Position numbers and translations under genes: made by a program
Shown here: positions 1-64,000 of the stretch, piece after piece
Numbering within the stretch: the stretch's first letter is position 1
How the letters are laid out: each line of letters begins with the position of its first letter
NCBI GenBank assembly: GCA_017462345.1
Contig: JAFTRI010000018.1
Span: 62,001-126,000 of the forward strand
Reading direction: 5' to 3'
Length of the DNA: 64,000 bases
DNA from: Muribaculaceae bacterium
GTDB lineage: Bacteria; Bacteroidota; Bacteroidia; Bacteroidales; Muribaculaceae
Notes under the pieces: model-generated
Database searches by the model: none
Told to the model about the DNA's origin: nothing
The model's input: the letters and a program-made list of their open reading frames with translations, nothing else

Positions 1-766
1 AATTATCGTAATATTTTACCGATGCTTTCTTTACTGTGGCGAGATTCATTTCCGCCGAAGTTCCGCCTATTACGAATGCAATGTGATAAGGAGGACACGC
101 GGCAGTCCCGAGAGATTTCATCTTCTCGACAAGGAACGGGACAAGCGTCTTGGGATTGATCAATGCCTTGGTCTCCTGATAAAGATAAGTCTTGTTTGCC
201 GAACCTCCACCTTTGGCAACAAACAGGAACTTGTATTCATTTCCCTCCGTTGCATGCAGGTCGATCTGTGCAGGGAGATTACAACCGGTATTAACCTCAT
301 CATACATGTTCAACGGCGCATTCTGCGAATAGCGCAGGTTGTCCTCCGTGTAGGTAAGATATACACCCTTTGACAGGAACTCTTCATCATTGCATCCGGT
401 ATATACATTCTGTCCCTTATTTCCATGAATTATCGCAGTACCGGTATCCTGACAGAACGGGAGCTGACCCTTTGCCGCCACCTCTGCATTACGCAACATA
501 GTGAGAGCTACGAACTTGTCGTTCTCACTTGCTTCAGGGTCATTAAGAATTTTTGCCACCATTTCATTGTGTTCACGCCGTAGCATGAACGCATTGTCAT
601 GAGTTGCCTGCCGCGCGAGCACAGCGAGTGCTTCAGGAGCGACAACAAGCATTTCATGACCGTTCCAATTCTCTACCTTTACGTAGTCCGAAGTTAGATG
701 ATAATACTCGGTTGTGTCTTTTGACATCGGGAACATTTCCTGATATTCAAACGGTTTTGTTGCCAT
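1..766 (-). CDS. fumB: Fumarate hydratase, class I (4Fe-4S), 3' part outside window
   Basis: Catalyses reversible hydration of fumarate to malate, here probably in the reductive branch that leads to succinate. The start ATG is at 766 and the N-terminus reads [14 protein letters not shown]. The frame stays open to base 1, so about 255 residues are visible and the C-terminal half is missing. Visible landmarks are the cysteine-bearing stretch [10 protein letters not shown], a likely cluster ligand, then [21 protein letters not shown] and [16 protein letters not shown], all typical of the iron-sulfur class I fumarase/tartrate dehydratase family and absent from class II enzymes. A Bacteroidetes -7 box lies about 30 bases upstream of the start, and the next gene on this strand has its own terminator, so this gene is probably transcribed alone. 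Class I fumarases differ little from L(+)-tartrate dehydratases, so the exact substrate is inferred. Confidence 0.9.
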
Positions 767-793
767 AGTTCATTATTATTTTATACAGTAATG

Positions 794-801
794 CAAAGAT
801 A
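794..801 (-). promoter_or_regulatory. -7 box (TATCTTTG) of the fumarase gene
   Basis: On the minus strand this reads TATCTTTG, an exact match to the Bacteroidetes -7 consensus TAnnTTTG. It sits 27 bases before the fumarase ATG. No clear TTTG was found at the usual -33 distance, so this is a -7-only call. Confidence 0.5.
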
Positions 802-835
802 CAACAAGAAAACGAGATTGGGTATCGACTTGATA

Positions 836-870
836 CAAAAAAGCATGAGGAAATGTCTCACGACATCTCC
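836..870 (-). terminator. Rho-independent terminator after the phosphatase gene
   Basis: Read on the minus strand, a 9-bp stem (GGAGATGTC with GACATTTCC, one G-U pair) is closed by a GTGA tetraloop. It is followed by TCATGC and a run of six T. It lies 50 bases beyond the phosphatase stop codon and would end the receptor-phosphatase transcript before the fumarase promoter. Confidence 0.7.
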
Positions 871-919
871 CCACATTGTCCATACTAAATTTAGATAACT
901 TTGAGTTAGATTTAAAATC

Positions 920-1864
920 CTATTTACTTCGAGTTACCGTGTAGATAGATTCACCTGATTTATTTATAAAATGGAGTTTCAGTGTTTGAGAAGTTGCGGC
1001 AAGTACCGAGAATCCCGATTCACTGCTACAGAATCGGGTACCCTCTGTTTTACCTGCCTTTCGGCTTAACGATCCCGATGAATTGACTACATAGTCTATA
1101 TCGCTCCCAGCAACACGCAGATGTTGGAAATTATGAATGTGACCGGCTACATACATGTCTACCCTATACTTGCGTAATACCGGATCAAGACGCTGTTGCA
1201 TGTCGATACGTTCCTGATCCGCTTTAGGGGTCTCCGCATATATGGGATGGTGTCCCACTACTACCACCCAGTCCTCTTTAGCGACCGACAGTACACTGTC
1301 AACCCATTGTAACTGACGGGTATAATCCTCTTTACATGCATCGGGATAGGTCTCCTTATCTTTACGGTACTTGTCTATGATCGGAGCTGTGTCAAGCATC
1401 ACCAGACGCAACGACACCCCGTCATCCTCTATAACACGGGTATAATATCGTGACGGCATACACCATCGGCGGCTTACGTTGCTATAATCGATTACTGCAC
1501 GTGTATTGCCACGATACTCATGATTACCGAGAATCGGAAGCCATTCGAGCATCAGTTCGGGATGGGAATATATTGTCTCGAAATTGGTCATCCACAAAGG
1601 ATCGCTGACACTGCGCACACCCTCAAAATGATGGATATCCCCGGCAGCAACTACAACTTCAGGGTCAACCGTCTCCGCCATTTTCCCCATCAGTTCCGCA
1701 ATAGGTTTCTGGTCATAATAGCCGTTGCGGCCAAGATCATTTGCGATATACAGGTTAACGTCTCCTTTCAGAGCTTCCCACTTTGCCGCATCCTGCGCCT
1801 GTGCCATTGTCATAATGGCACAGAACGCTATCGACATACCTACTAATCTATATCTCATTTTCAT
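920..1864 (-). CDS. Exported TRAP-type (purple acid) metallophosphatase
   Basis: Predicted periplasmic phosphomonoesterase of the calcineurin-like superfamily, closest in layout to tartrate-resistant acid phosphatases. A signal peptide covers about residues 1-22 and ends AMAQAQ-like. Metal-site motifs follow in the expected order: DLG (D43), AGDIHH (D76), LGNHEYRGN (113-120), GHHPIYAE and GHIHNFQHL. At 314 residues it is a typical single-domain TRAP. The gene follows a TonB-dependent receptor on the same strand after only 40 bases and precedes a strong terminator, so the two are probably one transcript. This suggests the enzyme releases phosphate from a substrate that the receptor binds or imports; the substrate is not evident. 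An alternative ATG at codon 3 is possible. Confidence 0.82.
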   Translation of the reverse strand: MKMRYRLVGMSIAFCAIMTMAQAQDAAKWEALKGDVNLYIANDLGRNGYYDQKPIAELMGKMAETVDPEVVVAAGDIHHFEGVRSVSDPLWMTNFETIYSHPELMLEWLPILGNHEYRGNTRAVIDYSNVSRRWCMPSRYYTRVIEDDGVSLRLVMLDTAPIIDKYRKDKETYPDACKEDYTRQLQWVDSVLSVAKEDWVVVVGHHPIYAETPKADQERIDMQQRLDPVLRKYRVDMYVAGHIHNFQHLRVAGSDIDYVVNSSGSLSRKAGKTEGTRFCSSESGFSVLAATSQTLKLHFINKSGESIYTVTRSK

Positions 1865-1904
1865 ATTACCTTTTATTTTTCTGAAAATCCAACAATTTAT
1901 ATTT

Positions 1905-4667
1905 TTAGAAACTTACCTTTACTCCGCCATTCAATTTCACCCCATAGTACTCAGCCTGCATCGTGTAGTCTTTTGAACCCTGATAGTATCGCAGAGGCTG
2001 ATTCAGGATGTTGTTGACCTCGGCATACACCGTGAACTTAACCTTTTTCCCAAAAGTATAAGATGCATTACAGTCAAGATAGTTGACCGAATCATAGTAA
2101 CGGTCATAGAACGCACTGCCACCCATCTCGTCAATGAACGATGAAGCATAGTTGTACGAAAGACGTAGTGAGAATCCGGCCTTCTCAAAGAATAATGACG
2201 CATTAGCTGTATGCTCCGGAGTTCCGGGGAGACTAAGATCTTCCTCATTCTCGCGTCCGGCAAAATTAAAATCGGTAACCGTTGAATGAGTATAGGTATA
2301 TGTTCCATAGAAACCTATACATTTCAGTTCAGGGATTATAAATCCGAAGTCACGCTGATAAGACAATTCAACTCCAAACAGGTCGGCATTTCCCGCGTTT
2401 TTGGGCTGGGTCATCTTGATCCACACCTGACCGTCATACTCCGCGTTATAGGCGACTTCATCGACAATGAATCCCTCTATCTTCTTGTAGAACACTCCTG
2501 CACCCACAAGACCTATGCTCTTGAAATAATACTCCCCATTAAGGTCAAAGTTGTGGGATGTCGTTGCTTTCAAGTCGGGATTTCCGATTGTTATCTCATT
2601 ATCCGAACGGCTTATACTCATTCCAGGCACTATTGACGAATATTTGGGACGCGCAAGTGTCTCGGTATATGACCCGCGTACAGTAAAATCATTATTTATA
2701 TCCCACTTGACAAGCAAGGACGGTAAAAAGTTGATATAATTGGATGACGCAGTTTCCGACACTGTTGTCAAATCTTCCTCATCGTCATATACTCGTCCGG
2801 TGTATTTCAAGTCGGTGTTTTCAACACGCACTCCCGCCATGAGTTTCACACTCTTGGACAAGTCTCCGTCAAATCTCACATATCCCGATGTTACGGTCTC
2901 ACGGGCATCATAGTTTCCGGCAAGTTCTTCCTGAACCTGCTCACGGGTAAACCGGTCAGGATCATTCAGATTTATGCTCCCAAGATAGGACTTGTCTACA
3001 TACAGACCTGACTGGTATTTGCTTGACGGCATAAAGCGTGATGTAGTCTGGTCAGTAATATTTCCGAAAGCCGTAGCATTGAACGCATCCTCATCCACCG
3101 GAGAATACTCATAGAAATCAATATCCTTGGATTTGGTTTTCTTTACAACCTTTCCGCCGAATTTTATCTTTGCCCACTTTGACAATCCTGTTTCTGCATT
3201 TATTGCAAACTTTATATCCTCCTCTACAATATCTTCCTGCTGTTCAGTAAGTTCTTTTAGAGAGAAATCATTATTGAGTGTCATTGTTGAACCGTCCACC
3301 GGTGTGGCGTATGGCTCACGCAGGTTTGACAAGTCGACATTAAACTCCTGCTTTTTCAGCTGGTAATCGATGTAGCGCTCATTCGGACGTTCTTCCGATG
3401 CCCGGTCGTATCCAAATTTCCAGTCAATGTCAAATCGTCCTATGTGATGATCGCCACCGAACGTGAAATCCATTGTCCTTTGCCGCTCAAGACGGGCATC
3501 GCGATTGTCGGGAGTTCCGCCCTTGGTCTGGACGCGTACCGTTGCCTTTCCCTCCGGAGTCATGTCTTTTAGAGTCGTACGATAACGGTTTTCCCAATCA
3601 TTGCGGTTATTGAAGATACCTTTGAAATAAATCGAGTGATCAGGATTGAAGTTATAGTCAAAGGACATCGAGTAGCTTTGGCGCTCACGTGTTACATAAT
3701 AACGGCGTATCTGATACTCGCTCACGTAGGCTTTTCCGGCATCATCCTGCTCCCATAGGAATTCCGTATCGTAGGAGCCCGATGGGGAATTCTGATATGA
3801 TACCGACGCCATCACACCCAGACGGTCACCAAAGAACCTGTCACCGTATGTGAATCCGAGATTCAGCGACATCTTGCGGCTAATCCAGTTATACCCCGTT
3901 CCGGCAGTCGCATTGATGGTTCTCCGATAGGGAGAGTTTTTGGTTACGAGGTTTATTGCTCCACCTATTGCATCACCGTCCTGGTCAGGGGTAATAACCT
4001 TATTCACCTCAATTGTCTGTATCATATCGGCAGGAATCAGGTCAAGCTGGACCGAGCGTGTGTCACCTTCAGCCGACGGGATACGGGAACCGTTAACAGT
4101 CACGGCACTAAGATCGGCCGATGTGCCGCGCACCTGTCCGAACCGTGCTTCACCCTGGTCATACTGTACATTGATTCCGGTTATACGTTTAAGTGCGTCA
4201 CCTATATTTGAATCAGGGAACTTGCCCACCTGATCGGCCGATACGATATTCGTTATATTCAGATTATTCTTTTGTACATTAAGCGCACGCTGCTGTCCGG
4301 TAAACACTCCGGCAACGATCACTTCCTGCAGTTCAGTCGAGTTGGTCAGCATCCTTATATCATGGCTTATCGAACGTCCTGATTTAACTTCAACCGTTTC
4401 TGTCACCGGTGAATATCCTACGTACGAAATCGTGATGGTGTGACGACCTGGAGTCAATCCCGAAATAGAATAAAATCCATCAATGTCACTGATGACTCCG
4501 CTTGACTTGTCATCGACATAAATCATCGCTCCCGGAAGAGTGTTCTGCTCCGAATCGATTATCCGGCCTTTCACCATTCCGGCCCGTTCCAACTCATTTC
4601 CGGCACATAGCACAGGCACACTGACCGCCAGCGACACCGGAAAAATTACTTTTGCAACTCTGTTCAT
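1905..4667 (-). CDS. TonB-dependent outer-membrane receptor with CarboxypepD-regulatory-like domain
   Basis: Outer-membrane active transporter powered by TonB. After a signal peptide (about 1-23) there is a carboxypeptidase-regulatory-like beta-sandwich (about 30-105, KGRIIDSEQNTLPGAMIYV, then SGLTPGRHTITISYVGY). The plug follows at about 120-245, with VSADQVGKFPDSNIGDALKR, QVRGTSADLSAVTVNG and DQDGDAIGGAINLVTKN. A 22-strand-type barrel fills the rest and ends in the usual aromatic terminus (GVKVSF). The plug wording matches the proteobacterial TonB-Xanth-Caul type rather than a SusC, and no SusD partner is present. The 920-residue length is normal. A -7 box lies about 25 bases upstream. It appears to head an operon with the TRAP phosphatase downstream, hinting at uptake of a phosphorylated or phosphate-containing ligand. 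The ligand is inferred from the neighbour only. Confidence 0.9.
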   Translation of the reverse strand: MNRVAKVIFPVSLAVSVPVLCAGNELERAGMVKGRIIDSEQNTLPGAMIYVDDKSSGVISDIDGFYSISGLTPGRHTITISYVGYSPVTETVEVKSGRSISHDIRMLTNSTELQEVIVAGVFTGQQRALNVQKNNLNITNIVSADQVGKFPDSNIGDALKRITGINVQYDQGEARFGQVRGTSADLSAVTVNGSRIPSAEGDTRSVQLDLIPADMIQTIEVNKVITPDQDGDAIGGAINLVTKNSPYRRTINATAGTGYNWISRKMSLNLGFTYGDRFFGDRLGVMASVSYQNSPSGSYDTEFLWEQDDAGKAYVSEYQIRRYYVTRERQSYSMSFDYNFNPDHSIYFKGIFNNRNDWENRYRTTLKDMTPEGKATVRVQTKGGTPDNRDARLERQRTMDFTFGGDHHIGRFDIDWKFGYDRASEERPNERYIDYQLKKQEFNVDLSNLREPYATPVDGSTMTLNNDFSLKELTEQQEDIVEEDIKFAINAETGLSKWAKIKFGGKVVKKTKSKDIDFYEYSPVDEDAFNATAFGNITDQTTSRFMPSSKYQSGLYVDKSYLGSINLNDPDRFTREQVQEELAGNYDARETVTSGYVRFDGDLSKSVKLMAGVRVENTDLKYTGRVYDDEEDLTTVSETASSNYINFLPSLLVKWDINNDFTVRGSYTETLARPKYSSIVPGMSISRSDNEITIGNPDLKATTSHNFDLNGEYYFKSIGLVGAGVFYKKIEGFIVDEVAYNAEYDGQVWIKMTQPKNAGNADLFGVELSYQRDFGFIIPELKCIGFYGTYTYTHSTVTDFNFAGRENEEDLSLPGTPEHTANASLFFEKAGFSLRLSYNYASSFIDEMGGSAFYDRYYDSVNYLDCNASYTFGKKVKFTVYAEVNNILNQPLRYYQGSKDYTMQAEYYGVKLNGGVKVSF

Positions 4668-4692
4668 ATAAAATTAAATGATTATTTCGCTG

Positions 4693-4700
4693 CAAAAGTA
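4693..4700 (-). promoter_or_regulatory. -7 box (TACTTTTG) of the receptor-phosphatase operon
   Basis: The minus strand reads TACTTTTG, matching TAnnTTTG, 25 bases before the receptor ATG. No TTTG was seen at 19-21 bases upstream; a T-rich TTTTTG lies somewhat too far away. Confidence 0.5.
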
Positions 4701-4790
4701 TAAACACGTCTTGTCTGTAGGCTTTACAAAAATGTTACGCGAAAATTACAATCTTGAAATATCCCGTCAACCCCTTGAAACATAAGGCAA

Positions 4791-6830
<2,040 letters not shown>

Positions 6831-6835
6831 TTATT

Positions 6836-7686
6836 CTACTTATCGGACGTGAATCCTATCCATTCAAACACATTCTCATCATCTGCCACTCGACGGTTAA
6901 TATAATAAGTGTCTCCGGAACATCCATTCAGGATAATCTGGTCGGGAGTGTGTGAAACATACGACCAATATATTCCACCGTTAGGATCAAAATAACAGGC
7001 ATCAGGATTGAATCCGTCCATATTTATCTTAAGGTCATTCAACACCTCTTCTTTATTATCCAGAGAGAAATACAACGTATTCTCCATTGTATTGGGATTC
7101 TTCATTACTCTTATATTCTGATAGAACAGCGTCCCCTCATTTACATTCTTTATTCTTGCTGCCCGCAAGTAATACATTCCGTTGAGGATATAGTATATAA
7201 ACATATTACTTGGAGTATTCGCCTCCACAACAATATCCTTCGACTCTTTGTCATAACCTACCGTAACACCCATCCTCCACTCCGTCAACCGGTCGGCTAT
7301 CGACGATGAGTCAACAGCAAACGCCATATCGTATGGTGAACACATCCTCACATCTTCAGCCTTAGTCAATTTATGTCCGTTTACCTCAACCTCACCGCCG
7401 GTAAGATACTTGAATTGAATTCCTCCGGAATCGAGCTCCTTACAATTGTATCACGACTGACACGGGCACAATCCTCTGCCACGCTGTCAACCCTCACCAT
7501 TGCGACGACATCACCATCGGGTTGTTTCTCAAAATACATCATAACTTTATCCGTCATCAGCAACTCCGCATCATCACCTACCCACACGCCGGTCTGCGGC
7601 TCAGCCCCATTACCGGAATCACCGCATGACACCGACATGAATGCCATAATCACCGATAACAACCCTATTGCCATTATATTTTTCAT
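6836..7686 (-). pseudogene. Frameshifted lipoprotein gene
   Basis: Two reading frames together make one protein. The first starts at ATG 7686 with a lipoprotein signal (MKNIMAIGLLSV, lipobox SVSC with C21, then GDSGNG) and runs to RDTIV near 7444. It then continues only as a short out-of-frame tail that stops at 7381. The second frame is open from a TGA near 7455 and reads KELDSGGIQFKYLTGGEVEV, then continues naturally to a stop at 6836. Joining RDTIV to KELDSGG needs a one-base shift at about 7438-7446. The rejoined product would be about 283 residues, an exported, probably surface lipoprotein of unknown function with a beta-rich look. No slippery run is visible at the junction, so I favour a single-base deletion (mutation or assembly error) over programmed frameshifting. 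Without repair only about the first 80 native residues would be made. Confidence 0.75.
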
Positions 7687-7844
7687 ATTACTCTTCCATT
7701 TATTTTCAATACAACAAAAATACAAATTACCATAATAATCCACAAACTCCACCCGACATCAATCAACACATAAATCAACGACAACATCTACCATATCTTA
7801 TTAAATTTATATTCAATTACACGACATCCTATCACGATTTTTAC

Positions 7845-7852
7845 TAAATTTG
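7845..7852 (+). promoter_or_regulatory. Possible -7 box (TAAATTTG) upstream of the structured element
   Basis: TAAATTTG matches the Bacteroidetes -7 consensus. Transcription starting about 7 bases later would run through the 176-bp inverted-repeat element as a roughly 260-nt leader before the gene at 8119. No good -33 box is visible, so confidence is low. Confidence 0.3.
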
Positions 7853-7888
7853 CGATGACAATGTATTTTGTCATAAATTTTAAATAAT

Positions 7889-8064
7889 AGAAGCGTTTTT
7901 GCTTATCGCTCTTAGTTGAAAACGTAGGAAATTTTCTACCATGATGCGAGGATAGCCAAAGCGGTTCTCACGCGTATATGCGTGGGCTGCTGTTCCTACA
8001 TCTGCATCAAACGGTTTCCTACGACCTTCAACTAAAGACGTGGCAAAGGCAGTGCCACGCTTCT
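7889..8064. repeat. 176-bp nested inverted-repeat (cruciform-like) element
   Basis: The arms pair in three blocks. AGAAGCG (7889-7895) pairs with CGCTTCT (8058-8064). TTAGTTGAA (7912-7920) pairs with TTCAACTAA (8027-8035). CGTAGGAAA (7923-7931) pairs with TTTCCTACG (8015-8023). Inside are a GATGC/GCATC pair and the hairpin CACGC-GTATAT-GCGTG (7969-7984). The right arm carries its own hairpin GTGGCA-n7-TGCCAC (8040-8058). No transposase is present. It may be a non-autonomous palindromic mobile element (REP/BIME- or MITE-like) or a structured RNA leader of the gene at 8119. Both strands are open over part of it, but I regard those frames as by-products of the symmetry. Confidence 0.7.
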
Positions 8065-8118
8065 CGTTTTTTACTAACTGTCTTTTCCGGCAATGCAAAG
8101 ACAACGAGAACAATAATC

Positions 8119-8790
8119 ATGAAAAATTTACTGACAATTGCCACTTTATTGTTTGCGTTAACCCTTAATGCACAAAATGATGTGACAAAATTCCTCGGAA
8201 TTCCAGTTGACGGTTCAAAAGCAGAAATGATCCAAAAGCTCAAAGCCAAAGGCTTCACATATGATCTGTATTCAGATTGCTTAACCGGGAAGTTTAACAA
8301 TTACGATGTAATGATAAATGTAGTTACTCACAACGATAAAGTATGGCGTATTTTTATCGCAGATGCAGAAAAGTATGATCGCGACAGCATAATATCACGC
8401 TTCAATAATCTTTTGTCGCAATTTGAAAACGATCCTAATTATACAGCTGCTGTCGACCAAGAGATTTTTTTAATGCCGGATTGGGACAAACAGACATCTG
8501 ACGCCATATTTAATTCTCATGGCGGACATGCTTGTTTCATCCAAGAGGACAGCCTCAACGTTCTAAACAAAGTCAAGCCGCTTCTGTGCCACAAATACAC
8601 TGAGCACCAATTATCAAATCCAGACATAGCTACATGTCTTGACATAAAAATAGAGATTATTAAATACGTACAATCAGCGGCTAAAAAACTTGTCAATTTT
8701 AAAATCAAAGAAATAGATGGAAAATATGTGCTACTATTATACTACGATAATCTACATAACTACGCCGAAACTAATAACAACGATTTATAA
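8119..8790 (+). CDS. Exported protein of unknown function
   Basis: I do not recognise a named domain. The start is set at ATG 8119 because it opens a clear signal peptide (MKNLLTIATLLFALTLNAQN, cleavage near residue 18-19). The longer open frame back to 7978 runs through the inverted-repeat element. The mature part (about 205 residues) begins VTKFLGIPVDGSKAEMIQKL and is mixed alpha/beta with several aromatic and charged stretches. The pattern of a short fixed N-terminal motif followed by IFIADAEKYDRDSIISRFNN recalls unnamed Bacteroidales exported proteins. The coding sequence is visibly richer in A and T than ligA or feoB. It lies 21 bases ahead of a second exported-protein gene, probably in the same transcript. 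Confidence 0.75.
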   Translation: MKNLLTIATLLFALTLNAQNDVTKFLGIPVDGSKAEMIQKLKAKGFTYDLYSDCLTGKFNNYDVMINVVTHNDKVWRIFIADAEKYDRDSIISRFNNLLSQFENDPNYTAAVDQEIFLMPDWDKQTSDAIFNSHGGHACFIQEDSLNVLNKVKPLLCHKYTEHQLSNPDIATCLDIKIEIIKYVQSAAKKLVNFKIKEIDGKYVLLLYYDNLHNYAETNNNDL

Positions 8791-8811
8791 CAATATCAAA
8801 TTAAAATCATT

Positions 8812-9207
8812 ATGACAGCCTACCGATATTTTTTATTTTTATTATTATTCACTATATCTGCCGTTTCACATGCCGATGATAAAGGTGAAAGAGTCGGACC
8901 AACCTACGATGTAACATTAGACAGACCTGTTTTACGAGCCTTAATTGAAGGTGAACCCTATTTTAATGTTACAGTTGAATTAGATGCAGCCGGTCATACA
9001 GAAATACTAACCACAGGCGTAAAAGTGACAGTTAAAGACAGTCAAACAGGAAAGAAAATATATAAGAAAAGATTTTCCAAATCTTACCTTTATGCGTTTT
9101 CCAATGGTACAATTCTCGTTGGTAAAGGTAATGCTTTGACACAAGTAATCTTAACAAAATCAGATGGCGTCTGGCTTATGGAAATAAGAGAAAAAGGCAT
9201 CTACTAA
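8812..9207 (+). CDS. Small exported protein of unknown function
   Basis: A 131-residue product with a signal peptide (MTAYRYFLFLLLFTISAVSH, cleavage near ADD). The mature part of about 110 residues looks like a small all-beta domain: YFNVTVELDAAGHTEIL, then VKVTVKDSQTGKKIYKKRFS, YLYAFSNGTILVG and VWLMEIREKGIY. No family is recognised. It follows the preceding exported-protein gene by 21 bases and shares its AT-rich composition, so the pair is probably co-expressed and may have been acquired together. Confidence 0.7.
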   Translation: MTAYRYFLFLLLFTISAVSHADDKGERVGPTYDVTLDRPVLRALIEGEPYFNVTVELDAAGHTEILTTGVKVTVKDSQTGKKIYKKRFSKSYLYAFSNGTILVGKGNALTQVILTKSDGVWLMEIREKGIY

Positions 9208-9335
9208 AACATGTGAAATTTCATTCATCTTGACCAAGTGTCGGGAGCAAACTATCAAGTAAATGATCCTTTGACAAAAGGGAAAAGAGCAGCAATCCCA
9301 ATTCCGAACATATAACACTACATATAAAAATCAAT

Positions 9336-9363
9336 CCCAAAAGTTTTTTGTCGAACTTTTGGG
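9336..9363. repeat. Perfect 10-bp inverted repeat (hairpin)
   Basis: CCCAAAAGTT and AACTTTTGGG are perfect complements separated by 8 bases. There is no T-run after it on the plus strand, so it is a weak terminator candidate for the pair of exported-protein genes. The 300-base gap 9208-9508 otherwise holds only this and the next palindrome. Confidence 0.6.
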
Positions 9364-9436
9364 GTTCACTTCAAAACGCCACCGCCGTTATTTATTACGA
9401 CATCATTACTTCCACTCACCATGCTATAACTTTACC

Positions 9437-9463
9437 GTTAATGTAATCATGCATTACATTAAC
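9437..9463. repeat. Perfect 11-bp palindrome with CATGC centre
   Basis: GTTAATGTAAT and ATTACATTAAC flank the 5-base centre CATGC. It lies 46 bases beyond the feoB stop codon. It could be a terminator stem for feoB or a binding site for a dimeric regulator; neither is shown by the sequence alone. Confidence 0.6.
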
Positions 9464-9508
9464 CAATCATAAAATCAAAGTAACCGGGCAACAATGGAGG
9501 GACAGGTA

Positions 9509-11833
9509 TCAGAAAATGAGGGCAATGTGGTAGACAATGAAAGCGGCAAGCCATGCGACCATAGTGTTGTAAACGACCGAGAATGCTCCATAACGCCAGT
9601 CTCCGGTTTCTTTGATTATTGCGGTAACAGAAGCAATACACGGACAATACAACAGGACAAATACCATGAAACCCAAAGCCGATGCAAGTGTAAACTCATC
9701 AACCCCCTGAACAACGCCAAGCGTAGATACAACTATCTCCTTGGCCGGGATACCTGCCACGATAGCCACAGTCGCACGCCAATGGAACCCGATAGGTTCC
9801 ATCAAGGGATTTACCGCCTTACCCACCATTTCGAGAAAAGAGTCGGTTGAAGGATCAATTTCAGCCGACGCCACGATTCCTGTCGGCATACTGCCGTCAT
9901 CATGATGCGGGAAATAGTTCAACGCCCACACGACAATGCTCGCAAACAGGATAATTCCACCCATTTTGCGCAGATACTGCGCGCCTTTGTCCCACATGTG
10001 GCGCAATGAAGTCTTCATTGTAGGCATACGATAAGGAGGCAATTCCATCACAAACGGTGTTTCATCGGCCTTGAAATAAACCCTGCGCAACAACTTAGCC
10101 GTAATGACAGCGACAAAAATACCGAGGATATACAATCCGAACAGGACAAGAGGTGCCGTATTCGGAAAAAACACTCCGGCAAGCAACAGATAGATAGGCA
10201 GTCGCGCCGAGCATGACATGAACGGATTTATCAGAATGGTGATAATACGGCTGCTTTTGCTTTCGATAGCCCGGGAGGCCAACAGTGCCGGCACATTACA
10301 TCCGAATCCCATAACCAACGGGATGAATGACTTTCCGTGCAAGCCTATCTTGTGCATCATCTTGTCCATTATAAATGCGGCACGGGCCATATATCCCGAA
10401 TCTTCCATAAATGATATAAAGAAATACAATATCAATATATTGGGAAGGAACACGATGACGCCCCCCACTCCTCCGATTATCCCGTCGGCCAAAAGCGACT
10501 TCAACGGACCGTCAGGCATTCCGGTCTCAACTAAATGGCCAAGAGCCTTGACGCCTGCCTCAATCCATTCCATGGGATATGCCCCCAATGTGAATGTCAT
10601 CCAGAAAATAACAAACATTATCATCAGGAAGATAGGGAACCCGAACAGTTTATTGGTCACCATCGCGTCAATCACGCGGGTCGACTGGCGGGTATCCTTA
10701 TCACTCTCGACCATGGTCTCGGCAAGAGCACCGGCAATAAAACCATATTTCTCATTGGCAATAGCCGATGTTATATCCTCATCCCTTAACCGCTCTATGC
10801 GCTGGCATTCCCTTTCCCGCACCGTCAGGAACCCGTCATAATCAGGAGATTCCTTTAAGAGGCTGTCGACTTCCGTATCCTTTTCAAGGAACTTTATCGC
10901 AAGATAGCGCGGAGAAAATTGCAGATCTATATTACCATCGGCCTTTATCTTGTCTTTCAGCACACGCACCCCGGCCTCGATATCAGAACCAAGATTCACA
11001 TGTACATGACGCACCGATGCCTCACGCCCCTCATACACTCGCACAACGGTCTCAAACAATTCTCCGATACCGTTCCCGTTGCGCGACACAGTGGGAACTA
11101 TAGGGACTCCTATCATATCGCCAAGCATTCGGTAATCGATCTCCGCTCCCGTGCGTTTGAACTCATCATACATGTTCAATGCGATAACCATACTGCGATC
11201 CATGTCGATAAGTTCGGTAGTAAGATACAGATTACGCTCTATATTGGAAGCATCGACGACATTGATTATCACATCAGGATTCTCGTCCTTCAGATAACGG
11301 CGCACATACAGTTCCTCAGGAGAATAGGCCGACAGCGAATAAGTTCCAGGCAGATCAACAATATTAAAACAGTATCCTCCATACTCAAAAACCCCGGCCT
11401 TGGCATCGACCGTAACACCGCTGTAATTACCCACGTGCTCGCGCGAACCGGAAGCGATATTGAACAATGATGTCTTGCCACAATTGGGATTTCCGATGAG
11501 TACCACATTTATTGTACGGCTCTGTCCACGGTACTCACGGGTGACATCATCCGCATCGGAGTCATCAATCACATTCAGATGAGAAAAATCGGGCAGGTCT
11601 CCCAAATCCTTGACAGGTATGATCTCGACAAGATGAGCCTCACTCCTGCGCAACGACACCTCGTACCCCATGATGCTGTATTTTATGGGATCTCGCAAAG
11701 GAGCGCTCAGCAATGATTTTATAGACTTCCCCTTGACAAAGCCCATTTCGATAACCCTTTTACGAAATGCACCATGCCCGTGTATCTTCACGATTATACC
11801 CGTTTCTCCTGATTTTAATTCCGATAGCCGCAT
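9509..11833 (-). CDS. feoB: Ferrous iron transporter, FeoA-FeoB fusion
   Basis: Inner-membrane Fe2+ importer. From ATG 11833 the first 73 residues are a FeoA (SH3-like) domain (MRLSELKSGETG, GFVKGKSI, GYEVSLRRSEA). A linker follows, then the FeoB G domain with G1 GNPNCGKTS (about 114-122), G3 DLPG and G4 NMYD. The long membrane part contains the gate motifs with GFGCNVPAL and a second cytosolic-side core (PFMSCSARLPIYLLL). A start 24 codons earlier is open, but its residues do not look like FeoA, so the internal ATG is preferred. Fusion of FeoA to FeoB is usual in Bacteroidetes. It stands alone, divergent from the aminotransferase gene. No Fur box was recognised. Confidence 0.95.
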   Translation of the reverse strand: MRLSELKSGETGIIVKIHGHGAFRKRVIEMGFVKGKSIKSLLSAPLRDPIKYSIMGYEVSLRRSEAHLVEIIPVKDLGDLPDFSHLNVIDDSDADDVTREYRGQSRTINVVLIGNPNCGKTSLFNIASGSREHVGNYSGVTVDAKAGVFEYGGYCFNIVDLPGTYSLSAYSPEELYVRRYLKDENPDVIINVVDASNIERNLYLTTELIDMDRSMVIALNMYDEFKRTGAEIDYRMLGDMIGVPIVPTVSRNGNGIGELFETVVRVYEGREASVRHVHVNLGSDIEAGVRVLKDKIKADGNIDLQFSPRYLAIKFLEKDTEVDSLLKESPDYDGFLTVRERECQRIERLRDEDITSAIANEKYGFIAGALAETMVESDKDTRQSTRVIDAMVTNKLFGFPIFLMIMFVIFWMTFTLGAYPMEWIEAGVKALGHLVETGMPDGPLKSLLADGIIGGVGGVIVFLPNILILYFFISFMEDSGYMARAAFIMDKMMHKIGLHGKSFIPLVMGFGCNVPALLASRAIESKSSRIITILINPFMSCSARLPIYLLLAGVFFPNTAPLVLFGLYILGIFVAVITAKLLRRVYFKADETPFVMELPPYRMPTMKTSLRHMWDKGAQYLRKMGGIILFASIVVWALNYFPHHDDGSMPTGIVASAEIDPSTDSFLEMVGKAVNPLMEPIGFHWRATVAIVAGIPAKEIVVSTLGVVQGVDEFTLASALGFMVFVLLYCPCIASVTAIIKETGDWRYGAFSVVYNTMVAWLAAFIVYHIALIF

Positions 11834-12063
11834 CTGTGTCAGACCATATACTTGTTTCCGGTGCAAATATCCGAAATTCCATGCTAATAAGGAAACGCAA
11901 GACATTAATTATTTGTAACGGGTATAAATAATAACACTATTTAACTTAGTATCCCTATTTAAACCGGAAATGTCCGGAGGATTTTCAACAAAAACACTGC
12001 GGCGACTTTCAAATTGGCGGTATTTACATTAACTTTGCAAGACAAATCAATCTCAGCAAAAAA

Positions 12064-13266
12064 ATGCCAAGCATATCACAACGTGGACAGATAATGCCGG
12101 AGTCACCAATCCGCAAATTAGTACCGTTATCCAATGCAGCCAAAGCACGAGGAGTAAAGGTGTACCACCTCAACATCGGACAACCCGACCTACCATCTCC
12201 GGAAGTGGGGCTTGAGGCATTAAAACATATCGACAGGAAAATACTTGAATACAGTCCGTCGGAAGGACTGCTGTCACTACGGCAAAAACTGGAAAAATAC
12301 TACCACCGTTTCAATATAAACGTGGATGTCGACGACATAATCGTGACGACAGGAGGCTCGGAAGCTGTACTGTTTGCATTCATGGCCTGTCTCGACCCCG
12401 GTGATGAAATCATCGTTCCCGAACCGGCATACGCCAACTATATGGCATTCGCAATATCGGCTGGAGCCAAAATCGTGACAGTACCGTCCAGCATTGACGA
12501 AGGATTTGCCCTTCCCCCTGTAGAACGGTTCGAGGCATTGATAACGCCAAAGACCAAGGGGATACTGATATGCAACCCCAATAACCCCACCGGCTATCTC
12601 TATACACAAAAAGAGATGAACCAGATACGCGATATTGTCAAGAAGTACGATCTCTTCCTGTTCTCAGACGAAGTATACCGCGAATTTTGTTATACCGGAG
12701 CACCATATATCTCAGCATTCCATTTGCCCGGCATTGAAGAACAGGTTGTCCTCATTGACTCGGTATCAAAACGGTACAGCGAGTGCGGAATACGCATAGG
12801 GGCAATCATCACCAAGCACAAAGAACTGAAAAAAAACGTAATGAAATTCTGTCAGGCACGGCTTAGTCCTCCTCTGCTCGGACAGATTGTCGCAGAAGCA
12901 TCGATCGACGCCCCAAGAGAATACATGCTCATGACCTATAACGAATACGTGGAACGGCGTAAATTTCTCATCGATGGACTGAACAAGATACCCGGATGTT
13001 ACTCACCGATACCGATGGGAGCATTCTACACAGTTGTCAGCCTGCCGGTGGACGATGCCGACAAGTTCTGCGAATGGTGCCTGCGGGAATTTGAATATGA
13101 AGGGCAGACAGTATTCATGGCACCGGCTTCGGGATTCTACACCAGCGAGGGAGTAGGACGCAATGAAGTCAGAATGGCCTACGTGCTGAACAAGGAGGAC
13201 CTTTCAAAAGCCCTGAAAGTATTGGGTGAAGCCCTGAAAGCTTATCCGGGACATACTATCCGATGA
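12064..13266 (+). CDS. PLP-dependent class I/II aminotransferase (aspartate aminotransferase-like)
   Basis: Fold-type I aminotransferase, likely active on aspartate, aromatic or related amino acids. Landmarks are YHLNIGQPDLPSP near the N-terminus, the cofactor-contact region TTGGSEAVLFAF, ICNPNNPTG, FSDEVYREF and the Schiff-base lysine K236 in DSVSKRYSECGIRIG. A C-terminal arginine region follows (GRNEVRMAYVL). The 400-residue length is normal. A TAACTTTG -7-like box lies at 12030-12037. The stop codon overlaps the start of the following permease gene by 4 bases (ATGA), so the two are translationally coupled. The substrate cannot be decided from the sequence. Confidence 0.92.
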   Translation: MPSISQRGQIMPESPIRKLVPLSNAAKARGVKVYHLNIGQPDLPSPEVGLEALKHIDRKILEYSPSEGLLSLRQKLEKYYHRFNINVDVDDIIVTTGGSEAVLFAFMACLDPGDEIIVPEPAYANYMAFAISAGAKIVTVPSSIDEGFALPPVERFEALITPKTKGILICNPNNPTGYLYTQKEMNQIRDIVKKYDLFLFSDEVYREFCYTGAPYISAFHLPGIEEQVVLIDSVSKRYSECGIRIGAIITKHKELKKNVMKFCQARLSPPLLGQIVAEASIDAPREYMLMTYNEYVERRKFLIDGLNKIPGCYSPIPMGAFYTVVSLPVDDADKFCEWCLREFEYEGQTVFMAPASGFYTSEGVGRNEVRMAYVLNKEDLSKALKVLGEALKAYPGHTIR

Positions 13267-14513
13267 AATTCGAGCTGTTTATAGCCGGTCGTATGCGTCC
13301 CGCCAACGGAAAGCGCGGGTCTCTATCCAGCACAAACATCGCAGTGGCAGGTATAGCCTTGGCATTAACAGTCATGATGATTGCCATTGTTGTCGTACTC
13401 GGATTCAAGCATGAGATACGCGACAAGGTTATGGGCTTCGACTCCCAAATCAAGATTGAATCAAACTCAGGATATGGAGACGGGACTGACGGCAATTACA
13501 TCGAACTTTCAAGTGCAATAGAACATATTATCGACAGCATAATACCGGAAAGCAATGTCGCCCTCACGGTCAAACAGTCGGGAATACTCAAGACCAACGA
13601 CAATTTTATGGGGATAGTGTTCAACGGCATAGACACCAACTATGACCTCAATTTCGTACATCAGAACATAATCGACGGTATTATCCCCGATTATACCGAC
13701 AGTGGCAACCGCAACAAAATCATACTGTCACAATCGATGACAAAAGTCCTCGGACTAAAAACAGGAGACAAAGTATATGCCTACTTTTTTGAAGACAATA
13801 ACATCAGGACACGTAACCTTGAGATTGCCGGTATCTACGAGTCTCACTTCGGAGATTATGACAAGCTGATAGCCTACTGCGACATATCGCTGCCACAAAA
13901 GCTGAAAGGACTGGATTCCGACACAGGAAGCACAATAGAAATTTCAGGTATCACGCCCGATGACATCACGGAAAAGGCAGCCATGTTGCAGGACGCATTG
14001 ATAGAAGCCTGTTACGACAACACACTGAAACACCTGTATCAGGTAAACAACGTGTACAACACCGGAGCCCTGTATTTCAACTGGCTTGAACTGCTTGACA
14101 CCAATGTTGTGGTAATACTCATTCTCATGACATTCGTTTCGGGATTCACACTCGTGTCATGCCTGTTCATAATTATCCTTGAACGTGTCAACATGATAGG
14201 TATACTCAAAGCCTTGGGTGCAACCAACCGCCAGATAAGGAGCATTTTTATCTGTGTTGCCGAACGTCTTGTCATGCGTGGCATGATTGCAGGCAACATA
14301 ATCGCATTGACACTTATCATGCTGCAAGAAAAGACCCATCTCCTGCCACTCGACCCTGAGGCTTATTACCTGAATTACGTTCCGGTTGAGATAAACTGGT
14401 GGTACATAGCGGCTTTGAACATCGGGGTGATAGCAACATCATGTCTCATCCTGATCCTGCCATCCCAAATGATATCAGGCATCGCACCGTCAAAAACGAT
14501 GAGATATGAATAA
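13263..14513 (+). CDS. LolC/LolE-type ABC transporter permease (FtsX/MacB superfamily)
   Basis: Inner-membrane permease, predicted to act in lipoprotein release or a related export process. The topology is that of the family: one N-terminal membrane segment (about 27-50, NIAVAGIALALTVMMIAIVV), then a large periplasmic domain (about 55-270). Three C-terminal segments follow (about 285-310, 325-355 and 375-400). Between them is the cytoplasmic coupling region GILKALGATNRQIRSIFI, typical of LolC/E and FtsX proteins. No ATP-binding partner (LolD) is in the window, so it must use a subunit encoded elsewhere. The gene overlaps the preceding aminotransferase gene by 4 bases; the two functions are not obviously linked. 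Confidence 0.88.
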   Translation: MKFELFIAGRMRPANGKRGSLSSTNIAVAGIALALTVMMIAIVVVLGFKHEIRDKVMGFDSQIKIESNSGYGDGTDGNYIELSSAIEHIIDSIIPESNVALTVKQSGILKTNDNFMGIVFNGIDTNYDLNFVHQNIIDGIIPDYTDSGNRNKIILSQSMTKVLGLKTGDKVYAYFFEDNNIRTRNLEIAGIYESHFGDYDKLIAYCDISLPQKLKGLDSDTGSTIEISGITPDDITEKAAMLQDALIEACYDNTLKHLYQVNNVYNTGALYFNWLELLDTNVVVILILMTFVSGFTLVSCLFIIILERVNMIGILKALGATNRQIRSIFICVAERLVMRGMIAGNIIALTLIMLQEKTHLLPLDPEAYYLNYVPVEINWWYIAALNIGVIATSCLILILPSQMISGIAPSKTMRYE

Positions 14514-14650
14514 AACCTGACATCCCCCGACCTTTTTGGCACATTATTTGTTTTAAAAGCAATAGAAGTATTAACATTGATTAATGGGAAACCCTGATAG
14601 AGGATTTTTCATTACATTTGCAACCAATTTAATCCACTCTTACCCGATTA

Positions 14651-15010
14651 ATGACAACTGAAAACGATATCGTTAAACTGATAACCGAAGGAATACAAGA
14701 GCGCAAGGGCCGCAAGATAACCCATGTGGATCTTAGTGCTATAGAATCGGCTGCATCCGGGAATTTCATCATCTGCGAAGGGACATCATCAATGCATGTC
14801 TCGGCAATTGCCGACAGTATAAGGGAATATCTACTGAAAGAAGCCGGAATAAAACCTTACAACTATGACGGCTACCGCAATGCCCAATGGATTGTCATAG
14901 ACTACGGTAGCGCCATGGTACACGTATTCCTCCCTGAAGTTCGCTCATTATACAACCTTGAAGAGTTGTGGAGTGATGCCAAAATCACCGAAATAGCTGA
15001 CATTGACTAA
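14651..15010 (+). CDS. rsfS: Ribosomal silencing factor RsfS (Iojap)
   Basis: Binds ribosomal protein uL14 and blocks subunit joining under poor growth conditions. The 119 residues match the family from end to end: DLSAIESAASGNFIICEGTS, then SIREYLLKEAGIKP and WIVIDYGSAMVHVFLPEVR. The gene is 9 bases ahead of ftsH and probably shares its transcript, a common neighbour pair in Bacteroidetes. A -7 box TACATTTG is present at 14613-14620, about 30 bases before the ATG. Confidence 0.95.
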   Translation: MTTENDIVKLITEGIQERKGRKITHVDLSAIESAASGNFIICEGTSSMHVSAIADSIREYLLKEAGIKPYNYDGYRNAQWIVIDYGSAMVHVFLPEVRSLYNLEELWSDAKITEIADID

Positions 15011-15019
15011 ATTAACCGC

Positions 15020-17026
15020 ATGAAACCCGAACAAAAGAAACGAGCACCCCGATTCAGCATATACTGGATGTATGTCATCATCGTATTATTCCTGATCGGA
15101 GTATTATATTTGGATGACAACACCATCACAAAGACGATTCACGACTATAACGAGTTCAAAGAATATGTCGAACAAGGAGGAGTCACAAAAATTGTAGTGT
15201 ACACGGGAAAAGATGAGGCAGAGGCATATCTGTCAGATTCCCTTGCCGCCAAAATATTCCATAATAACCAGCTGGAACGTGGAGCAGAATCAAAGATAGT
15301 GACGACCGTTCCTATGCAAAAATTGGAAAAAGACCTTGAAGCATGGGAAACATCGGGAGTCTTCTCAGGAGAAGTACGCTATGAAAAAGGTAGTGAATTC
15401 AGTTCAATACTATGGTCATTCGGACCAATCGTACTGCTTATTGCTTTCTGGTTCTTTATCATGAAGAGGATGTCAGGGCGCGATGGAGGAGCCGGAGGAG
15501 TATTCAACGTTGGAAAATCCAAGGCCCAGATATTTGACAAGGACGGACCGATACAGGTAACATTCAAGGATGTCGCAGGTCTGTCGGAAGCCAAGACCGA
15601 AATAGAAGAAATAGTAGAATTTCTCAAAAATCCGCAACGCTACACTGAACTTGGAGGGAAAATTCCCAAAGGAGCATTGCTTGTAGGTCCTCCCGGAACA
15701 GGAAAGACACTACTTGCCAAGGCTGTTGCCGGAGAAGCCAATGTGCCGTTCTTCTCCATGTCAGGATCTGACTTTGTAGAGATGTTTGTTGGCGTGGGAG
15801 CTTCACGTGTACGAGACCTGTTCCGTCAGGCAAAGGAAAAAGCCCCGTGTATCGTATTCATCGACGAGATCGATGCAGTGGGTCGTGCCAGAGGGAAAAA
15901 CCCGAATATGGGCGCAAACGATGAACGTGAAAACACTCTGAACCAGTTGCTCACCGAAATGGACGGATTCGGGTCAAACAGCGGTGTCATAATCCTTGCC
16001 GCCACCAACCGTGCCGATATTCTTGACAAGGCATTGTTACGGGCAGGCCGTTTCGACCGCCAGATATACGTAGAGCTGCCAGACCTCAATGACAGGGTGG
16101 CAATATTCAACGTACATCTGCGAAACATAAAGACCGACGCAAGCGTGGATGTCGAGCTGCTCGCCCGACAGACCCCCGGATTCTCAGGTGCCGATATCGC
16201 CAATGTGTGCAACGAAGCCGCATTGATTGCCGCTCGCCACAATAAGCCGACAGTAGAAAAACAGGATTTCATAGATGCAGTGGACCGTATCATAGGAGGA
16301 TTGGAGAAACGCTCTAAAATCACCACCGATGAAGAAAAACGAGCCATTGCAATTCATGAAGCGGGACATGCCGCACTTTCATGGCATCTGCAATATGCCA
16401 ACCCGCTTATAAAAGTAACAATCGTTCCACGCGGAAAAGCTCTTGGCGCAGCATGGTATCTGCCCGAAGAACGCCAGATAACCCCTACACAGGCATTACT
16501 TGACGAGATGTGTGCGACATTGGGAGGACGAGCCGCAGAAGAACTGTTCCTCGGCCGTATTTCCACAGGCGCAGCCAACGACCTTGAACGGGTGACCAAG
16601 CAGGCCTACGCAATGGTTGTATATTACGGCATGAGCGAAAAGTTACCCAACGTGTGCTATTACGACTCGACAGGACAAGACTACGGTTTCTCCAAGCCGT
16701 ACAGCGATGACCGTGCCAAGCTGATAGACGAAGAAGTTTCACGGATCATCAACGAGCAGTATGCCCGCGCAAAGAAGATACTTAAAGAACATGCCGACGG
16801 ACACGCGCGCCTTGCCGAAGTATTAATCTCACGTGAAGTCATTTTCACCGAAGATGTAGAAAAGATTTTCGGTAAACGCCAATGGACATCACGCACCGAT
16901 GAGATTCTTGCTGCAAAATCGGCAGAAGCAGCCGAGGCAGAAGCGGCTGAAGAAGCGGAGAACAACGAGAATGCCCATAAAACACCTCCGCCATTCAAGA
17001 CTCCGCCAATCACCAAAAAGGATTAA
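15020..17026 (+). CDS. ftsH: ATP-dependent zinc metalloprotease FtsH
   Basis: Membrane-anchored AAA+ protease for membrane-protein quality control. Two membrane segments (about 13-30 and 133-150) flank a periplasmic domain. The AAA domain carries Walker A GPPGTGKT (223-230), Walker [14 protein letters not shown] and the second region of homology [20 protein letters not shown]. The zinc-protease motif HEAGH is at 446-450. The pore motif [11 protein letters not shown] is intact. The C-terminus is an Ala/Glu-rich tail (about 632-655) ending in a proline-rich stretch, variable in the family. It follows rsfS by 9 bases and is followed by a strong terminator. Confidence 0.98.
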
Positions 17027-17045
17027 TTTATATTCCATAACTCCA

Positions 17046-17080
17046 AAAAGTCATGCCTTAGCCCTATGAGCATGACTTTT
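17046..17080 (+). terminator. Terminator after ftsH
   Basis: A perfect 11-bp stem, AAAAGTCATGC with GCATGACTTTT, loop of 13 bases. The stem ends in T4 and is followed by CG and another T4. That second T-run doubles as part of the -33 element of the next gene. Confidence 0.8.
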
Positions 17081-17083
17081 CGT

Positions 17084-17114
17084 TTTGTCAAGGGTGAGTT
17101 TTAAGCTATCTTTG
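17084..17114 (+). promoter_or_regulatory. Full Bacteroidetes promoter of the BamA-like gene
   Basis: TTTG (17084-17087), a 19-base spacer, then TATCTTTG (17107-17114): an exact match to the Bacteroidetes housekeeping consensus. The expected start is near 17121, giving a leader of only about 13 bases before ATG 17134. Confidence 0.75.
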
Positions 17115-17133
17115 CACTCCAAGAGAAAGATAT

Positions 17134-18396
17134 ATGAGATATTCCGACTTGTTGCCATTATTGTTGTTCATCACTTCACTTATTGCTCTACCGCAAGACA
17201 TAGCAGCAGAGGGTATGCACACCGATTCGGCCAATGTCTCAAAAACATTCTATGTAGAGCCGATGCCGGAGAAAAAGCACAATACGAAAACCGAGTATGC
17301 CGACTCCATAAGTATGCTTCAGAAAACGCCCAAATGGCTTCGCGAATACCTAAACTCTCTGATGCGCGGGAACATTGACCGTACAAGAGATAAACGGATT
17401 GACATGAGTTTTGCCGCCACACCGTCCTATACGAGAGAAGCCGGATTCGGCATCGGGGCGGCAGCGACCGGGCTTTACCGTATAGACCGGAATGATACAT
17501 TACCTAATCCATCAGACTTTTTTATCTCACTGAATGCATCGTTCAATAAATTTTACGTTTTGACGTTCAAGGGCAACAACCTGTTTCCCGACAATCGTTC
17601 AAGGCTATCCTACAAACTTGAGCTATACCGTAAAAATCTCGATTTTTGGGGTATAAATTCAGAAGAAACAGCCCGTAATGCCAAATCAAAATATAACCGC
17701 CGTCAGATAGATCTGCAGGCTGAATACATATATCGTGTCAACCGGCGTTTTTATACAGGATTCCAGATCCGTTCCAACTACACCGATGCCCGCGATGTAA
17801 GAAACCCCGAGTATCTGCTCAACGAGCGTTCACAATACTATGTTACCGGAGTAGGACTGTCATTTGAATATGACACCCGCGACAACCTGGTCACCCCTAC
17901 CCGCGGTGTACATCTCGCCTACAAGCCCATGGTATTCCCGAAAGGATTGGGCAGTGCACCCTCTACATTCTACAGCCATACGCTTATTGCCAACAGCTAC
18001 ATACGGCTTTGGAAAGGTGCGATACTCGCACTCGACTGGTATGCCAAACTCAATAGCGAAAGGACTCCCTGGACAATGAGAGAGATGCTGGCTTCGGACG
18101 GTATAAGAATGCGCGGTTATTATATGGGCTCTACAATGGACAACAGCCAGATTGCATCACAAGCCGAACTCCGACAGCATCTGTGGAAACGGCTTGGAAT
18201 TGTCATCTGGGGAGGAGGAGCAACAGTATTCTCGTCGATTAAGGATCTTCACAAATACGACATCAAGCCTGAATGGCTGCATAATTTCGGAGTGGGACTG
18301 CGATTCGAGTTCAAGCACAACGTTAATGCACGCATCGATTATGGATTCGGACAAGGTACATCAGGAATAGTATTTGCCATCGGCGAAGCCTTTTAA
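17134..18396 (+). CDS. BamA/TamA-family outer-membrane barrel without POTRA domains
   Basis: Predicted outer-membrane protein of the D15/bacterial surface antigen family. A signal peptide spans about 1-25 (LLLFITSLIALPQDIAAEG). A short linker follows with no POTRA-like repeats. From about residue 105 a 16-strand-type barrel begins, with the family signatures LSFEYDTRDNLVTPTRG, GIRMRGYYMG and GLRFEFKHNVNARIDYGFGQ, and a C-terminal aromatic (IGEAF). At 420 residues it is much shorter than BamA or TamA. Its role (barrel assembly, lipid handling or a plain pore) is open. It has its own promoter and converges on the acyl-CoA synthetase gene. Confidence 0.85.
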   Translation: MRYSDLLPLLLFITSLIALPQDIAAEGMHTDSANVSKTFYVEPMPEKKHNTKTEYADSISMLQKTPKWLREYLNSLMRGNIDRTRDKRIDMSFAATPSYTREAGFGIGAAATGLYRIDRNDTLPNPSDFFISLNASFNKFYVLTFKGNNLFPDNRSRLSYKLELYRKNLDFWGINSEETARNAKSKYNRRQIDLQAEYIYRVNRRFYTGFQIRSNYTDARDVRNPEYLLNERSQYYVTGVGLSFEYDTRDNLVTPTRGVHLAYKPMVFPKGLGSAPSTFYSHTLIANSYIRLWKGAILALDWYAKLNSERTPWTMREMLASDGIRMRGYYMGSTMDNSQIASQAELRQHLWKRLGIVIWGGGATVFSSIKDLHKYDIKPEWLHNFGVGLRFEFKHNVNARIDYGFGQGTSGIVFAIGEAF

Positions 18397-18457
18397 CTTA
18401 ATCGAAGGGCATCCGCGCCCTATTTCCGTGTCAATGGCTGGGGAATTTTATAGAATA

Positions 18458-18489
18458 ATGGCACTCCAGATGTTTTACAGAAGTGCCAT
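18458..18489. terminator. Hairpin between two convergent genes
   Basis: ATGGCACT and AGTGCCAT form an 8-bp stem around a 16-base loop, between the convergent stops at 18396 and 18522. Neither side has a good T-run, so it is only a possible bidirectional terminator. Confidence 0.4.
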
Positions 18490-18521
18490 ATCCGCTATTG
18501 CCGGAATCTTTTCACCTGTGG

Positions 18522-20174
18522 CTAAGAATGTTGGTAAAGGTAACGCTTTATGGAACGCTTAGGCGTTTTTTCAAACTCCTCATGGTGGATTTTCACCTTC
18601 TTGATCTGAGAATAGGCAGGTAACTCTTTATTCAAGGAATTAACATTGTCCTGCATCATCGACTCAAGCTCATTCATCGATATTCCCTGTCGTGTCGCAT
18701 TTTCTATATCAGGATAGATCAGAGCCACAAGATGGTTGTCATCATCAACGACAATCGATTCACATACGTACGGCATATTGTTCAGTTTCTGCTCTATTTC
18801 CTCCGGATAAATATTCTGGCCGGAAGGACCGAGAATCATGTTCTTGTCCCTGCCACGAATGTATATATATCCATCGGAATCCACCTGACAGATATCTCCG
18901 GTATTCATCCATCCGTCCTGCATCACAGCATCAGTCGCCTCCTGATTCTTGAAATATCCCATCATCACATTATCGCCCTTGACAAGCAGCACTCCGGGAA
19001 TATTCTCGGGATCAGGGGAATCTATCCTCATTTCCATGCGGTCAACAAGTTTACCGCACGATCCTTGCCGGGCGACATCCCATTGGGCATAAGCAATGAG
19101 CGGGGCACACTCGGTCATTCCGTAACCTACCGTATAAGGGAAACCGATACGGCGCAGGAATGCCTCGACATCCTTATTCAAGGCTGCACCTCCTATAATA
19201 ATTTCCACAAGATTGCCGCCGAACGTCTCATTCAGTTTATCCTTAATCTTGGAAAGCAAGCGGTCATCGACAAACGGGAGGTGCAACAGCACTTTCATCA
19301 ACGGCTTCTCAAGCAACGGGAACACCCTGGTCTTGATAATCTTTTCCAGTATCAGAGGAACAGAAACAATGAGTTTAGGCCTGACTGTCGCAAATGCCTC
19401 CATTATAACCTTAGGCGACGGCACACGCGTGAGGAAATGCAGATGACACCCTTTGACAAACGGATGCAGCAACTCAACGACAAGCCCATACATGTGAGCC
19501 ATAGGCAACATGCACACCATCCCGTCACCGGGGTTCATAAACTTCAGCCAATCTACCGTGTACTGCACATTTGACCATAGGTTGCGGTGAGACAGCATCA
19601 CGCCTTTGGAAAATCCGGTTGACCCCGAAGTATAATTAATTAAAGCCAATTCATCGGGATTCTCCTTGTAATACACCACATTCTCAGGTAGAAACCGTTC
19701 GGGATACTTCTTGCCGAAGTATTCGTTCAGGCGGGCACGGACATCACTGAGAGCATCGCTGCGCGACAGCAGAATCGAATAGTCACTTATAAGCAGAGCC
19801 CCTTCAAGACCCGCCATCGAGTCGGGATTAAGATTTTCCCATATACTCGCATCGGTAAAGAACAATTTAGCCTCACTGTGGTTAACAAGATGATGGATAT
19901 TATCGGACTTGAATTCATGCAGAAGAGGAACCGCAACAGCACCATAAGTTATGGTAGCCATGAAAGCAATAGCCCACTGTGCGGAATTTCGCCCGCATAT
20001 AGCAATCTTGTCTCCGGGATTTATACCTATATTTCCATAAAGGAGATGCAATTTCGCAATCTTGCGCGCGACATCACGATACTGGAACGAAGAGCCGTTA
20101 AAGTCGGTAAGAGCCAGCCGTTCCCAATTATCACGCACAGAATTTTCTATATACTTATTCAGACTACATTCCAT
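18522..20174 (-). CDS. AMP-forming long-chain acyl-CoA synthetase
   Basis: Activates fatty acids to acyl-CoA (or a related carboxylate) through an acyl-adenylate. The 550 residues show the ANL-superfamily motifs: A3 loop INYTSGSTGFSKGVMLSHRN (P-loop-like), A5 VGYGMTECAPL, A7 NTGDICQVDSDGYIYIRGRD and A8/hinge MILGPSGQNIYPEEIE. The A10 lysine is in the C-terminal TPKRSIKRY. The wording and length suit the long-chain type found in Bacteroidetes. It is divergent from the TlpA-like gene. A promoter is visible in the shared gap. Confidence 0.92.
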   Translation of the reverse strand: MECSLNKYIENSVRDNWERLALTDFNGSSFQYRDVARKIAKLHLLYGNIGINPGDKIAICGRNSAQWAIAFMATITYGAVAVPLLHEFKSDNIHHLVNHSEAKLFFTDASIWENLNPDSMAGLEGALLISDYSILLSRSDALSDVRARLNEYFGKKYPERFLPENVVYYKENPDELALINYTSGSTGFSKGVMLSHRNLWSNVQYTVDWLKFMNPGDGMVCMLPMAHMYGLVVELLHPFVKGCHLHFLTRVPSPKVIMEAFATVRPKLIVSVPLILEKIIKTRVFPLLEKPLMKVLLHLPFVDDRLLSKIKDKLNETFGGNLVEIIIGGAALNKDVEAFLRRIGFPYTVGYGMTECAPLIAYAQWDVARQGSCGKLVDRMEMRIDSPDPENIPGVLLVKGDNVMMGYFKNQEATDAVMQDGWMNTGDICQVDSDGYIYIRGRDKNMILGPSGQNIYPEEIEQKLNNMPYVCESIVVDDDNHLVALIYPDIENATRQGISMNELESMMQDNVNSLNKELPAYSQIKKVKIHHEEFEKTPKRSIKRYLYQHS

Positions 20175-20225
20175 AATTGCTACAATTTATGTTTTCGTTA
20201 ATAACAGAACAACTCTATCGGTTAA

Positions 20226-20255
20226 CAAAAATAGGCAATTTTATCAGAGCACAAA
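20226..20255 (-). promoter_or_regulatory. Probable promoter of the acyl-CoA synthetase gene
   Basis: On the minus strand TTTG (20252-20255) and TATTTTTG (20226-20233) are 18 bases apart, one base short of the usual range. The -7 box is 52 bases before the start codon. Confidence 0.45.
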
Positions 20256-20335
20256 AGTTTCAACGGATAATTTATCCTAATTGCCAATTTTTGTGTGTAT
20301 CTTCGCAATCGAAACCAACTTAACCATAAACGACA

Positions 20336-21388
20336 ATGAAACAAAAATTCCTTACGGCAGCAGCCCTGCTGTCCATGACAGTTGCAGCATGTACCGCTAC
20401 CGCCTCCCATCCCGCCTATACGGTAAACATACCGCTTACCGAGGATGAAAACGGACTGATGGCCTACATGGTCAGCTACGATGACGGCAAGCTGAAATTA
20501 GACAGTACCGTCGTAGAAAACAACATGGCGACATTCAAAGGCAACATAAACGAACCGCAATTTGTACGCATCATCATTAACGGCGACCGCTACGGGACAT
20601 TCATTCTCGAACAGGGAACAATCAACGTGAACCAGAAACTACGTATTGCAACAGGAACACCACTTAATGACAAGTTCGTAAAACTGTTACAGGACGGAGA
20701 CTCCATAGCCACAGCATACCGACAACTACCACAGGACTCATCGTCAATCGCCAGACAAAAAGAGCTCATCGACAGCTATAATGCACTAAACAACAACGCA
20801 TACGAGACCAACAAAGATAACCCCATAGGATATTATCTGTTCTTACAGAAAGCATACGAATACGATGCCGCACAGCTGGATTCGGCTCTCGCCACAGCAC
20901 CAGCCAAAATGAAAGGATACAAGCGTGTAGCCGGACTTGTTCACGCAGCCCAACGCAAGTTGCAGACATCTCCGGGGAAAATGTTCACCGACTTTTCGGT
21001 AGAATACAACGGAAAAACATCCAAGTTGAGTGACTATGTGGGTAAAGGCAAATATACCCTTGTGGACTTTTGGGCAAGCTGGTGCGGTCCATGTATCCGC
21101 GAGACAGCATTTATCAAAGATATATACAACAAATGGAACGGCAAAGGTCTCGACGTGCTCGGCGTTGCAGTGTGGGACGAGCCGGAGAACACCCTCGATG
21201 CTATCAAGAACCACGAACTGCCTTGGAACCAGATTCTCAACGCCCAGTCAATACCCACTGAACTTTACGGCATTTCAGGTATACCATGTATCATCCTGTT
21301 TGCACCCGACGGGACAATCGTTGACCGCGAAACCCGCGGGGAGGAGCTGGTCAAACTGGTCGACGGAAAAATGAGTGCGGTAAAATAA
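20336..21388 (+). CDS. TlpA-like thioredoxin-fold lipoprotein with DUF4369-type N-domain
   Basis: Periplasm-facing thiol-disulfide oxidoreductase. A lipoprotein signal ends at C19 (SMTVAAC). Residues about 28-125 look like the DUF4369 beta domain common in Bacteroidales thioredoxin-like proteins (MVSYDDGKLKLDSTVVENN). A helical linker follows. The TlpA/AhpC-like domain starts near 215 with the active site WASWCGPC (C250, C253) and the cis-proline region GISGIPCIILF. The 350-residue length is usual for these proteins. It ends one base before the VanZ-like gene on the opposite strand. The substrate is unknown. Confidence 0.9.
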   Translation: MKQKFLTAAALLSMTVAACTATASHPAYTVNIPLTEDENGLMAYMVSYDDGKLKLDSTVVENNMATFKGNINEPQFVRIIINGDRYGTFILEQGTINVNQKLRIATGTPLNDKFVKLLQDGDSIATAYRQLPQDSSSIARQKELIDSYNALNNNAYETNKDNPIGYYLFLQKAYEYDAAQLDSALATAPAKMKGYKRVAGLVHAAQRKLQTSPGKMFTDFSVEYNGKTSKLSDYVGKGKYTLVDFWASWCGPCIRETAFIKDIYNKWNGKGLDVLGVAVWDEPENTLDAIKNHELPWNQILNAQSIPTELYGISGIPCIILFAPDGTIVDRETRGEELVKLVDGKMSAVK

Positions 21389-21781
21389 TCAGCCTATTAA
21401 ATATCCCATCACACGGCGAGCCGTAAAGAAGCCTGCTATCGCACCAACAGCATCGGCGATAAAATCGTACAAGTCACACCCGCGATGAATGATCTCAGTT
21501 CCCTGAGCCAGTTCGATAAATCCGCCGAGGAGCACCGCGATGACAAGAAATACAACCCTTATTGTGAGCGGTAACCTGTGTTGCCGCTCACGTCTTGTAT
21601 AGTCGAAAGCAAACGTAAGATACACCGACAGCATCATAATGACATGAACCACCTTGTCGAAATTCAACAAAGGTACATCCATGTCGGGCAATGGCTTGGG
21701 CACAAGTGTAAAATAAAACAACACGACCAACGCGACAATACTTGGAAGACACGGGGGCAGCTCTATAAGGAATCGTCTCAT
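21389..21781 (-). CDS. VanZ-like membrane protein
   Basis: Small integral membrane protein (130 residues from ATG 21781) with four predicted helices. The family signature is clear: NFDKVVHVIMMLSVYLTFAF in the second helix region, and GFIELAQGTEIIHRGCDLYD followed by FIADAVGAIAGFF. An open frame continues 34 codons upstream, but MRRFLIELPPCLPSIVAL gives the family-like N-terminus, so that start is chosen. The VanZ domain is named from a glycopeptide-resistance accessory gene; most members, including this one, have no van genes nearby and an unknown role. The stop codon abuts that of the thioredoxin-like gene. Confidence 0.85.
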   Translation of the reverse strand: MRRFLIELPPCLPSIVALVVLFYFTLVPKPLPDMDVPLLNFDKVVHVIMMLSVYLTFAFDYTRRERQHRLPLTIRVVFLVIAVLLGGFIELAQGTEIIHRGCDLYDFIADAVGAIAGFFTARRVMGYLIG

Positions 21782-21898
21782 ATCGGGATTTCTATTGGCA
21801 ACAAATTTACACAAAATCAGCAAAATAATCATCCTTACAGGCTGATATTGCCATGTTTTAGCTAAATTTGCAACCGTTTTCACCTAATTACACTACAC

Positions 21899-23260
21899 AT
21901 GTCAGATAAAGCCCAATTCAGTACCAAGATAGGACTAATCGCCGCAACCGTCGGCTCGGCGGTAGGACTGGGAAACGTATGGCGATTCCCTTCAGAAACT
22001 CAGGCCAACGGCGGTGCAGCATTCCTGTTGATCTATATAGGATGCGTACTCATTCTCGGCATTCCGGTAATGCTGGCGGAATTTTCATTAGGCCGGGCCG
22101 GAGGCTCTGACGCGGTAGGCTCACTTAAACGGCTCTCCCCCGGCAAAAAATGGTGGATAGCCGGTGCACTCGCCATACTCACCTCCTACCTCATCCTGTG
22201 TTTCTACATGGTGGTTGCCGGATGGACGTTCGAGTATATGTGGCAATCGATAACAGGTTACCTGTATGAACCCATTGCCGGGAACAGCTCCTACGATGCC
22301 CAGTTCACGACAAGGATGCAGGAATTCATTACCCACGACTCCGATCCGCTTATCAACACATATATAATGATTGCCATGAACCTCGCAATACTCGTTTTCG
22401 GAGTAAAGAAAGGGATAGAGCGGTTATCAAATATACTTATGCCCATGCTGTTTATCCTACTGCTGATATTCTGCTGGGTATCATTGTCATTGCCTAAAGC
22501 CGGTGAAGGACTTGAGTTTTTCCTTAATCCCGACTTTTCAAAAATAACACCAAGCGTCGTGGTCAGAGCACTCGGACAAGCATTCTTCTCCCTGAGTCTC
22601 GGCATGGGAATACTCATCACCTACTCCTCCTACTATCCCAAAGAGACACGGCTCACCCGTACCGCAATGACAGTCTCTTTTCTCGATACTCTTGTCGCAA
22701 TCATGATGGGGATAATAATATTCCCTGCGGTAAAATCATTCGGTCTTGAAGACCACGCGCTGAACGGCCCTACACTTGTATTTGTCACACTACCGGAAGT
22801 ATTTGCCCAGATGCCGGGCACACAACTTTGGTCAACGCTGTTCTTCCTGTTCCTGACAGTAGCCGCAGTCACTTCGACAATATCAATAGCCGAAGTTTCT
22901 ATCGCATTCATGCAGTCACGGTGCAAGATGTCAAGAGTAGCGGCATGTCTCACGATTCTGCTACCGTTATTCGCCTTCAGCACAGTCTGCTCGCTATCAC
23001 AAGGCTCACTGTCGGGTGTGACCATCGGCGGACGTACGATATTTGATTTCCTCGACAACCTGACATCCAACATCATGCTGCCTATATGCTCGATACTGTT
23101 ATGTATCTACATCGGATGGTTTGCCGACAAGAAACTGCTCCTTGACGAGCTGACCAACTACGGATCAATCAAGGCACACAGTTACAGGATTGTACGATTC
23201 ATTGTCCGGTACATAGCCCCGATACTTATACTGAGCATACTCGTCTCACCTCTCATCTGA
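21899..23260 (+). CDS. Sodium-dependent transporter, NSS (SLC6/LeuT) family, copy 1
   Basis: Na+-coupled symporter, probably for an amino acid. The unwound first helix with the sodium/substrate site is conserved (IAATVGSAVGLGNVWRFPSE). GIERLSNILMPMLFILL and ALGQAFFSLSLGMGILITYS are further family signatures. Hydrophobicity suggests 11 membrane helices, as in many bacterial members. At 453 residues the length is standard. It heads a compact three-gene block with a small membrane protein gene (5-base gap) and a second NSS gene (10-base gap after that). The substrate cannot be read from the sequence. Confidence 0.93.
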   Translation: MSDKAQFSTKIGLIAATVGSAVGLGNVWRFPSETQANGGAAFLLIYIGCVLILGIPVMLAEFSLGRAGGSDAVGSLKRLSPGKKWWIAGALAILTSYLILCFYMVVAGWTFEYMWQSITGYLYEPIAGNSSYDAQFTTRMQEFITHDSDPLINTYIMIAMNLAILVFGVKKGIERLSNILMPMLFILLLIFCWVSLSLPKAGEGLEFFLNPDFSKITPSVVVRALGQAFFSLSLGMGILITYSSYYPKETRLTRTAMTVSFLDTLVAIMMGIIIFPAVKSFGLEDHALNGPTLVFVTLPEVFAQMPGTQLWSTLFFLFLTVAAVTSTISIAEVSIAFMQSRCKMSRVAACLTILLPLFAFSTVCSLSQGSLSGVTIGGRTIFDFLDNLTSNIMLPICSILLCIYIGWFADKKLLLDELTNYGSIKAHSYRIVRFIVRYIAPILILSILVSPLI

Positions 23261-23265
23261 CAATA

Positions 23266-23550
23266 ATGGGGAAGAAACCGTTCACTACCGGAGAAAGGCG
23301 CGGATTACTGGTTCTGCTCATAATATTGTCAGTGACAATGGCCATAGCATACGTGACCAACAACACCGGGACAACAGGCATGACAGGACATCCCGATACG
23401 ACAGTCACCATACAAACGGACTCATCCAACGATTCATTAACCAAACCATCAGACAAAAGACATCGGACGAAACGGAAGAAAGCCAGTAAGGCAAGAGAGC
23501 CGCTTCCCACTCCCCGTAATCCGCTTTCTGAACCGGTACCACAATTATAA
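23266..23550 (+). CDS. Small basic single-pass membrane protein between two NSS transporters
   Basis: 94 residues: a short N-terminus with GERRG, one membrane helix (about 14-31, LLVLLIILSVTMAIAYV), a Thr/Ser/Asp-rich stretch, a strongly basic segment (DKRHRTKRKKASKARE) and a proline-rich tail. The GERRG-plus-helix opening resembles the N-terminus of Bacteroidetes helix-hairpin-helix (ComEA-like) proteins, but the DNA-binding repeats are absent. Gaps of 5 and 10 bases to the flanking transporter genes imply co-translation. It could be a truncated relative of that family or a transporter-associated peptide. No function is assigned. Confidence 0.7.
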   Translation: MGKKPFTTGERRGLLVLLIILSVTMAIAYVTNNTGTTGMTGHPDTTVTIQTDSSNDSLTKPSDKRHRTKRKKASKAREPLPTPRNPLSEPVPQL

Positions 23551-23560
23551 TTCTTATACA

Positions 23561-24925
23561 ATGGCAAACGAAAACCACAACAGGGCACAATTCGCCACAC
23601 GGTTAGGAGTCATCGCTACAACAGTAGGCTCAGCTGTCGGGCTCGGAAATATCTGGAGATTTCCCTACGAAGCAGGGACACATGGCGGAGGAGCATTCCT
23701 GATATGCTATCTCGGTTGTATACTCGCGCTCGGCATTCCGGTATTATGCGCCGAATTCGTCATCGGCAGAAACACCAGAAGCAACATTTTCGGTGCATTC
23801 AAACAGTTGGCATCTTCCGGTAAATGGCAGTGGGTAGGCTACATAGGCATTACGGCATCACTGATGATTCTGAGTTTCTACTCGGTTGTTGCCGGATGGA
23901 CACTCGAATATTTCTTCCAGTCGGTGACAGGCGGACTCGATTATGACAGCCAGGATGAATTTCACCGGCAGTTCAACTCGTTCAGTACAAGCAATTGGCG
24001 ACCCATAATGTGGACACTGGTATTCCTTGTATTCAACTTCATCATTGTGAATCGCGGAGTGAAAAAAGGAATCGAAAGGATGTCAAATATCATGATGCCC
24101 GCATTATTTCTTATTCTCCTAATATTCTGTGTCAACTCCCTTATTATGCCGGGAGCAAAAGAAGGACTTGCATTCCTGTTTACCCCCGATTTCTCCAAAA
24201 TAACACCTGACGTTCTCATAGGGGCTTTGGGACAGGCTTTTTTCTCCCTAAGTCTCGGTCTCGGCACAATGATGACCTACGGTTCATATTTTTCCAAGGA
24301 CACCCATATAGTGAGAAGCGCGTCCGTTACCGCAGGACTTGATACCCTTGTAGCAATACTGTCGGGCATCATCATTTTCCCGGCAGTATTCACCTTCGGT
24401 GTCTCACCGGCACAAGGTCCCGCGCTCGTATTTGAAGTTCTCCCGTCGATATTCCGGCAACTGCCATGGGGAGAAGTGTGGTCAACACTGTTCTTCTTCC
24501 TGCTTTTTCTCGCCTCACTGACCTCTACAATATCAATGAGCGAGGTATCGATCGCATTCTTTACCGAAGAAAAGAAAATGGACAGGAAAAAAGCCACACG
24601 CCTCAACACGGCAATAGCGATGATATTCGGTACACTTTGTGCAATGTCATTCGGATGGCTCGACGGTATCACATTTTTCGGATTGTTTGACATCGACCTG
24701 TTCACATTCTTTGATTTCACATCTTCCAACATTCTGTTACCGCTGGGCGGAATGCTGATATCGATATTTGCCGGATGGCTGCTCGACAAGAAATTATTAC
24801 GCAATGAGCTGACCAACGACGGCACAATAAAGGTTCTGTCTTTTAGGGCAATCGTTTTCTGCCTGAAAATAATCGCCCCGGTGTGTATAGGATTGATCTT
24901 CATCTTTGGGTTAGGTATTTTTTAA
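23561..24925 (+). CDS. Sodium-dependent transporter, NSS (SLC6/LeuT) family, copy 2
   Basis: A second NSS symporter of 454 residues, paralogous to the one two genes upstream. It shares TVGSAVGLGN-WRFP, GVKKGIERMSNIMMPALF and ALGQAFFSLSLGLGTMMTYG. The extracellular loop regions (about 120-150) and the residues just after WRFP (YEAGTHGGGA versus SETQANGGAA) differ, so substrates may differ. Eleven helices are predicted. The pair looks like an old tandem duplication. It is followed by folP, which has its own likely start region. Confidence 0.93.
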   Translation: MANENHNRAQFATRLGVIATTVGSAVGLGNIWRFPYEAGTHGGGAFLICYLGCILALGIPVLCAEFVIGRNTRSNIFGAFKQLASSGKWQWVGYIGITASLMILSFYSVVAGWTLEYFFQSVTGGLDYDSQDEFHRQFNSFSTSNWRPIMWTLVFLVFNFIIVNRGVKKGIERMSNIMMPALFLILLIFCVNSLIMPGAKEGLAFLFTPDFSKITPDVLIGALGQAFFSLSLGLGTMMTYGSYFSKDTHIVRSASVTAGLDTLVAILSGIIIFPAVFTFGVSPAQGPALVFEVLPSIFRQLPWGEVWSTLFFFLLFLASLTSTISMSEVSIAFFTEEKKMDRKKATRLNTAIAMIFGTLCAMSFGWLDGITFFGLFDIDLFTFFDFTSSNILLPLGGMLISIFAGWLLDKKLLRNELTNDGTIKVLSFRAIVFCLKIIAPVCIGLIFIFGLGIF

Positions 24926-24983
24926 TTGTACAAGACGGCAATAATCGCTATATTCGCAGTTACAAAACAATTGTGATACATCC

Positions 24984-25832
24984 GTGCGTAAGTTTACCCC
25001 GTTCTCATTAAATATCAAAGGACATCTGCATGAATTTGACCGTCCGCAAGTGATGGGAATCATCAATATCACCCCCGACTCGTTCTACCGGGGTTCACGC
25101 ACCGTCGGGCAAGACGCGATTGCCCGACGCATAAGGCAATTACTGGACGAAGGTGCCGATATGATTGACATAGGGGCATATTCAAGCCGTCCCGGAGCCG
25201 ATGACATTACGGCAGAAGAGGAAATATCCCGGCTCTGGCAAGGAATGACCGTTCTACGTGATATTGCACCTGATGCCATCGTGTCGGTAGACACATTCCG
25301 AGCCGACGTCGCACGCATCGCCATAGAGGAAATGGGAGCAGACATTATCAACGATATTTCAGGAGGAGATCTTGACTGCAAGATGCCAGACACGGTTGCC
25401 GGGCTGAATGTCCCATACATACTTATGCACATGCGTGGCACTCCGGCGACAATGGACAGCCTGACCGACTACAATGATGTCACAGCCGGTGTGATGCAGG
25501 AATTATCGGATAAACTCAACCGCTTGTCTTTGTCCGGAGTAAACGATGTGATAATCGACCCGGGATTCGGATTCAGCAAAACCTTGCAGCAGAACTACAA
25601 GCTGCTGCACGACCTTGAAGTGCTGCACCGGTTCAACCGTCCCATACTTATAGGCATATCACGCAAGTCGATGATATTCCGTGCCCTTGACTCCACCCCC
25701 GATGACGCACTCAACGGCACTACTGTCATAAACACCATTGCCCTGCTTGCAGGCGCGTCCATTCTGCGCGTCCACGATGTCAGACAGGCCGTGGAAGCCG
25801 TAAAGCTCACTAATCTCACCATAAACCGCTAA
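24984..25832 (+). CDS. folP: Dihydropteroate synthase
   Basis: Condenses p-aminobenzoate with dihydropterin pyrophosphate in folate synthesis; target of sulfonamides. TIM-barrel motifs are intact: VMGIINITPDSFY, the EGADMIDIGAYSSRPGAD loop, VSVDTFRADV, GADIINDISGG, HMRGTP, DPGFGFSK, ISRKSM and the closing RVHDV. The start is GTG at 24984: no in-frame ATG precedes the conserved FSLNIKGHLHEFDRPQ. A TATATTCG -7-like box lies about 35 bases upstream. The cdaA gene follows after 20 bases. Confidence 0.95.
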   Translation: MRKFTPFSLNIKGHLHEFDRPQVMGIINITPDSFYRGSRTVGQDAIARRIRQLLDEGADMIDIGAYSSRPGADDITAEEEISRLWQGMTVLRDIAPDAIVSVDTFRADVARIAIEEMGADIINDISGGDLDCKMPDTVAGLNVPYILMHMRGTPATMDSLTDYNDVTAGVMQELSDKLNRLSLSGVNDVIIDPGFGFSKTLQQNYKLLHDLEVLHRFNRPILIGISRKSMIFRALDSTPDDALNGTTVINTIALLAGASILRVHDVRQAVEAVKLTNLTINR

Positions 25833-25852
25833 ACAATCAGACACTAAAAAAA

Positions 25853-26635
25853 ATGGAACCGTTCGGTATAAAAGATGTCCTCGACATAACCCTCGTAGCA
25901 ATGATGCTGTTCTACCTGTACCGCATAATGAAAGAATCGGGCACCATCAATATCTTTTTCGGTGTGCTTGCATTCATCGCCGTGTGGGTGGTTGCCTCCG
26001 AGATTCTTGAGATGAGACTGATAGGAACAATCCTCGACAAATTCATGAGTATAGGACTGCTCATACTTGTAATCCTGTTTCAGGAACAGATAAAACGTTT
26101 TCTTGTCGAGCTCGGCTCTCATCGCCGCTGGCGTTTTTTCAAGCGTCTGTTCTCACACAGCCGCAACCGGACATCCGACCCCGAAGATTTCCACCGATGG
26201 ATTATGCCCATTGTGTACGCCTGCATGAATCTGGCAAAAAGCAAGACCGGAGCACTCATCGTTATCGAACAGAATATATCGTTGGAGCAATACGAGAAGA
26301 CGGGTGATATTATAGACGCCATCATTAATTCACGGCTTATCGAAAACATTTTTTTCAAGAATTCCCCATTACATGACGGCGCATTGATCATTTCCAATGA
26401 CCGCATCAAGTCAGCGGGATGCATTCTTCCGGTAAGCCACGACACTAAAATCCCGCGTTCATTAGGGTTGCGTCACCGCTCCGCTCTCGGTATAGCCCAG
26501 GCTACCGATGCCTTTGCCATAGTCGTATCGGAAGAAACCGGTAATATTTCTGTCGCCCACTGCGGAATACTCACTACCCGACTGAGTTCCACCGAACTTG
26601 AACACCGCCTCACCCAATTGTCCTACAATTCTTAA
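25853..26635 (+). CDS. cdaA: Membrane diadenylate cyclase CdaA
   Basis: Makes cyclic di-AMP from two ATP at the inner membrane. Three N-terminal helices (about 10-25, 33-50 and 60-77) precede the DAC domain, which carries the catalytic DGA (175-177) and RHRS (207-210) motifs. GCILPVSHDTKIPRSLGLRH is also typical. At 260 residues it is the standard CdaA form. It shares a transcript with folP and overlaps the convergent bcp gene by 4 bases. The CdaR regulator and GlmM partner seen in Firmicutes are not adjacent. Confidence 0.95.
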   Translation: MEPFGIKDVLDITLVAMMLFYLYRIMKESGTINIFFGVLAFIAVWVVASEILEMRLIGTILDKFMSIGLLILVILFQEQIKRFLVELGSHRRWRFFKRLFSHSRNRTSDPEDFHRWIMPIVYACMNLAKSKTGALIVIEQNISLEQYEKTGDIIDAIINSRLIENIFFKNSPLHDGALIISNDRIKSAGCILPVSHDTKIPRSLGLRHRSALGIAQATDAFAIVVSEETGNISVAHCGILTTRLSSTELEHRLTQLSYNS

Positions 26636-27093
26636 CCAATCTGACCGTTGAGAATCTGGTTGGCGGCATCCTTGGTGTCGACCTTTGTTATGATACGGGT
26701 TATCACTCCGTTTTCATCAGTCACAAAAGTGGTCCGTACAGTACCCATATATGTCCGTCCACACATCTTTTTCTCCTGCCACACGCCAAAAGCCTCATTC
26801 AGTCGGACATCAGTGTCGGCAATAAGCGGAAAAGGCAAGGAATATCTGTCGATAAACTTACGGTGGGAAGCAGCACTGTCCTTGCTTACACCTATAACGG
26901 CATATCCCGCTGCCGACAATGCACCATACCCGTCACTCAGGCTACACGCCTCGGCAGTACATCCCGAAGTATTATCCTTCGGATAAAAATAGATTACCAA
27001 CTTTTTACCTGCATACTGGGATGTCCTGACCTCATTGCCATCGGCATCAATTCCTAAGATCTCCGGGATTCTATCCCCTACTTTCAGAGCCAT
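26632..27093 (-). CDS. bcp: Thioredoxin-dependent thiol peroxidase (BCP/PrxQ)
   Basis: Cytosolic peroxiredoxin that reduces hydroperoxides. The peroxidatic cysteine C45 lies in the family motif DNTSGCTAEACS, and the resolving cysteine C50 is in the same helix, the PrxQ/BCP arrangement. FYPKD, GVSKDS and FPLIADTD are also family marks. The 153-residue length is normal. The stop overlaps the convergent cdaA stop by 4 bases. A -7 box TATCTTTG lies about 40 bases upstream of the ATG. Confidence 0.96.
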   Translation of the reverse strand: MALKVGDRIPEILGIDADGNEVRTSQYAGKKLVIYFYPKDNTSGCTAEACSLSDGYGALSAAGYAVIGVSKDSAASHRKFIDRYSLPFPLIADTDVRLNEAFGVWQEKKMCGRTYMGTVRTTFVTDENGVITRIITKVDTKDAANQILNGQIG

Positions 27094-27131
27094 ACTGTTT
27101 CCGGTTTAAACTTACTTCATTAAAATAGGCT

Positions 27132-27139
27132 CAAAGATA
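27132..27139 (-). promoter_or_regulatory. -7 box (TATCTTTG) of bcp
   Basis: Exact TAnnTTTG match on the minus strand, 38 bases before the bcp ATG. A TTTG is present upstream but only about 15 bases away, shorter than the consensus spacing. The box lies just outside the leucine-rich-repeat remnant that fills the next stretch. Confidence 0.5.
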
Positions 27140-27161
27140 CACAATTGTTCATTACAAAATC

Positions 27162-27491
27162 ACAGTAAATCCCAAAAATCAGACATTTGACTCTCGTGGG
27201 AATTGCAATGCCATCATTCATACTGCATCAAATACGCTTATTACAGGTTATAAATGCTCTATTATCCCTAAGTCTGTACCATCCATATATCCCCTCGCTT
27301 TTCTTGAGACAGATATAGTTCAAATAACAATTCCTGAATAAGTGACAGAAATAGGAGCTGGTGCATTTGACTGGTGCCTTAATTTAGCGTCAATAACACT
27401 CTTGAATCCAACCCCGCCCACATTTGGTATCAACGGCATCAACATCGTGAAAATGAGCGACAGATCTGTCCGTAAGGAGCATGTGAGATAA
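27162..27491 (+). pseudogene. Decayed 3' remnant of a BspA-type leucine-rich-repeat surface protein
   Basis: In one plus-strand frame the translation is unmistakably BspA-like LRR_5: TVNPKNQTFDSRGNCNAII, then TLITGYKCSIIPKSV, VQITIPE, an in-frame TAA at 27339-27341, and VTEIGAGAFDWCLNLASITL followed by LNPTPPTFG. It ends at a stop at 27489-27491. There is no start codon in context, no signal peptide and no room for the many repeats these proteins carry (usually several hundred residues). The TAA falls where intact repeats usually have a glycine codon before V-T-x-I-G. A terminator hairpin follows 30 bases later, so this looks like the surviving tail of a deleted gene. Confidence 0.8.
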
Positions 27492-27522
27492 TCAGTAGAT
27501 TTATACATTAAACCATCACCAA

Positions 27523-27562
27523 GCAAGACCGTGACATCCCTGTTTCACGGTCTTTGCTTTTT
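27523..27562 (+). terminator. Terminator, probably inherited from the lost LRR gene
   Basis: Ten perfect pairs (AAGACCGTGA with TCACGGTCTT) around a 10-base loop, then TGC and T5. The T-run is on the plus strand only, so it fits the leucine-rich-repeat remnant just upstream rather than bcp. Confidence 0.75.
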
Positions 27563-27649
27563 CCTGCATGGATTTATTGACTGAGACCGTAAATTACCGA
27601 CAAATTTTTTCACAAAAACGGTAATTAAACCAGCCTGCATTCCGTTATA

Positions 27650-28174
27650 ATGATAAACGACAGAAACATCTCAATGACTCCAAAGGAATTTGACCACATA
27701 TACCGCAAGAATTTCCCGGGGCTGTTCAGGCTTGCTTTCACAATGCTGCACAATGAGGAAGACAGTCGCGATCTCGTCAATGACGTGTTCGCCAATCTTC
27801 TTGACAATCCGCCAGCCGGAGCCATTGCCAACATTGACGGCTACCTGTATCGCACAGTCAGGAACAGGGCGCTTGACATTATCGACCATCACAAGGTCAT
27901 AGACCGTTTCCGGCATCTCTACCCGATAGAGATGAAAATGAACGAGGGATATGACTACGAACATGACCGGTTACTGCGTAGAGTACTCGATTTTCTCGAC
28001 TCGGCATTAACCCCGTCGGCTCGCGAAGCGATGAGACTAATTTTTGAGCAAGGGAAGTCCTACAAGGAGACGGCATCACAGCTCGGGGTTAGTACGGCAA
28101 TGATCAACAAGCACGTCGTAAAATCCTTACGGCTACTACGCGAAAAATTCACAAAAAAAGAATCCGAGATATGA
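27650..28174 (+). CDS. ECF-type RNA polymerase sigma-70 factor
   Basis: 174 residues with sigma region 2 (FDHIYRKNFPGLFRLAFTML, then EEDSRDLVNDVFANLL and YRTVRNRALDII) and region 4 (LTPSAREAMRLIFEQGKSYK, then LGVSTAMINKHVVKSLRLLR). There is no region 1 or 3, as in ECF sigma factors of the Bacteroidetes expansion. The stop codon overlaps the start of the next gene, an anti-sigma candidate, by 4 bases, and an STN-barrel gene follows. It probably drives its own operon in response to a signal at the outer membrane. Confidence 0.92.
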   Translation: MINDRNISMTPKEFDHIYRKNFPGLFRLAFTMLHNEEDSRDLVNDVFANLLDNPPAGAIANIDGYLYRTVRNRALDIIDHHKVIDRFRHLYPIEMKMNEGYDYEHDRLLRRVLDFLDSALTPSAREAMRLIFEQGKSYKETASQLGVSTAMINKHVVKSLRLLREKFTKKESEI

Positions 28175-28842
28175 ATACCACAATTTCCGATAATATACGC
28201 GACAACCTGATCGCCCGCATGATAGATACTCCCGATAGTCTGACACATGAAGATATTGAGACAATACTGTCCGATGCAGAATTGAGGGAAATATATGATG
28301 CCGCAGTTTTATGCAAGGAGGCAAGTGCCATGAACTCGGCAGTTGTTCCCGATGCCGATGCCGAATTGGAACACTTCAAGGCCTCACGCAAGCACCATGA
28401 CAGCCGCATACTGCATTATCGTCCATTGCTACGCATTGCGGCAATATTTGCAGGAGTGCTTGTTGCTACACTTGCAATCACGGCAGCACTCAACCCTGAC
28501 ATACTGCACATATTCAGTCCCGAAGCCGACGAAACGCGTCAGGATAACACTGCGACTGTAGACACGATGACGTTACCGTCCGACGGGATTTCGCCCGAAG
28601 GGAACTACAGGATAACCAACAAAACGGAATTGCTTTACGACAACATCACGCTCGACAGTATATCTGCCGAACTCTCACGCATCTACCGCATAAATACAAT
28701 ATTCGACAACGATTCAGCCAAATCCATAAGGCTTTACCTGCGCATCGGGCAAGGCAATGCCATAGAGGATGTCGCGGGGATGCTCAACTCATTTGACTAC
28801 TTCAAGGCATCTGTCGAGAATAATACCCTGATTATCCGCTAA
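28171..28842 (+). CDS. Anti-sigma factor, short FecR-like with DUF4974-type C-domain
   Basis: Predicted single-pass inner-membrane regulator of the adjacent sigma factor. About 85 cytoplasmic residues would bind the sigma factor. One membrane helix follows at about 87-109 (RIAAIFAGVLVATLAITAAL). The periplasmic part contains a DUF4974-like domain near 155-223 (LDSISAELSRIYRINTIFDN). Typical FecR-type anti-sigmas in this phylum are about 300-400 residues and have a FecR beta domain between helix and DUF4974; here only about 45 residues lie there, so the FecR domain is missing. Gene order and the 4-base overlap support the role. Confidence 0.8.
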   Translation: MNTTISDNIRDNLIARMIDTPDSLTHEDIETILSDAELREIYDAAVLCKEASAMNSAVVPDADAELEHFKASRKHHDSRILHYRPLLRIAAIFAGVLVATLAITAALNPDILHIFSPEADETRQDNTATVDTMTLPSDGISPEGNYRITNKTELLYDNITLDSISAELSRIYRINTIFDNDSAKSIRLYLRIGQGNAIEDVAGMLNSFDYFKASVENNTLIIR

Positions 28843-28854
28843 CGATTCAGCCAC

Positions 28855-31398
28855 ATGCCGAGACCCCTCATTATCATACTGTCCGCGTTGTTGTCTGCAA
28901 CGATCACCCTGAATGCGGGAAACATCACAAGAACCTATCATGACATGCCTATGCCCGATGTGCTTAGGGACATCGACAACACCTACACTGAAGGAAACAT
29001 CAACTTCATATTCAACGAACTTGAAGACTATACCGTCACTACAGCAATAATCGACAAGCCTGTATTGGATGCACTGTATGAAGTGATAGGATTCTATCCT
29101 ATAAGAGTGAACAAAGACGGCAACGACCTTTACATAGAATGTTTCCGCAAAGAGCGCAACAAGGTCAAAGGGCGATTGATCGACGAACATTTCAACCCTG
29201 TGGAATATGCCAACGTCATCCTGTTTGACCCGTCCGATTCATCTTTTATCACAAGTGGAGTATCCAATTCCAACGGAGACTTTGTAATTCCGGTCGCTCA
29301 CCGCCATATCCTGCTAAAGACACGTTGCATAGGTTACATGCCGTTCTCCGGACAATATGGCACAGGCAACATCGGCACAATACGCCTGCACACCGATGCC
29401 AAAATCCTCAAAGAGGTACGGGTCGAACGAAAAACAATAGCCTACGACGGAGACAAGATAACAGCCTGGCCCACAACCATCCAGGTCAACCACTCACAGG
29501 ATCTCTTCTCGCTTCTGGCTCAGCAACCGTTCCCGGGACTGTTCGTAAATGAACAATTCAGGGATATAAAAGTTTATAACAGGACCCCGGTAATACTCAT
29601 CGACGGCATACGACGCTCGGTACAGGATCTTATTGCAATCGACCCGAAGAACATCCTGCGTTTCGAATACAGCACTACAGTTCCGGTAAAATATCTTGAC
29701 GGGAATTCCGACACGGGAATCCTGTACATATACCTGAGACAGCCAAAGGAAGGAGGCACTTTTTATGCCGATTATAGCGGAGCATTCACTACAGGATTCA
29801 TAAATGCCGATGCAGGAGTATCATATAATCAGGGAAAATCGGAGTTCACGCTGGATTACTACACTTCCTGGCGCGATTACGAAGAACGGAAATATGACAA
29901 TATCCAAAGTTATATCGGCTACGATTTCAGGACCGATCTTGTTGAATCCGGGATAAATGCCCCGTTGGACTATAACGACCACCAGATCAACTTCGGGTAC
30001 AATTATCGCCACGACCGGACACTCTTTTTTTCAGCCAAATTATACAATAGCCTGTCATTAAGGCATTCATCCTCCAACGGAAGTATCCACGACACCTATA
30101 TAGGCAATTACTGTCAAAGATCTGCGACACGCGACCATCTTTACACCCCGTCGGTAGACATGTACCTGAAAAAAGAATGGGACGGAGGAAACACCATCGA
30201 GGTCCAGGTTACCGGGACCCTTTCCCAAAACGACTACCGGCGAGAAATTTACTATCAGTTCAGCAACGGGGACACAGCATCATATCCGTCCCAGATCGAC
30301 AACAGGTTCCGCTCATTGATTTCAGAAATTTCCTATGAGAAAATCTTCTCGGAAAAGACATCCTTACACATCGGCTATCAGAACCATTTTTCCCACTCCG
30401 AGAACGACTACTACACCTACAAGTACACGTCAGTCCTTGACCAGAGCAACAACTACCTGTATTTCTCCCTGTCCCAACGTATAGGCAAAGCTTCCCTGAC
30501 ACTCGGCTCCGGGATAAAGTTCCTTTCAATGAAAAGCGAGACCAACAGACGTGACTTCACAAGAAATCTGTCATCAGTCAACATAGGCATACCGTTAGGA
30601 AAGAAATTCAGCATGGGAATCACCGGGAAATACACCCCTGTTATCCCATCATTATTCCAACTCACTGACCTTAACCAATCAAGCAGCAATTATCTTATGA
30701 CAACCGGAAATCCGGAGCTGAAAACGGAACACAAACTTCAAGGGACTATAAGAGGATATTATTTTTACAACAACGTCAACCTCGGGCTTTCAACCGAATA
30801 CTGCCACCTGATCAACCCAATGAGCCGGAACGTCACCTACCTCGGAGACGGGAAATTCATCAGTCGCACAGAAAACTACAACCGTTACGACCGTTTTGAA
30901 CTCGGAGGGCACATTGCATTGACTGAACTCTTCGACAAGCATCTTTCCGTACAATTGAACGGCGGATACAAATACATATCTACCCGAAGCCTGATGCAGG
31001 ACATCTACCTGAATACATTCTATGCACAACTCCGTCTTACGGCATATTTAGGCAAATGGACCATATCTTCATTCTACTATCTGCCCAACAAATACATCGA
31101 CGGCAACTATATTCACAAAAACGAGAACTGGTCGACACTGACAGTGGGATTCAAGCCCGACAGGCACTGGTACATTTCGCTGTCGGGATGCCTGCTGTTC
31201 CACCCCGAAGGCACGGAATATCCACGATGGAACGTCAGCAGTACCAATCCCGGATACTATTATGTATCGATACCCGAAAACGGTAACATGATTATGTTTA
31301 CCGCTCGCTACAACATCTCATTCGGACGTATATTCGGCAAGACCAAACGCTCGCTTAACAACTCCGACATAAACAACACCGCCATCAAACCCGAATAA
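28855..31398 (+). CDS. STN-domain outer-membrane barrel (TonB-receptor-like signalling protein)
   Basis: 847 residues. After a signal peptide (about 1-21) comes an STN-type signalling domain (about 24-100, YHDMPMPDVLRDIDN, FIFNELEDYTV). A carboxypeptidase-regulatory-like domain follows (about 103-180, VKGRLIDEHFNPVEYANVIL), then a degenerate plug (VILIDGIRRSVQDLIAI) and a long outer-membrane barrel. The plug lacks the usual GGAINIxT-like ending, and the barrel resembles the OMP_b-brl_3 group rather than SusC. It follows the anti-sigma gene by 12 bases. Predicted job: sense or bind a ligand at the surface and pass the signal through the STN domain to the anti-sigma periplasmic domain. Transport ability is uncertain. 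Confidence 0.82.
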   Translation: MPRPLIIILSALLSATITLNAGNITRTYHDMPMPDVLRDIDNTYTEGNINFIFNELEDYTVTTAIIDKPVLDALYEVIGFYPIRVNKDGNDLYIECFRKERNKVKGRLIDEHFNPVEYANVILFDPSDSSFITSGVSNSNGDFVIPVAHRHILLKTRCIGYMPFSGQYGTGNIGTIRLHTDAKILKEVRVERKTIAYDGDKITAWPTTIQVNHSQDLFSLLAQQPFPGLFVNEQFRDIKVYNRTPVILIDGIRRSVQDLIAIDPKNILRFEYSTTVPVKYLDGNSDTGILYIYLRQPKEGGTFYADYSGAFTTGFINADAGVSYNQGKSEFTLDYYTSWRDYEERKYDNIQSYIGYDFRTDLVESGINAPLDYNDHQINFGYNYRHDRTLFFSAKLYNSLSLRHSSSNGSIHDTYIGNYCQRSATRDHLYTPSVDMYLKKEWDGGNTIEVQVTGTLSQNDYRREIYYQFSNGDTASYPSQIDNRFRSLISEISYEKIFSEKTSLHIGYQNHFSHSENDYYTYKYTSVLDQSNNYLYFSLSQRIGKASLTLGSGIKFLSMKSETNRRDFTRNLSSVNIGIPLGKKFSMGITGKYTPVIPSLFQLTDLNQSSSNYLMTTGNPELKTEHKLQGTIRGYYFYNNVNLGLSTEYCHLINPMSRNVTYLGDGKFISRTENYNRYDRFELGGHIALTELFDKHLSVQLNGGYKYISTRSLMQDIYLNTFYAQLRLTAYLGKWTISSFYYLPNKYIDGNYIHKNENWSTLTVGFKPDRHWYISLSGCLLFHPEGTEYPRWNVSSTNPGYYYVSIPENGNMIMFTARYNISFGRIFGKTKRSLNNSDINNTAIKPE

Positions 31399-31406
31399 TC
31401 CTCGAA

Positions 31407-32180
31407 CTATATGCCGAACAGGAGTGAGGCATTGGAGGTTGTCACTACCGATACCTCCTCAACCGACAGCGAAAGGCAACCGGCAATATAAGCGGCAGTA
31501 TGCACTATATAGGCACTTTCATTGCGTTTCCCCCGATGCGGGACAGGGGCAAGATAAGGTGAATCAGTCTCAAGCATGATACGGTCAATACCTATTGCCG
31601 GCAACACATCCCGCAACCTCGAATTTTTAAAAGTCACTATACCGTTGATACCGAAATAGAAATCTCCTCTCTGACGTATGCGTTCCACATCCTCCACCGT
31701 ACCGCCGAAACTGTGGAATACGCCCTGAGGAATACATCCCTGATGGCCATCCATAACCTCCAATATCTCATCAAGACCGTCACGGCTATGGATAATGACC
31801 GGAAGACCACTGTCATACGCCCATGCCAATTGGCGGGAAAACACCTCCATCTGCTCGGTCTTGAACGTCTTGTCCCAATACATATCAATTCCTATCTCCC
31901 CAACTGCGACGTATTCGGAGGCATTTTCATCCAATTCCCGCTTTACCGCAGCTAGATCTTCCTGCCAGGATTCCCTCACCTCTGTCGGATGCAGACCTAT
32001 TGCCATGAATGTGTTTTCCGGGAACTGACAATGCAGACGCCTCATCGGCTCGATAGTCGTCAAGTCGACATTGGGAAATATCATACGGTCGACACCGGCA
32101 TCAATGGCACGTTTCACCGCATCGCCGGGAAACGGTAGAAACTCATCGAGATACAAATGGGTATGTGTATCTGTAATCAT
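31407..32180 (-). CDS. TatD-family metal-dependent hydrolase
   Basis: TIM-barrel metallohydrolase (257 residues) with the TatD signature order: DTHTHLYLDEF, GLHPTEV, VGEIGIDMYWD, PVIIHSRDG, VFHSFGG and LETDSPYLAP. Family members are DNases or tRNA-end nucleases with a quality-control role. It lies 9 bases downstream of the prenyl synthase gene and is probably co-transcribed with it. It converges on the STN-barrel gene with only 8 bases between stops. Confidence 0.93.
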   Translation of the reverse strand: MITDTHTHLYLDEFLPFPGDAVKRAIDAGVDRMIFPNVDLTTIEPMRRLHCQFPENTFMAIGLHPTEVRESWQEDLAAVKRELDENASEYVAVGEIGIDMYWDKTFKTEQMEVFSRQLAWAYDSGLPVIIHSRDGLDEILEVMDGHQGCIPQGVFHSFGGTVEDVERIRQRGDFYFGINGIVTFKNSRLRDVLPAIGIDRIMLETDSPYLAPVPHRGKRNESAYIVHTAAYIAGCLSLSVEEVSVVTTSNASLLFGI

Positions 32181-32189
32181 TACTATAAT

Positions 32190-33158
32190 TTAACGTGTGC
32201 GGCAGCGTGACTCGTTCACTATATTGACAAAGAAAGCCAAAGCGTCTTCATCCAGCCCTATCTTTTTGACTGTATCTATTGCCTCTTCGGCATACCGGTC
32301 AATAATGTCATGACAACGTTGACCGAGATTCAACTCGTTATAGATGCCGGTTACACCTGCAATCTTATCTTCAGGAGCAATATTTGACCCTACCAGATCC
32401 AGCAGCCGCCCACTATCGTCCTCGGCAAGAGCCGAAATAAGCAGCCATGTTTTCTTGTCATTCAGAATATCGCCCCCTATCCTCTTTCCAAACACGGCAG
32501 GGTCTCCGTATGTATCGAGATAATCATCCTGTAACTGAAAGGCAAGACCCATTTTGAGTCCGAACTCATAAAACAGCGAGCGTTCGCATCCATCACCTCC
32601 GGCCATTATCGCACCCATTTCACAGGCACATCCGAGCAGCACCGAAGTTTTAAGCCTTATCATCTCGATGTATTCATTGACACTGACATCCGGACGCTTT
32701 TCAAAATCCATGTCATACTGCTGCCCCTCGTACACCTCCATGGCCGTGCGGTTGAACAGCATCATGACCTCACCCATCTTTGCCACATCACACCTGCCCA
32801 CAAGTTGCGATGCCATCGTCAACATCGCATCCCCCGACAGGATTGCCGTTGACTCATTCCAACGGCGATGTACGGTAGGCTTTCCCCGACGCATATCGGC
32901 CTTGTCCATCACATCATCATGCAATAACGTGAAATTATGGAACATCTCTATTCCCAACGCCTGATTTTTTGCCACATCGATATCCCCGCCGAGAGCGACA
33001 CATGCCGCCAGCGTCAACACCGGACGGATACGTTTTCCTCCACCGTCAAGCGTATAACGTATAGGCTCGTACAGTCCATCCGGTTCATCGGGATAGCGGA
33101 TCTCCCTCACCGCCTTATTTACATAACCGATAAGATATTCGCTCGTGTACATATCCAA
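32190..33158 (-). CDS. Trans-isoprenyl diphosphate synthase (polyprenyl synthetase)
   Basis: Elongates allylic diphosphates with isopentenyl diphosphate. The first aspartate-rich motif is DDVMD (81-85), following GKRIRPVLT; the second is DDYLD (211-215) in FQLQDDYLDTYGD. The two residues between the aspartates of the first motif suggest a short- to medium-chain (FPP/GGPP-like) product, but chain length cannot be set by eye. The 322-residue length is usual. It is the first gene of a two-gene unit with tatD and shares a short divergent promoter region with the DUF4250 gene. Confidence 0.92.
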   Translation of the reverse strand: MDMYTSEYLIGYVNKAVREIRYPDEPDGLYEPIRYTLDGGGKRIRPVLTLAACVALGGDIDVAKNQALGIEMFHNFTLLHDDVMDKADMRRGKPTVHRRWNESTAILSGDAMLTMASQLVGRCDVAKMGEVMMLFNRTAMEVYEGQQYDMDFEKRPDVSVNEYIEMIRLKTSVLLGCACEMGAIMAGGDGCERSLFYEFGLKMGLAFQLQDDYLDTYGDPAVFGKRIGGDILNDKKTWLLISALAEDDSGRLLDLVGSNIAPEDKIAGVTGIYNELNLGQRCHDIIDRYAEEAIDTVKKIGLDEDALAFFVNIVNESRCRTR

Positions 33159-33187
33159 TACTGATTTGTTTCTATAATTACAACCGG

Positions 33188-33214
33188 CAAAGATAACAAA
33201 ATTTCGTATCTTTG
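33188..33214. promoter_or_regulatory. Face-to-face -7 boxes of two divergent genes
   Basis: On the minus strand 33188-33195 reads TATCTTTG (for the prenyl synthase gene, 30 bases before its ATG). On the plus strand 33207-33214 reads TATCTTTG (for the DUF4250 gene, 28 bases before its ATG). Only 11 bases separate the two boxes, so each -7 lies inside the other promoter's spacer and the two polymerases should compete for the site. Confidence 0.6.
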
Positions 33215-33241
33215 CTGCCTCATTTTTAGCGATACGACCCC

Positions 33242-33421
33242 ATGGAACAACTTCCGGCTGACATAATGATGCTTTTCAGCTATATAAATACCAAGCTCCG
33301 CGATAATTACCCGTCACTCGACTCTCTTTGCGATGATCTTGGCATCGACCGCGACTGGCTCGTAAGCCAATTGGCTCAAGGCGGATTCGAATATAACACA
33401 GAACTTAACAAATTCTGGTAA
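33242..33421 (+). CDS. DUF4250 small protein
   Basis: A 59-residue product starting MEQLPADIMMLFSYINTKLR and continuing YPSLDSLCDDLGID, then GGFEYNTELNKFW. The wording (L-P-x-D, M-L-x-S-x-x-N-T-K-L-R-D, S-L-D-x-L-C-D-D-L, G-F-x-Y-N) matches the DUF4250 family of short cytosolic proteins of unknown function. It has its own -7 box. The uvrD-like gene begins 71 bases later with a separate promoter. Confidence 0.85.
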   Translation: MEQLPADIMMLFSYINTKLRDNYPSLDSLCDDLGIDRDWLVSQLAQGGFEYNTELNKFW

Positions 33422-33453
33422 CATTATCCCTCACAAAAATCATCACCGTTTTC

Positions 33454-33484
33454 TTGCTTTAGCACGGCAAAGGAATTAACTTTG
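33454..33484 (+). promoter_or_regulatory. Promoter of the UvrD/PcrA helicase gene
   Basis: TTG (33454-33456, preceded by C) and TAACTTTG (33477-33484) are separated by 20 bases. Transcription would begin at about 33490, only a few bases from the ATG at 33493, so the mRNA may be nearly leaderless. Confidence 0.5.
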
Positions 33485-33492
33485 CCTGAAGA

Positions 33493-35811
33493 ATGGAAGA
33501 ATACATCAAGCAACTCAACAAGCAACAGCAGGAGGCAGTACTCTACACCGACGGGCCATCGCTTGTAATTGCAGGAGCAGGCTCAGGAAAGACCCGCGTA
33601 CTGACCTACAAGATAGTACATCTGTTGTGCCACGGTTACGAACCATGGCGTATTCTTGCACTGACATTCACCAACAAGGCCGCCAGGGAGATGCGTGAGC
33701 GCATCGAGACACTCGTTGGCACGTCTACGGCATCGAAACTGTGGATGGGTACATTCCACTCCATTTTTTTACGTATTCTGCGCACCAATGCCGAACGCAT
33801 AGGATTCAAGAGCAATTTCACGATTTACGATACCGCCGACTCCAAATCGCTCGTCAAATCCATCTTAAAAGAGATGGATCTTGATGACAAGATCTACAAG
33901 CCATCGACAGTACAGGCTGCAATATCCACAGCCAAGAACGCACTCATATCTCCGGAAAAATATGCGTTATCGGCAGAAATAATGGAAGCCGACAAGCGCG
34001 CTCACCGCCCACGGATTCACGAAATATACCGCACCTACCGCCACCGTTGCCACATTGCAGGAGCCATGGACTTCGACGACATCCTGTACTACACCAACGT
34101 GCTGTTGCGTGACAACCCCGACATTCTTCACCATTATCAGGAATACTTCCGCTACATTCTTGTCGACGAGTATCAGGACACCAATTTTGCCCAACACCTC
34201 ATCGTCTCACAACTATGCAACGGCAACAAGAATCTGTGTGTAGTGGGAGACGATGCACAAAGCATCTATTCCTTCCGCGGGGCAAACATCCGCAACATCC
34301 TCAATCTGAAAAATGCCTACCCCGACTTGCGCATCTTCAAACTGGAACAGAACTACCGGTCGACACAGAACATTATAAATGCCGCCAATTCGCTCATAGA
34401 CAAGAACACCGAACAGATACGCAAACAGGTATTCTCACGCAACGATGTAGGCTCACTCATCGAAGTAGTCCAATCATACAGTGACTATGAGGAAAGTTTC
34501 CTTGTCGCCAACCGCATCTCTCAACTGAAAATGCAACGCCATGACAGTTATGAGGAATACGCAATACTATACCGCACCAACGCCCAATCACGCATCCTTG
34601 AGGAATCATTGCGCAAGCGTAATATCCCCTACCGCATCTACGGAGGGCTGTCATTCTACCAGCGTAAGGAGGTAAAAGATGCGATCGCCTATTTCCGTCT
34701 ATCGATCAATCCCAATGACGACGAAGCCCTGAAACGCATAATAAATTATCCGGCAAGGGGTATTGGAGAAACGACTGTCAACAAATTAGTACGCTGCGCT
34801 ATCGACAACCGCGTGAGCCTTTGGCACGTAATCGACAGTCTCGACAAGTATAATCCGGGGATAAACTCCGGCACAGCCAAGAAACTCGCTTCATTCCACG
34901 ACATGATTGTGTCATTCATCGAAATGAACGACCGGGGACTCGATGCCGAAGCTGTCGCCACACGCATCATCAGCGACACACACCTGTTAAGCATTCTTCT
35001 GAGCGACCGCACTCCGGAGAGTATTTCCAAGCAGGAAAACCTGTCCGAGCTTATAAACGGTGTAAAGGAATTCGTCTCATCCAAGCAAGAGGAAGGACAG
35101 GAAGGGATTACTCTTAATGACTTTCTCGCCGAAGTTTCCCTCGCCACCGATCAGGATATTCAGGACGCGTCGGAAGAACGCATAACCCTGATGACCGTCC
35201 ATGCAGCCAAAGGCCTCGAATTCAGCAATGTATTTATCGTAGGTGTCGAGGAAGATTTGTTCCCGTCGGCAATGAGCAGTACATCACTTAGCGAAATCGA
35301 GGAAGAACGCCGCCTGCTTTACGTGGCCATCACCCGTGCCAAGAATTTCTGTATGCTCTCCTACGCCTCATCAAGATTCCGCAACGGACAGACAAAAACC
35401 TGCTCGCCTTCCCGTTTCATTCGTGACATAGACCCGCAATACCTTTCGCTTTGCTCCGGCAGCAGGCTGTCAGGGCGTCAGGAACGGTCATTCAACCCCG
35501 TAGAGAACTACCGGACATCGTTCCACTCCTCCATGTCTCAACCACGTCTCAAGACTCCCGCATTCACGACTCAGGCTCTCCGATCCAATCCGTCATCGCC
35601 ACGCATTGCAGGAAACAATAACAACGGTTACGGACTGCATCAGGTTTCAGAGCTACACAAAGGGATGAACATAGAACATGCACGCTTCGGCAGCGGCATC
35701 ATTACGGATATAGACACAGCGTCAGCCGACCCTCGTATTGTCGTAGAGTTCGGAAACATCGGCAGCAAGACTCTCCTACTTAAATTCGCACGATTCAACA
35801 TTCTCGAATAA
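33493..35811 (+). CDS. Superfamily 1 DNA helicase, UvrD/PcrA type
   Basis: ATP-dependent 3'-5' helicase for repair and replication-fork processing. Motifs in order: Q motif LNKQQQEAV, Walker A AGAGSGKT (27-34), TFTNKAAREMRER, Walker B VDEYQDTN, GDDAQSIYSFRGA, LEQNYRST, LMTVHAAKGLEF and LYVAITRAK. The C-terminus ends in a small Tudor-like domain (HARFGSGIITDI) as in PcrA. The 772-residue length is normal. The terminal TAATG overlaps the nspC start by one base, so the two are translationally coupled despite unrelated roles. Confidence 0.95.
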   Translation: MEEYIKQLNKQQQEAVLYTDGPSLVIAGAGSGKTRVLTYKIVHLLCHGYEPWRILALTFTNKAAREMRERIETLVGTSTASKLWMGTFHSIFLRILRTNAERIGFKSNFTIYDTADSKSLVKSILKEMDLDDKIYKPSTVQAAISTAKNALISPEKYALSAEIMEADKRAHRPRIHEIYRTYRHRCHIAGAMDFDDILYYTNVLLRDNPDILHHYQEYFRYILVDEYQDTNFAQHLIVSQLCNGNKNLCVVGDDAQSIYSFRGANIRNILNLKNAYPDLRIFKLEQNYRSTQNIINAANSLIDKNTEQIRKQVFSRNDVGSLIEVVQSYSDYEESFLVANRISQLKMQRHDSYEEYAILYRTNAQSRILEESLRKRNIPYRIYGGLSFYQRKEVKDAIAYFRLSINPNDDEALKRIINYPARGIGETTVNKLVRCAIDNRVSLWHVIDSLDKYNPGINSGTAKKLASFHDMIVSFIEMNDRGLDAEAVATRIISDTHLLSILLSDRTPESISKQENLSELINGVKEFVSSKQEEGQEGITLNDFLAEVSLATDQDIQDASEERITLMTVHAAKGLEFSNVFIVGVEEDLFPSAMSSTSLSEIEEERRLLYVAITRAKNFCMLSYASSRFRNGQTKTCSPSRFIRDIDPQYLSLCSGSRLSGRQERSFNPVENYRTSFHSSMSQPRLKTPAFTTQALRSNPSSPRIAGNNNNGYGLHQVSELHKGMNIEHARFGSGIITDIDTASADPRIVVEFGNIGSKTLLLKFARFNILE

Positions 35812-36962
35812 TGAAAATAAACGATATACCCACACCGTTCTACATCGTCTACGAAACCCGTTTGCGCAACAATCTCACTCTCATCGACCGTGTGAAGCGG
35901 GAGGCTGGAGTAAACATCATCATGGCGTTCAAGGCCAATGCCCTGTGGCGCACATTTTCCATCATCAGGGAATATTGTCATGCATCCACAGCCAGTTCAC
36001 TCAATGAAATGAAACTTGCCCTTGAGGAACTCGGCAACGAGGTACATTCCTACTGTCCTGCCTACACCCCCGACACAATAGAGCAATACCTTGCCGGCAG
36101 CACACACATCACATTCAACTCGGTGAATCAATGGGAACGGTTTCGCGACAACGTCAACAGACATAATTCCTACAGTAGCAACCGGCATGTTTCACCGGGG
36201 CTGCGTGTCAACCCGCTCTGCTCGGTAATAGAAACCGACATTTACAACCCCGCTCTGCCAGGCTCCCGTTTTGGCGTTACGTCCGACATTCTCGGCGACA
36301 GGTTTCCCGACGGACTGGAAGGTATGCACTTCCACGCATTGTGCGAATCCTCATCATACGACCTTGCCCGTGTTCTTGATGCATTCGAACAACAGTTCGG
36401 CAAATACCTTACACAAGTAAAATGGGTAAATATGGGAGGCGGACATCTCTTGACACGTGAAGGTTACGATGTCGGACATCTCATTTCTCTGCTTAAAAGT
36501 TTCAAATCACGCTATCCCTGGCTTGATGTCATACTTGAACCCGGCAGTGCATTCACATGGCGCACAGGCGACCTCATCACAACGGTTGTCGACATCGTGG
36601 AAAATCAAGGGATAAAGACCGCGATTATCGATGCGTCATTTGCCTGCCACATGCCCGATTGCCTTGAGATGCCCTATAAGCCGGCTATTACCGAGAGCTG
36701 TGGCGTCGACCTTTCCCTGCCCACCTACCGGCTTGGAGGGAATTCTTGTCTTAGCGGTGATTTCGTTGGCGACTGGAGCTTCCACACCCCTTTACAGATA
36801 GGAGACCGGCTCACTCTTGAAGACATGAACCATTACACCACAGTAAAGACCAACATGTTCAACGGCATCCAACATCCGGCTATCGTACTGTGTCACGACG
36901 ACGGGGAGTGCGAATATCTTCGCCGTTTTACCTTTGATGACTATAAATCACGCATGAGTTAA
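35811..36962 (+). CDS. nspC: Carboxynorspermidine/carboxyspermidine decarboxylase
   Basis: PLP enzyme of alanine-racemase fold that removes the carboxyl group in the last step of the alternative (carboxyspermidine) route to spermidine or norspermidine. The cofactor lysine is likely K41 in IIMAFKANALW. Further family marks are HSYCPAYTP, GLRVNPLCS, SRFGVTSDIL, GMHFHALCESS, NMGGGHLLT and LEPGSAFTW, and the C-terminal GNSCLSGDFVGDW carries the substrate-site cysteine region. At 383 residues it is complete. The partner carboxyspermidine dehydrogenase is not in the window. The start is the ATG overlapping the helicase stop. Confidence 0.93.
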   Translation: MKINDIPTPFYIVYETRLRNNLTLIDRVKREAGVNIIMAFKANALWRTFSIIREYCHASTASSLNEMKLALEELGNEVHSYCPAYTPDTIEQYLAGSTHITFNSVNQWERFRDNVNRHNSYSSNRHVSPGLRVNPLCSVIETDIYNPALPGSRFGVTSDILGDRFPDGLEGMHFHALCESSSYDLARVLDAFEQQFGKYLTQVKWVNMGGGHLLTREGYDVGHLISLLKSFKSRYPWLDVILEPGSAFTWRTGDLITTVVDIVENQGIKTAIIDASFACHMPDCLEMPYKPAITESCGVDLSLPTYRLGGNSCLSGDFVGDWSFHTPLQIGDRLTLEDMNHYTTVKTNMFNGIQHPAIVLCHDDGECEYLRRFTFDDYKSRMS

Positions 36963-36975
36963 ATTCCTCCTTACT

Positions 36976-37974
36976 ATGCCCAAATATTCTGTAATAGTTC
37001 CGGTATATAACCGCATCGACGAAGTGAACGACCTGCTTGAAAGCCTGTCCCGACAGTCTTCCTCCGATTTTGAAGTCATAATCGTTGAGGACGGGTCGAC
37101 TGCGCCGTGTGATGGCGTTGTAAAGAAATATGCCGATAAAATCGATGTAAAATATTTCTACAAGGAGAATGAAGGACGTTCAATCGCGCGCAATTACGGT
37201 CTCGAACGTGCGACCGGCGACTACTTCATCTTCTTCGACTCCGATTGCGTTATTCCATCCGGTTACTTCAAGGTTCTGAGTACAGCCCTTGATTCCTGCC
37301 ACTACGATTGTTTCGGAGGTCCTGATGCCGCTCATGCGTCATTCAGCACCACACAGAAAGCGATCAACTACTCGATGACATCATTCCTTACCACCGGAGG
37401 AATACGCGGAGGGAAAGTGCAACTGGAAAAATTCGTGCCGCGCACATTCAATATGGGATTCTCACGCAAAGTTTACGGACGTGTAGGCGGATTCCGTGAA
37501 ATGTTCTCCGAAGACATTGACATGAGCACACGCATCCGTCAGGCAGGATTTTCCATCGGTCTCATACGCGAAGCCTTCGTGTATCACAAACGCCGTGTCA
37601 ACATGCGGTTATTCGCGCGTCAGGTTTATGTATTCGGGATGTCCCGTATAACCCTCCGTTTGCTTTACCCCGATTCACTGAAAATTGTCCATCTGCTTCC
37701 TGCCGCATTTGTAATTGGGACAATATCTCTCATTGTGCTTGCCTTTACTCTGTCAGGCTGGTTTGCTGCCCCGCTTGCGGTTTACCTGTTGGCGATATTC
37801 GTCTCGGCATTGGTTTCCACAGGCTCGATTGTCATTGCGGCCAAAGCCATCCCCGCAAGCATCCTGCAACTCGGAGGCTACGGATGCGGATTCATCAAGG
37901 CATTCACGACAAAGATACTGTTACGGAGAGGACGCGACATTGACGAAGAAATCATGATACGCAAAGGCAAATAA
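36976..37974 (+). CDS. Family 2 glycosyltransferase with C-terminal membrane segments
   Basis: GT-A fold transferase (332 residues): SVIVPVYNRIDEV at the N-terminus, VEDGST, RNYGLERATGDY and a DxD metal motif DSD at 88-90 (FFDSDCVIP), then GGFREMFSEDIDMSTRIRQA with the ED catalytic-base region. Two hydrophobic segments at about 240-262 and 266-295 anchor the C-terminus in the inner membrane. The donor and acceptor are unknown. It lies 13 bases after nspC and 6 before radC, in a same-strand run that looks co-transcribed. Confidence 0.9.
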   Translation: MPKYSVIVPVYNRIDEVNDLLESLSRQSSSDFEVIIVEDGSTAPCDGVVKKYADKIDVKYFYKENEGRSIARNYGLERATGDYFIFFDSDCVIPSGYFKVLSTALDSCHYDCFGGPDAAHASFSTTQKAINYSMTSFLTTGGIRGGKVQLEKFVPRTFNMGFSRKVYGRVGGFREMFSEDIDMSTRIRQAGFSIGLIREAFVYHKRRVNMRLFARQVYVFGMSRITLRLLYPDSLKIVHLLPAAFVIGTISLIVLAFTLSGWFAAPLAVYLLAIFVSALVSTGSIVIAAKAIPASILQLGGYGCGFIKAFTTKILLRRGRDIDEEIMIRKGK

Positions 37975-37980
37975 TGCACC

Positions 37981-38697
37981 ATGGCATCTACTCTTAAAGA
38001 ACCGGAAAATCGTTTCAGCCGCATTTCCGACCTCGACGACAACGACAAGCCCCGTGAGAAAGCCCTGTCGCAGGGTATCCGCTCATTGAGCAATGCCGAA
38101 CTGCTTGCCATCGTTTTCGGCAGCGGTCTCCCCGGTAAATCGGTAATACGTCTCAGTCAGGAAATTCTTGCAAGTTGTGACAACCGTTTGTCTCGCCTAT
38201 CCCGCATGTCTATACACGAAGTGGTACGGAACTACAACGGGATAGGGCCGGCTAAGGCAATATCCCTTGCCGCAGCGTTCGAGCTCGGATGCCGATGCCG
38301 CGACGAACAAGCCGCTGAAGATCCGCTGGTACGTGACAGCCAGAGCGTTTACAATATCATGCGCGGACGCCTCGAGCGGCTCAACCATGAGGAGTTCTGG
38401 GTATTGATGCTTTCCCGGAGCAACCGGGTAATGTATGAATACCGTGCAAGCCAGGGAGGCACAGCAAGTACTGTCGTAGACATCAAGCTACTTATGAAAA
38501 AAGCCATTGACCTGCTTGCCTCTGCCATTGTCCTTGTGCACAACCATCCGTCGGGCAACAACAGGCCGAGCCCTGAAGATGACAGGCTGACATCCCGCAT
38601 AAAAGACGCCGCACGGCTACTCGAGATTAACGTTATCGATCACGTAATCATTACCCCTACCAGTTTCTTTTCCTATAACGACGACGGACGCCTGTAG
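37981..38697 (+). CDS. radC: RadC-family JAMM/MPN+ protein
   Basis: 238 residues with an N-terminal helix-hairpin-helix region (PREKALSQGIRSLSNAELLA, YNGIGPAKAISLAAAFELG) and a C-terminal JAMM domain. The zinc motif is intact: H187-N-H189, seven residues, S197 and D200 in VHNHPSGNNRPSPEDD. Despite the historic DNA-repair name, the biochemical role of the family is not settled. It ends the same-strand run begun by the helicase gene and converges on the PCMD lipoprotein gene after 27 bases. Confidence 0.93.
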   Translation: MASTLKEPENRFSRISDLDDNDKPREKALSQGIRSLSNAELLAIVFGSGLPGKSVIRLSQEILASCDNRLSRLSRMSIHEVVRNYNGIGPAKAISLAAAFELGCRCRDEQAAEDPLVRDSQSVYNIMRGRLERLNHEEFWVLMLSRSNRVMYEYRASQGGTASTVVDIKLLMKKAIDLLASAIVLVHNHPSGNNRPSPEDDRLTSRIKDAARLLEINVIDHVIITPTSFFSYNDDGRL

Positions 38698-38724
38698 CAT
38701 TAAGCCGCCACCATTGCCATTTGA

Positions 38725-40326
38725 TCAATAGTCATACTCCAGACTCAGATCATCGACATACAGCACACTGCCATCGCCTCCGGTGAAATAGTCACCATAC
38801 TTGCTTGCCGAAGCGACAATAACGATGTACCGTGGCACCCGCTGCGTTGTACGGTAATCAAGTTCAATTTCAAACGGGATATATTCCGGGACATCCTCTC
38901 CATACTGCACTTTCCCATAAGCAATCACTTGCGGGTCATTCTCATCGAACAACTGCCGGTCGGATGGTTTGGTACGAATCTCGAACGGGGTATTCCAGTC
39001 GGCAAGTGCAGCCCATACGATACATGTGTCCGGCTGTCCTTTTAGTCGGGTGAAACTCTCTGTCGCGTGACTTATCGTTGCCGACTTATACTTGAGGTAA
39101 CCTTTTATTTTTGTCGGACGTCCGGAGAACTCACGCCCGAAACTCAACACTCCGTTCGTCCCGTCAGTTCTCACATATTTTCCTGTAAACAGGTTTCCGG
39201 CAGCCAGTTTTCCCACCGATGCGATACCCACAAACTTAGTCTGCAACATTGCAGCTTTTCCTGTACCGGTAGACGTGTCATCCGTGGGTACACTGTTACT
39301 GTCTCCAAGTGTAGTCGCCCCCTTGTTCCCGGTATCCCAATATTGATTCCCGCCCTCAAGCCACGGATTCCATATCTTGCCGCTGAGCCACCACTCGTCA
39401 AGTGAAGCATTGGGAATGGTTGCACCACCCGTTGTGACAAACTCGATCTCGTTTCCGGTTTCGTCATCAGAGCAGGCACGTGCCACGTATGCCGTTTCGG
39501 GTGACAAGTGTATCAGCCGTCCGGTAAAACTGCCGCCATTATGGGTTACCCATTCTGCCGGGACCTTACTCCACTCCGTATCATCGGCTCTGCGGTATTC
39601 AAATCCGTTTTCCTTTCCCACCTGAGCCACACCATAAAGCCATGCCACACATGTCCATGCATCGACACGTTCGGTTGTCACATTACTTTCTGTTTGCTCG
39701 ACGTATATAGTCCAATTCTCACTTCTGCCAAATTCCGTGACCTCCACGGTTACAGGCTGGGAGAAATCAACCGTCTGTCCGGTAAGATCCGGTGTCATTA
39801 CCGATGTCGATCCGCCGAGCCTGATTGTCTGGACCTTGACCTGCTTCAAGTCAACACTCATCGGGACGTATGCAATCACCCTGTGGGCACCGGCATCCAC
39901 AGCCGAAGTACCTATCTGCGATGCTATTGTAAAATAACGTTCAATATTCTGAACTGCCGTGATTGTCCATACATAATCCTGATACAACCGTAACGTCACA
40001 CTCACCGGTGAGGTAAGATCCATTCCTCCTGCCAATGCGTCACCCACAACCGATGCACCGTCAGTTATCGAGTATGACATGACATTGACATTCTGTATAT
40101 CAGCCACATCATTGAGATACACCGTCATCTTGCGCGACAACGTGTCAATTGATGTCGCACGATAACTGTTCTCGACCTCAAATGACAGGAAATTGGGTTG
40201 TATGCGCGGATACGGGACATTGTTGTCGATACATCCGCTAACTGCAGCACCGATTGCTGCTATCAGACATATAACGCCGTTACGCACACGCGCCTTTCTT
40301 GATATATTTTTTTTAAATGTGTACAC
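38725..40326 (-). CDS. PCMD-domain surface lipoprotein
   Basis: Last gene of the six-gene lipoprotein/barrel operon. The signal (about 1-32) ends in a lipobox with cysteine (AAVSGCIDNN). Ig-like beta domains fill about 40-210. A fibronectin-like region follows (WTCVAWLYGVAQVGKENGFE, LSPETAYVARACSDDE). The C-terminal PCMD-type (putative carbohydrate metabolism domain) jelly roll runs from about 300 to the end (IPNASLDEWWLSGKIWNPWL, then VLYVDDLSLEYDY). The start codon overlaps the end of the upstream barrel gene by 14 bases, showing tight coupling. The PCMD fold is expected to bind a glycan or another protein; no catalytic residues are evident. The N-terminus could also start a few codons downstream. 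Confidence 0.85.
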   Translation of the reverse strand: MYTFKKNISRKARVRNGVICLIAAIGAAVSGCIDNNVPYPRIQPNFLSFEVENSYRATSIDTLSRKMTVYLNDVADIQNVNVMSYSITDGASVVGDALAGGMDLTSPVSVTLRLYQDYVWTITAVQNIERYFTIASQIGTSAVDAGAHRVIAYVPMSVDLKQVKVQTIRLGGSTSVMTPDLTGQTVDFSQPVTVEVTEFGRSENWTIYVEQTESNVTTERVDAWTCVAWLYGVAQVGKENGFEYRRADDTEWSKVPAEWVTHNGGSFTGRLIHLSPETAYVARACSDDETGNEIEFVTTGGATIPNASLDEWWLSGKIWNPWLEGGNQYWDTGNKGATTLGDSNSVPTDDTSTGTGKAAMLQTKFVGIASVGKLAAGNLFTGKYVRTDGTNGVLSFGREFSGRPTKIKGYLKYKSATISHATESFTRLKGQPDTCIVWAALADWNTPFEIRTKPSDRQLFDENDPQVIAYGKVQYGEDVPEYIPFEIELDYRTTQRVPRYIVIVASASKYGDYFTGGDGSVLYVDDLSLEYDY

Positions 40327-41164
40327 CTATTCCAAAATTTATGTTGAAAATATTGAACTTGAAATTAGCTCCGCTCGTAAAACGCGAACCTTCCTCCACA
40401 TCATTGGTCTTCTGCTCTTCATTACGGAAATGGACACCGAATACTCCGAAGGAGATATTGAAACTCACATAATCCATAATAAATACACACAAGCCGGGAC
40501 TGAAATTCAGGCTCGCCTCGGTAACTGTAGTGCGCGTATCACGCAATTCATTATTATAATACCGCTTGAACCGGGAACTTCCGCTACCGAATGACAAGTC
40601 CACATCATTGAACACGGCAAAGCGTTTCATATTACTTAGCCCTATATAATTGCGGTAGAAAATCGATGCCGTGTAACTCTGGGTATAGTAGCTCACATCC
40701 TTTAAGGAAAAGTTCAGGTCATCCTCAAAGTCAACTGTCATCCCCGAGAGATCGGCAGTCCCGCGCGTATAACTGAATTTAAGCCCTATAGACTGGTTAT
40801 TCCTTATAAAATACGATATTGACGGCTTTATTGAATATATCTTACCTTTGAAATCAAAGTCTTTCAGCACCGACAGCAACTGCACATCGTCAGCGTCAAA
40901 CTCTCCGTATGATGCCGTAAGTCCGAATGCCCACTGCCCTTTCGGGATATACAGATAATTGAACAATCCGCGGTCATATCGTCCGTAGTTCTTTTCCGGA
41001 AGGATAACACTGACCGTATCCCCGCCTACTATCACTTTCTCGTCAAGCATCCACTGCGGGATGGTATCGGGAGCTATGGATATTTTTTCCTTTGCCGAAA
41101 GACCCGGCACTATGGCTGTTGCCAAAACAAGGGCAAACATATATCTCTTGAAACAATTCTTCAT
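40313..41164 (-). CDS. Small outer-membrane barrel, paralogue A
   Basis: 283 residues with a signal peptide (about 1-24, ending LSA) and a short linker (PDTIPQWMLDEKVIVGGDTV). The beta-barrel has strands of alternating polarity: YIPKGQWAFGLTASYGEFDA, YSIKPSISYFIRNNQSIGLK, then NFGIGVHI at the C-terminus. It shares the I/V-PKGQW opening, the SY-FIRNN-S/YSFKDN-like third strand and the FRNYIGL strand with the next gene, so the two are paralogues. About 10-12 strands are likely. It sits between the PCMD lipoprotein gene (14-base overlap) and its paralogue (2-base gap), so it is probably the outer-membrane part of the locus. Function unknown. Confidence 0.8.
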   Translation of the reverse strand: MKNCFKRYMFALVLATAIVPGLSAKEKISIAPDTIPQWMLDEKVIVGGDTVSVILPEKNYGRYDRGLFNYLYIPKGQWAFGLTASYGEFDADDVQLLSVLKDFDFKGKIYSIKPSISYFIRNNQSIGLKFSYTRGTADLSGMTVDFEDDLNFSLKDVSYYTQSYTASIFYRNYIGLSNMKRFAVFNDVDLSFGSGSSRFKRYYNNELRDTRTTVTEASLNFSPGLCVFIMDYVSFNISFGVFGVHFRNEEQKTNDVEEGSRFTSGANFKFNIFNINFGIGVHI

Positions 41165-41166
41165 AA

Positions 41167-41901
41167 CTATAGATAAAACGCTACCCCGAATGAGATAGAA
41201 AACAGGTTGATTTTAAAATTTGCCGACTTGCTGTCACGGTTTGAGACATATACTTGATCGGTCGTTGACTTCGTATGGTTATAGCTGAAACCGAGAACTC
41301 CGACATTAACCTCTATCGCCGAGTAATTGCTCAGAAACATTATCATTCCGGGAGCAAGCCCCACATCTATACTGTAATTGCGTTCATACGTACCGGTAAG
41401 ATCATCTCCGCTGCCGCTGCATATTTTGGATTCTCCGCAACCCAATTGCAATTGGACCTCATTGAAAAAACCGAATCGCATACTGCGTCCGAGACTTATA
41501 TAGTTGCGGAATGCAGCCGTTGTATAAAAATTATGGCTTATCGAATACAGATTATCTATATCATAATTGGTTTCGGAATCTATAACCACATTACCCGACT
41601 CAAGTTTAGTCCTGGCTCGTGAATATCCCAAGCGTCCGCCTACGGCAAGATTGTCCTTGAAACTGTACATCAGCATCGGGCTTACCTTGAACGAATACGT
41701 GTCACCGGAAATATTCTCTACAATCAGGAACTGGTAATTATCCTGATCTGACTGCGAATAATTGACACTGACTCCGGTTATCCACTGTCCTTTTGGCACG
41801 AACCGCACATGCTCGAGACCGCGTTTGAACGGTTCCTGCCCATAAATGACCCCGGCAAGAGTGATCATAGCCGATAATATCGTATATCTTAATTTGCTCA
41901 T
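41167..41901 (-). CDS. Small outer-membrane barrel, paralogue B
   Basis: 244 residues: signal peptide (about 1-21, MITLAGVIYGQ), then directly a beta-barrel beginning VRFVPKGQWITGVSVNYSQS. SFKVSPMLMYSFKDNLAVGG, AAFRNYISLGRSMRFGFFNE and the C-terminal ISFGVAFYL follow. The overall strand pattern parallels the neighbouring barrel, which has an extra linker after the signal peptide. Gaps are 2 bases downstream and 11 upstream, within the six-gene operon. Two similar barrels encoded side by side suggest a heteromeric or duplicated outer-membrane element serving the lipoproteins. Confidence 0.8.
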   Translation of the reverse strand: MSKLRYTILSAMITLAGVIYGQEPFKRGLEHVRFVPKGQWITGVSVNYSQSDQDNYQFLIVENISGDTYSFKVSPMLMYSFKDNLAVGGRLGYSRARTKLESGNVVIDSETNYDIDNLYSISHNFYTTAAFRNYISLGRSMRFGFFNEVQLQLGCGESKICSGSGDDLTGTYERNYSIDVGLAPGMIMFLSNYSAIEVNVGVLGFSYNHTKSTTDQVYVSNRDSKSANFKINLFSISFGVAFYL

Positions 41902-41912
41902 ATTCCGAAAAT

Positions 41913-43463
41913 CTATTGTCCCTCAACTAAAAATGTCAATGTTGCTGTCACAGCCTGTCCCTCGGCATCGGTAACAGTCAGTTTGAACTGATGCTGCCCT
42001 TCAAAGGCTACCAGCAGCTCCATGAACATGGTTATATCAAATGGAAGATATGTCTTTCCTATTACATCATCCCCCGTAGGGAAACCGAGTTCCGTCAGCA
42101 CCTCTTCCAAGTCTCCGGGATGGGCAAGATCAAATTCCGCTGCCAGACCCACACTCTCCAGCACCTCGGCATTCAGTGTCTCGGATATTATTTCAACGAA
42201 AAACGTCTCGACTCCGTTCGGCACATTGATGTCCACCTTGGCGACAAGATCCGGAGTTACAATATTTGTCCCGGCAAGGTCAAGCGTTTCACTGACAATA
42301 GTGGGAGCATTGGAACTGCCCTGTTCTACCGACAGGCTGAGAACCCCTCTTCCTGTCATCCCGTTAACATCCGTTGCCGTAATATCTATTGAATATTCTC
42401 CCGCCGGTAACGAATTGACAAATACACTGCTGAAATTTATCACACTGTTATATTCGCCCTTGCTTTCATCGCATTGGTATATCTGCTTAATCCCTTTTTT
42501 CAGCAAGTTGTCTCTATCGGCATCCGTGATTGTAATAAAATCTATCGGATTGGGCATCAGTCCCATCGTTTCTAATTCTTCGCTATGTACCACGAGAGAC
42601 TGCAACCAGCTCGCTGCCGAGACATACACCATTTTGGAATTCATTTCACCGGATACTCCTTGCTGGGTATCCTCAAGATTAAAATCAACACCGCTCACAA
42701 CGGGTGCCGCCGTAATAACGAACTCGTCATTTACCATAATCTCAGTTTCATCGACAATTACATTAATCGATACGCCACCGACATCAGGCAGATTGCCCGT
42801 ATATTTCACATTCACCCTATACTCGGTGGCCCGTTTCACATTCGCGATAATTCCCTGCTTGGTAAATGTCTTCCCGTCTATTGTCCGGCCGGTCAACGTC
42901 CAGTTAAGATCCGTTACTCCGTCAGGCATCATGAAATACCCTTTACGGGTCTCATTTCCTGCAAATTCGAGCGAACCCCTTGCATGACCTATTCTTATCG
43001 AATAGTCCGAAAGCGCATCGGCTACCTCTGTATCATACTTGACCGAAGCGACAACATTGGCTATACCGCATGTCAGTGTTACCGTGGTGTTCTCACCCTT
43101 TTTTATTGTAAACGGCTGGTATCCCTTATAGAATTTTGCGTCAAACGATGCAGATACACTGTCTCCTGTCCATGCCTCGGCGACATACTCCCCCGTCTTG
43201 AGCCATAACTCCCCTGGAACCTCATCAAGCCCCTCATATTTCCTTATCAATCCTTTTCCCGATGATATGAAGACTACGCACTTCTCTGCAAGGACTTCCG
43301 TATCCGTCTCATACACATCCTGTGTAGAACCGTCTGTAATGACCGTTGTCATTGTCAGCTTACCCTCACCGGAAACATCGGGAATTTCATCCTTGTCACT
43401 GCATGATACCGCTGCCATACCGATCATCATTGACACAACGGCTGTTCCTAATACTCTTTTCAT
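41913..43463 (-). CDS. DUF4493 surface lipoprotein with two Ig-like modules
   Basis: 516 residues. The lipobox is MAAVSC followed by SDKDE, an acidic stretch after the cysteine that fits the Bacteroidetes surface-export signal. DUF4493 covers about 35-235 (GKLTMTTVITDG, GEYVAEAWTGDS, CGIANVVASVKYDTEV). Two Ig-like modules follow: about 265-385 (SLVVHSEELETMGL, LPAGEYSIDITATDVNGMTG) and about 388-516. The second module is about 85% identical to the C-terminus of the next protein. Gaps are 11 bases downstream and 1 base upstream. Role unknown; a surface-displayed structural or adhesive component is the best guess from layout. Confidence 0.85.
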   Translation of the reverse strand: MKRVLGTAVVSMMIGMAAVSCSDKDEIPDVSGEGKLTMTTVITDGSTQDVYETDTEVLAEKCVVFISSGKGLIRKYEGLDEVPGELWLKTGEYVAEAWTGDSVSASFDAKFYKGYQPFTIKKGENTTVTLTCGIANVVASVKYDTEVADALSDYSIRIGHARGSLEFAGNETRKGYFMMPDGVTDLNWTLTGRTIDGKTFTKQGIIANVKRATEYRVNVKYTGNLPDVGGVSINVIVDETEIMVNDEFVITAAPVVSGVDFNLEDTQQGVSGEMNSKMVYVSAASWLQSLVVHSEELETMGLMPNPIDFITITDADRDNLLKKGIKQIYQCDESKGEYNSVINFSSVFVNSLPAGEYSIDITATDVNGMTGRGVLSLSVEQGSSNAPTIVSETLDLAGTNIVTPDLVAKVDINVPNGVETFFVEIISETLNAEVLESVGLAAEFDLAHPGDLEEVLTELGFPTGDDVIGKTYLPFDITMFMELLVAFEGQHQFKLTVTDAEGQAVTATLTFLVEGQ

Positions 43464-43464
43464 T

Positions 43465-44643
43465 TTACTCGACCAGGAATGTTAGGGTTTTGGTTACTGT
43501 CTGACCGGAAGCATCTGTCACCGTAAGTTTGAACTGATGCTGTCCGGGAAAAGCGGCAAGAAGTTCCATGAACATTGTTATGTCGAACTGCAGATATGTT
43601 TTCCCGATAACTTCGTCTCCCGTAGGGAAACCGAGTTCTTTAAGTACCTCATCCAAGTCACCGGGATGGGCAAGGTCAAACACCGATGCCAGTCCAACAC
43701 TTTCCAGCACCTCGGCATTAAGCGTCTCCGATATTATCTCCACAAAGAAAGTCCCGACACCTTTCGGCGCATTTATGTCGACTTTTGCGATAAGATCCGC
43801 AGTAACAATATTTGGACCGTCAAGGTCAAGGGTCTCACTTTCTATCGTGGGTTCTGTTCCATCTTCGGGACGGTCTCCGGAAATCACATCATCATCTCCC
43901 GGTACATCCACGTTGACATCCTCGTCTGTAATCTCGGCATCTACGATAATTCCCGGATTCACATTTCCTGTTGAAAGCGAGAACGTGACAATACGGTGCT
44001 GTCCGGCTTCCACATCGGTAAATGTCTTGCGTAACGATACCGGCGACCCGTTAACCGACCCGTTAAATGTCGCGACAAGGGTTGAACTTGTCGACGGCAG
44101 GGCAAAATAACCTGCTCGCTGTTCGCCCTTGACGTAATCCAATGAAGCTGAACCTATCGAAATATTCACTGTCACATCATCTCCAAGTGCGGCCTCAAGA
44201 GCTTCACTGTACTTCACCGAAACCTTAACGTTGGAAAGTTTGCATATAATATCATCCGGTTCGGTTACGCTTGATTTCTCAATCGTAAAAGTACCGAAGC
44301 CATAATAATACGGTTTTTCCCATTCGGCATCCTGTAATTCATGAGACTTCACTTCTATCGTATAATCACCGACGACAAGCGACACAATTTCTGGCATATC
44401 GGCATATTGCCATTGCTCCACAAGCCGGTTATCATTATCGTATATACTAACTGTATATCCGGAAATATCTATACCCGAATGTGGCACAACCACATCTTCG
44501 GTATCAACGTCAACACCTAACGATGACAGCGACAACTCGCCCCTGACATCGACAAGGCTTTCCGGCTCCCACGATTCATCGTTGCACGATACACCCATGA
44601 CGGCGATCAGTGCTGCAACAGCACATTTGAATATTTTTTTCAT
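43465..44643 (-). CDS. DUF4493 surface lipoprotein with one Ig-like module
   Basis: 392 residues: lipobox MGVSC followed by NDESWEPE (acidic surface-export signal), DUF4493 at about 35-250 (ELSLSSLGVDVD, VVGDYTIEVKSHEL, PYYYGFGTFTIEKSSV, CKLSNVKVSVKYSEAL), and a C-terminal Ig-like module at about 266-392. That module matches the one in the preceding entry almost residue for residue (SETLNAEVLESVGLA, FDLAHPGDL, GQHQFKLTVTDA). The separation from the next gene is one base, and 30 bases from the gene upstream. It looks like a shorter version of its neighbour, lacking the inner module. Confidence 0.85.
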   Translation of the reverse strand: MKKIFKCAVAALIAVMGVSCNDESWEPESLVDVRGELSLSSLGVDVDTEDVVVPHSGIDISGYTVSIYDNDNRLVEQWQYADMPEIVSLVVGDYTIEVKSHELQDAEWEKPYYYGFGTFTIEKSSVTEPDDIICKLSNVKVSVKYSEALEAALGDDVTVNISIGSASLDYVKGEQRAGYFALPSTSSTLVATFNGSVNGSPVSLRKTFTDVEAGQHRIVTFSLSTGNVNPGIIVDAEITDEDVNVDVPGDDDVISGDRPEDGTEPTIESETLDLDGPNIVTADLIAKVDINAPKGVGTFFVEIISETLNAEVLESVGLASVFDLAHPGDLDEVLKELGFPTGDEVIGKTYLQFDITMFMELLAAFPGQHQFKLTVTDASGQTVTKTLTFLVE

Positions 44644-44673
44644 GTCGGTTAAATTTTCTGAGATTATCCAAGA

Positions 44674-47226
44674 TTAATACGAAAATGACAGGTTATCTAT
44701 CCACAACACGCTCCCGGTAGATGACGCGGACGCACAATCGGGAGAGGTTTTGACTTTCGATGTCTCATACGGAATACTTCCTGTCGTCTTCGATGAGGAT
44801 GCCATTACCTGAATGCGGACAGCCTTCACCCCAAACATACCATATTTTATCGGTAACGAGAATGCCGTATAGTCAGTTGCCGCCGACAATTCCATCTTTG
44901 CGTCAGCAATAACCACCTCTTTTCCATCAGCATTTCCTATTACCTTTACGGCAACGAGTCCCTTGTCACTATAGTCAGCTGCACTCGGAGCATATTTGAA
45001 ATACCCGTTCAATGCCGACGGACGGGAGCCGAATCCTATACCTTCGTTATAGACCTCACTCATTGTCGCTGCATCAAACCGGTATTCCCCAAGAAATAAT
45101 TTGCCGGTAGCACGATATGATATGTTCGGCACATTCCTGTTGTATCTGACATACGGGGTTCCCTCCTGTACATAATCGGAAATCGCCTCTCCGTTAACAT
45201 CCCACGCCACACTCTTTACCATCATCGCCTTTGTACCGCTCTGTTTGTCGGCGACAATCATGGCTGACGGTTGCATGTACCAGGTGTTCCTGTTATTGGC
45301 CGTTTCGCAAAAAGTCTTGGCATTCACCGAAGCCCAGTCCTTCGGAAAATCGACATCCACGGTTATACGGTTCTGCTGGTTTATTATTGCAACCGTACTC
45401 GATGAATATCTGCCGCCACTGAAAAGCCCCTCATAATCGATAAGATCATCAATCTCCTCAAAATCTCCGTTAGGAATCCCCTGTACTGCCTCGGTATATA
45501 TACCCACCGCATCACAGTACACAGGATTGGAATTGCCCTCCATTACCGTGGCCTTAATGCTGTAATTGGTCGACGGATTTAATCCTGTAACAGTGATTTC
45601 CCCGGCTTCCTCATCTCTTGAAATTACATTTTTCTTCACTCCGTCAGCCATCACCGTTGCATGACGGGTAAGGAATGCCAACTGGGTGCGCTGCAACGGC
45701 AATATCTTGACTACCGCCCTGTTTGCATACGCATCGACCTCGATATTGAACTTGGGGGCCGTCCGCATAATTACGGTTTCGGCCTTGACCGCACCGCAAT
45801 ATTTCAGTCTGACAGGAACATCAGCGACACCATCCGGAACGGTGAATGCCATTCGGTATTTCCCCGAGCCGGTTGCCTCCTCTACTACTGACGCGATTAC
45901 GACATCTTCCCACATGCCGTTTTCTCCACATGCCTCTAACGATAGGCGTTCCACGACTGCCTGGCTGGAACATGACACGACAATATCCGTCATGTTGTCA
46001 CCTATCGTAGCCGTTCCTTTACTCTCTATGGTAACATTCACCGGCAATACCTCAGCTACAAGGGAAACCGGTTCACTCACTTTCGTCAACTTGTCTTTTA
46101 CAACAACAGTAAATGTTGATAACGGTTTAGACTCATCATATCTCAAATTCCCGAGTAATCCGGTAAAATCGAGTAAAGCCATCTTATCGGGATTATGCCA
46201 CAGTCCTTCAACCCTGAGACCCATTCGGGCAATCATCGACTGTTCCTGTTCTGTTGCCGCCATCAGATCCATCTCTGCCGGCCAACCGTCTGCTATCAGC
46301 GACGATGACGATGTTGTGAGCATCACCGATTTGATACCGGCCCGCGCACTCACAACCATCCTTGCCTGCGTTTCTGGGATTTGCCCCTCCGTGACCTGTA
46401 CAGCCCCCTCTGAAACAAATCCCTCGGTAGTAATCTCCGGCGCGGGAGAACTCATCAGTTCGTCACTCAGGTCGATTGTGAAATCCTCGGTTGCCAAAGC
46501 GTCATCAAATGCGATTACAAGCTGTGCCGGTCCCATATTACCGCCGTTGACATCCATCGTCACATGATAATGGTGACGGGCTAGCGCATTTTCCATCACT
46601 GCCGGTTGGAATGTCGTGGACACACCGCTCGGCAACGTAAGCGACACTGTCATCGAAATATTTCCGGGACGGAGGTATACAGGACGCGTCTCATCCTTGT
46701 CATACACTATATATGCACCGCCATCTGAATGCAATTCGGTACTGTAATCGACAAAATACCCTTTGAACGCATCGGTATAGTCGATCGACACCATCGCATT
46801 GGCAAGCGAGCATGTAACACTGACATCAGTCGCACTTGCTTCCGAAATTACAAAATCTTCCTGTCCGTAATAATACGGCATCCCAAAACCCTCATTTTCA
46901 AGACTGCCGTAATATGCTTCCATACGATAGCGTCCTATCTTAAACTGTTCGTCAGTCGGGAATTCAGAAATGGAACCCCATGTGTGGCTGTAGCTGCCGT
47001 CCTCACTGCTCATCCTTATCTTGAAGTCATCGGCAACCGGGACAGACTCATCGACGGAACGCTCCTCAACGGCATCAGTAGATTCAATAACATCTGAATC
47101 TACATTTAATCTGAAGTTTACCGAGCCGCTTCCTGTATTTGACGGATTATCCTCCGACCCGCATGAAACAAGCAACATCAATGCAACAGAAACGACTCCT
47201 AAACATTTTCCTCTCATATAATCCAT
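44674..47226 (-). CDS. Large DUF4493-PCMD surface lipoprotein
   Basis: First gene of the operon. The start is set at ATG 47226 (or 47217, three codons on) because it opens a lipoprotein signal (LGVVSVALMLLVSCGSED); earlier in-frame codons are not signal-like. About 850 residues. The DUF4493 domain spans about 25-255 (GSVNFRLNVDSDV, GRYRMEAYYGSLENEG, PYYYGQEDFVISEASATDV, CSLANAMVSIDYTDAF). Ig-like modules occupy about 260-480. A fibronectin-like region follows (TVTGLNPSTNYSIKATVMEG), then a C-terminal PCMD domain from about 585 (GIPNGDFEEIDDL, then SVLWIDNLSFSY). It carries the domains that the downstream genes carry separately, so it may be the main surface subunit. Confidence 0.85.
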   Translation of the reverse strand: MDYMRGKCLGVVSVALMLLVSCGSEDNPSNTGSGSVNFRLNVDSDVIESTDAVEERSVDESVPVADDFKIRMSSEDGSYSHTWGSISEFPTDEQFKIGRYRMEAYYGSLENEGFGMPYYYGQEDFVISEASATDVSVTCSLANAMVSIDYTDAFKGYFVDYSTELHSDGGAYIVYDKDETRPVYLRPGNISMTVSLTLPSGVSTTFQPAVMENALARHHYHVTMDVNGGNMGPAQLVIAFDDALATEDFTIDLSDELMSSPAPEITTEGFVSEGAVQVTEGQIPETQARMVVSARAGIKSVMLTTSSSSLIADGWPAEMDLMAATEQEQSMIARMGLRVEGLWHNPDKMALLDFTGLLGNLRYDESKPLSTFTVVVKDKLTKVSEPVSLVAEVLPVNVTIESKGTATIGDNMTDIVVSCSSQAVVERLSLEACGENGMWEDVVIASVVEEATGSGKYRMAFTVPDGVADVPVRLKYCGAVKAETVIMRTAPKFNIEVDAYANRAVVKILPLQRTQLAFLTRHATVMADGVKKNVISRDEEAGEITVTGLNPSTNYSIKATVMEGNSNPVYCDAVGIYTEAVQGIPNGDFEEIDDLIDYEGLFSGGRYSSSTVAIINQQNRITVDVDFPKDWASVNAKTFCETANNRNTWYMQPSAMIVADKQSGTKAMMVKSVAWDVNGEAISDYVQEGTPYVRYNRNVPNISYRATGKLFLGEYRFDAATMSEVYNEGIGFGSRPSALNGYFKYAPSAADYSDKGLVAVKVIGNADGKEVVIADAKMELSAATDYTAFSLPIKYGMFGVKAVRIQVMASSSKTTGSIPYETSKVKTSPDCASASSTGSVLWIDNLSFSY

Positions 47227-47479
47227 TATTTTTAAGTAATTATGCACGGACACACACAGCTTCATCGCATCCGGACTACAATTAGCCAAAATATTTGTAA
47301 AGTTACACCATTTTACACGATACAGAAATAGCACTATCGTTAAAATACATTAACACATGCCATACATCAATTTCACAGCTGTTTAATTCGGGTTCATTTT
47401 ACGACGGTTTTGGAGCACTGGAACCGGCTTACTTGCGGGACCATAAATTCATTTCAACAAAATTTAAACAGCCTCTTAT

Positions 47480-47510
47480 TTTGAGGCTACAAAAATAACG
47501 CCTAAATTTG
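47480..47510 (+). promoter_or_regulatory. Full Bacteroidetes promoter of the PglF/CapD-like gene
   Basis: TTTG (47480-47483), a 19-base spacer and TAAATTTG (47503-47510) match the consensus exactly. The -33 box lies inside the small hairpin GCCTC-ttatttt-GAGGC (47471-47487). The expected start is near 47517. Confidence 0.7.
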
Positions 47511-47537
47511 TACAATGATATGCGATGTTGTCACACC

Positions 47538-49529
47538 ATGCAACAAAAACACATGAGAACAAAAATCCTGACACAGTTATCACACTCTCCTTTAGTCAAA
47601 ATACTACAGTCAGCACCGGTTCCCCGCTGGATGGTATTGGTTGCCGACATGATGATAGTTGTATTATGTGCCTTTCTTACATTTTTTTTCAACGGATGTA
47701 CACAAGGTGAAGGCTTCATGTTCGCCATTCCGGTCAAGGCATCCATTATAGCCTCAGTCTATCTGGCTATGGATCTGTGGCTTAAAAGTTACCAATACAT
47801 CATCCGACTGTCAATCATTGAAGACGTTTATCGGCTTACCCTGCTCGTTCTCGCATCATCCGTTTTTTCAGTTACATCAACAATCGTACTTGAATCTGTA
47901 ACAGGAATACGCTATTTCAGTATCTGGAACATATTTATCATAGGCATGTTCTCATTCTCGATTATGATGTGCATGAGGTTGCTGATAAAATATATATACA
48001 CGCTGATTACCGATGTCGGTAATACCCGCAAACCGGTAATAGTTCTCGGCTCAGCGATAAACTCATTTGTGCTTGCCAACGCCCTGAAGAATGAAGTTGA
48101 AGGGAGATTTGATCCTGTTGCCTTGTTAAGTCTGTCCGATAAAAATGCCGGCACTACAATCAACGGTATTCCCATCATCCTCTACTCTCAAGACAGCATC
48201 AAGGAAATATTTGATAAATTCCATTGTGATACACTTCTGTTTCTCTCCACCCAGATTGACCTGATGAGAGGTGAATTTGCCGATGTCTTTTTCAACAATC
48301 ACATCAAACTGTTGATGCTGAATCAGGTAGAGGAATTTGACGCAAACGACAACTCCATGCCCAACCTTTCTACCCATGTACGCAACATCCGCATCGAGGA
48401 TCTGCTCGGACGCGACCCCATCCTCAATGACAACCCGCACATCAACAGGCTGATACGCAATCAGGTCGTCATGATTACCGGTGCCGCAGGCTCGATAGGA
48501 AGCGAGATTGTGAGACAAGTGGCACAATTCGGGGCAAAAGAGATTGTTCTTGTCGACCAGGCCGAGACTCCGATGCATTATATGCAGCTTGAAATGGAAG
48601 AACGCTTCCCCGACACCGCAATACACCTGTTCATCGGGAATATCACCAACAGACAACGCATGGATGAAGCATTCTCTCTATATCACCCGAAATACGTGTT
48701 CCATGCCGCGGCCTATAAGCACGTGCCGATGATGGAGCACAACCCGTCAGAAGCAATTTTCACAAATGTTTTCGGGACAAAGAATCTCGCCGACCTGTCT
48801 GTTGCCCACGGAGTGGAGAAATTTGTAATGATTTCAACCGACAAGGCTGTAAACCCGACCAACATAATGGGGGCATCAAAGCGTATCGCCGAAATATATG
48901 TCCAATCACTCTTCTTCCATTTACAGAAGAATAACAAGGTCGCAACACGCTTCATAACCACACGCTTTGGCAATGTTCTTGGTTCTAATGGATCAGTGAT
49001 TCCGCGTTTCAGCAAGCAGATTGAAGAAGGCGGGCCGGTCACTGTAACCCACCGTGACATAATACGCTATTTCATGACAATTCCCGAAGCCTGTTCTCTC
49101 GTCCTCGAAGCGGGATGCATGGGAGACGGAGGAGAAATATACATCTTTGACATGGGCAAACCCATCAGGATTTACGATCTCGCCTGCCGCATGATTTCGT
49201 TAGCAGGATTACGTGTAGGAGAAGACATCAGGATAATAGAGACCGGACTGCGTCCCGGAGAAAAACTATACGAGGAATTGCTCAATGACAAGGAAACGAC
49301 AATGGCGACTCTCCACAAGAAAATCATGATTGCAAAGGTACGCACCTACAGCTATTCCGATGTAATCTCCCACCTTGACACTCTTTTCCATTCACTTAAC
49401 ACCGGAAATATACATAACCTTGTTTCCGAAATGAAACTTATCGTTCCTGAGTTCAAGTCTCAAAATTCCGAATGGGAAAGCATCGACAAGGAACTCAAGA
49501 AAGAAAAAGCAGAACAATTATGGTACTGA
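47538..49529 (+). CDS. Membrane-bound nucleoside-diphosphate-sugar 4,6-dehydratase (PglF/CapD-like)
   Basis: Probable UDP-GlcNAc 4,6-dehydratase or relative used for surface-glycan precursors. Four N-terminal helices span about residues 35-160 counted from an upstream TTG codon at 47508 that overlaps the promoter. A CoA-binding-like Rossmann domain follows (VIVLGSAINSFVLANALKNE). The extended SDR domain carries MITGAAGSIGSEIVRQ, VFHAAAYKHVPMME, MISTDKAVNPTNIMGASKR and TRFGNVLGSNGSVIPRF. Length is about 660 residues, usual for the family. ATG 47538 or 47553 are the plausible starts, given the promoter ending at 47510. A DUF4923 gene follows after 27 bases. No sugar operon surrounds it, so the final product is unknown. 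Confidence 0.9.
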   Translation: MQQKHMRTKILTQLSHSPLVKILQSAPVPRWMVLVADMMIVVLCAFLTFFFNGCTQGEGFMFAIPVKASIIASVYLAMDLWLKSYQYIIRLSIIEDVYRLTLLVLASSVFSVTSTIVLESVTGIRYFSIWNIFIIGMFSFSIMMCMRLLIKYIYTLITDVGNTRKPVIVLGSAINSFVLANALKNEVEGRFDPVALLSLSDKNAGTTINGIPIILYSQDSIKEIFDKFHCDTLLFLSTQIDLMRGEFADVFFNNHIKLLMLNQVEEFDANDNSMPNLSTHVRNIRIEDLLGRDPILNDNPHINRLIRNQVVMITGAAGSIGSEIVRQVAQFGAKEIVLVDQAETPMHYMQLEMEERFPDTAIHLFIGNITNRQRMDEAFSLYHPKYVFHAAAYKHVPMMEHNPSEAIFTNVFGTKNLADLSVAHGVEKFVMISTDKAVNPTNIMGASKRIAEIYVQSLFFHLQKNNKVATRFITTRFGNVLGSNGSVIPRFSKQIEEGGPVTVTHRDIIRYFMTIPEACSLVLEAGCMGDGGEIYIFDMGKPIRIYDLACRMISLAGLRVGEDIRIIETGLRPGEKLYEELLNDKETTMATLHKKIMIAKVRTYSYSDVISHLDTLFHSLNTGNIHNLVSEMKLIVPEFKSQNSEWESIDKELKKEKAEQLWY

Positions 49530-49556
49530 TTTAATCCACTTATAATTATACTCAAG

Positions 49557-50213
49557 ATGAAAAAATTCTTTTCAATTTCAATCCTGTTGGCAGCTATTTT
49601 TATTGCACCTGAAGTTTACGCATTTGACATTAAAGACCTGTTGAAAAATGCAGCTTCGGGTAGTTCTTCCTCCGACAGCAACAATAGCACGGCTTCAGGC
49701 ATCGGCAATCTGTTAGGAAATCTGCTGTCATCAGGAGATGTCGACATCAACGAGATGACAGGCACATGGAACTACACAGCTCCGGCTGTATCATTCCAGA
49801 GTGAGAACCTGTTGGAGAAGGCCGGAGGGGCAGCAGCGGCAACCACTATAGAGGAAAAGCTCGCCCCATACTACAAAATTGCCGGCATCAACAGCATGAA
49901 ACTAACCATTGAAGCCGACAGCACTTTCACAATGGCACTGAAACGGGGGACTTTCACCGGCAATATCACCAAGGATGAGGAAGGGAATTTCGTATTCAAC
50001 TTTAAGGTTGTCAAAAAAATCGACATCGGTAAGATGAAGACCTACATCACCAAGTCAGGCAACAATCTCAGCATAATGTTTGATGTCTCCAAACTCACTA
50101 CCCTTGTCAACAAAGCAGGTTCAATCACAGGCAACAGTACCGTTCAGGGAGTATCAACCCTTCTCAACAGCTACGACGGTATATGTGCCGGCTTCAAAGT
50201 GGCAAAGGAATAG
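49557..50213 (+). CDS. DUF4923-like exported protein
   Basis: 218 residues. The signal peptide spans about 1-22 (FSISILLAAIFIAPEVYA). A Ser/Asn-rich linker (SGSSSSDSNNSTASGIGNLL) precedes a domain reading MTGTWNYTAPAVSFQSENLL, EKLAPYYKIAGINSMKLTIE, DSTFTMALKRGTFTGNI and SYDGICAGFKVAKE. This is the pattern of the DUF4923/lipocalin-like proteins of Bacteroidales, function unknown. It lies 27 bases after the dehydratase gene and probably uses the same promoter. Confidence 0.75.
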   Translation: MKKFFSISILLAAIFIAPEVYAFDIKDLLKNAASGSSSSDSNNSTASGIGNLLGNLLSSGDVDINEMTGTWNYTAPAVSFQSENLLEKAGGAAAATTIEEKLAPYYKIAGINSMKLTIEADSTFTMALKRGTFTGNITKDEEGNFVFNFKVVKKIDIGKMKTYITKSGNNLSIMFDVSKLTTLVNKAGSITGNSTVQGVSTLLNSYDGICAGFKVAKE

Positions 50214-50223
50214 GGAAAACTCT

Positions 50224-50790
50224 TTATTGGTCTATTTTTCGTATCACCCGGCACGGATTGCCTACAGCGACAACTCCTGCCGGGATACTTTTTGTAACGA
50301 CACTTCCCGCACCTATCACCGTATTATCCCCTATCGAAACTCCCGGCAAGACAACAGTCTGTGCTCCTATCCACACATTATTCCCTATCGTTATCGGACG
50401 AGCATATTCAAGACCCTTGTTCCGGCTTTCGGCATCAAGCGGATGACCGGCAGTATAGAATCCGCACCCAGGAGCGACAAATACATTATCCCCGAAAGTC
50501 ACTTTAGCTCCATCAAGAATAACACACCCCACATTGGCATAAAAATTATCCCCTATTTCAATATTGTAACCATAATCACAATAGAACGGGGATTCGATGA
50601 CAAAATGCATGCCCGTTCTACCGAATAGACGCTTCAACAAGTCCCGTCTATAGGCATGTTGTCCGGGACGCGACATATTATATTCATAGCATAATTCCTT
50701 GCAGCGTTCGCGTTCGGCAAGTAATTGTACGTCATAGTTGGCGTCATACAGCATTCCCGCATGAGCCTTTTCTTTCTCAGTCAAGACCAT
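50224..50790 (-). CDS. Sugar O-acetyltransferase, Maa/NodL type
   Basis: Left-handed parallel beta-helix acetyltransferase (188 residues) using acetyl-CoA. An N-terminal Mac domain (MLYDANYDVQLLAERERCKE) is followed by hexapeptide repeats. The catalytic-histidine region is FYTAGHPLDAESRNKGLE, and the cofactor side shows ITIGNNVWIGAQTVVLPGVS and GAGSVVTKSIPAGVVAVGNP. This matches maltose/galactoside O-acetyltransferases, but the acceptor is not determined. It is 6 bases downstream of a Dabb-protein gene and probably shares a transcript with it and the ABC-F gene. Confidence 0.93.
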   Translation of the reverse strand: MVLTEKEKAHAGMLYDANYDVQLLAERERCKELCYEYNMSRPGQHAYRRDLLKRLFGRTGMHFVIESPFYCDYGYNIEIGDNFYANVGCVILDGAKVTFGDNVFVAPGCGFYTAGHPLDAESRNKGLEYARPITIGNNVWIGAQTVVLPGVSIGDNTVIGAGSVVTKSIPAGVVAVGNPCRVIRKIDQ

Positions 50791-50796
50791 ATTAAA

Positions 50797-51090
50797 TCAG
50801 AATGTATAATCTACACATGCCCGGGCTTCCTTGTGACCTGCAAGAAGTCCGGCAGCTGCCACGTGTGCAGGATGCTTGGCATACGTCTCGACATCGGCAA
50901 GCGTGTCCACTACCGCCGTTAACACTACATCCCACTGTTCCGCCGGATTCTCATTTATTCCCACCTCCATTGAGCGAAGGACATCGATCTGCTCAGGCAA
51001 GGCAAGCAGTGCGGACTTGAATCTTTCGGCAACCTCACGACGTTCGGCATCGGTACCGGTCAGTTTAAAAGCGACAATATGTTTTACCAT
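50797..51090 (-). CDS. Dabb (stress-responsive alpha/beta barrel) domain protein
   Basis: 97-residue ferredoxin-like dimeric protein: MVKHIVAFKLTGTDAERREV at the N-terminus, then ALPEQIDVLRSMEVGINENP, WDVVLTAVVDTLADVETYAK and HPAHVAAAGLL. This is the full Dabb signature. Members bind small molecules or act in stress and polyketide contexts; here nothing points to a ligand. Gaps are 6 bases to the acetyltransferase and 18 to the ABC-F gene on the same strand. Confidence 0.92.
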   Translation of the reverse strand: MVKHIVAFKLTGTDAERREVAERFKSALLALPEQIDVLRSMEVGINENPAEQWDVVLTAVVDTLADVETYAKHPAHVAAAGLLAGHKEARACVDYTF

Positions 51091-51108
51091 TTCATTATAG
51101 ATTTACTG

Positions 51109-52740
<1,632 letters not shown>

Positions 52741-52895
52741 TTATCTGTTTCTGTTTTTCAGGCTGCAAAGTTACCACTTTTTCCCGACTATACCAACCCC
52801 CGTATTCTACCACTACGGCAAGAAAACGCTCATGCTATCCCAACTTTCAACCATCACCCGACGTTATAATGAAAACACTTTAAATTTTCACCGCA

Positions 52896-53453
52896 ATGAT
52901 TACCATCGTATCAGCCCATCCGTGGCGCGGGAGTTTCAACCACGCCATTCTCAATGCCATAACCCGTAAACTTGACGATGAAGAACTTGATTATAACGTT
53001 ATCGACCTCCCGTCCGACGGATTCAATCCGGTAATGACAGCCGAAGACCTCAGCCTGTACAGTCGTGGTGAATCCGATGACCGTCTGGTTAAGAAATACC
53101 GGCATCAGCTCATGCACACCGACGAAATCGTATTTCTTTTTCCGATATGGTGGGGTATGATTCCGGCGATACTCAAAGGCTTCTTCGACAAAGTCCTGCT
53201 AAAAGGCAGTGCATTCTCCTATTCGTCATCGGGGGAGATGATTCCCGGATTCCGCATCACCCGTACTCTCCTCATCTCTACATCACAGGGGGAATCGGAG
53301 ATATACCGGCCATACATCGAAGGCTACCTCATCCCTTACCTGCTCAACTCCGTAGGTATGACCGGGGCAGAATGGTACAACTGCGAGAGGACAGCTCACG
53401 GACCGGCAGAGAATAGGGAGAATTTTCTCCGTCAGGTCACATCTCTTATCTAA
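52896..53453 (+). CDS. Flavodoxin-fold NAD(P)H oxidoreductase
   Basis: 185 residues of the NQO1/KefF/MdaB-like family (FMN-binding flavodoxin fold). ITIVSAHPWRGSFNHAILNA is the phosphate-binding opening, LPSDGFNPVMTAEDLSLYSR follows, and FLFPIWWGMIPAILKGFFDK carries the flavin-stacking WW region. The substrate (quinone, nitro compound or other) is not determinable. The stop codon (TAA at 53451) lies inside the first unit of a 19-bp tandem repeat that precedes the next gene. Confidence 0.9.
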   Translation: MITIVSAHPWRGSFNHAILNAITRKLDDEELDYNVIDLPSDGFNPVMTAEDLSLYSRGESDDRLVKKYRHQLMHTDEIVFLFPIWWGMIPAILKGFFDKVLLKGSAFSYSSSGEMIPGFRITRTLLISTSQGESEIYRPYIEGYLIPYLLNSVGMTGAEWYNCERTAHGPAENRENFLRQVTSLI

Positions 53454-53484
53454 TATATATTGCTATATCTAATATATATTGCTA
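53447..53484. repeat. Tandem 19-bp duplication at a promoter
   Basis: The unit TATCTAATATATATTGCTA occurs twice in perfect tandem (53447-53465 and 53466-53484). The second copy runs straight into a -7 box, TATCTTTG at 53483-53490. The ATTG of the first copy lies 20 bases upstream of that box, where a -33 element is expected. The first unit includes the stop codon of the oxidoreductase gene. Confidence 0.9.
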
Positions 53485-53490
53485 TCTTTG
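53483..53490 (+). promoter_or_regulatory. -7 box (TATCTTTG) of the gene at 53513
   Basis: Exact TAnnTTTG match 22 bases before the ATG, formed at the edge of the 19-bp tandem repeat. An ATTG 20 bases upstream, supplied by the first repeat copy, may serve as the -33 element. Confidence 0.6.
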
Positions 53491-53512
53491 TCGGAGGATT
53501 CTCACGACAAAG

Positions 53513-54310
53513 ATGAAACGTACGCTGGTATCGGTATTTCTGGCATTTGCTGCATTATCGGGGTTATCCCAGGGCAGCGACAGCCGGAGTGTGACACCGC
53601 TTGCCTCCCCTCTTGAGATTCCCAAGCTTGAAATAGCCAAAGGACTGAAGCACTACAATTTCAACATTCCGAGACCCGATTTCGGCTATTTTCCCGATGC
53701 CATGACCCGTGACATGGCACAAAAACACACATACGACCTCGACCTTTCAAGTCAAGCGGCAATATCTTCATGGGACAACGGATCGGTTACCGGTTCCGCT
53801 TCTCGGCTATCCTTACCCGGACTGATGGGAATAGAACGTGGGAAGTTCTCAGTAAGCCAACGGTTTGGGAAACTCACATTGTCAGGCAGCATATCTGCCG
53901 AAAAATACGGTTCATTCCGTCGGCTTGACACCACATTCGGCATTCATGGCTCGCTGACCTACCACATAAATGACAACATCTCATTGACAGCATTCGGATC
54001 ACGATATTCCGCCTCTGTTTTCCACTCTCCTGCTGCCATGCCCTATATCAACCAATCAGCATTCGGCGGTTATACAAGCATCATGTTCAATGACATCATA
54101 GGTATAGACCTTGGAGTGCAACGCACCGTCAATCCATGGACAGGACAATATGAGAACGTACCCATTGCACGCCTCAACATCATGGGTATAGGTATCGATG
54201 CCGGCTACCTGCTGAAAGAACTGGTTTTTGACAAGATTTTTGATAACACACCTCACAGTCCGTCCATAGGTCCTCCCCGCCATCACACCCCCATCGCACC
54301 CCGGCGGTAA
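53513..54310 (+). CDS. Predicted outer-membrane protein, unknown function
   Basis: 265 residues with a signal peptide (about 1-20, VFLAFAALSGLSQG). The mature part contains amphipathic strand-like segments typical of a porin-type barrel: FSVSQRFGKLTLSGSISAEK, FGIHGSLTYHINDNISLTAF and MFNDIIGIDLGVQRTVNPWT. The C-terminus is a His/Pro/Arg-rich tail (SIGPPRHHTPIAPRR), so it lacks the usual terminal aromatic residue. I do not recognise a family. It is transcribed from a promoter built on a tandem repeat and converges on the DUF2807 gene. Confidence 0.7.
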   Translation: MKRTLVSVFLAFAALSGLSQGSDSRSVTPLASPLEIPKLEIAKGLKHYNFNIPRPDFGYFPDAMTRDMAQKHTYDLDLSSQAAISSWDNGSVTGSASRLSLPGLMGIERGKFSVSQRFGKLTLSGSISAEKYGSFRRLDTTFGIHGSLTYHINDNISLTAFGSRYSASVFHSPAAMPYINQSAFGGYTSIMFNDIIGIDLGVQRTVNPWTGQYENVPIARLNIMGIGIDAGYLLKELVFDKIFDNTPHSPSIGPPRHHTPIAPRR

Positions 54311-54392
54311 ACCTTACTGCATTGACAACAGAAACACAGTGTACATGCTCCAAGATTAGACACTGTGCCATAATCCATACCTGTCGAAAAAG

Positions 54393-55124
54393 TTATTTGC
54401 CTGTTTCACATTTTACCGCTGACATTCCCGAGGTATTCTGTTTTATATTACCTGACGCATAACAATTGATACTTGAACAACCCGAGGCATCGGCGACAGC
54501 ATCTTCAGCAATCATCTTGGAGGCGTGAATGCCCGATGCCCCAGAGGCATCATAATCGGCTTTGCCGCATTTGCCTTGAAGTTTGGCATCGGATGCACCG
54601 GAGACATCGACATCCAATTTTCCACACACTACATCATTCGCTTCAAATGCCGATGCTCCTGAACAGTCCACGTCCAACTTGCCGACACTGATTTTTCCGC
54701 TTATTCCGAATCGGGACGCCCCCGACAGGTCGATATCCAGTTCATCAGATAGTATATCCCCTTTATAACTGAATTGGCTCGCCCCGGTTGCATCAATATC
54801 CGTGAGATTTTCGTTACCGTAAACTACAAATTTCAGAACACATTTGCTTCTGTCACAACCCTCGTCAAGACCAAGCTCAAGGGAACCGTTCTTGACCGAT
54901 ACTTTCACATAGTCGGCTATATGTTCGCATGCCGACCACACAACCCTGTTTTCCTTTGACGGAATATATTGGATCTCGGTAGCCGATACCTTAATCTTAG
55001 AGAACGTATTTACCGCAACAGAATCTGTCACAACCCCTGTATTACATGAACCTATCCCTAATACGCGGGTACACGAGCCGAACAGCACAAGCGACAAAAC
55101 CGATAAAGCATTTATAATTTTCAT
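54393..55124 (-). CDS. DUF2807 (head GIN domain) lipoprotein
   Basis: The start is set at ATG 55124, which opens a lipoprotein signal (NALSVLSLVLFGSC). An open frame continues 12 codons upstream without signal character. The mature part reads FSKIKVSATEIQYIPSK, then a run of beta-helix rungs built around (D/S)-x-SGAS (LDIDLSGASRFGISG, KLDVDCSGASAFEAND, KLDVDVSGASDAKLQG, ADYDASGASGIHASK). This is the putative auto-transporter adhesin/DUF2807 fold, usually cell-surface or periplasmic in Bacteroidetes. Role unknown. Confidence 0.88.
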   Translation of the reverse strand: MKIINALSVLSLVLFGSCTRVLGIGSCNTGVVTDSVAVNTFSKIKVSATEIQYIPSKENRVVWSACEHIADYVKVSVKNGSLELGLDEGCDRSKCVLKFVVYGNENLTDIDATGASQFSYKGDILSDELDIDLSGASRFGISGKISVGKLDVDCSGASAFEANDVVCGKLDVDVSGASDAKLQGKCGKADYDASGASGIHASKMIAEDAVADASGCSSINCYASGNIKQNTSGMSAVKCETGK

Positions 55125-55238
55125 TGCACAATTTTTTGAGTTATATCTATTAGACGGCAAAAGTGCCGGAATGGTTACACCTTACAGATATTTTTTTTTA
55201 AAATTCCTATCAATTATATTTTTATAATGATACCGCCG

Positions 55239-55271
55239 AAAAAAGGCCTGCCGGAAATTCCCGACAGACCG
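55239..55271 (-). terminator. Terminator after the small barrel gene
   Basis: On the minus strand GGTCTGTCGG and CCGGCAGGCC form a 10-bp stem with two G-U pairs, followed by T6. It lies 36 bases beyond the barrel gene's stop. Confidence 0.7.
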
Positions 55272-55306
55272 TACATTACTCTCAACTATATCGTTCAGTC
55301 TTATCT

Positions 55307-55963
55307 TTAGAAAGTATATCCGACTGAAACACTATAACTATATGATTTGATATTTTTTGCCAATCTCGTAATATCACTGGAATAAGTCAATCCCAAACTA
55401 TAATTTTTGTAATTAACATTTAGTCCACAGTTCCATCCGAATTGGAAATGTCTTGCACTTACACCTGCGTCTTCCTCATCATCAATGGAATTAAATAAAT
55501 CCACATGATATTTATCACCACCTATCTCCGCGTCATACTCGGCAAGAATATTTCCCTTTATGGTGATACCAGCAAATGGAGTTAACGAAAAATCTCCATT
55601 ATCGGAAAATTGGTATGCAAGATTGACGAGAACAACAGCCGCAAATGTTTGAATTTGCTCTTCTCCCACTTTTTTTTCATCATCCTTTAAATCATTTTCA
55701 CCATACGCATAACTCAATCTAAACCCTGTTTCAAAAAACAATGGTGAAGATTCAAATAATCTGAACCCATGAATATATCCACCAGAAAACCCATTCATCT
55801 TATCATAGGCATCCATAATATTCATTAATGATAAATCGTCATCAATTCTGATATGGTTATACGATACTTCGAAACGATTATATCTTTCAACATCGGACTG
55901 TGCAAAAACTGCAGTTGATACCGCCATCATTCCTATTGCAAAAATTAATCTTAGATTTTTCAT
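55307..55963 (-). CDS. Outer-membrane beta-barrel protein, OmpA/OmpW-like size
   Basis: 218 residues: a signal peptide (about 1-21, MMAVSTAVFAQ) and a small 8-stranded-type barrel. Strand-like segments include RYNRFEVSYNHIRIDDD, FFETGFRLSYAYGEND, QTFAAVVLVNLAYQFSDNGD and FGWNCGLNVNYKNYSLGLTY, with the C-terminal YSVSVGYTF. Acidic loops (LKDDEKKVGEEQ, SIDDEEDAG) are likely external. The gene is richer in A and T than its neighbours. It stands alone with its own terminator. Function unknown. Confidence 0.8.
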   Translation of the reverse strand: MKNLRLIFAIGMMAVSTAVFAQSDVERYNRFEVSYNHIRIDDDLSLMNIMDAYDKMNGFSGGYIHGFRLFESSPLFFETGFRLSYAYGENDLKDDEKKVGEEQIQTFAAVVLVNLAYQFSDNGDFSLTPFAGITIKGNILAEYDAEIGGDKYHVDLFNSIDDEEDAGVSARHFQFGWNCGLNVNYKNYSLGLTYSSDITRLAKNIKSYSYSVSVGYTF

Positions 55964-56136
55964 TTTAATTACGTTTTAATTGATTTGTGATTATTATATA
56001 CCTAATGATTTGCTCATCAGAGCAATAAAGTCCCCACTCGTTCTAATAATCATCAATTAGAATGACAACGCCGCACCACAGCACTATCGATGCCGTGAAT
56101 GTGCGGATTCTTTTCCTCTGTTTCATAATTGTTTAC

Positions 56137-56236
56137 GGCGTTTGGCGATCCCCAAGTCAAACTATTCTATTTGTTACAACCAAAGCAAAGCGCAGAGATC
56201 AACTTGTCCACCTTATTCGAGGCATCGCCAAACGCC
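56137..56236. repeat. 13-bp perfect inverted repeat flanking a small coding frame
   Basis: GGCGTTTGGCGAT (56137-56149) and ATCGCCAAACGCC (56224-56236) are perfect complements 74 bases apart. One arm lies within the predicted 48-residue coding frame and the other just beyond its stop, so the transcript could fold its 3' end back on itself. Confidence 0.75.
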
Positions 56237-56313
56237 CACAGCCAAATGAACAAGATCCCCACGCCAACAGCATATAGCATCCCGGCTCCCGTCGGGGTGT
56301 ATATACGTGACAT
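56167..56313 (-). CDS. Predicted 48-residue single-pass membrane protein
   Basis: The frame from ATG 56313 reads MSRIYTPTGAGMLYAVGVGI, then LFIWLWAFGDASNKVDKL, then ISALCFGCNK and a stop. The middle (about 12-29) is a clear membrane helix. The C-terminus has two cysteines three residues apart. Support is indirect: a full consensus promoter lies about 130 bases upstream on the same strand, and the glnN terminator separates it from glnN. The leader contains two hairpins. No family is recognised and no strong ribosome-binding site is seen, so it may instead be a non-coding transcript. The rest of the 660-base gap holds only hairpins near 56010-56025 and 56042-56063. Confidence 0.45.
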   Translation of the reverse strand: MSRIYTPTGAGMLYAVGVGILFIWLWAFGDASNKVDKLISALCFGCNK

Positions 56314-56441
56314 AGGCGTCTTTCACGTTCATCCTTGGCTATTCTCATTTTGGCGATTTTCGAATAAAGGATGAAGCAAATTACGCTTCACATCAAAAAT
56401 ATTTCCTGCGACTGCTCAACGCTTTGAGCCAATCACGGAAA

Positions 56442-56473
56442 CAAAAGTAATCTTTTCGGGACAAATCCACAAA
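56442..56473 (-). promoter_or_regulatory. Full Bacteroidetes promoter of the small 56.2-kb transcript
   Basis: On the minus strand TTTG (56470-56473), a 20-base spacer and TACTTTTG (56442-56449) match the consensus. The transcript would start near 56436. Its leader contains the hairpins GCTCAA-n4-TTGAGC and TGAAGC-n7-GCTTCA before reaching the 48-codon frame. Confidence 0.65.
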
Positions 56474-56564
56474 CGAAAGTTATATTTTTCAAAAAATCCC
56501 TCTATATCGCTCCATCTGAATACTATTCCAAATATTGCGTTCCCTGTCATTTTGCAACCATAAC

Positions 56565-56606
56565 AAAAAGGGCTGCATCAGATTTTTGAACTGATACAGC
56601 CCTTTT
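56565..56606 (-). terminator. Terminator after glnN
   Basis: A long stem on the minus strand (AAAAGGGCTGTATCAG against CTGATGCAGCCCTTTT, one mismatch) followed by T-rich sequence, 22 bases beyond the glnN stop. Confidence 0.85.
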
Positions 56607-56627
56607 CTATATCTGTCAACGCTATTT

Positions 56628-58820
56628 TTAGCGGATAAACAGCAACTCGCGGTACTTTGGCAGGGGCCACATTTCGTTATCTACCATCAGTTCCAGATCA
56701 TCAATATGATCACGGATGACGTCCATACAAGGAAGCACCGTATCATGATAGGCAACAGCCTTCTCTCGCTCACATTCAATGCGGTTGGCTTTCTTGCGTG
56801 CAGCGATCATGCGTGTAACTTCTTCCTTTATTGCCGCCATGTGCTCCGATATCCGTTCAACGGTAGCGATATCACACGCAGCAAATTCTTCCCCTTTTAT
56901 TCCGGGGAACACACTCTTGATTTTAATGATATTGTCAACAAGAAGCGACTGATAGCGAGTTGCCACCGGTACAACATGGTTTATGGCAAGGTCACCCAAT
57001 ACCCGTGCCTCAATCTGTACTTTCTTGGTGTACATTTCCCATTTCACCTCATTGCGGGCTGCCAACTCAACTTCCGAGAATACACCTGTGGTTTTGAACA
57101 TATTTACTGACGACTCCTTGAGATAGGAATCAAAAATTTTGGGGACATTGGTCTCACAGTCAAGCCCGCGGCGTTCAGCCTCCCGTTTCCATTCCTCACT
57201 GTAACCGTTTCCGTCAAAATGTATGGCTTTTGACTGTATGATCAATGCGCGTATCTCATCAAGCAACGCATGCTGCAACGTTTCACCCTGGGATATCCGG
57301 GCATCAACCTTTGTCTTAAAATCGATTAGCTGTTCAGCAACAGCAGCATTAAGCGCAATCATCGCTGACGCACAATTGGCCGATGAGCCTACCGCACGGA
57401 ACTCAAAACGGTTACCGGTAAAAGCGAATGGGGATGTACGGTTACGGTCGGTATTATCCATAAGTATTTCCGGGATCTGCGACACCCCAAGTTTCAAGCC
57501 TTCCTTTCCCGATGACATATTCACCAGTTCATCCTGCGTACTCTTTTCGATCTTGTCAAGAATTTCGCTGAGATGAGTTCCGGCAAAGATGGATATGATT
57601 GCTGGTGGCGCTTCATTCGCACCAAGACGATGGGCATTGGTTGCCGACATTATCGACGCTTTCAACAACCCATTATGTTTATGTACTGCCGCCATCACGT
57701 TCACCACAAATGTGATAAACTGCATGTTTTCAACAGGAGTCTTTCCAGGAGCAAACAGCAGAACTCCTTTATCCGTTCCAAGACTCCAATTATTGTGTTT
57801 TCCCGACCCGTTAATTCCCGCAAACGGCTTTTCATGCAGCAACACACGGAAGTTGTGACGGCGGGCCACTTCCGCCATCAGCGACATCAACAATAGGTTA
57901 TGGTCATTGGCAAGATTGGTCTCTTCAAAAATCGGAGCAAGTTCAAACTGATTGGGAGCAGCTTCGTTATGTCGTGTCTTAGCAGGAATACCGAGCTTGT
58001 GGCACTCTATTTCAAGATCGAGCATGAAAGCCTCGACACGCGACGGGATCGCCCCGAAATAATGGTCTTCAAGCTGCTGGTTCTTAGCGCTCTCATGCCC
58101 CATCAGCGTGCGTCCGGTCATCACCAAGTCAGGGCGTGCCGAGTACAATGCCTCGTCAACAAGAAAATACTCCTGTTCCCAGCCCAAATAGGATATCACA
58201 CGTTTCACATCCTTGTCAAAATACCGTGCCACTGCCGTAGCCGCCTTATCCACGCTGTTCAATGCCCGGAGCAACGGCGTCTTATAGTCAAGTGACTCAC
58301 CTGTATAGGATATGAAAATAGTAGGGATACACAATGTCTTATCAAGTATAAATGCCGGAGAGGATATATCCCAGGCCGAATATCCCCGCGCCTCAAACGT
58401 ATTGCGCACACCTCCATTCGGGAAACTTGAGGCATCGGCTTCTTGCTGCACAAGCAACTTGCCGGCAAACTCTTCAACTATCCCACCTTTGCCGTCAAGC
58501 TCTATAAAGGCATCATGCTTCTCAGCCGTTCCGTCGGTCAATGGATGAAACCAGTGGGTATAGTGACGTGCTCCGTTATCTATCGCCCAGCGTTTCATCC
58601 CGTCAGCAACACTATCTGCCACCTCTCGCGACAGAGATTCCTTATTGTCAATTGCGTAGACGAGAGCATTATACACCTCACCCGGCAGATATTCCGACAT
58701 TTTCTTCCGGTTGAACACATATTTTCCGTAATACTCCTCCGGACGTTCGGCAGGCACATCCACGGAAACAGCCTTACGGTCAAATGCCTCCTCTACCACC
58801 CTAAATCTCAACTTCGACAT
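56628..58820 (-). CDS. glnN: Glutamine synthetase type III
   Basis: Makes glutamine from glutamate, ammonia and ATP. At 730 residues it is the long GSIII form common in Bacteroides, not the 470-residue GSI. Landmarks are an N-terminal GSIII-specific region (FNRKKMSEYLPGEVYNALVY), GWEQEYFLVDEALY for a metal-site glutamate, IPAKTRHNEAAPNQFELAPI, LLHEKPFAGINGSGKHNNWS for the ATP and ammonium site, GSSANCASAMIALNAAVAEQ and a GSIII C-terminal domain. It has a -7 box TAACTTTG 22 bases upstream and its own terminator, so it is monocistronic. Confidence 0.97.
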   Translation of the reverse strand: MSKLRFRVVEEAFDRKAVSVDVPAERPEEYYGKYVFNRKKMSEYLPGEVYNALVYAIDNKESLSREVADSVADGMKRWAIDNGARHYTHWFHPLTDGTAEKHDAFIELDGKGGIVEEFAGKLLVQQEADASSFPNGGVRNTFEARGYSAWDISSPAFILDKTLCIPTIFISYTGESLDYKTPLLRALNSVDKAATAVARYFDKDVKRVISYLGWEQEYFLVDEALYSARPDLVMTGRTLMGHESAKNQQLEDHYFGAIPSRVEAFMLDLEIECHKLGIPAKTRHNEAAPNQFELAPIFEETNLANDHNLLLMSLMAEVARRHNFRVLLHEKPFAGINGSGKHNNWSLGTDKGVLLFAPGKTPVENMQFITFVVNVMAAVHKHNGLLKASIMSATNAHRLGANEAPPAIISIFAGTHLSEILDKIEKSTQDELVNMSSGKEGLKLGVSQIPEILMDNTDRNRTSPFAFTGNRFEFRAVGSSANCASAMIALNAAVAEQLIDFKTKVDARISQGETLQHALLDEIRALIIQSKAIHFDGNGYSEEWKREAERRGLDCETNVPKIFDSYLKESSVNMFKTTGVFSEVELAARNEVKWEMYTKKVQIEARVLGDLAINHVVPVATRYQSLLVDNIIKIKSVFPGIKGEEFAACDIATVERISEHMAAIKEEVTRMIAARKKANRIECEREKAVAYHDTVLPCMDVIRDHIDDLELMVDNEMWPLPKYRELLFIR

Positions 58821-58842
58821 AATCGTTATACTAAAACTTCTG

Positions 58843-58850
58843 CAAAGTTA
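58843..58850 (-). promoter_or_regulatory. -7 box (TAACTTTG) of glnN
   Basis: Exact TAnnTTTG match on the minus strand, 22 bases before the ATG. An ATTG 20 bases further upstream is a near match to the -33 element. Confidence 0.55.
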
Positions 58851-59002
58851 CGTTTTCACACGTTTTTATACAATTATAGCAGACATTTATTCTGTCTAAA
58901 ACCTTATCTGCAGTCAAAAAAACTCTATATCCAAATGCTACGATTATTTATTTTTGTAACTTTACGGTCGCGTAAAATTTTTAATTAATCATATTGTTAT
59001 CC

Positions 59003-60442
59003 ATGAAGTACATTTTATTTCCGGCAGCAACCCTGATTGCCGCCATTGCCTTGTCGACAGGATGTACAGGCTCTAAGAGCCTATCCGATGCCGACGCGAT
59101 TCCCACCAACGACAATGTAATACTGCACGCATGGTCATGGTCGTTCAACACCATTGCCGACAACATGAAAGACATTTCCGATGCCGGCTACACTTTCGTG
59201 CAGACATCCCCTGCTAACACTTGTTTTATTGGAGAAAACGGCGGAATGGCATTATTCAGCCAGCCGGGAGATTCCGTTAGCGGAAAATGGTACTATTATT
59301 ACCAGCCCATCGACTGGAAAATAGGAAACCATCTGCTCGGGACACGCGACGAATTCATCGCAATGTGCGACAGCGCAAAAAAATATGGCGTGAAAATCAT
59401 AGTCGATGTCCTACCCAATCACACGGCAATTGACCACACTGCTGTCACAGCTGCTCTCGACAGTGCCGTGGGAGGTCATGAGAACCTGTTCCACGCCAAC
59501 GGATTTAACGACATTATAGACTACAACGACCGCTACCAGTGTACAACAGGAAAAATGGGCGGACTTCCCGACGTGAACACTGAGAATCCCGATTTTCAAT
59601 ACTACTACATGCAATATGTCAACGACCTGATCAGTTGTGGTGCACGCGGATTCCGCTACGACACAGCCAAACACATCGGACTGCCATCCGACTCACTCGA
59701 TGCCAAATCTTCCAAGAACAACTTTTGGGATATTGCGACAGGCCGGGAGGCGGTCAACGGAATATCACTGCTGATGCCCGACAGCCTTTTCATTTACGGA
59801 GAAGTCCTCCAAGACAAGAACGTAAAGGAAGAAGAATATGCCGAATACATCGACCAGACAGCAAGCAGCTACGGGCATGTACTGCGCAATGCGCTTAACG
59901 CCCAGAACTATTATGCCGACTCACTTGCCGACTGGCACCATAAAGTCAGCCCCGACAGGCTCGTCACATGGGTAGAATCCCATGACACCTATTGCAATGC
60001 CCACGAATCGGCTGGCATGAGTGATGAACAGATACGTATGGGATGGGTATTCCTCACCGCCCGCCAACATGGGACACCATTATTTTTCAGCCGTCCCGAT
60101 GGCAGCACAAGGGAAAACTATTGGGGGAATAACCGTATCGGAGCACGAGGGAATGATGAATTCAAGCATCCCGAAGTTGCAGCCGTAAACAAGTTCCGCC
60201 GGGCTATGCATGGACAACCTGAACAAGTTATAGTCTCTGATAACGGTGCTGTAATTGAAGTCGCCAGAGGGAACAAAGGCATTGCCCTTATAAACTTTAC
60301 TGACCACGCCCAACCGGTTTCCCTTCCTACCACCCTTCCAAACGGCAAATATCATGACAAAGTATATGACAAAGAATTCACCGTAACTGACGGGCATATA
60401 ACAGGAAACATTGCTCCGCTATCATCATGCGTGATATTCTGA
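59003..60442 (+). CDS. GH13 alpha-amylase lipoprotein
   Basis: Hydrolyses alpha-1,4-glucans. The ATG at 59003 is preferred to a TTG three codons earlier. The signal ends in a lipobox (ALSTGC, C24), so the enzyme is membrane-anchored. (beta/alpha)8 signatures are DVLPNH (region I), GFRYDTAKH with nucleophile D220 (II), GEVLQ with acid/base E267 (III) and WVESHDTY with D328 (IV). The calcium-region wording (GGLPDVNTENPDF) is also present. The C-terminal beta domain from about 405 closes the 479-residue chain. There is no SusC/D pair nearby, so it is a stand-alone enzyme. A terminator follows. Confidence 0.93.
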   Translation: MKYILFPAATLIAAIALSTGCTGSKSLSDADAIPTNDNVILHAWSWSFNTIADNMKDISDAGYTFVQTSPANTCFIGENGGMALFSQPGDSVSGKWYYYYQPIDWKIGNHLLGTRDEFIAMCDSAKKYGVKIIVDVLPNHTAIDHTAVTAALDSAVGGHENLFHANGFNDIIDYNDRYQCTTGKMGGLPDVNTENPDFQYYYMQYVNDLISCGARGFRYDTAKHIGLPSDSLDAKSSKNNFWDIATGREAVNGISLLMPDSLFIYGEVLQDKNVKEEEYAEYIDQTASSYGHVLRNALNAQNYYADSLADWHHKVSPDRLVTWVESHDTYCNAHESAGMSDEQIRMGWVFLTARQHGTPLFFSRPDGSTRENYWGNNRIGARGNDEFKHPEVAAVNKFRRAMHGQPEQVIVSDNGAVIEVARGNKGIALINFTDHAQPVSLPTTLPNGKYHDKVYDKEFTVTDGHITGNIAPLSSCVIF

Positions 60443-60462
60443 CATGCTATCATTTTTCAACG

Positions 60463-60501
60463 AAAAGCCGTGGTTTAATGACATCCACGGCTTTTCTTTT
60501 T
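60463..60501 (+). terminator. Terminator after the amylase gene
   Basis: Perfect stem AAAAGCCGTGG with CCACGGCTTTT, 11-base loop, then C and T5, 20 bases past the stop codon. Confidence 0.85.
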
Positions 60502-60684
60502 GCGATTAATAGTATATTATTCATCACTTAATAAACTTTAATATTAACAAAAGTCATATATTTCACTCCTCAGTAGCATCATATCAAAGCCATAACCTGC
60601 ATTATAATACCAATTTACAACCAAAAGATTTTAATTTAATAAATATTTACATTTTATCCCCTATTATATATACATAGCGAATAT

Positions 60685-60715
60685 TTTGTTTTTAAATATT
60701 TATTATTTAATTTTG
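60685..60715 (+). promoter_or_regulatory. Candidate promoter in the AT-rich gap
   Basis: TTTG (60685-60688), 19 bases, TAATTTTG (60708-60715) match the consensus. The surrounding sequence is very AT-rich, so a chance match is possible. A terminator-like hairpin lies 105 bases downstream, which makes a short transcript plausible. Confidence 0.4.
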
Positions 60716-60721
60716 TTATAT

Positions 60722-60856
60722 AGATTTATCGCATAAATAGTAAAACACAGATGCATTTTTCATACAACTTTTATTAGGCTCAAATTCTAATATTAATTAT
60801 TAATTTACTACTATGCACAGCAAGAGGACGCCGTTGATGGCGCTCTCTTGTTTTTT
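60722..60856 (+). ncRNA. Candidate small RNA of about 135 nt
   Basis: Defined only by a consensus promoter ending at 60715 and a strong terminator-like hairpin at 60821-60850 (CAAGAG and CGCC paired with GGCG and CTCTTG) followed by T6. The interval has no convincing coding frame and lies between two other terminators, so it would be transcribed by itself. No known RNA family is recognised. The rest of the 490-base gap (60443-60931) shows nothing else. Confidence 0.35.
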
Positions 60857-60869
60857 AATCATCACAAGC

Positions 60870-60915
60870 AAAAACAATGGGCTGTACCATCAGTGATGTG
60901 GCACAGCCCATTGTT
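60870..60915 (-). terminator. Terminator after mutB
   Basis: A perfect 13-bp stem (AACAATGGGCTGT with ACAGCCCATTGTT) around a 17-base loop, with T5 following on the minus strand. It lies 17 bases past the mutB stop. Confidence 0.85.
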
Positions 60916-60931
60916 TAATTCAGCGAATCGG

Positions 60932-63061
60932 CTATTCAGAAAGCAGTTCGAGCATCTTTATCGCCGAAACAGGAATACGGGTTCCGGGACCGAATATTGC
61001 GGCTACACCGGCCTTGTACAGGAAGTCATAGTCCTGTGCCGGGATTACCCCACCGGCAACAACCATAATATCATCACGTCCCAGTTTCTTGAGTTCATCG
61101 ATCACCTGAGGCACAAGAGTCTTGTGACCGGCTGCAAGCGATGAAACACCGAGGATATGAACGTCATTTTCGACAGCCTGACGGGCAGCCTCGGCTGGTG
61201 TCTGGAACAATGGCCCCATATCCACATCAAAACCGCAGTCGGCATAACCTGTCGCCACAACTTTAGCTCCACGGTCGTGACCGTCCTGTCCCATCTTGGC
61301 AATCATGATACGGGGTTGACGACCCTCTTTCTTAGCAAACTCCTCACACAATTGCTGTGCCTTAACGAAGTCGGGGTCTTGCTTTGTTTCACTTGAATAC
61401 ACGCCTGAAATAGTTCTGATTACTGCTTTATAACGACCTACGACAGCTTCGCAGGCATCGGAAATTTCACCAAGGGTAGCACGCAATCCGGCTGCCTTTA
61501 CAGCGAGATCAAGAAGATTACCTTCCTTTGTGCGCACACATTCGGTAATTGCTTCAAGGGCTTTCTTGACTGCAGCCTCATCACGGCCTTCCTTAACGAC
61601 ATTGAGACGTGCGATCTGGTCTTTGCGCACCTCGGTATTGTCGATTTCAAGAATATCGATGGGGGCTTCATGATCAAGACGGTACTTGTTGATACCCACA
61701 ATAGTCTGACGACCTGAATCGATACGGGCTTGAGTACGGGCTGAAGCCTCCTCGATGCGGAGCTTTGGAAGACCGCTTTCGATAGCCTTGGCCATACCGC
61801 CGAGTTTCTCTATTTCCTGAATATGCTCCCATGCACGGTGAGCGATTTCATTGGTGAGCGATTCAACATAGTACGAACCTGCCCACGGATCGATCTCCTT
61901 GGTGATATAGGTTTCTTCCTGAATGTAAATCTGGGTATTACGAGCGATACGGGCAGAGAAGTCGGTAGGAAGTGCAATAGCCTCGTCAAGCGCGTTGGTG
62001 TGGAGTGACTGAGTGTGACCAAGAGCGGCACCCATCGCCTCGATACAGGTTCGGCCGACGTTATTGAACGGGTCTTGCTCGGTAAGTGACCAGCCTGAAG
62101 TCTGCGAGTGGGTACGCAATGCAAGCGATTTCGGGTTCTTAGGATTGAACTGCTTGACAATCTTGGCCCATAGCATACGAGCAGCACGCATTTTGGCAAT
62201 TTCCATAAAGAAGTTCATACCTATAGCCCAGAAGAATGACAGACGCGGGGCAAACGCATCTATATCCATTCCGGCATTCACACCTGCACGAAGATATTCA
62301 AGGCCATCGGCAAGAGTATAAGCCAACTCGATGTCACATGTTGCACCGGCCTCCTGCATGTGATATCCGGAGATTGAGATCGAGTTGAACTTGGGCATAT
62401 TCTGAGATGTATATTCGAATATGTCAGCAATAATACGCATTGAGAATTCCGGAGGATAGATGTAGGTGTTGCGCACCATGAATTCCTTGAGGATGTCATT
62501 CTGGATAGTACCGGCCATCTCTTCGAGCTTGGCACCCTGTTCAAGTCCTGCATTGATGTAGAATGCAAGTACGGGAAGCACTGCTCCGTTCATTGTCATG
62601 GATACTGACATCTTATTCAAAGGAATACCGTCAAACAGCACCTTCATGTCATCAAGTGAACAGATCGACACACCGGCCTTGCCCACATCTCCCACTACAC
62701 GTTCATGATCGGCATCATATCCGCGGTGAGTGGCGAGGTCAAATGCCACAGACAGGCCCTTCTGCCCTGATGCAAGGTTACGGCGATAAAATGCGTTGGA
62801 CTCGGCAGCAGTCGAGAATCCGGCATACTGACGGATTGTCCACGGACGCATGGCATACATGCCGCTGTACGGTCCACGAAGGAACGGAGGGATACCGGCA
62901 ACATAGTTGAGGTGTTCAAGCCCTTCGAGGTCATCTTTCGTATAAATAGGCTTTACGGGGATAAGCTCGGGGGTGAGCCAATCTTCACCCTGTGCAATGG
63001 GGGAATGCTGTCCGCCAAATGCATCGGCTGTAATATCTATTGTTTTAAAATCTGGTCTCAT
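60932..63061 (-). CDS. mutB: Methylmalonyl-CoA mutase, large (B12-binding) subunit
   Basis: Coenzyme B12-dependent interconversion of succinyl-CoA and methylmalonyl-CoA, the key rearrangement in succinate-to-propionate metabolism. The 709 residues contain the TIM-barrel substrate domain ([80 protein letters not shown]). The C-terminal cobalamin domain carries the DxHxxG motif ([19 protein letters not shown]). The upstream gene is the small subunit, 8 bases away, so the two make the heterodimeric enzyme. A strong terminator follows. Confidence 0.97.
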
Positions 63062-63069
63062 TGTCGTGA

Positions 63070-64000
63070 TTATTTAAGAAGTTTGGCATTGAATGCCTGA
63101 AGAGTTTCAAGCACGTTGCTACGCACATGTATAAAGTTAGTGATACCACAAGCCTGCAACTCCTCTGTGCATGCGGGAGCTCCGGCAACCACAAATTCAG
63201 CACGTCCGGCAAGAGCCTTGAATGCTTCAGGGGCAAGTGTGGCATATTCATCATCACTTGAACAGAGCACCACAATATCGGCATTCTGAGCCACAGCCGC
63301 ATCGATACCTTCCTGAACGGTATTGAAGCCGAGGTTATCCACAATCTCATATCCGGCACACCCGAAGAAATTGGCCGAGAACTGCGAACGGGCAAGACGC
63401 ATCGCAAGGTTTCCAATTGTCAACATGAACACCTTTGGGCGATTGGATGCACGCTCTGTTGCAAGACGCAGATCCTCGAAATCGCTTGCCTGACGTTTGG
63501 GAGATAATCCCTTACCGGTATTCTCTTCCTTATCGGCACAACAACATGCACAACCGGTGCTGACAATCTTGTCGGCAGCCATTTCACCGAAATTAGGGTA
63601 CTGGTTAGTACCGAGAAGTATTTCCTTGCGGCGAGCCATGTCGACATGACGCTTTTCAGACGAAGCATTGACTGCATCCTGAATAGCATGGTTATTCACG
63701 TTCATGAGGAAACCGCCCTTTTCCTCAACATCGAGGAACAGTTTCCATGCTTCCTGAGCGATTGACACCGTAAGTGTTTCAACGTAGTAAGAACCTCCGG
63801 CAGGATCGACAATCTTGTCGAGATGGCTTTCTTCCTTGAGGAGGAATTGCTGGTTACGGGCAATACGTTCCGAGAAATCATCCGGTGTCTTATAGGTCTT
63901 GTCAAACGGAGTCACAGTGATTGAATCGACCCCGGCAAGAGCAGCCGACATCGCCTCAGTCTGGCTACGGAGCAGATTCACATGTGCATCAAATATAGTC
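63070..64000 (-). CDS. mutA: Methylmalonyl-CoA mutase, small subunit, 5' end outside window
   Basis: The C-terminal half, about 310 residues, of the non-B12-binding subunit. The frame is open to the window edge, where it reads [20 protein letters not shown], normal interior sequence for the family; a GTG at 63981 is therefore not the true start. Then come [33 protein letters not shown] and a degenerate Rossmann-like B12 domain without DxHxxG ([20 protein letters not shown]). Between the two domains is an odd cysteine cluster ([17 protein letters not shown]), four cysteines within five residues. It is followed by mutB after 8 bases. Confidence 0.95.

Follow-up and report, generated by a model that had tools for sequence, protein, structure and literature searches.

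What do six adjacent genes for lipoproteins and small outer-membrane proteins build on the surface of a gut bacterium? Members of the Muribaculaceae are common commensals of the gut, and how they attach has been little studied. The window analysed here, a stretch of 64,000 nucleotides from a genome of this family, carries six genes (g1 to g6; 38725-47226) that the initial annotation had read as a possible dedicated multi-subunit surface system. If so, two uncharacterised Pfam families, DUF4493 and PCMD, would belong to a single machine that also has a partner in the outer membrane. In the open-access library searched, no paper came up under the names DUF4493/PF14900 or PCMD/PF13201/putative carbohydrate metabolism domain; the PCMD structure paper goes by the name of the protein.

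Organization of the operon

The coordinates reproduce the layout described initially: all six genes lie on the minus strand, with spacings of 30, 1, 11 and 2 bases and one 14-base overlap. The four proposed lipoprotein starts are present as well (CGSED in g1, CNDESWEPE in g2, CSDKDE in g3 and CIDNN in g6), and Pfam agrees on the domain content, placing DUF4493 in g1, g2 and g3, and PCMD in g6 and, weakly, in g1. The 850-aa product of g1 (44674..47226) combines a DUF4493 domain (aa 32-254; 46465..47133; E 3e-46) with an Ig-like part and a C-terminal jelly roll related to PCMD, whose profile matches the PCMD profile at 99.2% (P 1e-19). In g2 (43465..44643; 392 aa), the DUF4493 domain (aa 35-248; 43900..44541; E 2e-48) is followed by one C-terminal Ig-like module (43468..43851). 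g3 (41913..43463; 516 aa) carries DUF4493 (aa 32-250; 42714..43370; E 1.5e-46) and two Ig-like modules, with no PCMD match in Pfam; its C-terminal module (41922..42305) is a near copy of that of g2, 85% identical in protein and 80% in DNA over 341 bases. These three genes are referred to below as module A.

Module B begins with two predicted small outer-membrane beta barrels, g4 (41167..41901; 244 aa), with about eight strands by eye, and g5 (40313..41164; 283 aa), with a conserved N-terminal extension (VIVGGDTVS..GRYDRGL). They are paralogues, as described initially, with 29% identity; Pfam gave only sub-threshold matches for g4 (best OMP_b-brl, E 0.0075) and none for g5. The module ends with g6 (38725..40326), a 533-aa lipoprotein with an Ig-like N-terminal part and a PCMD domain (aa 311-529; 38740..39396) that scores 6e-44 and 151 bits, against 4e-8 and 33.7 bits for g1 (curated cut-off 28, PF13201).

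A family scan of the ten flanking genes (33493-54310) identified UvrD, a PLP-decarboxylase-domain protein, a family 2 glycosyltransferase, RadC, Polysacc_synt_2, DUF4923, a hexapeptide acetyltransferase, a two-ABC-domain protein, a flavodoxin-fold protein and one protein without a match. The earlier statement that no SusC/D, glycoside hydrolase, fimbrial or secretion genes are near holds for these ten genes; among relatives, four loci have a fimbrillin-like gene as the first of the operon. A search for an inverted promoter found no inverted repeat of 11 or more bases within 47150-47600.

Two modules that co-occur in the family

The barrels and g6 occur in an identical set of 92 of the 128 Muribaculaceae genomes sampled, and the order barrel-barrel-g6 is kept in 67 of the 69 named loci that have over 3 kb of downstream sequence, as counted from profile-guided ORFs (a plain ORF caller, with its errors, gave 60/67). 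At the level of gene content, this comparison shows g4-g5-g6 to be an all-or-none set of two barrels and a PCMD lipoprotein; one barrel with one PCMD lipoprotein was found at three distant loci.

DUF4493 is present in all 92 barrel genomes versus 11 of the 36 barrel-free ones, and at least two matches are found in 71/92 versus 0/36. The barrels, then, do not occur mostly without DUF4493 or PCMD genes. In barrel genomes the DUF4493 genes are often unlinked to the barrels, and comparison shows the two modules to co-occur even when unlinked. A chance or housekeeping cluster without common function is hardly credible and was already disfavoured: 28 of 55 named loci do lack a DUF4493 gene upstream of the barrels, but the identical genome sets and the co-occurrence of unlinked modules speak against it. 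A single DUF4493 match occurs in 21 of the 92 barrel genomes and exactly two in two genomes, which means that not every barrel genome needs three subunits.

Where three subunits are present, their positions are fixed. In 33 loci with exactly three retained DUF4493 domains on one strand, positions 1, 2 and 3 form separate clades (2 position-label changes on the tree, against a mean of 46.8 and a minimum of 37 on within-locus shuffling), and g1, g2 and g3 of the window fall into clades 1, 2 and 3, respectively. This comparison shows g1, g2 and g3 to be three ancient DUF4493 subunits that keep their places; the lineages are position-specific, with no anchor, stalk or tip role assignable to any. 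In other genera, the g3 orthologue usually has a PCMD domain at its end; the g3 of the window and that of a same-genus locus (L044; 383 aa) are both without it.

Comparative genomics supports the proposal of a dedicated multi-subunit system that has a component of its own in the outer membrane, through the identical barrel and g6 genome sets, DUF4493 in every barrel genome, the fixed order, the three subunit lineages and complete operons in 12 other families. The proposal is upheld in part, as the six genes make two separable modules and 21/92 barrel genomes have a single DUF4493 gene. The full g1-g2-g3 triplet lies upstream of the barrels in only 1 of the 55 named loci. The barrel-PCMD module is present in 92/128 genomes, and the identities of the DUF4493 subunits are stable.

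The composition of module B also raised the idea that the barrels are an exporter dedicated to carrying the operon's lipoproteins to the surface of the cell. A lipoprotein gene belongs to every module B, the three distant loci pair one barrel with one PCMD lipoprotein, and the general surface exporter is undescribed (PMC12632263). We consider this role improbable, since eight or so strands would leave no obvious pore and DUF4493 lipoproteins also exist in 11 genomes without these barrels.

A possible relation of the DUF4493 subunits to type V pilins

Type V pilins have a two-domain transthyretin-like fold. Their subunits are lipoproteins with a signal peptide, and a lipobox is likewise present in g1, g2 and g3 of the window. 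In HHalign comparisons with signal peptides removed and a diverse alignment, DUF4493 matched Mfa2 at 85% (P 6e-6), over only 47 columns, and its C-terminal half matched Mfa_like_1 at 41% (P 3e-4); reversed controls stayed below 1%. Position-1 subunits alone gave 8% with Mfa2, and searches of solved structures with DUF4493 profiles returned no type V pilin among the hits. The reference sets drew on 20/30 loci for Mfa2, 22/30 for Mfa_like_1 and 15/30 for DUF3575 (<215 aa), the excluded loci giving an incorrect or different reading frame or a longer protein; of 203 DUF4493 hits, 181 were kept once near-duplicates and short or broken hits had been taken out. Untrimmed alignments were rejected: they gave 95% for DUF4493 with Mfa2, 91% for the g6 N-terminal part with DUF4493 and 56% for that part with Mfa2 (and 7.5% over 8 columns for DUF4493 with DUF3575), scores inflated because signal peptides and lipoboxes match one another, and trimming reduced the first three to 60%, 0.3% and 0.1%.

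At four loci of three other families, the gene that precedes the leading DUF4493 gene matched Mfa_like_1 at 94% (P 1e-7, 136 columns). The operon itself contains no Mfa2-type anchor. Judged by its genes, it resembles Bacteroidales pili as a remote and so far undescribed cousin; were the relation true, type V pili would gain a base barrel and another family of subunits.

DUF3575, which we take to be a small outer-membrane protein, has a match within 6 kb of 21 of 23 Mfa2 places (Mfa2 E<=1e-20). The barrels match its profile weakly (g5-type 42%, P 3e-4; all barrels 14%). Their membership of the family was considered and not established, only 2 of 39 barrels matching PF12099 (best E 0.004), and the genome of the window has no PF12099 match at E<=0.001.

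The PCMD domain as a putative glycan-binding head

The PCMD domain of g6 aligns with BT2081 (PDB 3hbz) over about 200 residues, and the pocket aromatics are conserved. Asp259 and Asp338 of BT2081 are proposed to be catalytic. g6 has Ile (Ile436) at the first position and Asp at the second; in the six g3 orthologues examined, the first is Val, Ile, Ile, Asn, Asn and Ser, and the second Asp. The pair expected of a glycoside hydrolase is complete in neither g6 nor these orthologues. With the sugar pocket kept and a proposed catalytic Asp lost, PCMD domains probably bind glycan.

An accessory role in nutrient uptake was also weighed: comparable to PCMD proteins found in polysaccharide utilisation loci (PULs), the operon would capture sugars for import. 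BT2081 and several paralogues do sit in PULs with SusC homologues (PMC2954218). We nevertheless think such a role unlikely here: SusC/D and glycoside hydrolases are absent from the ten flanking genes, barrels of ~220 residues would be small for a transporter, and the proposed catalytic Asp is missing.

An arginine site in many relatives

Type V pilins are described as surface lipoproteins whose N-terminus is cut by a surface clostripain or gingipain. The motif [ST]R[AST] at +15 to +48 from the lipid Cys is present in 15/62 proteins of the g1 class, 35/75 of the g2 class and 18/37 of the g3 class, the classes being set by domain, so that the g3 of the window counts in the g2 class. The denominators are the distinct DUF4493 proteins with a lipobox pattern, which is absent from 17 more; the pattern is a simple one, misplaced in some extended frames, g1 of the window included (corrected in the per-genome comparison). 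Among the references, Mfa_like_1 has the motif in 12/22 and Mfa2 in 0/20. Because g6, in which cutting is not expected, also exceeded its shuffles (15/98), we added 119 other lipoproteins as a control: 6 carry the site, one of them the fimbrillin-like gene of locus L175, versus 68/174 DUF4493 proteins overall.

None of g1, g2 and g3 in the window has the strict site; a relaxed pattern matches g1 (ERS) and g2 (VRG, within the first strand). Peptidase_C11 has no match in the window's genome, which is 84% complete. Across genomes, the strict site occurs in 1/11 subunits where C11 is absent versus 31/62 where it is present, a comparison in which five of the six C11-negative genomes belong to one genus and which omits some subunits with no recognised lipobox or an identical start already counted. 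With no strict site, no clostripain match and a g3 lacking PCMD, the window's copy may do without both clipping and polymerisation.

These observations give weight to a static surface complex, in which lipidated Ig/DUF4493/PCMD proteins surround the pair of small barrels and act as an adhesin that binds glycan or host, nothing is clipped or polymerised in any lineage, and the Arg sites are mere points of protease shedding. It is a serious possibility, if on the doubtful side. Besides the missing site and protease in the window's genome, it would account for the 21 barrel genomes in which one DUF4493 gene suffices and for a PCMD pocket that fits binding without catalysis, and the additional Ig modules, like the jelly rolls at the C-terminus, might stand in the way of an ordinary stalk. 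The distant Mfa2 match, the fimbrillin-like partner genes and the fimbrillin-like position of the site argue against it.

Proposed assembly

The reading that we favour, as plausible though short of probable, is a conserved surface lipoprotein assembly of two modules, with DUF4493 subunits distantly related to type V pilins, the barrels and g6 as its base, and no polymerisation in the window's lineage. The subunits would reach the cell surface by export as lipoproteins; in many relatives, a clostripain-type surface protease would cut them after an Arg, removing the first strand and allowing them to join. Jelly-roll and PCMD domains would serve as glycan-binding heads, and the small barrels with g6 as the outer-membrane base. 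As strict clip sites and protease were not found in the window's lineage, its subunits probably stay lipid-anchored in a short, non-polymerised complex. More doubtful, yet conceivable, is the bolder proposal that type V-like surface filaments have another branch, hitherto undescribed and widespread in gut Muribaculaceae, with three clipped and joined DUF4493 subunits, sugar-binding PCMD heads and a base of two barrels and a PCMD lipoprotein, in which lineages like that of the window would have dropped clipping and kept the lipid-anchored form.

Comparison with known systems

The operon differs from SusCD-type PULs in having no SusC/SusD pair among its ten flanking genes. g6 resembles BT2081 and other PCMD proteins in the alignment and conserved aromatics; unlike BT2081, it has the Asp259 equivalent replaced, is paired with small barrels and has no SusC among those neighbours. 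As for the DUF3575 proteins of fimbrial operons, presumably small outer-membrane proteins too, g4 and g5 share their place beside pilin-type lipoproteins but match the profile weakly, and come as two paralogues with a PCMD partner.

The closest parallel is with the type V (FimA/Mfa1-type) pili of Bacteroidales. The operon departs from them in having DUF4493 in place of the FimA/Mfa families, without an Mfa2-type anchor, in adding Ig modules and PCMD heads, and in barrels not convincingly related to DUF3575; the window copy also lacks the strict Arg site. In common with these pili, it has a set of lipoprotein subunits, a DUF4493 profile that distantly matches Mfa2 and Mfa_like_1, an Arg site which many relatives carry about as far from the lipid Cys, a ligand-binding-type C-terminal domain on some subunits and a gene for a small outer-membrane protein nearby, DUF3575 in the pili and g4/g5 here.

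A conserved barrel-lipoprotein system

The six minus-strand genes g1 to g6 (38725..47226) and their spacing, as claimed in the initial annotation, were both exactly confirmed. The window genome is a MAG of 2.09 Mb, 84% complete. Across 128 Muribaculaceae genomes, the barrels (g4 and g5) occur in 92 and the PCMD lipoprotein g6 in the identical 92, and DUF4493, the domain of the lipoproteins g1, g2 and g3, in 103, including all 92 (Fisher P 2e-18, a statistic that ignores kinship). DUF4493 matches numbered three or more in 69 of the 92 barrel genomes, two in 2 and one in 21; each of the 11 DUF4493-only genomes had a single match. In the order Bacteroidales the barrel profile matched 32 of 295 genomes, 29 of them outside the family, across 17 other families, and we looked at the loci of all 29 for neighbouring genes. 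In 12 of these families we found DUF4493-barrel-PCMD operons; three have only barrel and PCMD (L161, L169, L186), and in the other two (L171, L179) the barrel has neither as a neighbour; some of the loci carry a single barrel (e.g. L162, L172, L180). A conserved system is well supported, and gene content indicates that module A (g1-g2-g3) and module B (g4-g5-g6) belong together.

From the first 61 genomes, 31 stretches surrounding barrel matches were retrieved; a g6-type gene adjoins the barrel in 30 of them and a direct g4-g5-g6 order is visible in 27. At L047 and L059, g5 was masked by a wrong frame, and the barrel search lists a second barrel at each; L061 has one barrel only, with a g6-type gene beside it, and L062 a weak barrel match without one. 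The same order was present in 67 of the 69 named loci with >3 kb downstream of g4, the exceptions being L132, where module A, instead of being upstream, separates g5 from g6 (12196-18446), and L107, where no g6 is visible. At L128 a 966-aa gene lies between g5 and g6 (6250-9150). Upstream of the window operon, and divergent from it, are Polysacc_synt_2 and DUF4923 genes (47508-50213); genes resembling the latter flank the barrels in many relatives too.

Module A is made of three lineages and can stand apart

In the DUF4493 tree of 33 triplet (g1-g2-g3) loci, three clades match gene position, the labels requiring 2 changes vs a mean of 46.8 (minimum 37) when shuffled within loci. The window genes follow suit: g1 falls in clade 1 (support 0.83), g2 in clade 2 (0.89) and g3 in clade 3 (0.42), and the tree indicates that they are three ancient subunits. 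The window g3 is without the PCMD domain that most of its orthologues have, and its C-terminal Ig module (41922-42305) is 85% identical in protein to that of g2 (43468-43851), with 80% DNA identity over 341 bases, a likeness from which it is likely a recent copy within the operon.

DUF4493 genes lying upstream of the barrels on their strand were counted in the 55 named loci that extend 7 kb or more in that direction: none in 28, g1 alone in 19, g1-g2 in four, g2 in three and g1-g2-g3 in one. Six genomes (G013, G014, G019, G024, G025, G032) have a barrel locus without a DUF4493 gene and the triplet on a different contig. In G139 triplet and module B share a contig ~120 kb apart, with a further g1 beside module B, and in G156 they are ~15 kb apart, so the distance between the modules is not only an assembly break. 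L155 (G036:C16:1-20000) has eight successive DUF4493 genes, one match with an internal TAG, an apparent tandem multiplication of the set; at L173, L177 and L180 two more follow g6, giving five around one barrel.

The PCMD pocket of g6

Aligned to the PCMD protein BT2081, g6 keeps Asn200, Phe202, Phe221, Phe280, Asp338, Phe340 and Asp351, with Phe206 changed to Tyr, Tyr261 to Trp and Asp259 to Ile. Catalytic roles for Asp259 and Asp338 of BT2081 are proposed in PMC2954218. Asp259 is also absent from six g3 orthologues, but the three distant PCMD proteins that are paired with barrels retain it; little of the pocket is conserved in g1. Loss of Asp259 with the pocket kept suggests glycan binding rather than cleavage.

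Comparison with type V pili

After signal-peptide removal, HHalign matched a diverse DUF4493 alignment to the pilus family Mfa2 at 85% (P 6e-6, 47 columns; 8%, 60% and 79% for positions 1, 2 and 3). For the C-terminal half of DUF4493 the match was to the last part of Mfa_like_1 (41%, P 3e-4), and controls with reversed sequences gave <1%. Mfa2 and Mfa_like_1, the two known pilin families, scored 0.3% against each other, so the comparison is insensitive. The gene preceding the first DUF4493 gene in four loci from three other families (L165, L175, L178, L185; four sequences) matched Mfa_like_1 at 94% over 136 columns; HMMER with our own Mfa_like_1 profile found 0/4 of them, and a Pfam scan of two gave no fimbrillin match. 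Solved-structure searches with DUF4493 profiles listed no type V pilin and one unrelated F1845 fimbrial chain (E 1.7). No Mfa2, DUF3575 or Mfa_like_1 match was found in the window genome at the thresholds used.

Type V pilins are described in PMC11316588 as surface lipoproteins clipped by a surface clostripain. A strict site, [ST]R[AST] between positions +15 and +48 relative to the lipidated Cys, occurs in 35/75 g2-class, 18/37 g3-class and 15/62 g1-class proteins (17, 21 and 18 of 33 for positions 1, 2 and 3 of the triplet loci), vs 12/22 Mfa_like_1, 0/20 Mfa2, 6/119 other lipoproteins and 15/98 g6, where clipping is not expected; we infer that it may be a cleavage site. It is present in 1/11 subunits where the clostripain-type Peptidase_C11 is absent and 31/62 where it is present (33 genomes; Fisher P 0.018), an association that is weak because one genus accounts for five of the six C11-negative genomes. 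The window g1, g2 and g3 have no strict site, a relaxed pattern matching g1 (ERS) and g2 (VRG, inside the first strand), and Peptidase_C11 was not found in the 84% complete window genome.

A type V-like mechanism is a lead: several lines support it modestly, and the window copy, apparently a derived one, provides clear evidence against it. The predicted barrels show ~8 amphipathic strands, picked by eye out of ten candidates; their relation to DUF3575, which we considered, was not established. Of 23 Mfa2 places at E<=1e-20, 21 have a DUF3575 match within 6 kb, so pilin genes in these genomes usually have one for a small outer-membrane protein as a neighbour.
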